Positions 1 through 64,000 of a stretch of 64,000 nucleotides of DNA are shown one piece after another; positions within the stretch are counted from its first letter, which is position 1; each line of letters begins with the position of its first letter. The notes beneath the pieces are model-generated. The model saw nothing but the letters and a program-made list of their open reading frames with translations, had not been told where the DNA came from and searched no databases. The stretch comes from Pocillopora verrucosa (taxonomy: Eukaryota; Cnidaria; Anthozoa; Scleractinia; Pocilloporidae), in contig NC_089315.1 in assembly GCF_036669915.1 (NCBI RefSeq), positions 8,211,611 through 8,275,610 on the forward strand. Direction: 5' to 3'. A program made the position numbers and the translations under genes.

Positions 1-770
1 TTGACAAAAAATTCAAGCTGACTGTGATTAAACAGCAGTGATCATCCTCTTCAACTGATAAGGCACGTCTGTGCCTTGCCCTTGTTTTTTCTTTCATGAC
101 CAAGTGTGACATATTTTCATTTTATTGATAAATTTGTGTCATCAATGTTTCCTAAGACTTTACTTTGAGACTTGACCCAGAAAAATTTAAGAATGGATGA
201 TGTTATTCATTTGATTAAGGTCACTTGGACACACACTGTACCTCCAACTGAAAGTGGTCAGATTTGAAACAAAATTTTCTGTTGCACAAAACTTCAGGGC
301 ATATCTACAGTACACCAACATTAATATTCACCAGGCAAAAGAATGGTCCAAAATAGGAAAAGCACCACTTTTGTCAGCAAATTAATTTCTCATTTTCCAT
401 CAATAATTTGGATTGCATTTGGGAATGGTAGTATTGTTCCCTCAGAAGATCTTTTCATTGCGTTGAAGGCTTAAAAGACCATCACCTTCAATAAACTTGC
501 TTTCCATTTGGAGCTCCTAAAAGTGTATCTCAGTCAGAATGGAGAAGAAAAACCTGAAAATCTCCAAATGCACGGCCAAACTGGTCATTAAGTGTGCAGT
601 AAAATGTGGAGGAAAATTTTCCATCTCAAAGTATTGGTTAGCTGACCTCACAAGCTTGCATAATTGGATTATGAAGCACACTTGCACTTTTTAAATTTGG
701 GTACCTGAATTTCAGTGACAACATGCATTAGAATTTACAGCCTGATGTGATACCCTGTCTTTTTTTATAG
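1..770 (+). other. Intron of the FBXW7-like gene
   Basis: AT-rich sequence left of the first visible exon, ending in a pyrimidine-rich acceptor (TTTTTTATAG at 761-770). I found no reading frame resembling an F-box here, so the F-box and N-terminal exons must lie outside the window. Nothing else supportable is seen. Confidence 0.75.
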
Positions 771-2684
771 GCTATGGAAGCAGAAATGTAAGCAAGCTAA
801 TATTGAAGAAGAACCAGTAACTCCTGTGAAAAATGGTAGGCGTAGATCCAATAATGCACAACAGATAAACCAAAATACTAAAGCTGCAAACAGCCCTTTC
901 AAGAAACTTTACATGACAAAGCAGCGCGTGTATTGGAACTGGAGAATGGGCCCATTGCGTCCATCCAAAGTCCTTAAAGGACATGATGACCATGTCATCA
1001 CCTGTCTTCAGTTTTGCGGCAGCAAAATTGTTAGTGGTTCTGATGACGGAACTCTTAAAGTGTGGTCTGCAATATCTGGAAAGTGTCTACGCACTCTTGT
1101 AGGTCACACTGGGGGTGTTTGGTCATCTCAGCTGAGTGGCAACATCATTGTCAGCGGCTCTACTGATCGCACACTGAAAGTCTGGAATGCAGACACTGGT
1201 TACTGCATGCACACACTGTATGGACACTCATCTACCGTTCGTTGTATGGACATGCATGACAGCACTGTTGTTAGTGGTTCAAGGGATGGTACTTTAAGAG
1301 TGTGGGACACTTCTTCTGGAAACTGCCTTCATGTGTTGGTTGGGCACCTTGCTGCAGTGAGATGGTGAGTGAAACTATCTGTATACAGACATGTGGAACA
1401 ACATGTGTCTACTGATAATGTTTTTCTAGTGAAGTGTCAACAATGAGAGTTGGATAGAAGAAGGATTCTTGCCGTTTCTTGCTTGAAATGTTTTTCTATG
1501 CACAGCTGGTGCAGAGTATGCAGTGATTCCTCTAACTCCCACATCAGAATTTAATCAGTTAACTTAACAGAAATATACATGTACATGTACAATTCAAACA
1601 ATCCACCTGCAGGACCTTGACTTGTTGGGCACACCAGATTTTATACAGAACCCAAGTCCAATGAAAATTAACTGACTATGTTAGTTAAAATGCTCACAAT
1701 TTACCCAAAATAGTTTACAATTTGGGATGCCATAGTTCTACCAAATTTAAGATATACTGGTTGCAAATTGAGATTCTCTGGGATTCTTTTTTTCATACCT
1801 TAGTTCAAAACCTAAACTTAAATATACATGTACATGTACCTTTCAAACTGTACCTTTTGAACTTCATTTGGATTGAATTAATTTTCTGCCTGTTTCAGAC
1901 CCTTGCTTTTGTTTTGAAACATTTCCGTTGCAGAGGTCAATGTTCTGAGTAGTTGTCATCTTCAAATTCTAAATTTAATCTGTATTGAATGAGCAAGATA
2001 TTTGGTGGTTATGAAGGCATACAAGTAAATTTAAACTTAACATTTACCTATTATAATTCATATACTATTCTTTTTAATAGTGTGAAGTATGATGGCAGAC
2101 GTGTGGTCAGTGGAGCATATGATTTTTTGGTAAAAGTTTGGGACCCTGAAACAGAGCAGTGTATACACACTTTGCAAGGACACACCAACAGGGTGTATTC
2201 TCTACAGTTTGATGGTGTTTACATTGTGAGCGGCTCATTAGATACTTCAATACGAGTATGGCATGTAGAGACTGGACAATGCCTGCATACCTTGATTGGT
2301 CACCAGTCTTTAACAAGTGGCATGGAGTTAAAAAACAACACATTAGTCTCAGGAAATGCTGATTCTACAGTCAAAATCTGGGATATTGCCTCTGGACAGT
2401 GCCTGCAGACCCTGGCAGGCCCAAATAAACACCAGAGTGCTGTTACTTGCCTTCAGTTTAACAGCCGTTTCGTTATCACCAGTTCTGATGACGGCACAGT
2501 TAAAATTTGGGACTTGCGGACAGGGGAGTATATCAGAGATCTAGTAAAGTTGGACAGTGGTGGCAGTGGTGGTGTTGTGTGGAGAGTGAAATGTGATGAA
2601 AAGAAGTTGGTTTGTGCTGTTGGAAGCAGAAATGGAACTGAAGAAACAAAACTTCTGGTCTTGGACTTTGATGTTCATGAGTAA
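771..2684 (+). CDS. FBXW7: FBXW7-like F-box/WD40 protein, 3' part (two exons)
   Basis: This is the substrate-binding end of an SCF ubiquitin-ligase receptor that recognises phosphodegrons (in known animals cyclin E, Myc, Notch). Exons are 771-1364 and 2081-2684; the split codon is TG|T (Cys), and stop TAA is at 2682-2684. About 398 residues are visible. They begin just after the F-box position (LWKQKCKQA, matching the post-F-box segment of the family). Eight WD40 blades follow, from GHDDHVITCLQF to the C-terminal GTEETKLLVLDFDV signature. The degron-binding arginines of human FBXW7 (R441, R465, R479, R505) all have counterparts: STDRTLKVW, STVRCM, SGSRDGT and AAVR at the exon junction. The start is missing because upstream exons are off the window. 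No frameshift or missing key residue is seen. Confidence 0.95.
1365..2080 (+). other. FBXW7-like intron
   Basis: GT-AG intron (GTGAGT at 1365, TTTTTAATAG ending at 2080). It contains two separate copies of a TATACATGTACATGTAC palindromic stretch (near 1573 and 1823). No gene is seen in it. Confidence 0.85.
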
Positions 2685-3550
2685 TTGCTTGATTTTTGCA
2701 CTGCTTACTGCTTAATTGCTCTAGCAGACAGTGCAATAGTCATTTTTTTTGTAAATTTTTTGTTTTCATTTTGAAAGGACTCTCTTTAGCTTCTGGAACG
2801 TGTAGGCATCATTGTTCTCATCTCATTCATTAATCTCACAGTGTTACATAATTGTGTTATTTGTGTTATTTTGTCATTGGTGTTGTAGCTGCAAGCAACA
2901 TATTTTGCCTTTTGTACAAAATTTGTGAGTTGAGTTAAGTTGGACAGCACTTTGTAAAAAGTAATTCATTAAAGCTGTATTTGCCTTTTGGATAATGCAA
3001 GGCCAAAAAATATATTAGTCCTATTGCAAAACTAATTTTACAAACAATATTTCCAGGTTTGGTTCATTTAGGCCAAATGCCTCTTATTGTGCTGACACAT
3101 GGCTTGTTGCATTGAATTAAAAGGGTGAGAGCTTATGAACAGGATTTCATGACCACTAATGCCTGCGGGTCAGGCATTGTAAAAATTCAGTAGAACAGAA
3201 TTTGACCTTTTAGTCATCAATGGCTATACAAAGAAAATTATGCACCTCAAGGAGTTGTCAAAGTAAATATATATATTTTTCCACTACCATTGTAATTAGA
3301 TAATGGGTCAGGATCACTTGTGTCCAAAAAATTTTGATGACACTTCTTTCTTATAACATGATATTATTACATTGACATACTTGAAAGTTGTTTAAGTTTA
3401 TCTTTGTATCAGGGGCCAGTGATATCTTTGGATGGTTGCCTCTGTCCTTTGACGCTTTCAAGGATCATTACTTTAAGTAAAAGGTAATACCAATGATTGT
3501 ATAAAGTGAACTAAGTTAAAGGTTGGGTGAAATGATGAAGACTGAAAAGC

Positions 3551-3556
3551 AATAAA
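3551..3556 (+). terminator. Candidate poly(A) signal, FBXW7-like gene
   Basis: AATAAA about 870 bp after the stop codon, followed by T-rich sequence. Other A/T-rich hexamers lie nearer the stop, so the site actually used is uncertain. Confidence 0.4.
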
Positions 3557-4148
3557 GCTTATTTTTGTAACACTGTTCCATGCGCTAAAGTTGTAACTGG
3601 GATGGTTAAAAGATCCAGAGTTGTAGTTAAATGATAAAAAGAGGCCACTGCTCAGAGAGTTTCCCTTAGCTATTCTTCTTCCTGTCTAAAAGATAAGCAT
3701 TTCCAAGGTGCATAAGCAAAGAGGCTAGTAATTATGTCTCAAAGGTGGTGAATAATAGGACCTAGCACTTGCCAAAAGAGCCCCTTGTCAAACCCAGAGA
3801 CTGCTAGCATAGTTCAAAGCACAGAAAGGCAATGGTAGACTTGCCACAACAACTGTTCCATACTTGAGGCTAAAAAAAATTTTGTGGTCCTAAAGGCACA
3901 GCACCATTTACCTTGTTGACCACCACCCATGGCCTAAAAGAATTGAATTACACAATTACATTATTTCAAATTGGAAGTTGGAAAGAAATCCACCAATGTT
4001 ATGCATGGTGACATGGTTAATCAAATCCACAATTGGAAATATTCCAAGTTGAAAAGATAAATTGGCAGATAAAGTGATGCAAATTTTAGTGAATCTTACT
4101 GGCTAAATTTACAAAGACCTAAACTTCAATAAGCAACAATTCAAACAC

Positions 4149-4256
4149 GATATATATATATCAGGTAAGTGATATATATAGATATACGATATATATATAT
4201 ATATATATAGATACATATATGGTATATATCTATATATACGGTATATATATAGATAT
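4149..4256. repeat. TA-rich microsatellite
   Basis: Interrupted (TA)n/(GATA)n tract of about 110 bp containing several TATATATATA runs. Confidence 0.9.
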
Positions 4257-5029
4257 CTCATATAAGTGTAGTTCAGAATATAAATTTGCTAATTTCAGTC
4301 TACTGTACATTTAACTCATTCCCTGAAACATTTTTTTCTTGTTCTGCCCACTATCATCAGATATTGTAAGGAAAATCATGCTGTGAGCTTTTCCAGACTA
4401 AATCACCCCCTGTCACCAATGGTATTTAAACTTGCAACTTGATCAGTAATCATACATATGACTTCAAAAATCAAACAACAGTGGCCATTTTATTACATCT
4501 ATTTTGAAATAGCTCAATTTCCTTGTATAAATACAGGATTTGGTCCTAACCAGAAACTAACATTCTCACTTGCTGGGAAAAAGATGTGATTTGGAACAAA
4601 AAATATATGACTAAGTTATTCATAAATCACATTGAGAATTAATCAGATAACAAGGATCACCAGTGATTTCAGAGCTAATCATAACCATCACAAATTCCTC
4701 AAATATTATTGGTGCATCCGTAGCTTCATTTTTCACCAATCATTCTGTACAGTTGTAAAGGAAAGTGTAATCGAACAGTTGGCTGAAATCTGACATGTGT
4801 AATCGGACATTTGAAGCAGCAAATCTAAGTCCACTCAGCTAATCCACCAATCACAGAAATGATCATAATAACCATAGTAACAACCACTTATCCGGAGAAA
4901 ACCTGAGGAATTTCCAAAATGGAGGAATTTTAAACAAAAGACATTGTCTCCACTGGAGATATTTGTTCTAGGTGCATTTCTTTTCTGAAATTAAAATGGT
5001 TATGACTAATTGGCAACAGAACTTCTTCT

Positions 5030-5110
5030 TGTCCAATTCTGTCTGTAATCATACTTGTGATTAACAAATCAGACTTCTGCTTCACGCTCGTTCGATTTTG
5101 TTAATTGACT
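5030..5110. repeat. Dispersed repeat fragment (copy A)
   Basis: The segment TCTGTAATCATACTTGTGAT and what follows recurs in diverged form at 12055-12125 (TCTGTAATCATACGAGTGAT). In both places the sequence then tends to fold back on itself (GATTAACAAATCAGA against GATTTTGTTAATT). This suggests a short foldback transposon remnant. Confidence 0.45.
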
Positions 5111-5218
5111 CCACTTGGTCCTATTACCATTATAAATCCAATAGAGATGTTGAATATTATCCAATTGTGTGATACAGAACTCAGTCACACAAAGATTGAC
5201 CACTCTGCCACTAATTCC

Positions 5219-6416
5219 CTAGTAGAGAAATGGAAATATCTTGTAACGATTTTGGGGATACTCCTTGAATTTGTTTTTATACCAATTATGAGTCACTGTA
5301 GCTCCAAGTGAAAGGTTCTGCACAGTAAATAGCAAAATCATTCCAACATAAACATTGTGACCTTTTTGTATCAGGAAGAAAGCAAAGTAGATTATGATTT
5401 CTGCCAGGTAGTGAGGACTGGAGACATGATCAAACCAGTCACCATAAGGAATTTTGTACACTTTGACTGTTTTCCCACATGCAGAGTGTCGTAACTTTGC
5501 CAGTATGACATGACAGTTCCACTGATGCCAGCTTGCCCAAAGAAATACAACTATTCCCAGCCACTGGATACCACTGAAATTTTGCAAACCTGACAGCAGT
5601 TCTCTGCACAAGCTACACCAATCTTGAAAAATAAACCACAGAATTAAACAGAATCAGAAAGTGTTCTCCTTAATGCATACTTAAAGAAATTTCCATTTTT
5701 TGCCTGGGAAAACATGAAATTGAGGCAGTTATTTGGAGAGAGACAATTACTATTTATTCTCATTTTTTGGCAAAGATGATTGTACCAGATGTCCTTCCTG
5801 ACCTGGCTGCAGATTTGAAAAAAAGAGACAAAATGTCTGCACATAAGCTGGATAGTGCATTGAATATTACTGCAAATGTCACTGAAATGGTCAAGTTTCG
5901 TATGGGGGTAGTATAACTTGTTTGGTTATCAAATTTGCTAAGGCCTTAAATAAATTACAGTTCATTTGACAGATTTTAAATGCTTTTAAATGTTCACTTT
6001 GCAAAAAATATCTTAAAATTTGGTTCATCCAGGCCAGTTCCCTAACAAATATTTCATAGAAATAAAGTTGTACAAATTTACCTTTGTCCATTTTCTTTTC
6101 CCCAAGAAGTGGTGAAGCAAGTGCAATTGCATCCAAAACATAATAAAATAATCCCACCAAATAGTGCGACAAGTGAATCTTGCCTGTAAATACACTGATA
6201 AATAAACATTCAAACAGTCTGCGACAACACTGCACCAAAAGAAGAAGAAGGGATACCAAAACAGTAAAGCAATTAACACATGGAGTGTAATGTAAGTCCA
6301 GTATTTGAGGAAAATACTCTGTGATTGGACTCTTGATGTGGAAACAATGAATAATCAACATCCATAAAAGTGCGCATGATAGAGAACTTCCAACAATGTA
6401 AAAATGAGTGAACCAG
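5219..6416 (-). CDS. SRD5A3: SRD5A3-like polyprenol reductase (C-terminal exons)
   Basis: Family role: ER-membrane reduction of polyprenol to dolichol, the lipid carrier of N-glycosylation (steroid 5-alpha-reductase family). Exons on the minus strand are 6082-6416 and 5219-5622, joined through a GAT codon; stop TAG is at 5219-5221. Family hallmarks: WFTHFYIVG at the start, RRLFECLFISVF, YYVL, HQWNCHVIL, then the reductase signature IPYGDWFDHVSSPHYLAE and a Y-K-x-K-F...YP...FPF C-terminus. Several hydrophobic segments are present, as expected for a multi-pass membrane protein. These exons cover the human protein from about residue 75 onward. The N-terminal exon(s) are not securely found; a 29-bp candidate at 7380-7408 fits the reading phase. 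Divergent to the SEC22B gene. Confidence 0.9.
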
Positions 6417-7435
6417 CTGAAAAACAAAATTCAGCCCAAATAAGATTTCTTTTGACTGTATTGAAACTGGAAAATTTGAAATAATTTCATGTCAAATTGA
6501 AAAAAAAAATTGATTATGTGCTTTCAACTATCGTGGTCTTTAAAAAATTGGGTTTGGTTTTCAAGGAAACCACATCATCATAGAAACACATTAAATTTGT
6601 CTTTTCATTTCCATATCAATAACAGGTGAAGATATGTAACCAAAACACACCAGTCACACCAATTTTCTGTGTAAAACTTACCAATTCTTGACTTAATAGG
6701 AACTGGTGTGAAGTATTTTTAGACATATTATTACTACAGGATTAGTAGAAGCCATGTCTGAAAATGGATGTCACATAAGGAAAGCCTTTATCTGAAATAA
6801 GGTCAGGATTTAAAGAGCAAGATGGCACACCCACCGAGAACTCCAAGGAAATCCTCCCTCCCCCCTTCACCTTGAGCTCTCTGTTCCTTAACCAGCCCTA
6901 CCCCCCATCTTAGAGTCCCAATTATCACGGCCACTTCCATCTGTGAAAACCTTTGCACCAGTAACCAAACTTCCACGATTCAGCAGTTGACACATCCTCA
7001 GGTAAGGATCATCATTGATGACGTTGCCACAGTTACTATTTTTTAGAGTATCACGTGACTATCACATACCGACAATACCGGTGACCATCACCTGTTTGAG
7101 ACGTGAAGAAATCTGTTCCAGCGACTCTGATCCCAATTTGACTTCGTCTTTCCCCATTCAAACAGATCAGACAACCAGAAAGGTATGTATCTTCTCATTA
7201 TGTACAACAACGTCACCAAAAAACAACCCACATTTATAAAACTCAGACTCACGAGAAGAAGGTCCATCTTTCAAAGTACGACTGCAGTGAACTCAGCGGT
7301 AACGCAAAGCAATGTAATACGCAAGCGCAATCCACGTGTACACAAGAAAAAAGTGTATAAATTGCAGAATCGTGCTCACCAACTGTTATATTTCCAGCGC
7401 AGCTCCATTAGACAGGGCGACTCAATTTTATCAGG
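6417..7435. promoter_or_regulatory. Divergent spacer between SRD5A3-like and SEC22B
   Basis: Holds the putative SRD5A3-like intron and the shared 5' region of two head-to-head genes. GC content rises toward 7250-7440, upstream of the SEC22B ATG, as expected for a housekeeping bidirectional promoter. No TATA box near the starts is convincing. A minus-strand frame at about 6905-7168 is open apart from two stops in the middle; I could not assign it. Confidence 0.4.
7380..7408 (-). CDS. Candidate first coding exon of the SRD5A3-like gene
   Basis: Minus-strand ATG at 7408 opens MELRWKYNS and runs 29 nt to a good donor (GTGAGC). Its two leftover bases (TG) join the C at 6416 to give TGC-TGG-TTC, and the total (29+335+404 nt) is an exact multiple of three: 255 residues with an unbroken frame. 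However, it lacks the first membrane segment expected from the family, and the ATG lies only 28 bp from the opposing SEC22B start codon. It may be an internal exon or wrong. Confidence 0.3.
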
Positions 7436-10400
7436 ATGGTTTTGATGACAATGATAGGCCGTGTTATTGACGGCCTACCTCTCGCAGCCTCGATGCAAAG
7501 TGATCAAGACGTATGTAAACCAGAATTGTTCTTTAGTTATAAGCAGGCCTATAAACAGTTACTTTCACTATCTCCACCATCAGTCAATTAAGAGTAATTC
7601 CAAAATTCCGTCGAAAATCTTGGTTTGGACTTAAAGCTGGAGCCTGATCTCAGCCTGGTAGAGTAATTTAAACCTAACTATAAGCACCAATGCAAACCCA
7701 CATACTAGTATGGCTTTACGTATTAGCATTTAAAAATATTCCTTTTTGGTTTTTACTTTTGTTTCATGAAATTTGAATGCTTCGTTTCGTTACATACTGA
7801 GCTACTAGGAGATTTTAGATTGATACCTTAACTGTACCAGTGTTTAGGTAGGCAGTGGACAAAGGAGAATCAAAGATTGGGATCTTTGGGACGATTGTTG
7901 GTGGGGGGGGGGGGAGGGGGGGTGAGGGGTGAAAGTATCATAATAAAGAGTTCTCAACTGACCAAAAATGGGTATCTAGGGTTGATAGTAATTGTATGTA
8001 GGACTGACTGTGGTAACTCTTGTGTTTATAGAACATGTAGATAGTGGTGCCGAGATTGAGCTTATCATTCTTAGAGGTGTTTCCAAATATAATACCAACC
8101 ATTGTTTTGACATGATTGAAATTCTATATTCTATCAGAATACCACCAAGGATTACCAAGCGCAGGCTAAATTGTTGTTTAGAAAGCTCACAGATCACTCA
8201 CCAGCAAGAAGTAGTATTGAAACTGGACCAATGATGTTTCAGTGAGTATTAAAAATGAAACATTTTCCTCCAATGTCAGTGGATACCATGTATCATTGAT
8301 CAATCATCATCCATATCCACATCCACATCCACATCCCCATCATACCTGGACAATGGTGAAATTACATAGATGCATTTTCTCACATCTTAGAGCAGAAGAT
8401 GACATGCCATTGTTCCAAAAAGTTATCATCCTTAAATAACTGAATAATGAATTAATGCATTGGTCAACAGATAAATTTGTTTCAAATGAAAATTCATAAT
8501 CCTGTTCTTATTAAAGCTCATCTTCTTAAAAAGTTTAAATATCTCTTGTTACTAAGGAGACACCTAAAGAAAATATGGGATAGTAACTTTTTGAAAGTAG
8601 TTGGGTAAAATCATTTTCACAGAAGATTAATCTGCCTGGTTCTTGGCCCTTGATGAAACCACTGTAGATATCTTAGCCAATCTTTGTTGTCTATTAGTGG
8701 AAGACTTCTTGAGAAGGACTTTGGTATTGATTAGGGCCAGTAGATTATGGAAGATTTAATATTAAGCAAAGCCAAGTATGCAATAATATTAAGTCCTTAG
8801 TACTCAAGGTAAAACAATTAAAGATTGGTTGTGTTTCTTTCATTTACAGTTACATTATAGAAAATGGGGTGTGTTTCTTGACACTAACTGAAAAGACTTT
8901 CTCAAAGAGGGCAGCTTTTAGTTTTCTTGAAGAACTATCTTCTGAGTTTCACAGGGAATTTGGTTCCAAAGTAGCCACAGCAACTAGACCCTACCTCTTC
9001 ATTGAGTTTGGTAAGCTTCTTTATCCACAGTTTTTATCTTTGTGTTCAGAAATATTTTTTCCAAGCCTTCATTGTGGTTGAAACCTTTTTTATGGTGTTG
9101 CCCACACCTCTCCCTCACTATAACAGTGATGTATTTACCTATTGCTCACCGAAAAACCAACCAAAAGCCAACAAAAATAGAGTGGTGAAGTACACATGCT
9201 TCTCTGATTTCCAGGTATATCATGTTAATATGAGGAAAGTCATGTTCACTGAACCTAATTATGTTGATGTCATTTCAGATACATTTATTCAAAAGGCAAG
9301 GAAAAACTATCAAGATTCAAGAACAAGGAGAAATCTAAACAGATTAAATGATGAACTCCAAGATGTACAGCGAATCATGGTTCAAAATATTGATGACGTT
9401 CTTCAAAGAGGGGAACAACTTTCAGGTGAATGATCACCTTTCACATTTGTAGGCATTAAATATGTTAACCCTTTACACCCTAATATTAGTATGCATATTC
9501 TCCATACTGTTCTCCGTACATTTCCAAAAAGGCTGTGAAGAAGAATTTGTGTAACAATCAAGAGTTGCTCTAGTTGGTGATCATCTCCTCCACTCTCAGG
9601 ACTTTTATGTTTGATTCAGGGGTGATATGGTAAGGAGAAATTAGATGTCAGTCACTCTTAGGGGCTAAAGGGTTAAATAATTTCATGATTTAGCAAAAAT
9701 TACCTTCTTTTTAGTACGTTGTCATTAAAATTATGTAGCACTGTACATATTAACCTGTGTTGCAGGAAGCATTCAGCAGTTGTTGGAGATCCATCATTAC
9801 ACTTTAGACAGTGACTGGCATTCAGTTTCTCCTTAAAATATCACCCCTGAATCAAACATTAAGGTCACAGGGATAGAGGAAGCTATCACCATCTAAAGAA
9901 GCTCTTGATTGATAAGTATATTCTCTTGGTCAGCAACTTAGGAAATGTAAAGAGAACAGTATGGAGAATATGCATACTAATGTTAAGGTGAAAAGGGTTA
10001 ACCCTTTCACTCCCAAGATCTCATCAGTAATTCTCCTTACTTTCTGCCATACTAATTTTTGCGATGTTAGTTTGGAGAAGTTGGTATTGGATCAACAAAT
10101 AATCCCCTAATTGATATTTTTCTTTATTCTCATTCCATGTCTGCTTGATATTACATTGATACTGTGGGGAGAAATTCTCTCTTTGTCACCCATGGGAATG
10201 AAAGGGTTAAGCAGATCCCATATTTCATGGACATCCTGCTTCAAGTGGAGACTAGCTCAAGTCCCAAACTTTTTCCCTCTATCTGTTGTAAAGTGGATTT
10301 GTATTCAGGTTCAGAAAACTTCACAGACAGCTTAAATACAAATACAAGTTTCATTTCTCCAAGACATTTTGATACTTTTGAAATTTTTACTGTGGTAGGA

Positions 10401-11009
10401 GTAGTTATCCTTTAGGTTAGTAATTATTCACTGTTTCATTTTGAGTTTGACGGGTAACTACTGAGGTGCAATGTAATAAACCCTTTAACTCCCATGAGTG
10501 ACCAAGACAATACAATAGACCTTACAATATAAATACAATATCAACAAGAGAAGTGATGAGAATAAAGAAAAATATCAATTTGAGGATAATTAGTAGATCC
10601 AATGCTAAATTCTCTGAATTAACATGATTATGAGAATTGTATGGTTGACAGTTAGGAGAATTACAAATTTGATCTGGAAGTTAAAGGGTTAAACCTGTAT
10701 TGAGCTGACTATAATGAGAGTTGCACAACTGTTGTCTTTCTACAGTTTCACTTGTGTTGAAATTTCTCCTCTCTAATTTGGTGAATTTCAGTTTTGGTTT
10801 ACTTTGTCATTGATTGGCACCATATTCAAATGAAGTGTCCTTTTCTCTTTTCAGTGCTGGATGACAAGGCAGGAAATTTAAGGTTCCAGTCAGAAAAATA
10901 CAAGAAAGATGCAACATACTTAAATCTTCGCTCTGCTTATGCCAAATATGCTGCTGTAGGAACAATTTTTGTTGTTCTGTTAATCTATGTTCGATTCTGG
11001 TGGTTTTGA
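7436..11009 (+). CDS. SEC22B: SEC22B vesicle-trafficking R-SNARE
   Basis: SNARE of ER-Golgi transport. Exons: 7436-7510, 8138-8241, 8850-9010, 9279-9425, 10855-11009; all introns are GT-AG and the phases agree, giving 213 residues (human 215). The start is the ATG of [19 protein letters not shown], matching the family N-terminus. Residues 1 to about 120 form the longin domain ([24 protein letters not shown]). The R-SNARE motif follows ([20 protein letters not shown]) with the zero-layer Arg in LQRGE, then a C-terminal anchor ending [12 protein letters not shown], a tail-anchored ER protein. Introns 3 and 4 carry MITE-like repeats. The last 46 coding bases and the 3' UTR are repeated once immediately downstream. 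Confidence 0.97.
7511..8137 (+). other. SEC22B intron 1
   Basis: Contains a G-rich tract at 7901-7930 (runs of 12, 7 and 4 G). No gene is seen. The small opposing frames at 7976-8234 are not supported. Confidence 0.7.
8242..8849 (+). other. SEC22B intron 2
   Basis: GT-AG intron with a short CCATAT/CCACAT tandem near 8311-8340. Nothing else supportable. Confidence 0.7.
9465..9676 (+). mobile_element. MITE-like element, family B
   Basis: About 212 bp with near-complementary ends: TTAACCCTTTACACCC at left and GGGGCTAAAGGGTTAA at right. Its interior (GCATATTCTCCATACTGTTCT) recurs, direct or inverted, at about 9795-10001, 39625-39773, 52643-52850, 53565-53751 and 55227-55430. It has no coding capacity. 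Confidence 0.75.
9795..10001 (-). mobile_element. MITE-like element, family B, inverted copy
   Basis: Reverse-oriented copy of the 9465-9676 element: GTAAAGAGAACAGTATGGAG and GAATATGCATACTAATGTTA are the complement of its left interior. The right end AAAAGGGTTAA abuts the next element directly; the left end is degraded. Confidence 0.65.
9998..10210. mobile_element. MITE-like element, family A
   Basis: About 213 bp beginning TTAACCCTTTCACTCCCAAG and ending GGGAATGAAAGGGTTAA, a terminal inverted repeat. Same family as 10478-10692 and 23289-23498. It shares its first few bases with the end of the preceding element. Confidence 0.7.
10478..10692. mobile_element. MITE-like element, family A
   Basis: About 215 bp starting AAACCCTTTAACTCCCATGA and ending GGAAGTTAAAGGGTTAA. 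It has inverted ends and no coding frame. It lies in the last SEC22B intron. Confidence 0.7.
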
Positions 11010-11511
11010 GGAATCATAGACTTATTTCATGACAAATAGAATGTAAAAATAACTAATATAAAGTTCTATACTATAATTATTACCTGTGGAATTGTACCTG
11101 CTAACTGTTTCTATGAAATAGTAGTTAGCTTGGGTTAACATACAAAATTTAACAAATTGTTCTACCCCGTGAATTGTGACTCTTTTGTTTTTCATTTAAC
11201 TATTTAAAACAAGCACTGGTAAATCATTTAGATTAGGAACAATTTTTGTTGTTCTGTTAATCTATGTTCGATTCTGGTGGTTTTGAGGAATCATAGACTT
11301 ATTTCATGACAAATAGAATGTAAAAATAACTAATATAAAGTTCTATACTATAATTATTACCTGTGGAATTGTACCTGCTAACTGTTTCTATGAAATAGTA
11401 GTTAGCTTGGGTTAACATACAAAATTTAACAAATTGTTCTACCCCGTGAATTGTGACTCTTTTGTTTTTCATTTAACTATTTAAAACAAGCACTGGTAAA
11501 TCATTTAGATT
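10958..11511. repeat. 277-bp tandem duplication of SEC22B 3' end
   Basis: Copy 1 (10958-11234) holds the last coding bases, the stop and the early 3' UTR. Copy 2 (11235-11511) repeats them, as far as I can read identically, including a non-functional copy of the C-terminal codons. The junction shows TAGGAAC microhomology. It is either very recent or an assembly artefact. Confidence 0.92.
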
Positions 11512-14020
11512 TTACTAATGATGATGTGATGCCCAGTTAATCTCAGTGTTATACTGTTCTCTTTCATTGTAATACCAAACTCTCTACATGGTAACCTTTT
11601 GTCCCTTCTAATGCAGATATCTTAGTGATTCTCCTTTCTGGCAATGTTACATTCTTCTTGCAAAGTAGTTAAAAAAAAATATTGTGTGATTAAGATAACA
11701 CCCTTTAATTTGTGGGTCTTTTATCCTCATTACCTCAGTGCTAGATGATGCTTTGATTTGTAACCGAAAGTTATACGCAAATAATTTGATGCATTTATTA
11801 GGTGGAACCTTGGACTAACAGCACCCTTTGTCATTCTCTTTTAAGATAAGAAATTATACTACTCTCTCCTAGCATAATGTGCAGTTGTACATCACTGTGA
11901 CCTGTGTGAACACTGTTAAATAATTTTTAGTTGAAATCGATTTCACTGATCAACCAGCTTTTCTTCACCAGTTATAATCTCTATTATTCTTTTATGTTCT
12001 ATTACAAAGTTTTTATTATTTATAATGGTAAGAGAACTGAGTGGGGTCCAGTCCAGTCTGTAATCATACGAGTGATTAGCAAAATCAGAGTCTGATCATG
12101 AGAATGATAACAGACAGAATTGTACAACATAAACAAGTCCTGTTACCATTAATCAAAATTATGACAACATCTGAGAAAGAAACTAGATGTTGGTTATTTG
12201 TTTTCATACAATAAAACTCGGCAAAACGCATGATGCGCATATTGTCTACCAACACAGGTATGACATGTCAACTGCTCTATTATAATGCCCAATTACAAGC
12301 ATAACCCATACAATGTCCTATCAGTGCCCAAATAGGGTGTAATTACCAATTACATTTGAGAATTTTATTATAGTTTTGATTAGTCATGTAGTTGTCCTGT
12401 AATTGTCTTACCAATATGAATTAAGCCATACAGGAAGAACAAACCAAATGTGGAAGAAAGTAGCCCACAGAAAAATTCCTTCTCAGTCTGACGTGTCTTT
12501 CTCAATCTACAGACCTCCAGGCATCATTCCTTGTATGTATCCTCAGTTGTCCCTGTTTGTGCAAGTGGCTCTGATTGCTACACTGGCACTTTTTACATTC
12601 TAAGTCCAGACCATGTGGTAAACTAATAATTGATATTCATATCATTATAAAAATGAAAGGAAGGCCTAGAAAACTGCATTTGTGCAAAAAATCCCAAATT
12701 ATTTTGAGCTACATCATAGATAAAACCTGTAGCATTTGTTGAAATGTCACTCTAATAAACTGATGTTTGCTGCTCACTCAGCTCCACTTTAGAGGCAGAG
12801 CATGGGCTTGGAAGCTGTGTGAAAAATTGCAATGAACCCTTCTTTGTGGTTCACAGTTTAGGAAAATTTAATTTAATATACACTTAAAATTGTGACAGTC
12901 TGGCAATACAATTTGGGGGAATGCTGACTCATCCTCAGTTGTCTTAACTGACATACAACAGAGAAACAATGTTTAACTTACTACCTTTTGCCTCTGCTAC
13001 TTGTCATACAAGATGTCTAGAAATGATTTTGGGCCAACAGATTATCTCTGTTATAAAGGAGAGAGAAAACTTCAGATAGAGGAAGTTATAAAAATACTAT
13101 TCAGGTTTTTGTTTCATAAAAATGACTCTAGTGCTGTATCATCATTGGAACTGTTTTGCAAATCTACACTATTAAGAGAAAACTACATTGTTATGTTTTT
13201 ATTAATTAGAATGTACATAGGAATTGATTTATTAAATTGTTGACTGTTGCAATAAATTCAACCACAGTAATCTTGATTAATGCTTTATTTTTGTTAAAAC
13301 TCAATTTCTTGTCACCCTGAAGCTTAAACAAGTTAACAAAAGAAAAAGAGAAATTCCCTTGATGCTTGAAGTTGTCTATTGTAATATTTCATCAAAGAGA
13401 GAGAAATTAACTACTGGTAAATATCACAATTTAAATTTAAGTACTATCCAAAGAAACTCAACTTCAAAGAGCTTAAATTATATTAAGATGTTACACTGAC
13501 ACAAGAATCAACCCAGTATCCACTAAGGTCATGTTCTATCGGGATCAACCATACAAAGCTGATTGGGTTCATTTTGTTCAGATTGCAACAGGGAAAATCA
13601 CCCTCATTTGAATATTTCAAACCCATATCACACCAGGTTGAAATGGTTGAAGAAGCACAAGGGGCCACTATTACTGTTCTTGACAACAATTAACAGGCAG
13701 GTGTAGTCTCCTGCTGCTAGTGATGCTCTCTGTAAACAAAAAGAAATGCTCAGGGGTGCCCACTGCTTATCTCCCAAGTCTCTCAATAGATAAACTAACT
13801 AAGGTATCTTCTCAATGCTTGTCTAGAAGCTCAATTCTTCCATTTGAAAATTTGAACTGCTTCAACCTATGCCAGTAGTAGTTGAAATAGTTGATCCCAA
13901 TAGCACATTAACCAAGTTGCAAAGTCAATTTCTTGTAGGAATGCTCTTTTAAATTACAAGGAGTAAAACACCAAACATGTAATTAGTAATTTGAATGTGA
14001 GTAAAGTATAACAATTCTTC
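11512..14020. other. Intergenic region, convergent 3' ends
   Basis: Spacer between SEC22B (+) and the minus-strand gene. It holds a diverged copy of the 5030-5110 repeat at about 12055-12125, a plus-strand AATAAA near 13250 and a minus-strand AATAAA (TTTATT on plus) near 13284. A minus-strand acceptor at 13730-13731 opens a 33-codon frame that stops at 13628. No firm gene is seen. Confidence 0.5.
12055..12125. repeat. Dispersed repeat fragment (copy B)
   Basis: Diverged relative of the 5030-5110 segment, sharing TCTGTAATCATAC, GTGATTA and AATCAGA; followed by ACAGACAGAATTGTAC. Confidence 0.4.
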
Positions 14021-17000
14021 TTAATTCAACTTTTTTCCCTTTCCTGATTTCAGTCTTGCTTGCCTCTTTTTCCTTTGGCTCTCTAAATCTCTCCATGCTC
14101 CAATGATAAATTTGCTAAAATGAAAAGCAAACTGCTAGTAAACTTTCAAGTTAGATTTTTAGTGAGGAGGCATATAGTAACATCAACTCACATTGTTTTC
14201 ATACAAGAATTTTTTTCTTACAGAGTGCCCTTAAGATTCTCCTTGCAGGCTAACTTTAACTTGGTTTCAACACTTGTTGACCAGCTACTGTGGTAAAATT
14301 TGATTTTTGGTAAAACTTACTAATAACAGAGATATAAGCAAAAAAGTGTTTTAGCCTACACCACAGTGTCAATAAGACAACACGAAGAGCTTTCATTTGG
14401 ACAATAAGAACATGACCCTTTTTAACAGCAGAGTGGCCCTTACTGAAATCTGGTTAGTACACAAAAGTGTCCAGATTGCAATTAGCTACTTAACAATATC
14501 ATAAAGCTTATTAACTTTTCAAAGGGAAAACAACACTGTTGTATACTTCTCATGCATCTGACTCAGAAAAACTGCTTCAAGTTGGGCATGAATCTGGAAC
14601 AATTTACAGGTAAATTCAAACAAATTAAGTTAACCCAAGCATAGAAAGGTGTTGGCATGTATATATGGTGCATACTTCAATGTTGACAGCTCACTGATCA
14701 ATCCCTTGATCATTCCTCTGTCAGATGGAAGCTCCACATCACCTTCAGCTCTGTCACCTCCTACATCACTATATACATTACTGACCAAAATAATGAAAAC
14801 AAATATGTTAACAAGTACACAATACATCAAATGCAAGGAAAACCATTTCACAAAAAGGGAGTTCATTATGGTCAAGGACTTTAAATTGTTTTATATCTGA
14901 ATTCTCTCATCTTTTTGTTGTGTTTAGTTTCTGATCAAGTCTGATAATTTAGTATCCTTAATCTCACCCATTCCTGCCCTAAATCTTAATCAGAATTATG
15001 CCCTGGGTGGAAAGGTGGGTAAATCTCCCAAGTAAGAAACTAAGAAATAACTGCAAATAGCATCTTAAGTGACTGCACTTTGACCAATTACCTGGGATCG
15101 TGTTTCAAAGGCCTTAAGGGTGGCTGCTCCTCATCAAAGTATTCATCAACATGAACCAGCTGAGAGTCTGTACATTCCATTACACTACCAAATTCCAAAA
15201 GGTTAGCATCAGAACCAGAAAAGGAGAACCCTCCTTCCAGCTTCCTTGTTGGGCTCTCTATACTTTTGCTCTGCACCATGTCACAAGATTCTTCTCTTTC
15301 AGTTTCTAGTATCAACTCTTCATGCTCAACTTCAGCAGTCGGCTGGGCACTAGTCACAGTCAGGTCTTCTATTAAATTTTCCTCCATAGCAAGTTCTGAT
15401 GCCTGAGCAGTGCAACGGGATTGAGAGGACTCCAGATTGAAACCATTTCCAGGCTTGGTGGGCCCTTTTTGGACTACTGTTACATGTTCAATGTTTTTGT
15501 CAACAACCACAGTTATCTTCTTCATCTTAGAAATTCTTGTAGATTCTGTTACTTCAGGAATTTTATTCTAAATGGGAGACAGTGAATGCTACACATAATA
15601 AATTACAAGTTAAAAAGGAGCTTTGCCTACTGAGAGTAATTGTGGCTTTTCAAAGCCACACAACCTCTAAAATGAGGAAATTGGAGTACCCTGTTCAACA
15701 AGTTTGCATATTCCAATGACAACTGCTGAGTTGTGATTTTGACTTTGTGATGAAGTGCAGAAAAATGGTGGGTGTTATATTCTACTTGAAAGGAACAATG
15801 AAGAACAAGAGGTAAAAAACTTACTGATATCACAGTGCTGTTTTTGTAATAATTTGGAACCATCTGGTCGAGACCTTGCTCATTAATGGGCTGCAACGAA
15901 TCATTAGCTCCACACACATCAGAACAATTTTCACAGGATACCTTGTCTACAACAATCTGTTTTTCCACATTTACCTTTTTCTCTCTTGCTGAGTTTATAT
16001 TTGCATTGGATGTTGGGGATTGTCCTACTCCCAAATTAAATTGAACACAGTCTTTTAAAGACTGTGCAGAGATGAGCTGGGTATCCATTGATGGTACCAA
16101 TGTATTTACAGCTTGGATACCTTCACTTCCTGATGAGCTTTCTTGTCCAAACAAAACTTCTTTCTGAACTTCTGGCCTGCTGACTGTTGAGCCATTTACT
16201 CCTTGATATTTTAGTTTATCTGCAACTTCTTGGGCATATACACTTTTACTGCTGACTACACCATAATAATGACATTTTTTACAATCAGATTCCTCCCACT
16301 GTTCCATCCTGAGTTCATTTTCCAACATAAGACGAAAATTTTGTAAGGCTGGTACACCAACATCTACCACATTCTCATGGCACTTTTCAATAGCATGTTT
16401 TGAAGCAACTGGCTTGACTGGAACTGCACCAACCTTGTCCTTATGCATACAAATTGTTGCTGGTGTTTCTCCCTCTCCTATCATTGTAGTTTTTATAGCT
16501 GAACAACAATGCTCTTGCCCTTCCATTACTGTTGTTGCTGCTGCCACAGCTTCATTAACATCTGCAAGTAGTGTCTGAGAACCAGCCTTAACCATCTGCT
16601 CCTCCAAGGCTTCATCATTACACTGGTTTCCATGTCTAATAACGGTTTCTAGGAGGTTATCTATGACCTGCATAACAATGGCTGAAACATCTTCCTGGAT
16701 GGTACTTGAAGGACAAGATAAAAGGGTTCCATTTGACATTAGTGAATTTTTGCCTTTTACATCAGCAGCTACTGTCCAACTCGTACTAGCAAGAGGTAAG
16801 TCTTTCTTTTCATGACCCAACATCACCACTCTTTCCATTCCTTCAACATGTACCTGCATTTCTTCCTCCGACTCTTTTTCTTTTTTTCTCTGCTGGGAAA
16901 ATAATCCCAGTCAGTGTAACATCCAGTTTAAAGTATAGGCCTCTTAGTCTTAAGATCGAGGTTGATTAAGTGAGGAAAGTGTTCCAAAAACCATACAATT

Positions 17001-17758
17001 TTATTCCAATATTCAAAACGTATAAATGAACATTTTACACATAACCGATAGAGAGGCCGTAGAATGCGTCAAAATCATTTCAAAAACTTTTCATGTTATT
17101 GAATGACAATTTAAGAAAAAAATTCGGTCACCAGGTATTCGAGGATTTCACTGAAAAAAAACTCAGATCAACAGCTGAAATATAATTGGGTTTCCTGTGT
17201 TTTTTAAACGTAATCAGATAATAAATAAAATATTGGACTTTGAAAGATCATACCCACGTGGCCAAGAGCGGGAAAAAAATGATAATAGAACTGGTAACTG
17301 ACGCTTTACTATTGGAAACACACCTTAGGCGAGTCGTTAGTTAAAGACTCCTCTACGCGAGTCTTCTGACTCCGTGGGCTTCGTTGAGTATCAATAAAAT
17401 TCCGTTCTCTATCCTTCCAAGGCTGTTTAGTTCGCTCTGAACCCACACCAGGAAAAATAGAGCTTCCATCTGTTTTCAAGATTATTTTAGACTTTCGGGT
17501 AAAGGGCGGGATATATTTACACTCCTCGGCTTCCATTTTCCGTGGACTTGAGCTTGGGTCTTCTGAAACGCTGTTGCTTTCGCCCTCATCTTTCCTTCCT
17601 GATATCCACTGTTGTAAATCTTCATCAAACTGTTTATTCAGCTCATCATCAAATTTAGGTTTCTTATCTTCAAATGAAGCACAGTCCGTGTTTTTTTTCT
17701 GTTTGGAATCTTTCTTTCTTGGTTCAATCTGACGCTTACGTTTCTTTTTCCCGGCCAT
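14021..17758 (-). CDS. Uncharacterised Lys/Glu-rich protein, five exons
   Basis: I do not recognise this gene. Minus-strand exons: 17324-17758, 15825-16892, 15092-15567, 14676-14780, 14021-14114; phases agree at every junction and the frame ends in TAA at 14021-14023, for about 725 residues. The ATG at 17758 is followed by a basic, likely nuclear or nucleolar targeting stretch (MAGKKKRKRQIEPRKKDSKQ). A conserved-looking acidic/aromatic patch follows (FDEDLQQWISGRKDEGES), then a phosphorylatable Ser/Pro region. The large second exon is low in obvious domains. The last two exons look the most constrained: MIKGLISELSTLN then KFIIGAWRDLESQRKKRQ and a basic tail. I see no membrane segment or signal peptide. 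The second exon has a NAGNAG acceptor (CAGCAG at 16890-16895), which could add or drop one residue. Head-to-head with the collagen gene, about 1.4 kb apart. Confidence 0.75.
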
Positions 17759-19135
17759 TTTGGGTAGCTAACCCAAATATCACTTTTTGTCCTTTTTTGG
17801 CGCGAAAACTTACGGCTGAGATAAACTGGTAAAGAAAGTTCTTCCGAAGCTGCTAGACCTAGCGCTCTGCTCGCGCTCACATATCAACAGGATCTGGGAA
17901 CGATTCCCAATTAATTTACAATTTTGATTTTGGATGCCCCGTCCAATTTATTTTAGACGATTTTAAACGGTTATGGTCGATTTCGTGGGATTTTAGAATG
18001 GCTCCGTCCATTTACAGACAGTTTCGTCTGACTTTGAACAGTCTAGGGTGGTTCAATCTGATATCAGACTGCTTCGCGTTCAGTCAAATCGCAACTGTTA
18101 TTGGTCTCGTCACGCTACGCACTCTCTGCTTCACCAAAGGGGAAGAGAGTGCGTTGCGTGACGAGACCAAACAACGTTTGGGGAGGAGACTACTCCGTGC
18201 TCGGTTTCACTTTATTGAAGAAAGTTGTCCCATTTAAGAGACTACTAACTGTAGAATTCGGACTGTGCTTTAGATGTAGACTCTCATCTTACAATCGAAT
18301 GTTGGTTGGGCTGTGGTTGTCCTTCTTTCATATTATTCTAAACGGTCAAGTCGGCTTACGAACTTTTCCGTCTGCTTTGGAGCAGTTCCTTCTGATTTTA
18401 GAATACATTGGATTGCATTTCTCGTGCGCTTCTCTGGGGATCCGTCATCTTCGACCAGTTCCGTCTTAAGGGTCAAGAAATGTGCACTCGATGGACTCCG
18501 TCTTACATCGCGTATTGCCTGATTTCTGGCAGTTCCCTCTCACCATGTAGGGCTCTCTTTGTTTTCAAACGCTTCAATCCAGCCCGGACAGTTTTTCTCT
18601 ATCATTTACGACTTGGGCTCATTTTGAAAGGTTCCATATGCCTTGGACAGTTCCGTTAGCTCTCAATGGTTGTGTCGGACGTTTAATAACATAAATCCTG
18701 TGCACGGAGGCAAATTGCAGGAAGCAAAGTGCGGGCGACAGAAGGTCTCTGGTATGCGGTTTGCAGCATCTTTTCTAATCGCATTTTGGTTTCTAGTGAC
18801 ATTCAAGTCTCACAACTACGGTCACGTTCAGTATATTTGAAGGGTTTTATGTTTCATGTGTGTTCGAGACAAAGTTTTGTTGTTATTATTATTTTTTAAT
18901 TTTTTATGCGGACGCAACTGAAATATACCATCTAAAGTTCTTTTTTCTGGTGTTGCACTTCGATCACATGTAAAATTACCCGCGTCTTAACTGGCCAATC
19001 AGTGGCCAAGCCTTATTCCAACAATGGATCCTACATAACCACAGCACTAAAGATCCCTGTGTTGAACTCGCCTTCTACCGCGGATAAAATTGCAGCATTG
19101 GCGGTCTCCACACAGGGCCGAAACAGACGCCAGCC
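17759..19135. promoter_or_regulatory. Divergent 5' region between the unknown gene and the collagen
   Basis: Head-to-head spacer. It contains a strong hairpin at 18101-18170 and, over about 17920-18660, a diffuse repeat of TTTAGA / GTTCCGTCTG-type words. A weak TATA-like GATAAAAT lies at 19083-19090, about 50 bp before the collagen ATG. No exon is supported, although several plus-strand frames are open. Confidence 0.5.
18101..18170. repeat. Perfect-type inverted repeat (hairpin)
   Basis: Two 27-bp arms (18101-18127 and 18144-18170) with one mismatch around a 16-bp loop. The arm starts TTGGTCTCGTCACGC. The arms are GC-rich compared with their surroundings. It is likely a small foldback element rather than a gene. 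Confidence 0.85.
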
Positions 19136-19304
19136 ATGTTTCCCTGGTTAGTTAAGCGTTTTTATTGTTTTAAATGCAAACTGATTCGCTCTGTCATTAA
19201 ATTATATTGTATGTGTTTCAGTTTGCAGGGCCTTAGCACGGCTATTTTATTATGCGTGCTCATGAATCATGGAGTTTCGTCCCGAGACGTTGCCATTCAC
19301 CCCG
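19136..19304 (+). CDS. Collagen exon 1: signal peptide
   Basis: The hydrophobic core [17 protein letters not shown] is followed by RDVAIHP, and the exon ends with one base at 19304 (GTATGT donor). Three readings fit. The first is ATG at 19136 with no internal splice, which puts 34 extra residues before the core. The second removes a 75-bp intron 19147-19221 (GTTAGT...TTTCAG), giving [14 protein letters not shown]. The third starts at the in-frame ATG 19211 ([14 protein letters not shown]). The second and third give compact, typical signal peptides. The intron length is a multiple of three, so the frame alone cannot decide. Confidence 0.75.
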
Positions 19305-22300
19305 GTATGTTGATGCTAATTTTTATTCTTACCCAGGTTATCCTCACCTAAGTAAATAGTCTAATGACCTCTATAAACGAACTGTAGGTAGGAACTGAAC
19401 AAAAGCATGATACAGAAATGTAAGATCAACAGTTTTCCAGCAGTCTGCGTGCGGGTAATGCAATCACAGTGGTTAATTTCAAAATGAATCCTTTATGTTG
19501 CCCATTACAAAGCAGGACTGTCTGCACATTGTGCGAATCTCTTACTGTCTTCTCCAATTTTCTCTCTGAATAGACTAAGCATACTTAAGAGCATTTATCT
19601 CCTTCAGAATACTAATAAATTTTGTCAGAAAATATCGAACAGTATTTTCACATTTCCTGTCTGATCAGTTCCAAGATCGCGTGAGCGGGAATAGGTTATA
19701 ATAACAACTCTTTCTTTCTGTACTCCTCAAGGTCAACAGAAGGAAAGAACATTAATGTCTCTTTCTAGCTTTATAATCAATTTTTTTAGCAAAATCTTCA
19801 TTCTAAGCTTCTCAGTGTGAGCGATGAGTCATTATAAGAATTGGTGAATGTTCTAAGGTCCTGCTCATCAAATTATGTGTTGAAAATTCGTTGTTGTAAA
19901 CAAACGTTCATATCAAAACGAGACCTGCAAAATATTTTAGATTACGTTCACAAATTTTCATAAAAATAGAAGTTCGTTTCATTCGAGTGCGCACTATCAC
20001 TTTGATCCGGACAGAGGTGAACAATTACTGCTTCTTTGATGGAGGTTCTAAATGAGCAATTTAACCCCAACAATGGTGCATTGTCTTTGAAAACTCTCAA
20101 GCCTGATATCTATGTAACCATTAGAAATATGTTCGTGAGGTGAACTGCTTCATAAGCCTTTCCAAGTAGAGTTTTAATGTTCTAAATAGCCAAGATCTCA
20201 ATTCATTTAAGGATTGAGCTTTCATTATACTCTGCACGAGAAACGAAACTCGATCGCTTACGCTAAGGGACAGTCAATCATTGTTAAAATTGAAGGCCCG
20301 ACGTGCTGTTAGACGATACGCAAAGAGGATGCCGAACCACATAACTAAGATTTCCCAGAATGTTTTAGCTATCTACGACTCTTAGCATTAGTTAATGTAA
20401 ATTGGTTTGTGATAACGATACAGTATTAGTGGTTCTAAAAAGAATCCTCGCTTTTTAAGAAATGTGTACGCTACGAAAGGACTGAAACATTTACGTTGAT
20501 ACAGACTTTATTTTTCTCCAAATTATTGTTGTTTCTATTTGTTTTGGTTTTGTGATGTTTTTAATTGCTCTTATTTGTTATGTGTGTATACAGACGTTCA
20601 TGATGACATTTTCATTAGCTTGGTGACCAAATTTTCGTAGACGATTCGCGGATTATATTTGTACCGCGTATTGAGAGAAGGATGTCTGTTCTTTGAGAGA
20701 TCAGAATGATAATTTGGTTTGGAAGATCAGAGAGGAAATACTTCTGACTCAAAGTGGCGCGAAAAAAAAAATTATATTCATTGTAACAAAACATTTCCAC
20801 GTACTTCGTCAGAATTAGCCTTTCGAGTCTCTTCGGAAAATATTCAGAAAAAAATCTCAGCGTCCGGATTTGTCACACCAGTCTGCGCGACCTTCACACC
20901 ACTGTGCAACCTTTATTTCCGTCACGCGCAACACGAAGCGTCACTGCACCGTGGGGGCGAATCTGAAGATACTGGAAGCAGAGATTAGAAATTTGGACAA
21001 AAAACCAAACGAGCAAATATGAAGGAATTAGATCAATTTCATTCAACTGCATGTGCTTCAATATAAGCGATAAGCCAACTCAGGGTAAGAAGGCCAAAAG
21101 GAGTGAAAACATTTACTGATTTCCAAATATTGAGGTTTCCTTTATCCTTTCATTGTTACAACGTGTAAGACTTTTTAAAGAGGGGGGTGGGGTGGGGTGG
21201 GGGAGAGCCGGGGGAGGGTCATTGTTTCACTGCAAGAGAATGGGAGGACACCATTATTCATACAAAGTGTATCGTAGGGACACCTTTTGCGTCAAAGGTG
21301 GTATGTCAAAGTTACAGAGCTTTATTGCGTGCCTCTTCCTGCTTCCATAAAATTTCAGATACTGCTGACTTAGCGGATTTTGTGCAAGAGTTTCAATGGA
21401 GTTTGAGCGAGCTCGAGATCGAAACGGTTGGTCTTTGTCCAAGCCGACCACTCCCTTCTTCAAGCGACCAAGAAGTTGAGGATGTTGCGTACGACCTATC
21501 GTCCACGAGTGCTACGATAAACACCACTGTGGAATCGCTTTTTCCTAATGGTTTTCCTGAAGATTTTGTTTTATTCGCCACTGTGAAAGTGGATCCTGAC
21601 AACACAGCAGACTTGTTCACGATAATGGACACCGAGCAAAGTCTATCTTTTAGTTTGAGCCCTTTGGAGTTTGAATACAGGCGACGAGGGAAGGCCCCAT
21701 TTCGAGTGAGATTGAACCAAAGCCTAGCTGATGGGGCGTGGCACAGAGTGGCCATAGCAGTTAGAAAGAAACACGTGACGCTGTCTTTAGATTGTGCCGA
21801 GCCCAGAGGACATGTAAGAAGGCCCAGGGGATTTAGACCTAGTTTTGGTCGAGACAGTGTTGTTCGACTGGAGGAGCAATTCCAGGTGAGGATACAACCA
21901 GACCTGACATGGAAGTCGGTTCGGCATGGGGTTCATGATCTGTACAAGTGAGGTTTTGAAAGTTTACCTAACTGCAGAGAAGCAGTTATGTATAGTACAG
22001 TTTGAAAACTTCTAGAACATCTCAAATAATCACAAATAATGAAACACACAGGCAAGTTTTTTAATTCGGTTTTTTACCAGTTTGGGGAGATATACTTTGT
22101 TGAGTATGTAGTTGGTAAAAGCTAAAATGTTTTTTCGACTTGTATTCAGTATTTGCAAAGTGGAGGTGGTTCGTGGCACGGTAAATATCCAATACTTCTA
22201 CAGACAATGAGCGGAATATTTGTTTTATCATATACCATACAGAAACAAATAATAAGTTCATTTCTGTTAATATATAAAAAAAATTGGTCGGAAGTTTCAC

Positions 22301-25300
22301 TTTTGGCGCTCGCTTATGTCTCTTCAGGTGCTGAGAGTTGAATTGTACTTGCCAATCACTTTCGAACAAGCCAATCATCTAACGCGAAAAGCATATTTAC
22401 TCTCGTGGTTTAATCTAATTTGTGGTTTCTTTTTTCTTTTTCAGGGATCTTTACAGCAGCTCATAGTAGCCCCAGATGTGTTCAGAGTTCTTTCTTACTG
22501 CAAAATGTTTACTACCGATTGTGACAAACCTCTGCCATACGCGCCTTTCCTCAGTGGTGCTGCCCAAGAGCGCCGTGACAGTAACGTGCAGATCATCAAC
22601 AACGTCAGATATGTAAGTAATCGGCTTAGTAGTCTGTGTCGCGAAAAAACACTTAATAAGGGCAACAAAATTTTGCGTCGTTGAGTAATTACTGATAAAC
22701 TATATGACGCAATGTCTCGGCCAGAAATCCATGCGACGAGTGATACACTGAGCTAATCATGGGGTAAGATTGAAACATCAGCTTCTCTGTAAATGTAAGT
22801 AGGCTCTTTGCAGTCTGATCGAAGCGTTTGGTGAGTAAAACGAAGTGCGATATTAAATAGCGCGATGATGGAGGCCAAACGAAAAAATCAGGCATATAAA
22901 AGAAAAGAACGCGACCCAACTCAAACCTGCTTCCTTTTTCTACTCCGCTTCTACTATCGCGCCTTTCGTCTGATTCGCTCCAGTTTCCTCACTGTACGCA
23001 TTTTTCGTGATTGTCTCTTCATCTTTCTTTCTTGTCTTTATATACACCTTTTTCTGTTTGTTAACAGACTAACGATATTAAATGCTCTTTTGTACGTAGT
23101 ATAATGGTTTGTCTCACGATGTAGTCACTTTCGAAGTGGATCGCATCCGCGTAGCATCCATGTCCACTTTCGGTGTGGATCGATCCAAAAACGTTTGTAT
23201 TATTCATTCAAGATGTTTTTATTTTCAGATCAAAGGCGAGAGAGGAATTCCCGGACCTCCGGGTCCTACGGTATGTTCCGTCATGTCTTAACCCTTTAAC
23301 TCCCAAGATCTGATTGTCAATTCTCCCCTCTAACTGCTATCCATTTCCTTGGAAATAAGTTACAAGAATTTGGTGTTAGATCAAGATAACAACTTCCACC
23401 TTATAAGTTTGAATATTCTCATTACCTGTTTGCTGGATAATGTTTAGATATTACAGGGAGAAGTTACATATAAATCACTTTTGGGAGTTAAAGGGTTATC
23501 TCCTTAAATGACCAAACCTTCTCTGCCATTTGTCTTTTGTTTGTTTGTTTTATAAGAAAGCGTTTTCTTTTTTTCTTTGTCAGGGACCGCAAGGGGCGTT
23601 TGGTCAAAAAGGTTACAGTGGGCCTAGAGGTGATCAGGGAGCAAAGGTATGTTCTGGCATCATTTTCACAGACGTTACAAACAGCCCAAGAGTTAAGGCC
23701 GTTAAGGTCGTTAAGGAAATAAGTACAAATCGTAGGTTTTCTAAACCTGACTGAGCCTGCAGCATTTCCTGTATCGCTAAACAGCGCAATTTTTGCAAGA
23801 CTGAGGGCGCGACCTTTCCATGAGTTAGGTAACAAAACAAGTTATATGTTGTAGATAATTGCACTTACGAATGGTGATGTCACTGCACATATTTGCTTTT
23901 GTCAGTTATCAAAATATTGCTTGTTATGCTGCTGATTATCAGCGCCGCGCTTTCATCGGGAAACTATTGAATATGGCTGCGAACTGTTGTCAAAGTAAAA
24001 CTTGATCGACAATTGCCTAACAGGTAACAAGAAAATCAAACACACTCATTTGACCCTTGACTGTTATATGAGATGAAAACCAGTCTGGTAAAGTATCGAA
24101 GAGAAAAAAGTTGTTGGTGAATATTCTGGACTAGGTAATAGGGTATTTTTTATTTTACAGGGACCTCCGGGATCTCCCGGTTCCGCTGGACCCCCCGGCC
24201 CTCCAGGGCCCCCTGGTGACGGAATCTATGTCGTAAGTGAAATCGCCATCCCTCGTTTCTGGAGCATTTTATTGAGTGTTGAAAGTAGTCCGAGATCGCG
24301 TTAGCTTGCAATCATATGGTACCGGATTAGTTTAGAAATCTAGTGCCAATCTCTCAACCAATCACACGGTAACTAAAACCGGTGGTGACACTCGCATTGT
24401 CCTGCACCTAAGGACGGCTATTACACGTGCTAGCTCTGGCTTCTAATTGGCTCCTCTTTGGTCAGTTCTGATAGATAACTAAGGTTTTGGTCATAGTTTG
24501 CTCAATTGAAAAGCGCTCTTACAACCACTGAAATTGTGTAATAAAAGATCAAAAAGGAGTAATGAATGAAATCGGCACCTAAAGACAAAGAAGCTTTCAT
24601 TTTCTCGTACAACCACACAGTGCACAACGCAAACTAGATTTTACACGATTAAGGGACAAATAAACAAAATTGTCCAAATTTACCTATTCGTTGAGACTCG
24701 CTGTTTGTCAGACCTGATTTTGGGTATGTTCACCTCTTCAATTATACATTTTGAACTTTTGTTATTTCAGAGATGGAATAGACTTCAAGGATCGAATGAA
24801 AAGGGCCCAGGCCCCGTAGCGGGCGGTCTTGTAGTCGAGCCCCCCGCAGTGGTGAGTTTTTTAACCAATCGTAACCTCTGAAGGGGTCTCCGCTTTGGGT
24901 TAACACAAAGCCATGGCGAATTCGAACAAAATGCTGTGTTTCGCGTGTTTTTTTAAGTAGCGAACCATAAAGAGATAAATTTTCTTATTCTGGCTACAGG
25001 GAGATACTGTTGAGATATCTGCCGATTGGTTCTCGGTTCATTGCATTTTTTCTAGTTTTTCTTTTTTATTTATTTGTTTTTATTTGTTAACATTTTTTAG
25101 CCGGGAGAGCCAGGCCCACGAGGACAGCGAGGAGCACGTGGACAACCGGTGAGTATAGAAAAGCCTCTGGTTCAGTAATGGAGCTGATGTAGATGAACTG
25201 TGTCATTTTCACCCCATGGTATGACATAGTCATACTATAGGATTTATGTAAGGACCTGAAATTCACTCATTCACCCACTCCATTCTGATCTGTTAGACAA

Positions 25301-28300
25301 ATAATTTATGCATTGAATGCGGATTAAACGTGTTATTCCCAAACTCTTTTCCTTGGCCGTTCTTTTTTCTTCAGTTCATTTACCTGGGGGGAGAAAAAAG
25401 GCGAAAATTTTTTGCAATTTCCTGCCACTACCAAATCGTCGGACAACGTTTTATTTTACCAAGTGCTTCATACACTCATCATACTTAACAAGACACGTTA
25501 TAATGTCTTGGCACTTTCCAACAGTCTAATATTGATATTAATATTGTGAGCAATAATGTTTATCTGGTTCTGTTTGCTGCACGACTGTCTACATTTCACG
25601 AACTCTCGCAATGTGCTTCAGTTTAAAGAAAATAATATTTTAGAAAGGAACGAAAATCTTTCTTATCGAGAAATGTCGTGAATATTCCTAGTTGAAGGTG
25701 ATGTAATCTTGTTTGAACCTGCTGTAATCTTCTCTCTGCAGGGACGTCCAGGGAACCCCGGTGAGAAGGGATCCCAGGGAGATCCAGGAGCCCCGGTAAG
25801 GAACACATCGTTTTCTTTACTTAATACGCTTCCGGCAGTACTGAAAAGGGAAAAGATGAATGACAACAATAATTTTAAAAAAAACATAGAAATTGCTTAA
25901 TTCCGTAATCACTCCGATATTTTTTTTATAGTCATTGCCTAGAGCCCTAGTCGAGTTATTTCTACCTCACAATGACTCGTAAACTTAGTGTTATCCTCTG
26001 CATTTAAGTTTGGTTTCTCCAAATACAGAGGCGCATTGACAGCGAGACATTTGGCAAGCGATATATCAAGTAGCTGCACATGGTGAATAAAGACGCTATC
26101 CGCGCTTTCCTGAAAGAGAAGAATTATCATTCTTAGTGCTGATTGAGCCAAAAACTAACCGTTTAGCTGCTTGTGTCTTGATTTTGTTTCACAGGGCTTA
26201 CCTGGTAACCAAGGCAACCGAGGTCCACCTGGTAGACCGGGAAAACCGGTAAGCTGTAAATGATACGTGAATATTTTTCTCTCTGTCGAAAGTAATCAGG
26301 GAATGCAATGGTTTTCCTAAACTTCTTTTTTCATTGGTCGGTGAATCTTGTGTAATCAGATTAAAATCTAAAACCGATAGCGCCTTGTTCATGTGAGTAT
26401 TACCACGCCTCGGGCACGCTTTGAGTTCTGATAGGTTCTTTGTAATATCTATGGTTACTCTGATTGGCTGTCGTCACTAGTTTGCACGTTATGAGCTCTG
26501 ATTGGTTCTTTGTAATATCTATCGTTACTCTGATTGGCTGTCGTCGCTAATTTGCTTTAGTTTTTCAACATTTGTCTAATAACGTAGATCGTGACTTGTC
26601 GACTTCGCCGTTGACTCTACTGATGGATAATTAGATTCTGTTGTTGAACGCCACGCGACATTAAGGGATGGCTCCAATTGCCTATCCTTATTCTAACCCA
26701 GGCTCTCCCTGTAAATGACACCAAAGACCTTTAGCAAACCACGACGGCGACGGCAACGAGGACGTGGCAAAGTAAAAGATCTAATTAGCAGAACAATAGC
26801 TCAATACGTGCTTTTCAAAATTGTGTACATCTCTTAGCCGTCCTCTGTAAAATGACAACATGATATCATCAAAATTTGCGTGGTCCAAGAAAGGAAACCC
26901 CGACGGCAAATTATTTAAGTTTCCATTTGGAACTCAACGCCGCTCTCATACGTTTTGCTGAGGTTAACTTGCGGCGCTGTAAGAGATGGTAAACAAATCG
27001 AGTCATTCGCGAAATTCCAACGAAAAATATATATTTATTTTAAGTCGACGTCTTCCTTGGCGTTGCCGTTCTAACTGCAAAAAGTCCCTATTCTTTCGAC
27101 AGCGCAGGAATGGGAAACTATTTCCGCAAGATCATTGAGAGTAATCGAAATGATTCGACCAAAGCATCAATATCCAATAAAGGAGTTAACTTCTCAGTCG
27201 CATTTATTGTATTGTGGCTCAACACCGACCTTAACCTCGCCTTTTTTAAACAAAAATATTTGTTTCTTTTCAGGGTCCCCAAGGACCGGACGGACCAAGA
27301 GGTACCCCCGGAGTTATGGGAGAAAAGGTAGGAGGGGAGGGTTAGCGAACTTGAAAATTCAGGGTTACTGAATGGACGTAACACATGAAATGATTAACCA
27401 TGGCGCTCTGACAAGCATGTAACTTTTATAAAACTAAGACTATAGCGTGCTGTAACTATACTTCTCTGTGCTTCACTATTTCAGGGAGACAGAGGAATTG
27501 AAGGAATGGCGGGAATGACGGGCCACAAAGGACCACGGGTAACGTGAACATTTCGATTACCAGCTGAAGTTTTGCGTTCCATAAAACTTGGATGAGTTTT
27601 GACAAATGTCCCCAAGTTTTGATATGTTTCTACATAAAACCTTGAGAAAGGTTACGCTTAGGCGTCCATTATTAGCGATGTTGGACGCGCATTTTTACGC
27701 CCGCGAGAAGATTAGAGACGGGTTGGGGAGAGGTTTGCCAGGAGCCTGGCACTAGTAATTTTCAGTGCTTGACTCTCGCCGGTGCGTGATGCTTAATGCT
27801 TCATTAGTTCTCTCGGGCTAAGAAACGCCTTGGCTGAAGCGTTATAATGTGGTTCTGTTCGCTGGCCAGGTTACGCATGACGCCATTGGCAAACGGCAAA
27901 ACTTGTTGCCGTTAGCCTTTTTTCAGCCGTTTTTATACCACAGTGAAAATACCGTTGCTGTTAATACCATTCTTAAAAACTTGCTATCACATCGTGTCTA
28001 TTTCTTGATATCTCAAAGCAACGATTAACACTTTACCCTGGACGAACTTGAATAAATTTCAGTGGTTATGGTTACTTTTTTACGCTATGAAAAAAATTCT
28101 TTGAATATAGTCAGAGCTATGTACTAAACAAGATAGTTGTAAGGAATGCATAGCTCAAAATTCGCTGATACCGAATACGCAGTGATACAAGAAACTTCGA
28201 AGTAATTTGCGTTTTGAATAAAGTTTCATACTCTTGGACAAGGACTCTTGTACATGAAACGATCTTGTAAAGGTGAAAAATAGAGATGTATAGATCTGAA

Positions 28301-31300
28301 CATTTTAACGCGAACATGCAGAGATTAAAAGATGATGAAAAGATTCGAAACAGAAATGGAACAGCGATGGATAACGATGGGAAGACGTCCTGAAACATTA
28401 GTCTTAATTTTTCATACTTAAGATATACGCAAACTGTAAAGCACTCCATAAGACTTTTACGGTTATTGATCGTCAGCACTAGTATGTGTAGAAAATGGTC
28501 TCTCAAGCAGCTGAAACTCGAGCAGTGTAATAGCAAACTACAAAATTTCGTAAAAGCATATTTGATAAGAATATGAACCACATTCATGTAAAGTTTATAT
28601 TTTTCCTAGGGTCTACCAGGCATGCGAGGAGAAAAAGGCGACAAAGGTGAAGCTGGTGAAAGAGTAAGTGCCTTTCATACCTAGATATGGCTGCGTCTCC
28701 TTTTGTTGTTTTTCTCTTCTTTTCTTCTTATGAATTGTTCATCTATCCATCAGTCTGTCTTCCCGTCCTTTCGTTACTCGTCCTTTCGTTACTCGTCCTT
28801 TCGTTACTCGTTTCTGCCAGTCACGTGGTCGATCGGTCGGACAGTCAGTCAGACAGTTGGTCGGGCTATTGATCGGTCAGTCAGTCGGTCAGACAGTCAG
28901 CCAATCGGTTGGTTGGTCAGTCGGTCGGTCGGCCAATCGATAGGTCAATCAGTCTGTCGGTTGGTTAGTCGTTCGATCGATCTGTGAGTTAGTCGGTCGA
29001 TCGATCTGTGAGTCAGTCGGTCAGACAGTCAGTCGGTTGGTTGGTCAATCAATCGGTTGGTTGGTCAGTCAGTCGGTTGGTTGGTCAATCGGTCCGTTGG
29101 TTGGTCAATCAGTCGGTCGGTGGGTCGGGCGATCGATCGGTCAACCAATCTGTCAGACAGTCAGTCGGTTGATTGGTTAGTAGTTGGTCGGTTGTTCGGT
29201 CAATCTATCGGTCAGTCAGTTGGGTCAATAGGTCACTCAGCCGGTAGTAAGTCGATCAGTACGTCAGCCAAGCGGTCGATCGGTAAGTTTGTCGATCAGT
29301 CCATCCGCGATTCGATCTAACCCCTCCTTAGTCCTATTCAGTGAAAAATGAGATTCTGAAATAATACAGTTTACGATGCTCTGCATTCACTTATTAAGCT
29401 TTACTATTTTACAGGGCGATGGTGGCACACCAGGGCAAGCTGGAATGCAAGGTGAACGGGTAAGTATTATCACTAATAGTATCCCACCAAGTATCCCACT
29501 ATTTCGTCTTTGTTCTTGACAGATCTGTTTCTGTTGTGTGTAATAACAAATGGTGGGACCAACGTTAAGAATATAAGTCAGAATAAATTAGTATCAAAAA
29601 ATGGAAAATTTAGACTTCACTAGTAACGAGGAGTTGTCGCCGTTAACAGACCAAGAGTTGTAAACTATTGAAAAGAAAAAGAAACCGTTGTTCTGGACCC
29701 ATAAGTCCATTTTAGTACCTTATCACGTTACACATAGCAAGTTGTTTGCTGGTTCGTGAGACTCGTCATCACTTGTGGCTAAAATAAGCAATATAATGTC
29801 TATTTTTCGAAGATTATAGCCAATTCATCAAAATCTTTCTTCTTGTGTACACACTGATTACTACAGTAACTGTGATTGGTCAAAATTGTCAATAAAGCCA
29901 CTCGTTCCAATCCACATCAATTCCACTACTATATCCCAGATTCTCTCACCAAAAGGCAAAATGGCGACTCAGTCAGCCCTAACTTTGAACGTTCTCAGTG
30001 TAACGGTAACGCTGGTAAGGATAGATGATCAAGAAAGAAGGTAATCACCGATCCTAGGGTCTCTAAAGTAATTTTCTGGAGAAGATTAGTAGTTTTTGCA
30101 AGCGTAAAATCCATGTTTTTATCACGCATCGTAAGTAAAAGTTTCGCAAGGCGTGTACATACACTTAGTTGGCGATCAAGGAACGTTTCCTTTCTTCAAA
30201 CACAACTTGATCGATATTTCTTTGGTTTTATTCAAACTTTAATTTTTGTATCACGTGATTACTCTATCTTGTTGGACAACGCTTTGTGAATTTATAAAAA
30301 TTTAACCATAGAGTTTAACAAAATTAAAGTTGTTTAAATTTTTTTCATTCCAGGGACCCCAAGGAGAACCAGGAGAACGGGGACCGCCAGGGCCGAGAGG
30401 ATTGCAGGCAAGTATCGGCAAAAAACACTTTTACGGTTTTTCAACTAATTAACTTTGCATAAACAAGTTAGTAGAGGTCCTTTAACACTACTGTAGTTCA
30501 GTGAAATAAGAAAAGCTGTGAATTGTGAGAGTGATCTGTTGAACATATAACTCGGCAAATTTGCAAAATGGAGAAAGTTGCAAAAGTTTAGACCTCTTTT
30601 AAAGTGAGGCGGGGGTGGGGGTGAGGGGAAACAAAACCTTGTTCCCACCATGCAAAGTTCTTTGTCAGTTTGCAACATATTATCGTCATACTTGGTAGTT
30701 TTACTTATTTCACTGAGCTCTTTCCGGCTGCATCCATAGATTTCCTTTCAATGGTGCATGTAAAAGTTTTAAAAATGGGTCTATTTGGGGTGATTGGTTG
30801 TCATGAGACAGAGCCTTTGAGGCTAACTCTGCTACATTTTTACTTTATCCCTTAATTCTTAATATCAACAGGGAGGTACAGGAGAGCGAGGTCCACCAGG
30901 ACCCTCTGGATCACCGGTAAGGAAATAAGTAAACAATGGTCTTCATTTGGTATCAAAATAGGCCGGAGTATTTGTCTACAAACATAACCTGTTCTAATAA
31001 GCAGACAGTTCTGTAAAAACAGTGCCAGTGTGTTAATTATCCATCAAAAAATTTTATACAATATGCAGGATAAAGCATTAAACTAGTTTACCCTCAAAAA
31101 CATCCACATGCAAGGGATGGCAACTCTTCCAGACTTGACCCTTCTTCTTTGGCTTTTTTGTCAAATGATTCTTCTTCTGATGCCAAAGATTCAGTAGTGA
31201 AAGTAATATATCCTGTCTTGAACATTTTTCTTGTAACAAGATTAATCAATACCTTGTTGTGGAAAGGAAAAAAGATTTTGCACATATTCATTAGGGTGAC

Positions 31301-34300
31301 CTCGAATATCACCCTAAGAAATTATCATGAATCTGATTCACAAGCAATACACACAACATATGATTAAAAGAAAATAAATTACCAGTTGAGGTCTTGTCGA
31401 TATTAAGTGTACAGATTTTTTTAGTTTTGACATGAAAAAGTTAGTAAAAATTCATAAGATTTATGGTGAAATAAAGATTAGTTGAGTATCAGTGAAGGGT
31501 GTGCATGGAAATTTTGGTGTGCATAATCTAACTTTCCTTCTTACCAAAGAAGTCTTGGTCTGATGTTTATTAGTTGGACTCAAACATGAGGGGTCTATAA
31601 TCAGTCTGTAGCCAGGTCATTGTATTGCATCACATTGTGGGAAAAATACTGAACCCTTGAAGTGTCTCTCTCAACTCAGGTTTAATCTGGAATGGATTAG
31701 CATCCTTTTCAGAGGGAGCAGCGATATTCCCAGTAGCTTTGCATTGAAGAAAATAGATTATGCTCCAATGCTGTGGACCTATTGGCTTGAAACCAGACTT
31801 ACTTTCTTTGTTTTTCCACCTTCCTACTTAGGGTCCCCCAGGTGCTATAGGAATTCAAGGTGTGCAAGGCATGAGAGGACCCTCGGTAATAATAGAATAA
31901 AGCTACATAATATTCTGACATTTTAAATATGTTCATTTAAACTAAATGCTTAATAGAATTGTTGTTAGAATGGACACTTCTCACTGCTGAAGCCCAGGTT
32001 TGCATGCTTGGATATGTGATCAAATGTGGGTCAAGTTGGCTCTAATCTCAGTGGTTAATGCTTTTTCTCTGAGTTCATGGATTCACAATTCTCCACAAAA
32101 ACCATTCAGCCAATTCAAATTTGACAAGGAAACAGTGGAGGATTTCAGAGCTACCCTGTTCATATGCCATTTCTAAAATCCAGTTTTATTTTGATTATTT
32201 TGAAGCTTGTTTTCATTTAATAAGACATATATTCAGAATGAAGGGTCTTTTTTTTGGAGGAGCTCAGAGAAAATCAGAGTGAAATACCATAAAAACTGAA
32301 TGTGGATCAAACTGAAGGAGACTCTAGATATTGATGTCCATATTCATGTTTAACCTTCTTCTGTTTTGGTACAATTATATTTTTGTCAAAAGTAATATTC
32401 AATGAACCAGTATTCAATTTTCTCTTTTTTCTTTTCAAGGGACCTCCTGGTATTCCGGGTCCCCCAGGGCCTATGGGACCTAAGGTATGTCGCATAGCAC
32501 CTCCAGCCTTTTTCTTTCTAATACTAATGTGGGAATTACTTTTATTGGAGATAATTTGTCATTCATGTACCACAGTCTGTAATCCTTATTTACTATCTTT
32601 AGGGTGAGGCTGGAAAAGTTGGTATGCCTGGTTTCCCAGGTACTGATGGTGTGCCAGTAAGTAGAGAGAGAGAGTTATTTTGACTTATAACTAGTAAATG
32701 AAACCTCCTATTAAAATACATATAATGTATTTTTATTGTGGTTATGGAAAACAGCAATTGATGGCCTACTTAAAACGCAGTTATTCACTGAAGAAATAAA
32801 TAAAACCCATTTGCTGCAATTAAATATAAGATTTTCACATATGACCTTATGGTTCCATGAATTCTTTGTTATTGTCAACTTTAGCCAATGTGGTAATTAA
32901 ACAAACTATTTTATTTCAGCCTTATGATTATAAATGTTCAGTTAATAAACTTTGCATGAAGATGAGCACAGGCTTTGAGGAGTATGTACTGACTTCTTGT
33001 GGGGTAAATCTAATCCTCTGACTATATTATAGGGATACCCTGGCATTGAAGGACCGCCTGGACCCAAAGGCGACAGAGTAAGTCAGATTTAATGTAACAT
33101 GCTATAGTTTTCAGCAAAAGCTCTAAAGTTTTTGATCAGGGGGGAGAGAGGTTCATTAACCTCTTCTCTATTAGTATTTATAAAGAAGATAGCTTTTTAC
33201 AGCATTTTAAGTATCTGAAATTATCAAACAACCCATTAACACCTTAGTCTATGCTTGTGGATTGTAAAGTTCTTCAAGTTAACACGTTTTTAGTTGGCTG
33301 AGTGCATATGTTTGTAATTTTATCACAAAGCACCATAAATTATTTTTATTAAATTTTTCACCCTTGTCATGCACCCTTTTTTAAGTTTTCAACATTACAG
33401 AATTTGTTGTGTTTCTATTTAAGTTTAATTTTATCAATGTTTTGATTGATATACTCAATGGATGTACTTCCCAGGGTGCACCAGGAGTTAGAGGACCACA
33501 AGGCTACCCAGGCCTCCCGGGGCCAAAGGTGTGATACAGTGATACAGCTCAAGGATATTTTCTATTTACAATAGGCATTTTCATCTTTCTACTCTAACAC
33601 TTTTTAAACAATTCATTCCCTTCAATATGACATACTTCAAATTCACATTCTAGGTTAATTTTCTAAATTAATTTTGAACCAAAAGCTTAATTTTGAGAAA
33701 TCTTGTATTCTAATCTATAACTTATCTTTGCATTTGTCATTGACCAATCAGAAATTAAATTCTTTGTTGGACTTGAGATTTTAACCAATATATTTCATTG
33801 TATTTTTTTTGGCCTTTGGCACTCAATCTTTAAGTCCAATGTGCTTTAAATGACAAAATTAGCCATTTAATAATAAAAGAATGCTTATTTTTTGCACAGG
33901 GGAGCAGAGGAAAACGAGGTCCAGAAGGAGAGAAGGGTGAAGAGGTTTGTATTTCCTATTTTACATTTATATTATAAACCTGTAGACCAGGAGTGTTGGC
34001 TTTCATCAATTTTATTTTGATTCAGCTCTCTAGATTGATTTTACATGATAGACCAGCAAGATTATATTTCACGAAACCAATCTAGCCTCATGATAAATCT
34101 TCTGTTTTGCTTAGCTGTGCATTTAATGAAGAAAAACTGTCAGCACAAGTATTTTTTCAAAGGGATTTTAACCTGTTATTCCTGATTAACTGCTTCTGCT
34201 GTAGAGTTTTAATTAGTGCAAAGAAAATTTAATGATAACTTAGCTTGGGAGAAATAGAGATTGATTCTAGTGTGAATATAACTGTCTCAAAAGGAAGCTG

Positions 34301-37300
34301 AAATCTCACTTAAACACATGAATGTCTACAAATAGGGCTTTTCTTGGGTATGGAAATCAATTCAGTAAAAGTGATAGCTTCAGAGTATGTGAATCACAGG
34401 TACTAATGAAATGCATAGGAGCAACACTCATCCATCAAACTGAATACCTTAAACTTATTGAGACTTGACCATCATCTTCTTGTTATCAGCTGTCACATTG
34501 CACCTATTAATAATCTTTCACAGGGACTAGCTGGATTTCCTGGTGCAAAAGGTGATGAGGGGCCAAAAGGAGAAGATGTAAGTGAAACAAAAAACTAACT
34601 GTTTTTGAATATAACCTACCCTGCATGAATTCCTAGCTAGTTTTATGCACATGCAGCTAGCATTAAAATGGTTACTTTGACTTTTGAAATCCCTTCTCCC
34701 TCAGAGTTCCAGTCACCTTACCAAAGGCATTTTGATATACCCTAAGTACCATAATATGAACTCATATGAATTTGAGTTGAAAAGAACCATTCAGTTATTC
34801 CTTGAGAAGTAAGGTTTATCCCAGGACTTTGCTTAAACTGCTGTAAGTTGTGATTACTGTAATCATCGTCTTCCTTGTAGGGTGCCTCAGGAGGAGTTGG
34901 TGTGCCAGGAGGTGAAGGACCTGAAGGGCCAAAGGTTTGTTTACCAGCTACCTCAGTGATCTGAATCATATTTCTTAGTCTTAATTTATTGACAATCGCT
35001 ATAGACAGAAAATTTTTGAAGAGGACTGATTTCAAATTTTGAGAGGTTTCTCAAAAACAATGAGTTTACCCATGGCTTGAAACGTTAAAAAGCAAAATAT
35101 ACAGCTCTAATGACTGTTAGGTAAATCATTCAGTCCAAATACCTAGAAAGGCTGGTAGTCATCAACAAGCATGACCAGCACTGCACCCTTAAATGCCATA
35201 GGTAAAAAAAAGTGTTTACCTCTGATAATTGTAGGGTCGCAGTGGTATCCCAGGACCTTCAGGCCCCCCTGGACCTACAGGAGTAAAGGTATTGTTTATT
35301 ATTGTTAGTTATTATTATTATTGATATAAGTTATTGTTTTCAAAACATTATGATTACATGTTATCACATTATGATCAGATCAGACTACTCTCCATATATA
35401 ACTTAGTTTGAAACAAAAAGTTAATGGCAAGAACAGCCAATTTTATTACATTACCCCTTAACATTTATTGGCATTATTTGTTTTCAGGGAGAGAAAGGAC
35501 CACAGGGAATGCCTGGGTACCCTGGTGAACCAGGAGAAAAGGTAGAGCAGACAAATCTTTAAGAGCTGTTCATCAGTAAATGGAACTGCTTTAAGCTCAA
35601 TTAATAAGCAGTGATGTATGGAATTGCTGGGAGCTAGAGAAAGTAATTGATTATTAACAAAATTTTCCTAGGTTAAAAAAAATTTAACACTGCACAAACT
35701 TTCGGTCGACACCGCCATGAAATGACACTCAATTAGCTGCATTTCAGTGTGGTATTTTGATTATCAACATGTGTTTTGGCTAAATCTGTTGAATATTGTA
35801 TTTCAATATATTTGATATTGCATAATGGGCAATATTAGCAAATTATAAAGGCTGTGTGTGTTGATATATCCTCATATATATGTATTTTTTAATGACAGGG
35901 TAATACTGGTGCAACAGGGGCAAGAGGACGAGATGGATCAAAGGGAGTCAGGGTGAGTCTGTATGGGCTATGATGCTCTGCAAATAAATTAGGATGATTT
36001 TTCAAGACAAGAGACATGAGATGCATGGGACAAAACTCAAAAGTTTTTGGAAATTTTCCGTTATCGCTCCAACCCTGACAAATATTTTAAATTCCAGATC
36101 CATGGTCAAAAGATTTGTCACACTCCTCTTACATTCATATTTCATGAGTTTGTGTTATTGTTGTTGTTTCTTTTGTAGGGGGATCCTGGACAACCGGGGC
36201 CGCAAGGAGGAAGAGGATCAAGGGTACAGCCAGGCTACAAAGCCTACTCCTCTTTGTTCTCTTTAAAACACATCCATCACATTATCTCATTAACCCACTG
36301 TTAAGTGTCATGGCAATAATGGTCACAGCCTGCCATGTTTTAGTGGAAGTGTTGAACATAAAGAAAAGATAACCTGAAATAAAACAAAAATTCGGTGTCT
36401 GTAAAATAACAAAGAGTTAAAGAAAGCAATGTAAAGGGTCATTATAGTGCCACACCCTTTTTCCCTTTGGGCCCCCCTCCCCCCCCTCTTCACCCCACAC
36501 ACCCTCATACTCTTTAATTTACTGCATTTTCTATCCCTTTTTTTTCTGTTGAATTATTGGGAACTTACAACCACGATGCCATAGGCATAAGTATTGCGAG
36601 TGATAGATAAATCCGTAAATTGTTGCACTAAGCCCCCATGATTTCAGTTGTTATAACTCACTTTGTTTACGTGTCCATAGGGTCCACGTGGTGCGCGGGG
36701 ATCCCCCGGAACTCCTGGAACCAACGGGGCAAAGGTGAGTCATACTGGTTGAGTTTCATGATACTGGTGCAACAATAATTATGACGATATCAACAGTTAA
36801 AATGCTAACAGTAAAAGGAATGATAAAAATCTTCTGAAACCACAGAGGTAACAAACCTGATTAAGTAACAATGATAGAGGGTAACTATTTTAAAGAATCT
36901 TGCCTACCAGAAAAAAGCGTCTTCAAAAATACGCTCACAACGCTAAGTTATAAGTTCTTTATAAATGGGAAATCTCGTGTTCGCGTCCATTTTATCACTG
37001 GTTGATGTTCCTTAATTAAACTCTTCCACGTTTTGTTTACACTGCGAACCTTCATTAAGGTATTCATCATGTATCTGTTGAAGGTACAATCTTAGCATCC
37101 GTAATTAGCACATTTTTTTTCAAATTCTAGACATATTCTTGCAACTTCTTTCCATCATTGTTTCACCTTAAGCTCTTGAAGGGCGACACACTTAGAATAT
37201 GAACTAATGCAAGGAGACATGTTTATTTTATCATCTTCATCTTTTAATTTTGTTGTTAGGGTGCTGCTGGTGAGCCTGGAGTACCTGGTGACCGCGGAAA

Positions 37301-40300
37301 CCCGGTAAATAGAGATTATTCCTTGGAAAATGTGCACGAACGATTTTAATTCACGAGTTGCGAAGCATAAAAAACTAACGAGTGAGCGCAGCAAACTAGT
37401 GAGGTTTTGATGCATTGCAACCAGTGAATAAAAATTGTTCAAGCACTTTCCATGGTATGGTACTTTTATTTCATACATACTGAGATTTTTTCACATGTCA
37501 AAGATTGGAAGCGAACGACTGTGAAAATACACCGTTCGTCCAACCAGAGACACGAGCGATAGTACTTCATAGTGTAAATCTCAGTATCTGAAATAAGTAG
37601 TATTACAGGATTATGAAGTTACTTAAAAACAGCCTCGAGTGAATAAAATCACACAGGGGCAACAAGTTATGTTAATAAACGTATATGATTCGAGGATTTA
37701 CGGTGCTGTAAAAAGTGACTGGGAAAATCTTAAGGAAGCTCTGTCACATTAATTTGAGTCAGTTTCTTTAACTTGCAAATTCAAGCGTAATTTCACTTGA
37801 CCTGAAAGCTTCAAGAAATGCCGGAAACTTTTGTAAAGCATGTGTCTTGTCTATAGCTTGACATCTTTGTCTTAATGAAACAGGGACCTCCGGGACCTCA
37901 GGGGGACCGAGGACAGGCAGGACCTCGTGGATCGATGGTAAGCCGTGTTTTGTTCACGTGATTCATCATAGGGCACTTAGAGTATAGAGTAATTTGAAAA
38001 TATGTTTTTCATATCAGGGTATTCCAGGAAAAGCGGGTCTTCCAGGATTTCCTGGACCTCGTGGAGAAACGGTGAGATCCAAGTTTTGATAGAGACTTTT
38101 AGTTCATCTTGATCTTTCGTTCAAACTTTTAGTTCTCGCGATGTTTTTGATAATCTTTGGATTGAGTGCGTTTCTGTCGTGGGTTATAGGGACCTCAAGG
38201 AAAAATAGGGCCGCCAGGATCCCCCGGAATACCAGGTGGACGGGTAAGTTATTTTTAACATGTTCCGATGACAAAGAGGATCGAAAGAAAATTATCGGTT
38301 TAATTTAATCATGGCGAGGATTCCTTTCCTGTTATCACTTGACGATTTTTTTAGAGTAGATTATTGTCAATTTTGAAGAATATTAATGTTATAATTAATC
38401 CAGTATATAGGCATCACTTTCGATAACAATTAAAATAGAAAAAGTCTTCAGTTTCCCAGGAGCCGCTGAATGTCAAACCGAGAATTAGTCAAGAATTATT
38501 TGTGTACTTCAGCAAGAAGTACAAGACCTGGAAAGACCTGGAAAATTGGAGTCAAGTGGTTAAAAAGAGAATCCTTAGGAATCTGTTTCTGTAAACTGTT
38601 TGATATGAAGTAGGCTCATCGAAGTTGTCTAGCTTTTAAACTCTTGTCAAATACATAACCATGCAGCAATAGTAATCCGACCATGCCAGGTAAGAATCCG
38701 TTGGACATTCGTTAAAAAACCGCTGTGAGTCATCAACTCACCGCTGTCTGCTTAGACTCATTTTTAACATCCTCTTATTGATTTAGGGTCCTGCAGGTGA
38801 AAGGGGAAGCTCAGGATCTAAAGGAGAACGTGGCCGACCGGTGAGAACACAATAACGCATTATCCCTCTGCCCGTGTTTGTTATGATCCAAGAAGAGACA
38901 TGATGAAAGTTGTGTGGATTCACGCACTACTCTCGATAATATCGTTATTTTTGTCGTATCTAGGGACCCCAAGGATCCACAGGAGACCCAGGGGAGCCTG
39001 GCAAGGATGGTTCAAAGGTGCATAACAGTTCTTTTTTTAACCTTCTAATCTTTGAGGGTTGACGGATTTTTTTTTTTTCAGAAACGCCTGCAAAGCACTA
39101 CGTAGTTATTTGCAAAAGTGGTATTAAGTAACCCTTTGGCTTTGTTCTGCCGTTTGAGATCTGCGTTTTCCTTTTTTTCGGATAAAACGAGTTATGTTGC
39201 ATAAAACGTAAATCACGCTTTCTTTTCTATTTATCTCGTTCTGTATTTTTCCTTATCAGGGAGAGCCTGGTAAATCAGGCGCGGACGGTAAGGACGGTGC
39301 ACAGGTGAGAGCTGAAATTTTCAAGTTCTCAGTTCTGGAGTAGAAGAGAAACATGATGGTCTTTTCCTTTCCATTAAGATCCCGCTACTCTGGGAGGTGA
39401 AATGCTAACACTCAAACAATTGATTTTGCAATTTTTCTTTGGATCTGAGCATTTTTCTTGATTCTTTATATTTAGGGTCAGCCAGGAACACCAGGGCCGA
39501 AAGGTGCTATGGGACCGCCAGTAAGAAACAAGTTTTTAAAGAGATTGTCTATTTGTTAATTATCATAAGTGTTTTAGTTTTTGAAAGTTGATTGGGAATG
39601 ATTCTTGAAATTAAGCCTGAAACCCATAAGAGTGACTAGTGTCACCACTGATTATGAGACTGAATGGAAATGATCTCCAACTGAAGAAATTCTTTCAGTA
39701 TTTTTCCTTGTTAGTACCTAAGGAAATGTAAAGAGAACAGTATGAAAAATATGCATACTGATGTAAGGGAACAAGCCACCTTAAGATTATTATTTCTAAG
39801 GGTCATTTGGTTGTTTCCTCAGGGACCCGCTGGACTCAAAGGAGTAGAAGGACCGATCGGTCCACCAGGAGCACAGGTAAAGCGATGAGTATTGGTCAGA
39901 GTTTCATTTTTTTTTCTTATTACATCCACCAGCAGTGCAATTAAATCGTCCATATTTTTTCAGGGGCCTCAAGGAATGCGCGGACCACCCGGACAACCTG
40001 GACCCCAGGGTCCTATAGTGAGTTCCGCAAACATATTTTTAAGCATTTTCAATGCGTTCTCCATTATTATTCGAGCTACAGATTATTTTCATTTTTGATC
40101 TTGTAAGAGAACATCCTCTACATCCACTTTTATAATTTGGGATAGATGTACTTCGTATGTGTAATTACATGATTTCGAGTGCAATTTGCGATAAATAAGC
40201 GCGATTAAGTTTTTCAAATGCGAACAAAATTGCATGACACCGTGGGTCTAGTCCAATTTGTAGTCTTTGAAAAAATTTACGAGTTTACGAGTTTGTTTTC

Positions 40301-43300
40301 CTCTTTAGTTGATTTTACCTTGTGACATAGTTCACTGGTTCGCCCGCTTGCCTTTGCCTTGTTGCCCGAGTAGTCGGACTTCCTCCACTCTCTTTCTCTG
40401 TTAAGTATCGGTCTACGGCAGTAAACTGTGCACGAAAGCACGTATCACGCTCGTATTCTTGCCGGTTTTTCTTCCGAACTGTCACCTAAAACTCCTCGTG
40501 AAGTTTGTTCAGAGCCTCCGATTCATACTTTACAATTCCCAAGACTTCCAGACTTTAAGCCATATGTTTGCGCTTTTTGATGATTTTGTTTTTAAAATTC
40601 ACCCTCAAACTCGGAATTAAAACGTTTTACTTTCCATTTATCTGTTCGCCATTTTGGTTTGTTGGTCTTTCGCGACTCTCCTGTCAATATATTTAATTTC
40701 AACTTTCTGCACTGTTTGAGATTAAATAAAAATTTATGCATGCATTTCATTATGAAGTCAATGGAACTCTAACAATGATTATCAATCACGTGTCTTCTCG
40801 CAGGGGAGGCCAGGTCGCCAAGGACCTCAAGGACCAGCTGGAGAGAAAGGCAGTAGGGTGAGTGCACGTGCGTAGCACTCAACTTCAATTCTCTCTTCTT
40901 AATATCAAGTTAATTGCGCATGTCCTGAGTAACTGGTGTTTGACGAGTTCGCGAGTCATACTCGCGCGTGACTTCTGGCATGGCAAACTATTAGTTATTT
41001 AAAATTTGAAGCTTTCGCATGTTATCCTGTTAGGGAGAAGAAGGAGCTCGTGGAGAGCCTGGACCCGAGGGGAAAGCTGGACTTCCGGTATGTAACGTTG
41101 ACATATTTCTGATCAATAATGATATGCTGATGGATGTTTCATAAAAAAATAGTTTTAGTTGTTAGGTAGAAAGAAATATTGTTCAGTAGTTCTTTCATCA
41201 TTTGTACACAGTCCCTATGAGTTACTAAAACTTGCATCTCGTTACAGTAAGGCTACTGGTGAACGTTTTTGCTACAAACTGGACGCGTACCTGATTGTAT
41301 TGAGCTGCATGAATTGATGCCGTTAGGGACTTTGCTTTAACCGTCTGCCAGCAAACACTTGACTGCGAGTAACTAATAGGCCATTTTACAGTTGTGTACT
41401 TAGTTGCCAAGCCTTTGATTTGGAGTGAGGCTGAAGGTGACCTTGTTGTGTTAGGGACCAGAATCTAGTTAGCATGATAACAAATTAATTTGCATTTCAA
41501 AAGCAGCAAGGTTTGTATCATAACAAGGTCACCCTTAGCCTCACTCCTGTTCAAAGGCTTGGCAACCAAGCATACAACTGTAAAATGGACTATTATTTTC
41601 TTGTTTAGGGTAAACAAACTGGTGAGGAAGGACCAAGCAGGCCCCCCTGGCGAGGAGGGTGAAGAAGGTACGGGAAAATGTTTACCTTCTCTTTACAAGA
41701 ACTGCATTAATTGGGGATTCCTCAGTTTTGCACCGGCGCATTCCTGTTATGAGCATTTAAAATCACATAATTAGGGGAATGAGCGTGCGTGTATTCCAAG
41801 AAAACGCAGTGTTGTTTTTCAATCCATGGACCAATTAAAGAAGGTACGATGATCTTTCGCTCTTTAACGAGAACGGTGACCTATATTTTTTCATTGTATG
41901 ATTTTTGGTGACAAAATTATCCCTTTTAAATGGGGAAATTAAGGAAAAAATTCTTCGAAGGGAAAAAAAGATAAAGCTAAAAGCTGTGCACGAAACCCAT
42001 AGCTCGAGGATGCAAATTATGACCCTTTAAAGGAACCACTCGATGAACGTTTTGAGTGCGATTTCGTTTAAATTTGCGTGATTTTCCCACAAATTATATA
42101 TCAAATTGTTCCATACGCTCCAGACTTTCTATCCTATTTAGTTTTTTTCAAGGGTTATTTTAAAAACCCTTGCTTCTAGCTGCAGCAAAATGTAACGTGA
42201 ACCGATGAAATGACGCGCGTGATTAGTGCAAGAACAGGCATAAATGGTGTAAGTTTGGCCCAATAATATGTCGAAACAAGCACGATGAACATTTTTTTAT
42301 TGTATTTTCTGGTATGCGTGTAAGGCTTTTTCGAAATAAAGGTTGTAATGAAAAATGCGGTTCCTATTTTTCATTTTTAAGAAGGTCTTCTAGTATGACA
42401 GACCTGTTACAAATAATTCGATTGTTCAAGGAAACGAGATTTGAATTTTTTCCCTTCAGGGTGACAAAGGAACGTCAGGGCATTACCAGGGAAGAAAGGA
42501 GGACAAGGACCAAAGGTCATTTATGACGGGTGGGTTAATAAAATCGAACTGTAAACCGCTTTTCGTTTAAGTGAGGTGAAATCAACAACCAAACTGACTG
42601 ATTACACAAACGCCCATTAGCCTTTTAACTCCTGTGGGTGACCAAGACAGAGTTTCTCATACAATATCAATGCAATATCATGCAGACAAGTGATGAGAAT
42701 AATTGAATTATCTGGGGATTAATAGTTGATTCAGTGCCAAATTCTCCGAACGGAATTTCATTAGAATTGTAGGCAGACATTAAGAAGAATTACAAAAGAG
42801 ATACAGGGAATGGAAACGGTGATGTTCATGGCTTCGAGAGGTTCAACTCAACAGCACCGGTTTTCACTATCAACAATAAAAGTTAATCAGAATGAACGGC
42901 AAAGTTTTTATGTCATCTAAAGAAAGTAGACATTATTGGAACCTCAGTACGATTCCATACTCTCGAATTTTGCCGCCCGAAGCGTTTTTCAAGATTAGGT
43001 TTTGGACAGGAATATTCCGAATCGCGGGTGAGAATTTACAACATTAGCTGTGTACTGATTAATGCGGACGCTAATATCTTTAAGCGTCAACGTGCGCCTT
43101 AAGTGGTTAATTGCCAAAACCCATCAACTGATATTACCTTACCTTTTCAGGGACCTCCAGGGCCCCGCAGGACAAACTGTTACCGGGAAAAAACTGGACC
43201 GCCTGTACGTACCACAAACTGAGCAGAGAGCTTAAAGGCACTGTGCTACGAGTTTTGAAGTATGGGAAACGCATTTCGATTGAGCGTTGTGACACAAAAA

Positions 43301-46300
43301 CCAATGAATTCAAAAGAGCCAATCAGAGCAACAGGAAAGTTATCACAAGAAGCCAATGATAATTCAAAGTTAAAACAAGCAAACAGCCTAAAGCGCGGGG
43401 AAAAAACGCGAGTGACCAAGTTCAGTAAAACCAAAGCACATCCCCGATTACTTTCGGGATTGGAAAAATTTCTCTGTGTTGTAAGATATTGGTTCTGTGA
43501 GATGGGAGGGAACCTTACAATAGTAAGAATGAGGATAGCAGTAACAAAAATAACGACAGGATAAAAGATGATTACAACAGGTTGGAAAGTACGACTTTTG
43601 AGGTGCTATTTGAGGTCACCTTTTGAAATATGCACAACCAGATTTCACAGCGGTTTGTTTGTTATCTGTTGAAATTTTTCTCCATTTTCGTGCGTTCTCC
43701 ATTCTATTTTCATTTTGGTTCAGTGGTACCTTTTTAAAAAATTTGTATATAATATGTTGCGCGACTTGTCTACAATGTCTCTCACCTTTGCAATTTAAAC
43801 CGGTGCGGTTCGTTAATCAAGGATCGCTGTAAATTATAATATCACTGTAACTTTTTGATGACTTTGCGATGTTGTTAATCACTTATGCTTCAATTTTAAG
43901 TCACTTTTTTTTGTCCATAGGGCCCACCCGGTGAGATTGGACCCAAGGGGCCACTGGTTCCAAGGGGTGAGAAAGGGAGCGACGGAGGACGCGGACCACC
44001 CGGGCCTAGTGGATCTCCGGAGTTCCGGTAGGAACAAATCTTTGACTTCTCTTAGCGCCAGAGCTAAGGTGAAATAGCAAGTTAAAATTAAACGCAGTGA
44101 AAACGTTGTGGGTGTTTTTTCATGCATCATGATGTAAGGTATTGAATGATTTTTATTCTTACTTCGAAGGGCGTTCCTGGACCCAGAGGACTGAAAGGTG
44201 AAGAGGACCCGGTGGTTCACAGGGATGTTCAAAAATTGTTGTCTCAGTCGTACGCGGAAGGGATTGTTGTGGATCACGTGTTTTTTATTTCTATAGTTTC
44301 GGTTGCGCATGCGTTTAAAGAACTTTCTAATTGAGTGTTGTAAACTCAGACTGTCGCAAACGGTACAGCCAATCCAAACAAAACCGGAAATGAGAAGCAA
44401 CGAGAATGAGAACTCGAAGTAAGTACATGTAACCGACTTCAAGCGCGAGGAAACGTGGCTAATCAGGTCGCGATTGTGTTAAGTAACACATCTGATGGTT
44501 GAGAACATGACGCGAATTTTCTATGCCAATCACATGGTAAGTGAAGCTCAAAGCAACACAATCTTGGGTTAATTTTTTACAACTTTCAATTAAATATGTG
44601 TGAGAAATCAGTTAGCTTTTCTTAAATCTGTTGTCTGTCAAAGGAGCGCCTTAATCGATAATTACAACGATAATGCAACCTATAATTCAGTTAACACATA
44701 AGATTGAGTTGTGTTGACGTTAGAGTAAGAGATTCTGTGGCGCAAATTTCATTTTTTTGTGTCAAGTTATGACCAAGTACTTTGATTAGGATGTGCTCTC
44801 CTCTTTCCTAATGTTGTCTCAGTTGTCAGCAAAGCAACAAAGGTTTACTGTGCGCTACATACCTTAACAATTAATATTTTGTTTAGAAACCTGGCTTCTC
44901 AATCACTTAAATATTTTCCACCATAAAGGGACCTGATGGATTATTACTTTATTTACATCATGGTGCCGCGATAGTTTCATCATTACGATGTAACTCATTC
45001 TAAATTTAGATTTTGAAAAGTTTGTTACATTGTTTGATGTCATTATTTCGTTGTTCTCATAGGGATCTACAGGATTACCAGGTCCTCGCGGCCACCAGGA
45101 CCGGCGGGAGCTAAGGTTAGTGACATCATTAAAGATATCATCCATACGTCAGGTTTATGTGGCCAAAAACTGTTACTTGTCCTAGTGTTTCAATGGTAAA
45201 TCATTGAATAAGAGTGCGTTTGAGACAATGAAAACGTAACGAATTTGAACTCCACAGGGAGACCAAGGTGAACCTGGTGAAACCGGTGATGATGGGCGAC
45301 CTGGAGAGAAGGTGAGTGGCTTCATTATCATCCCTTAAAATGATACTCTTTTCTGTTGGATCTCTTTTTGCATTACATTTTTGGTATTTGAGATAACTTG
45401 GATAGAATGTATATGCTGTTCTAGAAGTGAATTTGGTTTCATAGGGAGATCAAGGGCCGAAAGGTGACGCAGGCGCCCAGGGCAGCAAGGCCCACCGGTA
45501 AGCTTTTAATTTATCTGCTTTCGTTTTGATATGTTTAAGAAACAATAAACCTCGTTTAGCCTGTTGCAGCTTACGTTCTCACGTGAATGCAATAAACTAT
45601 CGAATGGTCTTAGAGCCCGGTAGGTAAATAAAAAATGCTCATATACGTATCAAGGACGGGGACTAGGAAGGCTGTAAAGGAAATGTTTGAGGTTTTTTAA
45701 AACCCTTTACACCCTGACAATGCAACGTCGTCGCTTTTCACCGCTAGCTAAGTATGTCAATTCCTGGTTTTTACACCACGTGAATTTCTTTTACAGGGTC
45801 GAGCTGGTCAAGCGGGATCTAAAGGCGACCGAGGGGACCCCGGTCCGCAGGTATGTTCAGATTGTGCAAATTTCTTTTTTTCTCCTTTTCATAAGTTTCT
45901 CAAAACAGTGTAGTCGATCAGGGCTGCATTATAAAAATTATTGAACGAGACGTTTTCCGTAAAGTAGAAGAGGAAGCCAAGCAACTGAGCAACTTTTTCT
46001 CTGGTTGAGCTGCATTCCTTTTCGTGTACTCGAGAATTAAACTCATGAAGCAGTATGGTTAGAGCAGTTTCAACATATTTTTTTGTGTAAGAGTTGATGT
46101 AATAATGCTGAAAACCAGAGAAACGCGCTCCAGCCGGAGGCGAAGCTTTGGAGATGTAAGAACATGACCTTTGGTTGGGTGAACACCGGGAACCCTCTAG
46201 AGGACTTGAAATTTGTGTTATATACTTTAATTGCGTTGCTTTCTTTGCTAGGGTCCCCAGGACCACGAGGTCCCGCCGGCGCACCAGGACTCAAAGGACC

Positions 46301-49300
46301 AGTGGTGAGCATTTTTGAAATGTTGTGTATAATCACGGCTATATAATACTGAGCTCTAAATTTTGGGTCATGATTTTAGGGTGCATCTGGACCCCCAGGA
46401 CCTCAGGGCCCACCAGGGCCACAAGGTACTAAGGTAAGACTTTGGAACTGGCGTGATGTGGAGTTCTTGATATTGTGTAAATCATTTTCAGACAATCAAC
46501 ACTCTGTGAGGTGCGTTTATATGCAACATGTTTATGTACCTGCACTTTAACCCTACTCACGGAGAGAACCGTTATGAAGAATTACAGAATGTATTTGTTC
46601 ATGTAATGAGAGAGTTCCAATTTTTTTGTTTTCGTTTTTTTTTCTTTTAAAAGGGAGGTCCTGGTGCAGAGGGAAAGGACGGACAGCCAGGTCCCCCAGG
46701 AGCAAGAGTAAGTTTTCGTTTGATGGAAGATATGATTGTTTCATTTTTCTGGAACTTGTTGGATTTTTAATGAGACGTCGTGGCATCAACTTTTAAACTT
46801 TTAAAGATATTTTGCTTGACATGAAACAATTTAGTCATTTTTTATGATGGGTTGTTATAAATTTCATGAACACCAGAATATATTCGAAATGTAATTTTTT
46901 TTATGACCAATCACTTTAGAGATCTGGAAATGTTAAAAAAAAACACACACAAATCCACAAGCTTATTGGCGTACCTGCGCATGCGTACAGTTATGATTTC
47001 TCACGCCTAATTAGCTTTATTTCCTTGACACGATTACCTTTTTTTTCTCGATTTTAAACCTTATTTTTGAGTCTTGCGGTAGAAAAAAAAATGAGCTTTT
47101 GGTATATTTTATTGTTCACTTTTACCCAGGGTCCTCCAGGCGCCAGGGGAGATGATGGAAACCCCGGCAGTCCGGGTGAGCCGGTAAGTAAAGCTGTGTT
47201 GATGACACAAGTAGTTACTTAGTCTCATTCTGTCGCACGTTGTCGTTGCAGGGAGAGCCTGGGCCTCGTGGATTCAGTGGATCTGATGGCGATCCTGGTG
47301 ACAAGGTAAATACATCATCTGCTTTATGTAGGCCGCATTGAATTCAAGGGCTGGCAAAGTCTAATTTTTTGATTTTCGTATGAAGTCGTTCTTTGTCAGT
47401 GATGCATGCTCCCTTTGTTGTCATGTTTATCATAACGTTTTTTTTTTCTTTCTTTAGGGTGACACTGGTCCACTGGGTCCCCCAGGGGTGGCAGGTCCTC
47501 CTGGCCCTCCGGTAAGAATTACTTCTACGCAGCCTAAATTCAAATTAGTGGGACTGCAGCTCGCAGTAAAGTTGTTTAAAAGAACAGCAATCGTATTGTT
47601 GCGAGAATGAAAGAGGATGGGGTGTCCACTCTGCTGGCGAGTGAAATGAATCTCAAAAGATTCCTTCTCCGCTCCCACTCCCCCCAATTACTCACGGGCT
47701 GCGTGCGCATCACCCCTGCTTCTTCATCTGCATTGGTGAAATAGAGAGGTGGTTCGCATTCTTTGTTTGGTAAAAAAAAAGGAAAATAAAAAAGGTGCAA
47801 CAGCAAAATATGATACTCTTGGTTTCTTCTCGTTTGAGATGATACTTGCGTGTGAAAATATCTGGACTTCATCTTGATCCATAAAAACGTCAACGACAGA
47901 AACAAAGATCTCGGTCATTATACAGAGTTTTATTCTTCATCCTTGCTCAGTAATGGAAGTGTCCCAATGCAGAAGGTCCATTTGGTTGTTTGGTACCAGA
48001 AGCAAAAAAGAGGCGAAGAATTAACAGAGTGTGGAATATTTCTGCTATTTTCACTTTTCACCTTCAGAAGAAAATATCATTAGGTAGCCTCGAGGTGAAA
48101 AGAACTAAGATAATCAGTGTGTATCAGTGTGTATCTATACCATACTTAACGTTTGGTCAGCTTGTCTTACTTCATTACCCTGATGATCAAACACTAATCA
48201 TTATGGATGTCGATTTCAGGGACCAAGAGGGGACAGGGGACCGGTCGGCGAAAGAGGAACCCCCGGTTCTCCGGTAAGTGGAGTAATCCCGTCATCGGTC
48301 TTAATCAGTACAATTGCAAACTTAAGAAGGGTTGAATCCTGCAACTCGCATTTGCCTTCTTCAAATATTCAGTTTTTCCTGAGTACCATACTTGATGTAT
48401 AATTGCCACGCCTCTGGAGGGGATCTAAAGTGTAAGCTTTCGTTCTGAAAGCACGTTTGATATTGCCCTGGGTAATACGGTTATGATTTTTATTATTATT
48501 ATAATTATGTTAGGGTGATCCAGGACCGCAAGGATTGCCGGGACTTCAAGGACCGCGCGGAAACACTGTAAGTATCTTCCATAATAAGCTGCGAAATGAG
48601 GGAAATAGAGGAAAAGAAGAATGAACTTAAATTTGCCTCGCTCTCAACATGTGGCTTCATAGTTCAGTTGGTAGTGGCGCTCAACTAGTATTTATAAAGT
48701 GAGCTAACGAGAAATTCACTGACGCCAGCAAAAGCAAATATCACAATATCACAATGGACCAATAACAGCTTGAGGTAGAAACGTGCTTCGAGTTGATTGA
48801 AGCGCGAGCTAACGCGCAACAGCATGCTTGTGATGGGCTCATTTCACTTTTACTAATGTTTGCTTTAGCCAATAGGGTGTCTTATGGCATTGTTTATGGC
48901 CCGTGGAAGATATCATCCTTGCAAATACATGGAAACCCAATGCAGACAGGCAACTGCTTTTTAAAATACTTGGGCTGGATTATTCGAAAGAGACTTTCAC
49001 AAAGTCAGGATTAAACATTCAACTAGGTTTTAATTCCTCTGCTACAAAAGTGTGTACAATGCCGACTTTCTAGGTGGTTTAATTCATTGTGAGACAAAAC
49101 TTACGTGCTCATGAGCATGAAGCCTCTCTGCCAAGTCATAAAACTAAACGAATAATTTACCACGTGCCTGTGTTAGATTAATCATGATTGAAACAACCCA
49201 GCCGTGTCGCTTCGGTGCTGGGAGGCTTGTTTTCCGATGTCTTCAACGATATATTTTACTATTAGGGTCCAAAAGGAGAGAAAGGATTACAAGGATCACA

Positions 49301-52300
49301 GGGAGAAAAAGGAGACAAGGTAAGGAAAGAAAAATTGAAAATAAAGCAAAACACAATAGTTCCTTTTGAAAGAAAAACCTGCAGAGAGAGTTAAACTCTC
49401 AGTGACTTACGCTGGTATATTATTACAATGGAGACAAGACAAAAATAGCATCGTTTTTTTACATCAAATTTATTAACTTAACTCAGGTCAAGTAACTATT
49501 GGTTGCACAGATTTCAGCCTAGATAAATCACCACATTGAAATTAAGTAATGAAAATGATAACACCTTAATTATGATAATAATGATACTTAATATATGTAG
49601 CGCTATTTCTATTGCTATCCAAGTGATTTTAAAATATCTCACGTAGAAATGTCTAAAACATGAATAAGAAAAACTAACTAATAAAATGACTAAGCTGTCA
49701 AAATCAGAATAAAAACTAAGAATAATAAAACCATGCAAATAAAAACTTACTAGCTACCTAAATAACTTATTAACTGACTAACCAGTGATAAGTTATCTAG
49801 TAAAAAGCTTTCTTAAAAAAACTTTCCCTAAAGCTTTTCCCAAAAAAGCTTTCCTAATAGTGGGTAAGAAAGTGTAACCCAAATAGCTAAGTTAATCTAG
49901 TGTATGATCCTGATGAATTCTCTTACCAGGCAAGTGTGTGAGACAAGGTCACATCTGATAGAGTATAATAGGAAAGATAATTACAAGTGATGAATAGTAT
50001 CTTTGTATAAGATCCGATACGTGTAATACCCCATTTACACCAAAGCTTGAACATGTCTTAAAGTTGTTTTGTCAAACACAGTGTAAGTTTTTTTTGCTTC
50101 ATAGAAGCTGCTTAACCTAATATTTATTGAATTAAAATGTAGCGCACCGGAAAAACAAGTTAGCAAGTATTTGAATCCTAAACGGTTAAGAATATATGAA
50201 AGTCATATATTTGAACTGCGGATAAAGATGTGAATGAAAGTGATCCTCGCAGTAATGTGCACTACTTAGGCAGTAGTGAAAATAAGGCCTAAAAAAAAAA
50301 TTCAGGCCTGTACGGGATTTGAACCCATGACCTCTGCGATACCGAATCCTATGGAAAATTCAGTGTTTGAGTTTTCTATTTATGATTTTCACTCAGTAAA
50401 AACTTGTTTAACAAAACTGGTTTTGGTGGTATAAGCGATACAGTTAACCTTTATTTGTCGTTTTCTTTAGGGATGGCCTGGTTTCTTCGGTCCTACGGGA
50501 GTTGCTGGCCCATCTGGTGATAAGGTGTGTAAAACTAATGAAGGGGGTTACTTTCTGAAGAAACTGTGGTGCTTCATCAGTGGGAGGTGTTACATGATAA
50601 TTTGGTTTTCATAACCAAAATTGGCCAACGTAAAGAGTATCTAAAGCTGACGTTTCGACCGCGAACCCCTCGTCAGAGTGAATGAAACTAAGTTCATCAA
50701 ACTTATGACAGGCCCCCACGGTGGAAACGCTAATGGTCTTACTTATTACCGATTAAATCCTTTCGCTGCCTCAGATTTAAAAAATCAACCCTTCGCACTG
50801 TGTGCCATACATTTCTTATAGTTTCCCTCAAATAACATCCCCTACTTAACATTTTTTTTCCTCTTATTACTCATCTGCTTGAAAATTTACTGATGTGGTA
50901 AGGAGAAATTTATTTCTGGTCATTCCTGACAGTGAATGGTCGTAAAAGGATTTTTTGGTACAGTAATATGTCGTTCTGTTGAACAACTCCGTGCCATTAT
51001 GAAACGATGGTAAAAGTAGAGTAGACAGAGTTATTTTAATTATATCTATTAGATTGTCACTCAACATATACACAAATGCTGGGGAATACAATTGAATCAC
51101 ACACACGTTTTTGAGATTCTTTCGTTTCTATAGCAACATTTTAACATGCTAACTGTTTCTCTCCTAGGGTGACGTTGGTCCTCCCGGACCCCAGGGTTTC
51201 CCAGGACCCAAAGGTGACAGAGTGAGTATCAAAACAAAGTGAACTTCACTTGACCAGTACAATTAAGCTGTAAACAGGCTTTGCCACTTAGTACTTTTGC
51301 TTTTTACTTTTTGTTTTTTACGTAATTTGGGTTTTTTTTGTTTATTTTTGGGTTGTGTTTTATTTGTCTGTACCTTTCCTAGGGTGACATTTTGGTTTTG
51401 TACTTTATCTATCTAACGCTGCAGTTTTGTTGGATAATCATAAAATTGAATCAGCCATATACAACATAATAGGCAGTGCCTATCGCAGGGAGCAATTTGC
51501 CTGCACCATCCGCTTCTTCTTGATATCAGCATCCTGCAGACATTGTTGAGCCAACCCCGTAACTCTCGGGACAAAGTGTTTTGGACATTATACCCCCTCC
51601 TACCCAAACATTTTTATTTCTCGTAAATGTAGCTCCACGCACGTTTTCCAATATGTCGACTCACAGAAACTATTTCATGTGAAACTGCTGCCAAAACTGT
51701 TATATATATATATATATATATATAATTATACTTAAGTGCATTACATTGTCAGGAGCTCCTGACATTGTAAATCGATTATTAGTACTAGATGGCTTAATGC
51801 TCGGAGATTTTTCTGATTTACGCGGCTTTAAACTGGGTTGAGTTTCATCAACTAAATGTTGTGACTTACTGGGTAGTCTCTATTTTAATGGCGTCTTTAT
51901 TCTGTCCCAGGGTGAGGACGGGGACGACGGACCTGCCGGACCACCAGGGCCGTCAGGGCCTAGGGTGAGTAATGGTTATTTTTAGAGTAGATTCTAATTA
52001 CTGTATGGTTTGATGAAACTCGTGTATAGGTCCGCAATAGTATTTTTGATGTTTTGCGATTATAAAGTAAAGTGTGGACTTACCGGGTAACTAAGACAAC
52101 TACTGTCATTCAGACCAATAAACGACACGATCAATAGTTCCTCTAGGTTCCAACTATTTGTGGCTCCCGCTTACAGTGTTGCGTTACTTTGTGCGGTAAT
52201 TCGCGCCACATACATTGCGTTACATAAGTCTATTCGTTGCTAGGTTTTGACTGACATTCATATACGTTGCTATGGGCCACGTGCACCCAGATCAGATGAG

Positions 52301-55300
52301 TTTGGAGGGGTTGTTTTTGCGAGTTTGTGTCGAGTAAGAAAATTCTGTCTTTCGGTAAAGACAAGTACAATTTACGAACCAGAAAGTGTGTTATGGTCGC
52401 CACAGCGACACTATTTATTATTTAAAGAGAGAATTACTCAGAATTGTTTTTACTTTATTTGTAGGGAAGCACTGGTCTACAGGTTTGAAAATTGTTTACT
52501 TCTGTTGTCTTGTTGTGAAACTTATTTTTCGCTGTTTTTGTCCCATCCTTTTTCGTCTCAATTTTGCTTAGTGCTGACGTTTGTTTCATTTCTGTTTCAA
52601 CAGGGTACCAAGGGAGATAGAGTAAGTACAAAAAATGAATCCTTAACCCTTTGGCCCTCAAGAATGACCAGCATCTAATTTCTTCCTACAGTATCAGCCA
52701 TGAATCACACATTAAGGTCATGAGAATAAAGGAAATGATCAACAATGAAAGAGGCTATTGATTGTTAGAGAAATTCTCCTCGTCAGCACCTTTGGAAAGT
52801 ATAGAGAACAGTAAAGAGAATATCCATGTTGATGTCAGGATATAAAGAGAGGTCCGAGTTCCAGCTCAGGGTGGGCTTATTGTGTAGTGGGGAGGGGTGC
52901 GAGGCTTGGCAAGCATCTCATGCAGAGGGAGTAGCAATAATCCCTATCTTAAGCGTTGTGGTTCACATGTCCCTCGATAAAGACTTTAGTGTTCTACGGC
53001 AAGCGACTGGCTTTGAGAAGAACTGTTTCATTTTCCAACTTTCTTCTTCAACTAGCCCTGTTCGATAAGCCATGTAAAAAAAAGTTATATTGGTAATGCC
53101 CCTTTGAAAAGCCTATTACCACTGATTAAAAAGACATCTTGGTAAAACGTTGCAAAAGTACTTTTGTTTTTCTTTGAATATATTTTATATTCATACTGTT
53201 AAGACGTCGGTAGGCTTACTTGTCTCAAACGCGTTTTAATGTTTGTTCTCCTCCTCTTCCCTTCAGGGACCACAAGGAGAAAGGGTAGGTTTTGAAAAGA
53301 GTTGTTGTGTGTGCCCGGCTAGATCATCATGTGATTACAACAACTGTAATATTTTTTCTCCTGGATTGTCACTTTTATTTGTTTGTATTTTTATTTTCAT
53401 GTCTCTGACCGGGGTTTGTCTTACTTTTATTTCAGGGTGACCAAGGCACTCAAGTAAGTGATTTTATAAGTTGAGCTCTGACAGATTGTGCGATCAATTT
53501 ACAGTTGAGTTTTGAAAATAATCTGTGTAAGGGTTAGGTGGTTTTACTTCACGCTGTGATCAGTTTAACCCTTTAAACCCCAATCTAATTTCTCCATACA
53601 GTAATGCTGCTGAATCATTCATTAGCACTGTGAGAATAAAAGAAATGATCACCAACCTAAGAAGCTTTGATTGTTAAACAAATTCTCCTTGTCAGTACCA
53701 AAGGAAATGTGTGGAGAATGTAGATATTGATGGAAAGGTGTAAGGGGTTAAGAAAACTGGCACCATGTTAATTTTAAGTATGAAGGCTTTTGGTTGAGGC
53801 AGTCTCTCTCTTTTTTATCATCCGATTGTTTTAGCGTAATCTCTGCTATCTCTCGCTTCCCTGCTCCATTGCCTTCGTGGTCCTTCTCTTCTTTTCTCTT
53901 TTCTATTTCCTTTTCTCATAATTTTGTTTTAATTTATTTTTCTTTAGGGACCTCCAGGCCCACCGGTAAGAAGTAAACTATTTGTTAATCAAACATTTAT
54001 AATTAACGTGCAATTTCTCCCCGCTGATTTAATGAGAGCTTTTTCCTTGAAGGAAAACGCCCCATCCCCCATCAATTAAATGAAGAAGTGCACGCAATAA
54101 GATTGCGTATTGCACGTTGCGCAACACCAAGGATTGACCTTTAAATAAAGACCTTTTGCAGCCATTCGGTGCACAGTACATCCAATGTTCTCTTCAGCTT
54201 ACAGAAAAAGTGCCTATTTGATTACTTGTGTCGAATAATTGACGACAACTTTCTGAATTCCTTTCTGTGAAATTGTTTTTCAGGGACCTCCAGGAGACAT
54301 CGTAAGTAGTGAAATGTTGTCACCTTCTTAATTAAAGGTTTTCGACTCACCATTGTGCGAAATTATATGTGTACAGACGTTCACATGGCCTTAAGGGAAG
54401 CATTCTCCACCCACTCTCCCCAACCCCCTTCCCCCCTCTCCTTCCCATGTCTTGGAATTATGCGGTGTTGGCAAATTAAAATTAAATTTCCTTGGCTCAT
54501 ACCGCACGTGGCTACAGAGAACGTTTTATGATAACTAAATGAGGGATACTTATCTTGGTGCTGGTGATAAATTGACTGAACATGTCAATATGCGATGATA
54601 TTACGGTGCAGAAAACAATTATTTTCTGGTTCCCTTTATTTCGGCTGAGAAAATAATTTTTCTCCTTGCATTTAACAGTTTAAATGTGCTGGAGCTCTTT
54701 CTCACTTAAACACGAATATTAGCCTCTTAGCCAACTTATACATGTTAGAATCAATCAATTAAAGATAATGTTCTTTTCTGGGGTCGTGAAGCTATACTTC
54801 GACTAAATCATTGTTCAGATAATGTTCACTCTTCTCTTTTTGCTTTTGCTAGAGTTCATTCCTAAGCAGTGGCTACTTTGTGCCCGGCCGCGTAGAAGTT
54901 GGTGCGGACAAAGGAAACACCAGAAAGAGAAGATCTGTGGATTCAACACACGACACAGACTCTCAGGGACTGATCCAGTCGCTCAAGGATGAAATCGAGA
55001 GTATTAAACGACCAAGTGGAACAAAAGCTAACCCTGCACGAAGTTGTAAAGATCTACACTTATGTCATGGCGACTTGAAAGACGGTAAGTGTTGTTGAAA
55101 CCTCCAGTCGGGCGCCATGGATATCCCATGTACCTAGTAAGGGTCGAGGAGAAGAAGCTAATGAATCGAAAGGTTCGAGAACTGTCTGGGCCAAGAAGAC
55201 ATTCAACTCTCTTTATCCACTTGAGATTGACCCTTTACACCCTAACATCAGTGTGCAGATTCTCTATACTGTTATCTATACATTTCCCAAGGTGCTGACA

Positions 55301-57205
55301 AGGAGAATTTGTTTTACGATCAAGAGCTTCTTTAGTTGGTGATCATTTCCTTTATTCTCGTTGTTTAATTCAGGGGTGACATTTTATGGGGAATTTAGAT
55401 GCCAGTCACTCTTAAGGGTTAAGAGGTTAATAGTCGGTATTGGCGAACTGTCAAGGAAACTCAACTGTTGTTTGCGTGCGTGCTACTTGGTTTAGTCCAA
55501 GAGCACGCCTAGTTTTTCTCTCTAGAAACCGAGATGAGCTTCTACTGTAATTGGACTTAAGTCTCGTCAGAGTTTGCCTTACCTGAACTAAACCGACTTC
55601 TGCTTCCTTCTTTTCTTCAATAAAAACATGTAGGTTTGTACTGGATTGATCCAAACCATGGCTGTATCGAAGATGCTATTCAAGTGCACTGCAACTTTAC
55701 TGCTGGCGGACAAACCTGTATTTCTCCTGATGTCAACACTAAGCGCGTATGTACAACACCTTAATTTATCGTGCAAAAATCCTTTACAGAGCCCATGTCT
55801 TTCCTCCGTCAGTATCTTGTTTGTAGTAGTCTCCCTTGTTGCCTCTTTTTGCAAGATGTCTGAGAACAATTCTCAAGAAACGTCACGTAAAATTCGACTT
55901 AGGAAGAGAAGATTTTTGTTAGGTTTCATGTAGCCCGATTTTCCTGTCTTTCTGTGACACCACTACTTTTATTACTAATTTTATGACCTCACTTTAAGGC
56001 GATAAAATTGGATGTTTTTTTTTCATATGTCAAAAATGAGCAGGCTGCTAACAAAAAGTGGAAGAAACTCACCGGATCTGAGTGGTTTAGCGAATATGAA
56101 GATGGTTATGAGGTGACATTTTTTCCTTCGTATATTTTCATTTACTTAGCATTCATAAGTTTCTGATTGTTAGTTGGTTTGGTTGTTTTCCATTGCATAA
56201 AAGTGATTCTTTATATCTTTTTTCCAGATCTCGTATACGGGTGTTGGTAAGACGCAATTGAATTTCTTGCGGTTACTTAGCGAGAAAGCGACGCAAACAT
56301 TCGACCTGACTTGCAAAGGATCTCAAGGGTGCTTCGACAGTAAGAGTAACGCGCTGGAGAAGGCCATCAGACTACAAGGAGCTAATGATGGCATCCTTTC
56401 TTACATGAAAAACGATCCAACCGTCAAGATTACAAAGGTATGAGCGGATAGCTATGACAAGTATGAAGATGACACAGTTTTAGCCAAGTCTTAGAATGCA
56501 TCTCGAGTGAATAAATTTTTTCTTCGGTTCATACCGATCAAGCGAAGTATAGTTTGCGCCCCGACGGACATACGCACTGTCGTCGCTCGAGAACCAGGGT
56601 TTCTCGGTGTGATGGATTGCCATGGATTCTTATGTATGGGACTCCTCCGGTGCACATAGTTATTGCGCAGTAACTTCGCCATGACAAGACGTGCCCGGGT
56701 GGTTAGTCCATCGGATGGTTAGACGATTGATCAAGCTCCGATCGAGAAATCGACACCCTGAAGTTTATTTTGTATTTCAAGATTTCACGATTATCTGCTA
56801 AAGGATATGTCATGTTAAAACACCCTTTCAACTGTGTTCTTTGGTGAGTAAACTTACAGTGAAGACGAGGCCTTCAAACTCTGGAGTTATTGCGCACGAA
56901 GTAAGCGCGCTAGAAAAGCCCCATACCTAAGAACCTCTAGCAACCCCATACCTTTCTTGAACGTTCTTTTACAAGATAATTAACCACGAGTGAACGAGGA
57001 TGGTCAATGATCGGGGAGTATTGACACGCATTACATTCGACAACTTTGTTTTTTATTCTTTCCTTAGGTCCGAACAGACTGGAAAGCAGTTGTTCACGTA
57101 GAAACCGAAGACCTCAATCAAATGCCCATAGTGGACTTTGCCCCTGGAGAATTTCTTACTTCCAATGAATTTGGTTTTGAAGTTGGACCTATTTGTTTTA
57201 GTTAG
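19136..57205 (+). CDS. Fibrillar procollagen alpha chain (about 73 exons)
   Basis: Extracellular-matrix collagen chain, secreted and trimerised through its C-propeptide. Order: signal peptide, TSPN (laminin-G-like) domain, 17-triplet minor helix, non-collagenous hinge, major helix, C-telopeptide, fibrillar C-propeptide (COLFI). Nominal length is about 1,617 residues. Helix exons start with a Gly codon in phase 0 and measure 45, 54, 108 or 18 bp; summed at nominal size the major helix is 338 Gly-X-Y triplets. The TSPN plus minor-helix plan resembles the type V/XI class of vertebrate collagens. Exons between 41609 and 46304 carry indels, so the literal frame is broken there. Exon lists are given in the component entries. 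Neighbours do not suggest co-regulation. Confidence 0.95.
19305..21358 (+). other. Collagen intron 1
   Basis: 2.05-kb intron. It holds a G-rich tract at 21182-21203 close to its acceptor. No other gene is seen; an open frame that runs from 21187 into the next exon is read-through of intron sequence. Confidence 0.75.
21182..21203 (+). promoter_or_regulatory. G-quadruplex candidate
   Basis: G6-T-G4-T-G4-T-G5: four G-runs separated by single T loops, 155 bp upstream of the TSPN exon. The pattern meets the usual intramolecular quadruplex rule; a regulatory role is not shown. Confidence 0.6.
21359..22612 (+). CDS. Collagen TSPN domain exons
   Basis: Exons 21359-21885 and 22445-22612 encode about 232 residues of the thrombospondin-N-terminal-like domain of fibrillar procollagens. 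Visible marks: [19 protein letters not shown], the [18 protein letters not shown] strand typical of the domain end, and four cysteines (GLCPSR, SLDCAE, LSYC, TTDC) that in the family form two disulfides. An acidic Asp/Glu-rich stretch precedes the last strands. Junctions are clean, and the preceding split Gly/Asp codon (G|AT) agrees with exon 1. Confidence 0.92.
23229..24232 (+). CDS. Collagen minor triple helix (three exons)
   Basis: Exons 23229-23270 (42 bp), 23584-23646 (63 bp) and 24161-24232 (72 bp). After IK they encode an uninterrupted run of 17 Gly-X-Y triplets ([12 protein letters not shown] ... GPP GPP GPP), then GDGIYV. A short helix between TSPN and the main helix is a feature of V/XI-type procollagens and many invertebrate fibrillar chains. 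Confidence 0.92.
23289..23498. mobile_element. MITE-like element, family A (intact ends)
   Basis: 210 bp with a perfect 18-bp terminal inverted repeat: TAACCCTTTAACTCCCAA at left, TTGGGAGTTAAAGGGTTA at right. Non-coding. It sits in the intron only 18 bp after a minor-helix exon. It is the best-preserved copy in the window. Confidence 0.85.
24771..24851 (+). CDS. Collagen hinge exon
   Basis: 81-bp exon, phase 0 at both ends, encoding 27 non-helical residues ([20 protein letters not shown] then VVEPPAV). It occupies the place of the N-telopeptide and N-proteinase region between minor and major helix. No Gly-X-Y pattern is present. The processing site cannot be set from sequence alone. Confidence 0.85.
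25101..41087 (+). CDS. Collagen major helix, exons 1-34
   Basis: Exon starts and sizes. 48 bp: 25101 (Pro then five triplets). 54 bp: 25742, 26195, 27274, 27485, 28610, 30354, 31832, 32603, 33475, 34524, 34881, 35235, 35488, 35899, 36681, 37884, 38018, 38190, 38787, 38964, 39823, 39964, 40804, 41034. 45 bp: 29415, 30872, 32440, 33033, 33900, 36179, 37260, 39260, 39476. All begin with a Gly codon at phase 0 and contain no Gly-X-Y interruption: 194 triplets in all. Introns are GT-AG except after 30407, which uses a GC donor (CAG|GCAAGT). Confidence 0.95.
26422..26555. repeat. 70-bp direct tandem repeat
   Basis: Two copies with period 70 (26422 and 26492), sharing GGTTCTTTGTAATATCTAT and TACTCTGATTGGCTGTCGTC with a few substitutions. 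Intronic. Confidence 0.85.
26737..27084. repeat. Foldback-type repeat in collagen intron
   Basis: The left side reads GGCGACGGCAACGAGGACGT; the right side reads CGACGTCTTCCTTGGCGTTG, its imperfect reverse complement about 300 bp away. This suggests an old MITE-like element of about 350 bp. No coding capacity. Confidence 0.5.
28766..29313. repeat. Compound minisatellite in collagen intron
   Basis: Three exact copies of a 15-bp unit (TCCTTTCGTTACTCG, 28766-28810). From about 28826 follow some 480 bp of degenerate GGTC/AGTC/AATC tetranucleotide repeats in (GTCGGTTGGTTGGTCA)-like higher-order blocks. Open frames across it (Ser/Arg/Gln/Val rich) are by-products of the repeat. Confidence 0.9.
37461..37602. 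repeat. Short foldback repeat
   Basis: About 26-bp imperfect inverted arms: TACTTTTATTTCATACATAC plus TGAGATTT at 37461-37488 and AAATCTCAGTATCTGAAATA at 37576-37595, with a loop of about 85 bp. It lies in a helix intron. Confidence 0.6.
39625..39773 (-). mobile_element. MITE-like element, family B, degraded
   Basis: Retains GGAAATGTAAAGAGAACAGT and ATATGCATACTGATGT, the reverse-oriented interior of the 9465-9676 element. The ends are lost. Confidence 0.55.
41377..41592. mobile_element. Foldback element just upstream of a damaged helix exon
   Basis: Arms of about 65-70 bp: GGCCATTTTACAGTTGTG and GCCAAGCCTTTGA at left; TCAAAGGCTTGGC and CAACTGTAAAATGGAC in complement at right, with a central spacer of about 70 bp. 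Flanked by TA-containing words. The right end is 16 bp from the acceptor of the exon at 41609. Confidence 0.8.
41609..41667 (+). CDS. Major-helix exon 35, disrupted (59 bp, nominal 54)
   Basis: It runs from the acceptor TTGTTTAG to the donor GTACGG. Gly-X-Y pieces are recognisable: GGT AAA, GGT GAG GAA, GGA CCA, then in a shifted frame GCA GGC CCC CCT GGC GAG GAG. Excess bases lie in three places: CAAACT where one codon is expected, an extra A after GGACCA, and one near the end. Net +5, so the frame is lost. Confidence 0.75.
42460..42515 (+). CDS. Major-helix exon 36, disrupted (56 bp, nominal 54)
   Basis: Acceptor CCCTTCAG, donor GTCATT (weak). GGT GAC AAA GGA ACG TCA GGG is in frame; after CATTA the pattern resumes in another frame (CCA GGG AAG AAA GGA GGA CAA GGA CCA AAG). 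Two bases in excess around CATTA. Confidence 0.8.
42617..42845. mobile_element. MITE-like element, family A, degraded
   Basis: Begins TTAGCCTTTTAACTCCTGTG and shares GGTGACCAAGACA and GTGATGAGAATAA with the 10478-10692 copy. The right terminal repeat is not preserved. Confidence 0.55.
43151..43204 (+). CDS. Major-helix exon 37, internally frameshifted (54 bp)
   Basis: Its length is the expected 54 bp, but only the first two triplets and the last are in frame (GPP GPR ... GPP). In between, an extra A after CGC, missing bases around ACTGTTACC and an extra A in the AAAAAA run cancel. Read literally it gives RTNCYREKT in place of glycine-bearing triplets. Donor GTACGT. Confidence 0.8.
43921..44027 (+). 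CDS. Major-helix exon 38, disrupted (107 bp, nominal 108)
   Basis: The only double-size helix exon of the gene. A -1/+1 pair (around CCACTGG and AAGGGG) shifts four codons, then a missing G near CCGGAGTTCCG costs the final frame. Clean parts: GPP GEI GPK and [15 protein letters not shown]. Confidence 0.85.
44170..44222 (+). CDS. Major-helix exon 39, disrupted, donor missing (53 bp)
   Basis: [11 protein letters not shown](E) then one G missing in GAGGACCC; after that GGT GGT TCA CAG is in the shifted frame. The expected boundary CAG is followed by GGATGT rather than a GT donor, so one base also appears missing or changed in the splice site. A GT lies 11 bp upstream inside the exon (CCG|GTGGTT). 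Confidence 0.75.
45063..45115 (+). CDS. Major-helix exon 40, disrupted (53 bp, nominal 54)
   Basis: GST GLP GPR then one base missing in CGCGGCCACC, with the triplet pattern continuing as CCA CCA GGA CCG GCG GGA GCT AAG in the shifted frame. Donor GTTAGT. Confidence 0.85.
45258..45311 (+). CDS. Major-helix exon 41 (54 bp, intact)
   Basis: Six clean triplets ([18 protein letters not shown]) between TCCACAG and GTGAGT. One of only two intact exons in the damaged block. Confidence 0.93.
45445..45497 (+). CDS. Major-helix exon 42, disrupted (53 bp, nominal 54)
   Basis: [15 protein letters not shown], then one G missing (AAGGCCCACCG for an expected AAG GGC CCA CCG). Donor GTAAGC is intact. Confidence 0.88.
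45797..45850 (+). CDS. Major-helix exon 43 (54 bp, intact)
   Basis: Six clean triplets ([18 protein letters not shown]), acceptor TTTACAG, donor GTATGT. Confidence 0.93.
46252..46304 (+). CDS. Major-helix exon 44, disrupted (53 bp, nominal 54)
   Basis: One C missing in the leading GGTCCCC run (nominally GGT CCC CCA). The rest reads [15 protein letters not shown] in the shifted frame. Donor GTGAGC. Confidence 0.88.
46380..51964 (+). CDS. Major-helix exons 45-55
   Basis: Eleven clean 54-bp exons starting at 46380, 46654, 47130, 47252, 47458, 48220, 48514, 49266, 50471, 51168 and 51911. Each has six perfect Gly-X-Y triplets in phase 0 with GT-AG borders, 66 triplets in all. The exon at 49266 is Lys/Glu rich ([18 protein letters not shown]). 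Introns hold repeats but no genes. Confidence 0.95.
48655..48700 (+). repeat. tRNA-like 5' segment, possible SINE fragment
   Basis: TAGTTCAGTTGGTAGTGGC resembles a tRNA box A promoter, but no box B follows at the right distance. It is probably a short SINE relic in a collagen intron. Confidence 0.3.
50300..50350 (-). repeat. tRNA-derived SINE tail
   Basis: On the minus strand, ATCGCAGAGGTCATGGGTTC followed by AAATCCCGTACAGGCC is a tRNA box B/T-arm sequence, followed by an A/T-rich tail. No matching box A lies upstream, so this is a truncated retroposon rather than a tRNA gene. Confidence 0.65.
51701..51724. repeat. TA microsatellite
   Basis: Uninterrupted TA dinucleotides over about 24 bp in a helix intron. 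Confidence 0.9.
52465..54301 (+). CDS. Six consecutive 18-bp helix microexons
   Basis: Exons 52465-52482 (GST GLQ), 52604-52621 (GTK GDR), 53267-53284 (GPQ GER), 53436-53453 (GDQ GTQ), 53948-53965 (GPP GPP) and 54284-54301 (GPP GDI). Each has a pyrimidine-rich AG acceptor, a Gly codon in phase 0, two triplets and a GT donor (GTTTGA, GTAAGT, GTAGGT, GTAAGT, GTAAGA, GTAAGT). They bring the major helix to 338 triplets. Because all are multiples of nine in phase 0, skipping any of them would keep the frame. Confidence 0.88.
52643..52850 (-). mobile_element. MITE-like element, family B
   Basis: Starts TTAACCCTTTGGCCCTCA. Shares AATCACACATTAAGGTCATG and TTCTCCTCGTCAGCACC with the inverted copies elsewhere. 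The right end is degraded. It lies between the second and third microexons. Confidence 0.65.
53565..53751 (-). mobile_element. MITE-like element, family B
   Basis: About 187 bp from TTAACCCTTTAAACCCC to GGTGTAAGGGGTTAA, with inverted ends. It shares ATTCTCCTTGTCAGTACC with other copies. It lies between the fourth and fifth microexons. Confidence 0.75.
54853..57205 (+). CDS. Collagen C-telopeptide and C-propeptide (five exons)
   Basis: Exons 54853-55084, 55634-55746, 56044-56112, 56228-56437 and 57068-57205; stop TAG at 57203-57205; 253 residues. After the helix comes a short telopeptide, then RKRRS (a basic cleavage candidate), a heptad-like [59 protein letters not shown] and the terminal [11 protein letters not shown]: the classic COLFI domain that drives trimer registration. 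Eight cysteines are present, but the seventh is displaced (CKGSQGC) compared with vertebrate chains. No indel is seen here. Confidence 0.96.
55227..55430 (+). mobile_element. MITE-like element, family B
   Basis: TTGACCCTTTACACCCTAAC at left, AAGGGTTAAGAGGTTAA at right. Shares ATTCAGGGGTGACAT and GCCAGTCACTCTTA with the 9465-9676 copy. It lies in a C-propeptide intron. Confidence 0.7.
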
Positions 57206-57324
57206 TTCTTGTTGTAACTCAGTGTCTTTCCTCTTTAAATTAACTCTCGAGTGAAACTATTAAATAAGATGTTCCTCTGAAAGGTATATGGTTCTGCGTA
57301 GTGTTGTAGTTTTTATCCTGCTCA

Positions 57325-57330
57325 AATAAA
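57325..57330 (+). terminator. Collagen poly(A) signal
   Basis: AATAAA 120 bp after the stop codon, in an A/T-rich 3' region. A good candidate for the main site. Confidence 0.65.
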
Positions 57331-59352
57331 AGTCGTCATAGAATTTCCTTAGTTTACCAATGAAACACCAGAGACAAATAATCATAATAAAGTGTCATCC
57401 GTGTACAATATCTGTTATTAGCGTTTCATTAAGGCTAAACACAGGAAAATATGAATAAAAAATGAAGAGAAAGACTCTGGTTGAAACGCGCGGAATTATA
57501 TTCAGTAGTAAATGCCTCATTGGCGCTTGGGTGTTTGTTTTAAATTCTCGCGTATTGTTTGAAGTTGCGAGACGAAGAGGAACCTTTGAGGAAAAGATTT
57601 CTAAAAATGACTAAGTCAGATTTCATTAAACTTTGTAATATTTTGTTGACTTCAAGGTATGGTTTGTGTTTGCAAGAATTATATTTATCCGAAAATAAAG
57701 TTACCCAGTACGAGAGGTTTCATCCCTTTTATCCACCCAGCACTGGTTCATTTACAATTTCAACTAGTTTAAAAAACAAGGAAACAAAACAAACAAGAAA
57801 AGAAGAGTTAAAACAAACCAGCCTGATTCAAATTCTGTCAAAAGGGCCAAGAAATCACATGGTATGAAAACGGCAATGTTCACAAAACATTTGGTAATAA
57901 GAAAATGTATCCTCTACACACGAACTACCGACGAGAGCCTCGGCACTCGAGTAAACACCGAATGTCTTGCTGTTCATAAAATAAGTAGCGTGAAAATTAT
58001 TGCATTGAAGCCAGCTTTCAGATAAACAGTAGAAAGCTATAACGACTTGGTTGGTCCAATTCTCAAATCATTTGGCATTTTAACCCTTTCACTTCAAGAT
58101 CCAAGTGTTAATTCTCTGCACTGGTTCAATCATTACCGCAACCAAAATTGACGTTCTACTTGAAAATGTATCGAAAATGATGTTGTCTTGAGAAATTAGT
58201 TTTTGATTAATCCCGGAGTGAGATGCCCTCGTTCAGTCTACAATATGACCTGTGCTCCTGTTTACATGTGGGAGACTGAATTGATTTTATATGAATTAGA
58301 AGTGAACTTATGGATATGCAACTGGATTTTGAGGACATACCAATAAGCAAGAAAGTCGACTGTGTATAGAAAACAACTTATCGTCTGGGTCGCAATTAAT
58401 GATTGTATAATGCTACCACGCATTTAATTCTAATTCTGTCAGACGAAGTCTATGAAAAGGACCTGAATAATCGGACGACACTCGGTCAGGTGATGGAATA
58501 CTCCCTCCAACTCACGTGAACCTTCAGCCGTGCAGCTAAATTGCTGCAGAGATTTTCTACATTTTGGTCCTTATTTAAAAGGATTTATCTTGAATCGCAA
58601 AAATGTTACAAATCTCTTTTTCGAGATACCGATTCAACTTCCGGCCACTATGTGACCCTGGTAACCGTACCATTTTAAGCAGATACTAACCTGCATGTTT
58701 GGTGAGACTTGCATTTCCTGTTCATATTTTGCAATATACAGTATCGTCTGTACCGCACCCAAACAGGCATATGATACAAGAAAACATGAACTGGTCCCTT
58801 GTACGATGCAAATGATTTTTATGATAAAAGACATTGAAATGTAATAACTGCCAGTTGATAAAAACTGTTCGTTTTCCCGTTATCACAGCTGTCAGGTGAC
58901 GTGAATAGTCCAATATTCATGTTATTAACTGTTGTGACATTCAGTGGTAAGGAACCCTATTCCATAGGTTTATCTATACCTTTTGTAAAAATACTTATCA
59001 CAAGTGCGACAGTTTGGTAAAAACTAGATGGGTCGGTACGAATTTCTTGAGATATGAATACAAGACCTGTCTTGGAATAAAATAACTCAGGTATTCACCT
59101 GCAGAGGAGTAAACAGTAGTTTTTGAAAAATAATCAGAAACACGAAGCTTTACAAAGACAGTCTCTCGCATTGTTTGCTTAGTTCTAATTTGTGTTTACT
59201 TACGCCTGCTATCAAAAAAAAACTTTCGGGATGTTTATTACATCCACACGAGGCTCTCAGATTTCTTGAAGGGATCGAGTTACTATAAGACGCGCTGGCC
59301 GCGAGAAAAAAAATCGAACCACGTATCAAACTCGGGAACGAATTTCAAGAAA
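57331..59352. other. Intergenic region between collagen and sushi gene
   Basis: A weak possible frame (ATG at 57607 to 57867, 86 codons, Lys/Thr rich) has no recognised motif. From about 59103 the sequence is duplicated at 63046-63255 (see the sushi-gene 5' repeat). A partial TTAACCCTTTCACTTCAAGAT repeat end lies near 58080. No other gene is seen. Confidence 0.5.
59103..59310 (+). promoter_or_regulatory. Upstream region of the sushi gene, duplicated element
   Basis: A segment of about 200 bp ending about 45 bp before the start codon. It recurs in diverged form at 63046-63255: both contain CAGAAACACGA, CCACACGAGG, TCTCAGATTTC and GAAGGGATCGAGTTACT. It probably includes promoter and 5' UTR; no clear TATA box is seen. 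Confidence 0.6.
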
Positions 59353-61227
59353 ATGTTCTTCAAGGTGCTGTTTGTCATTGGAATTATGCTCCCAGAAATC
59401 TCTTCAGACATTGTCGACTTAAACAGTAAGCTTATCATTTGATATTTTTGGATCTGTGACAGTTAAGAATTTACCATTTTCTTTATCTCGTTTATTTCTT
59501 TACTCAACGCCCCTCACGTTCTCTCTCGAAAAAAATGAAAATCCTCCTATCTATACCGCTTTCGAATTCTGAAAAAAAAAGAGAGCAGAAGACAGCTTTG
59601 ACTATGAACATCTCCCGCTAACCGAGTTCGAAATCATATTGTAAGTTACAGATCGAGTATTTTCCCCTTCGATTTAAGGACTAAGAGCAAAAGAGGGCCA
59701 GAATTCATAGGAACAGAAAGGAGATACATTACTGACAGTACGGACTTGGACGAAATAGTCGCTAGTATGGCCTACTTTACAGAACTCAAATGAAAACCAA
59801 GTAGAGTGGCTTGATTCAGTATAGCTCGACAGTGGTTTTTAAATGTCTAATCTAATTCTATCACGCCCAATCAAAACGACTATCAAAACGAAAGTCCAAT
59901 CCCCGCACTTGAAATTAGTTTGCCATGCAAAGAGCGTGCCGTTTGAAATCAAGTCGTGCTATACTGCAGTGCGGCACGGTAGGGCCTAGCTTTCCGAAAG
60001 TACTTGTAAGCGTCGTGTTGCTATTGTGCTTGGCTATTGCGCGACGTTTGAAACGACGTTTTAGATAATTCTTATGTCTATGCCGATGATTGTGGTAGTT
60101 TTGGAAACGATTTCTTCGGCTTCAAGTGGCTGACGGAAGATTTTAAAATTACAATTAAAATGAAAAGTAAGAAAAAATATCTGCTTCCATTTTCCCACGC
60201 CGAAATGAATCAAATGAATAGTATATCCTTTAATTTTCTTCACTGTCAGTAACGGGCTAAATGCTTCATTTCTGAGTGTTTGTTTTTAAGATTTCTTCCT
60301 GAGCAGATCTAGAGTAATTGTTCGGAAGTTCAATGTAAACTCCTCCTTAACAGGTTTGAAATGTAAAGGACAGAACTCACCAGCCCATGGTAGTCTGACC
60401 TGCCATGAAGACACTGCCACTAAGGAAGTGTCGTGCACTCTGAAATGTGACCACGGTTATGACGTAGAATTCCTCGCTGCTGAGCGTTATGTGTGTAATA
60501 CTGATGGGACTTGGAGAGCTCAGCCATTATCCACTGGCTCACAATGGCCGAACTGTAAAAAGTACAGGTGAATATGCACAGAGAAATAGTTCAGATTGTC
60601 TCGATGTCTTTCTCTCTTTCTTTTAAGCGATTTGACAGCCACACACGGGAGACACAGTAATCTTCGAACTGAGAGCCAGCCTCACATAAGATTTAGCGTG
60701 TTCGTTGACTCGCCTCCTTTCTTTTTCTCTATCAATCGATTGATCAGTCGGGATATAAATCAATTAATGAGTCAATCACCAATCAATAAATTTCTGATCA
60801 ATCCATAAATCAAACCACCCTCCAACCGTTCGTCTGTCTGTTCGTTTCCTCATCCATCTATACAATTATCCATCCAGTCATTTACTTGTTTGTTAACTTC
60901 TGCAACCTTCCTTCTTGATAAACATTGTTTGGGTCTGAGGCTATTTAAACACCTCAATCTGTTGTAACTTGAAAATTACCCGTGCAAGACAATACATGTA
61001 CAAAAAAAAAATCCAAGCGCCAGAAAATGAAATTATTTCTATTTCTTAAGTCGGCGCTTACGTTTGCATTTGCGTTACGGAAGTTCACGCATTTATTTCT
61101 GTGCGTTCGCATTTGTGACCTATTTGCAAAACAGGTTTTCTAGATCCTTTGATGATTTAATATCAAAGCGTCACTGTACCAATGACATGTTTTGTTATGT
61201 TTCAGCCGTGGAGAACCGATTCCATGA
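59353..61227 (+). CDS. Small secreted sushi (CCP) domain protein
   Basis: Exons 59353-59425, 60354-60567 and 61206-61227; split codons A|GT and AG|C agree, giving 102 residues. A signal peptide (MFFKVLFVIGIMLPEISS) is followed directly by one complement-control-like module: LKCKG, SLTCHED, VSCTLKC, GYDVEF, RYVCNTDGTW and WPNCKK. It carries six cysteines where a plain sushi module has four, plus the typical G-x-W near the last Cys. It ends SRGEPIP-stop. The predicted product is an extracellular binding or matrix protein; the partner is unknown. Two overlapping AATAAA signals lie at 61352-61361. Confidence 0.8.
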
Positions 61228-61351
61228 TCGATGATTCAGTAAAAGTATACGACAGGGCTGAGAGCTTCAAATATAACATAACTTTATGAAACTGACCTCA
61301 ATGACATTAGTTCCAAAAGATATAATTGCTTCAGGAGAGGCTGTTACTTCT

Positions 61352-61361
61352 AATAAATAAA
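61352..61361 (+). terminator. Sushi-gene poly(A) signal
   Basis: Overlapping AATAAATAAA about 125 bp after the stop codon. Confidence 0.6.
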
Positions 61362-61951
61362 TGGACGAATAAACAAATCTCTGGGCGACCTAAATTGTAA
61401 AATTATATGTTTGCTTGCTTGTTTGTTTCTGTGTGGAGTATTCAGGCCATATCCCTTAAAACAGGTTTTCAACCATTGGATGTTTTTTTTTTTTTTTAAA
61501 AAAAGGCAAATATTCCCTGCCTTATATCCGATTCCTTACAGTTCCATCGTAAGTTGAGGTTCGTTCCCGAAAGAAAACGTATGCGAGGCTGAAAAACGTA
61601 AATGGCAAACCTACGTAAGTTTCGGTATTTAAGTTTAAGCTCTTTTTTCCCTACAGAACTTCAGATTAAATATCTCGACTATGCTTGGAAACGAATGAAA
61701 TTCTCTTAAATTTGATTACGCAGCTTTAGTTCAATTACTGCCCGCAGAGGAAAGGTGCTCTCGTCCTCTTTATTTCCCGTCATTCTGTTACAGGCTATAG
61801 TCGACAAAGACTTAATCGAGTCACCCTGCTACAAAATTATCAATTTGGTGCACTTGTCACATAACGTCTCTCAGCAGAGGTTTTATTTTCCCATAATCTC
61901 AGCCAGGGAGGATTATTCTCTCATGTCCTTCTCAGTCATTTCTCACAGGTT

Positions 61952-62467
61952 TTAGAAGGCATAAATTAAGTTCCTTATCTTGCGAGGAACATAGACACCC
62001 ACCAAGTAATGAAAAATCGTTTCAGCAGGCTCCACCATATTGGAGAGAGAATCCTGGAGATAACCGACAGCCCACCAACAGGCAAGTAAACATGCAGTCG
62101 AGGCTGCCGCGCAACACAAGGGCACAGAGAGGACTAAGACTAAGGCAAAGAGTCCCGCGCCAACCAAAGAGGACTCCGCTATTACGAACACAACAAACGA
62201 AACGATAAAAGTGACGAAAACGAATCCAAGAAATAGCATACAAGGGACAGAGCCTGCCAGAATAGCAGTGCTCACAAATAGAGCAGTCAGTGGTCTTCGC
62301 CTGAAGAATCTGAGCAGCCAAGATAGACGAGTAGATCGTTTGTTCACTGGCTGCTGTTTCTGCCAATTGTTATTTAACATAGTCTTTGGTTTGTCGTCTG
62401 GCAAATGGAATCTGATTCTTGTGTGAATTTTGTTTTCACTAACAGTCCCTTGATCACGACTTGCCAT
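61952..62467 (-). CDS. Promethin/LDAF1-like lipid-droplet membrane protein
   Basis: Single-exon frame of 171 residues from the minus-strand ATG at 62467 to TAA at 61952-61954. Residues 1-55 are polar and basic (LRFFRRRPL at the end). About 80 residues of almost continuous hydrophobic sequence follow (LFVSTAILAGSVPCMLFLGF, FIVSFVVFVIAESSLVGAGL, then an Ala/Cys-rich stretch), and a short amphipathic tail ends the protein. The pattern (RPL, SVP, LF, V-x-E-x-x-L-V) resembles the promethin/LDAF1 family, which acts with seipin at lipid-droplet formation sites in the ER. Assignment rests on pattern memory, and another small multi-pass protein is possible. A 5' UTR intron is not excluded. Confidence 0.65.
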   Translation of the reverse strand: MASRDQGTVSENKIHTRIRFHLPDDKPKTMLNNNWQKQQPVNKRSTRLSWLLRFFRRRPLTALFVSTAILAGSVPCMLFLGFVFVTFIVSFVVFVIAESSLVGAGLFALVLVLSVPLCCAAASTACLLACWWAVGYLQDSLSNMVEPAETIFHYLVGVYVPRKIRNLIYAF

Positions 62468-63045
62468 AACCTTTGAGGAGTAAAATTTTTTTAGAAATTA
62501 GTAATCAATAGCTAAGCGAGCTGCATTCAATTCTATTCAGGTAAAAAACTTTGTAAGCGATCGGCAGTGGTTTCGATTTTGTCATTGCTAAAGCTCCTAT
62601 GACAAGAAATAAAAATACAACCATAATAACTGAAAAGGTTGACTAATTTATTTTCAATTGGAGGGTTCCTACGCAAAAGAGCAGCGTTACAATTTGTAAA
62701 AGTAGGTAGTGAAAGCGAATTGATGAATTCTCATCTGGCTATTCAATGAATGCTATCAAAATCTCTCAACCTTGTAATCCAAGGGAAAATGACGTTCATG
62801 CATGAGGATTGATTGCGTGGTCACGTAAAGGAATGATGGAAAAAAAGACTGGAAATATTTTGACCGAGAATGTAAGATGGCTGATTGCACTCAAGGAGCA
62901 AGCCTTTCGGAGCGCTAGATTAATAGATATTAAATTTTGAGCGGTACGATCCGACTATTTGAATATGAAATGTTGTGTCTAGAAGTCAATCATTTGTCAG
63001 GGTAATATCAATGACTAATTTAGACTTCCAAACGTAGAAAAGCGG

Positions 63046-63255
63046 GAGAGCAAACAGTAATTTTTGAAAGTAGTCAGAAACACGAGGCTTTAGGAAAAAC
63101 AGTCCCTCGCATTCTTTAGTTGGTTCCAATTTATGTTTACCTATTACGCTTTATAAAAAAGATATCCTTCGGGATTTTTTTAACCTTCCACACGAGGTTC
63201 TCAGATTTCCTGAAGGGATCGAGTTACTGTAAGACGTCTTAGCGGCGAGACCAGA
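63046..63255 (+). repeat. Diverged copy of sushi-gene 5' region
   Basis: Aligns by eye to 59103-59310 with scattered substitutions and small indels (CAGTCCCTCGCATT against CAGTCTCTCGCATT; GGGATCGAGTTACT shared). The similarity ends before any open signal-peptide exon. Confidence 0.8.
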
Positions 63256-63798
63256 CAAAATAGAATTTGTTATAAGATAAACTCTAATGAATACTTAATT
63301 TTTAAAAAAGACTACATTTTGAACTCTGCAATCTGATTATTTGAATGTGGAATCTTGCGCATCTAGAAATTGATTCTTTACCAGTGTAATTAGACTTTGA
63401 AACCTTGCAAAGGGGCTGGAAGAACACAACACAAATACGGTATCTGGTCGAGGGTCTGTTTCGTATCACTGACTTGCTGCACTACCCAAATAAACTTCAT
63501 AACTGACCTTCTATTCTACTTCTCTCTATGAGTATTGATAAACAGATAAACAACAACGAATCAAAGTATCTCTTTTACCTGAGAACTAAATCTTTGTCAT
63601 ACAGACATCATAGTCCTTTCTTAGCATTTTGAATTTATCCTGTCTTGATGACGTCAAAATTGAATTGAATTTAATCGAACGTCAGCGCAGATGTAACGCG
63701 CGTGGGATATAAACTTGTCCCCAGGACTCTTCATCCCTACCTCGGTAGCTTTGGAGGCTTATTTCTTAATTATAAAATACAAGTACAGTCGAACCTAC

Positions 63799-63829
63799 GA
63801 TCGCCCACGATCGCCCACGATCGCCCACG
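63799..63829. repeat. 10-bp tandem triplet
   Basis: Three consecutive CGATCGCCCA units followed by CGGGG. Too short and regular-free to be a CRISPR array. Confidence 0.85.
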
Positions 63830-64000
63830 GGGAATGACCGCTAATACAGGTTTCACAGAATAGGAGTATTATAAAAAATAAAACCACCAAAAACGCCATA
63901 TTTGCCTATATTAATGACTCAGTGTACAAAAATACCTATAACTGATTATGGATTTTTATTTAAGTAGTTGCTCTTTAAGAGACCGTTCGATACAGGTGGA

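Follow-up and report, generated by a model that had tools for sequence, protein, structure and literature searches.

Fibrillar collagens are the classic example of genes assembled from a 54-bp unit. The window analyzed here, a 64-kb stretch of a 353-Mb genome (C4:8211611-8275610), raises the question of whether such a gene can finish its triple helix with six consecutive exons of 18 bp, as claimed by the original prediction, and, if so, whether this arrangement is old or recent and whether all of the exons are regularly included in the message.

The window gene is a fibrillar collagen gene, in which a COLFI C-propeptide follows a Gly-X-Y helix. The joined C-propeptide exons matched PF01410 (COLFI) with E=4.3e-54, and their best PDB match was collagen alpha-1(I) (E=7.6e-37). 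From 25742 to 54301, the helix comprised 279 triplets in 52 phase-0 chain exons, with 54- and 45-bp exons in its body, and the nine 45-bp exons all lay between 29.4 and 39.5 kb. One more helix exon was found at 25104, outside the chain. About eight further helix exons at 41600-46310 appeared to be shifted in frame by one or two bases, in most cases close to G/C runs, and the remaining exons of the chain were clean; this stretch probably represents poorly polished assembly, and possibly decay. When the frame-shifted exons and the exon at 25104 were added at their nominal lengths, the helix total was estimated to be near 338 triplets, and 338 triplets is the usual length of a fibrillar helix. 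Without the six 18-bp exons, the helix would be twelve triplets short. One 54-bp helix exon, ending at 30407, has a GC donor (GCAAGTATCG).

Helix exons were located with a mechanical scan for the pattern AG/(GGN NNN NNN)n/GT. Both direct reading and the scan confirmed that each of the six 18-bp exons is flanked by AG and GT, is in phase 0, and encodes two Gly-X-Y triplets. They are preceded by a helix exon of 54 bp and followed by the telopeptide/COLFI exon, and thus form the end of the triple helix; together they measure 108 bp, every one being a multiple of three. Microexons are exons of 27 nt or less, a limit that the 18-bp exons fit with canonical splice sites. Splice sites were scored by means of a matrix for which 187 exons of at least five triplets from 13 genes served as the training set. 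The acceptors of the six exons (6.5-11.1 bits) fell between the 27th and 88th percentiles of these training exons and the donors (5.9-11.0 bits) between the 17th and 92nd, so that all six are within the ordinary range. The weakest is exon 1, with the donor CAG/GTTTGA; GTTTG-type donors like this one also follow the window-gene exons ending at 33944 and 34934. The introns around the six exons measure 500, 121, 645, 151, 494, 318 and 551 bp, and the upstream helix introns have a median of about 410 bp (n=46, range 68-1509 bp), as derived from an exon chain that misses a few exons.

Features of the window gene from the helix body to the C-propeptide, with splice-site scores of the 18-bp exons
Feature	Position	Strand	Acceptor (bits)	Donor (bits)	Remark
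Major helix body	25742..51964	+			37 chain exons of 54 bp, 9 of 45 bp
Last 54-bp helix exon	51911..51964	+			Mechanical scan
18-bp exon 1, GSTGLQ	52465..52482	+	11.1	5.9	
18-bp exon 2, GTKGDR	52604..52621	+	6.5	8.1	
18-bp exon 3, GPQGER	53267..53284	+	9.3	9.1	
18-bp exon 4, GDQGTQ	53436..53453	+	10.8	8.5	
18-bp exon 5, GPPGPP	53948..53965	+	10.6	11.0	
18-bp exon 6, GPPGDI	54284..54301	+	7.2	6.1	Triple helix end
Telopeptide and C-propeptide (COLFI) start, 232 bp, opens SSFLSSGYF	54853..55084	+			Donor phase 1
COLFI exon 2 (YWIDPNHGC...)	55634..55746	+			Limits approximate; acceptor score weak (-1.2)
COLFI exon 3	56228..56437	+			3' limit approximate
COLFI last exon	57068..57202	+			Stop codon directly after

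The helix ends of related genes in the same genome were then compared. This genome carries clustered GFP-like genes on C1 (74 matches), which agrees with an anthozoan such as a coral. Because 150 of 414 COLFI candidates were scored in the genome search, the number of fibrillar collagen genes is a lower bound. Thirteen loci outside the window were picked as fibrillar-collagen-like, and the 10 kb upstream of each were read. One of them (L019 at C10:10.225 Mb, which stops inside its COLFI match) was dropped, as no helix exon of at least two triplets was present in the 10 kb upstream. The comparison thus covered 13 tails, those of the window gene and of 12 paralogues; other COLFI matches, on C11, C8, C3, C14 and elsewhere, lay outside it. 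At C11:4.44-5.09 Mb, and also on C8, C3 and C14, many partial COLFI matches are clustered. Those on C11 mostly cover profile positions of about 17-70 and often lie within one open frame of 220-270 amino acids, and, judged by the matches, these clusters would represent a separate large family.

Exons of 18 bp were present in 12 of the 13 tails (11 of the 12 paralogues), 33 exons in total. On C4, the window gene has six in a row, L020 has five, followed by a candidate exon opening with GPPGQV, and L021 has four, followed by a candidate exon opening with GPPGPPGVPGS. Eight of the ten C10 genes have tails of 36-18-18-36 bp, and the other two have 36-18-18-27 bp (L009) and 36-36-36 bp (L012), so that the short exons sum to 108 bp in nine of the ten. 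For six of the C10 genes, the scan also gave a next exon with one or two extra triplets at its start, e.g. GPPG or GEPG. Two of the tail exons, the second 18-bp exon of L010, which has a poor donor (GTATTTTT), and the first 36-bp exon of L018, were seen on reading and are absent from the scored scan. The C10 genes (L009-L018) are clustered at 8.57-10.32 Mb, where at least ten fibrillar collagen genes lie in either orientation; the 10 kb read for each contained helix exons of 54 and 108 bp, and most tails are 36-18-18-36. As this helix end bears 18-bp exons in 11 of 12 related genes, the array appears to be an old layout rather than a one-off or a misreading.

The frequency of such sites was quantified in shuffled and reverse-strand sequences. 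In the 2.9-kb tail of the window gene, 1000 dinucleotide shuffles yielded on average 0.019 two-triplet sites, compared with six real ones; none of the sites in these shuffles had both splice scores of at least 4, and all six real ones did. The gene strand of the 13 tails (47.8 kb) contained 38 two-triplet sites, of which 33 are the exons and five are nested or stray; 32 of the 38 had both scores of at least 4. The reverse strand of the same tails contained one site, and none with both scores of at least 4. Shuffles of all 13 tails contained 0.24 sites on average, and no site reached both scores in 200 shuffles. With the score filter off, the whole reverse strand of the 64-kb window contained one two-triplet site. 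A relaxed scan, which was able to list well-spliced two-triplet pieces with one glycine missing, listed none.

The age of the small introns was addressed with a tree of the COLFI domains, which was built from 156 columns of conserved pieces and had incomplete rows, above all for L013, L014, L020 and L021. It split the ten C10 genes from the C4 trio and two human sequences, COL1A1 and COL3A1, which are clade A collagens and the only vertebrate members of the tree; the support for this split was modest (79/79). The three C4 genes were not together in the best tree and formed one clade in 41% of the bootstraps. L012 was placed as the sister of L017 (36-18-18-36) with a support of 87/86, and, because its sister has the intron between pieces 3 and 4, L012 most likely lost it.

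When 36-18-18-36 and six times 18 are aligned exon by exon, the introns between pieces 2/3, 3/4 and 4/5 are common to C4 and C10. These three internal positions are probably older than the C4/C10 split, provided that the register is correct. With the upstream exons included, shift 0 scored best (12 of 13 tails, without L015). The shifts were further compared for separate parts, with permutations for shift 0 (12 of 13 tails, without L017). For the tails alone, shifts of 0, +1 and +2 triplets gave much the same similarity, with the signal coming from the Gly-Pro-Pro end. Pieces 1-4 alone gave no register signal, as 491 of 2000 permutations reached the shift-0 value and shift +1 scored higher. 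The upstream exons alone showed a mild preference for shift 0 (45 of 2000 permutations), and shift -5 scored slightly higher. As the C4/C10 register is therefore unsettled, the identity of the shared introns is partly deduced.

These results bear on the proposal, put forward in the original prediction, that the introns were gained late. According to this explanation, the window gene had a single ordinary exon of 108 bp or two of 54 bp, which new introns recently cut at proto-splice sites between triplets. The lengths would agree, as 108 bp is 2 x 54 bp and the exons directly upstream measure 54 bp, and, under register 0, C4 genes alone have the introns between pieces 1/2 and 5/6, for which the C10 tails show no counterpart. 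However, paralogues on either side of the main split in the COLFI tree have 18-bp exons at the same end, and, because the paralogue tails carry such exons, it is unlikely that the five internal introns of the window gene were all gained late. A gain peculiar to this gene is not supported, given the 18-bp exons in 11 of the 12 paralogues, and we assign a low probability to late independent gain as a whole.

A reading in the opposite direction is that an ancestral grid of 18-bp (two-triplet) exons survives as a relic at the 3' end of the helix, that the 54-bp exon is a fusion of 3 x 18 bp, and that fibrillar collagen genes elsewhere lost the introns while cnidarian genes kept them where helix folding starts. 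In the stretches read, the 18-bp exons listed were confined to the last part of the helix, and the clean exons of the window gene's helix body measure 54 and 45 bp. Because of this confinement, nothing in the present data demonstrates an origin of 54-bp exons from 18-bp ones, and we regard this scenario as speculative and improbable.

Next, we compared the splice sites of the small exons with those of longer exons. Eighteen bases are too few for the usual exon definition. The acceptors of the 33 18-bp exons scored 9.84 bits, compared with 8.03 bits for the 187 longer exons (p=2.4e-4), and the pyrimidine fraction in the 20 bases before the AG was 0.81 versus 0.71 (p=4e-7). The 20 exons of 36 bp from the same tails showed no rise in acceptor score (7.14 bits, p=0.13) or pyrimidine fraction (p=0.52), and the donors of 18-bp and longer exons did not differ significantly (p=0.10). 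Because the exons of one family are not independent, the comparison was also performed gene by gene: acceptor scores were higher for the 18-bp exons in 11 of 12 genes (p=0.007) and pyrimidine fractions in 12 of 12 (p=5e-4). The exception was L010, in which the 18-bp exons have weaker acceptors than the longer ones. Nested sites were omitted from the acceptor comparison, as were four stray two-triplet sites outside the exon series (in L009, L012, L013 and L018); with the four strays restored, the difference was smaller (8.62 versus 8.03 bits, p=0.010; pyrimidine fraction 0.77, p=6e-5). These values suggest that strong polypyrimidine tracts offset the shortness of the tiny exons and keep them in the message. 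The mRNA is predicted to contain all six exons, with the paralogues as indirect support.

The small exons might instead be regulated cassette exons, some of which are skipped in certain tissues, so that the length of the helix shifts by steps of two triplets. All pieces are 18 bp long and in phase 0, so that any subset would keep the frame, and the first donor is weak (5.9 bits). On the other hand, the acceptors of the 18-bp exons are stronger than average, which favors regular inclusion, and the short exons sum to 108 bp in nine of ten C10 genes. Furthermore, the three chains of a collagen trimer must match in length. The original prediction had noted that each exon could be skipped in frame; their length indeed permits it, but the sequence gives no hint of it, and we consider regulated skipping to be decidedly unlikely.

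Tandem duplication of one 18-bp exon together with its introns would account for the presence of GGACCTCCAGG in both exons 5 and 6, and for the grouping of exons 2, 3, 5 and 6 in one 36-nt repeat family at 61-78%. However, such similarity between exons is produced by Gly-Pro-Pro coding and the splice consensus anyway, and no alignment was obtained among the seven introns beyond a repeat shared by introns 3 and 5, the best other match being 15 bp long (E=0.047). Introns 3 and 5 are alike because both hold this interspersed repeat, which was also found at 39 other scored places in the genome. Tandem duplication is thus largely refuted, and we rate it as very improbable. The repeat is about 200 bp long and is present in the window at 52640-52870, 53583-53718, 55233-55430 (-), 9471-9676 (-), 9812-9983 and 39654-39768. 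Genome-wide, there were 3532 candidates, of which 40 were scored, and the long copies, excluding self-matches, were 81-87% identical. Lastly, that phantom exons were picked from introns by eye is barely conceivable, since, although any one piece measures only 18 bp and a single piece could still fail, the shuffle and reverse-strand controls and the same arrangement in paralogues refute this for the set of six.

Taken together, it is likely that the six pieces are genuine constitutive microexons, which belong to a family-wide 18-bp grid over about 108 bp and have strong acceptors; from the sequences we infer their inclusion, the age of three of the introns, and the compensation for their shortness. 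According to this explanation, the six microexons would encode the last twelve Gly-X-Y triplets, which adjoin the telopeptide at the nucleation end of the helix. The nucleation of fibrillar helices is followed by growth in the C- to N-terminal direction, as stated in a figure legend of PMC2852846. In the fibrillar collagen family of this genome, the roughly 108 bp at the helix end would be divided on an 18-bp grid, and the set of grid introns would vary between paralogues (six 18s, 36-18-18-36 or 36-36-36). Each small piece would probably be recognized singly via its unusually pyrimidine-rich acceptor. The series of tails offers a natural test set for intron gain versus loss and for the splicing of very short exons. 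In addition, gene models of such collagens may omit the last twelve triplets, which adjoin the nucleation site.

Shorter exons at the 3' end of the helix may also occur in vertebrate type V/XI collagen genes. These genes (clade B) form a separate group in exon structure, according to PMC2852846. The same source describes metazoan fibrillar collagen genes with exons of 54, 108, 162, 45 and 99 bp and models based on 54/45-bp units. As in the fibrillar genes of the Yamada and Ephydatia models treated there, each phase-0 exon of the window gene runs from a Gly codon to a complete Y codon; in contrast to the 54/45-bp genes described there, the last 108 bp of its helix are cut into six. The term "18 bp" does not occur in the main text of PMC2852846. 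The open-access titles and abstract beginnings surveyed contained no account of 18-bp exon arrays in fibrillar collagens, and older papers may tabulate such exons. A second comparison is with the microexons of animals, exons of about 3-27 nt known from the SRRM4 neural program. The 18-bp exons of the window gene and its paralogues resemble these in size, preservation of the frame, and strong pyrimidine tracts; unlike animal microexons in general, they belong to a matrix gene, and several follow one another consecutively.
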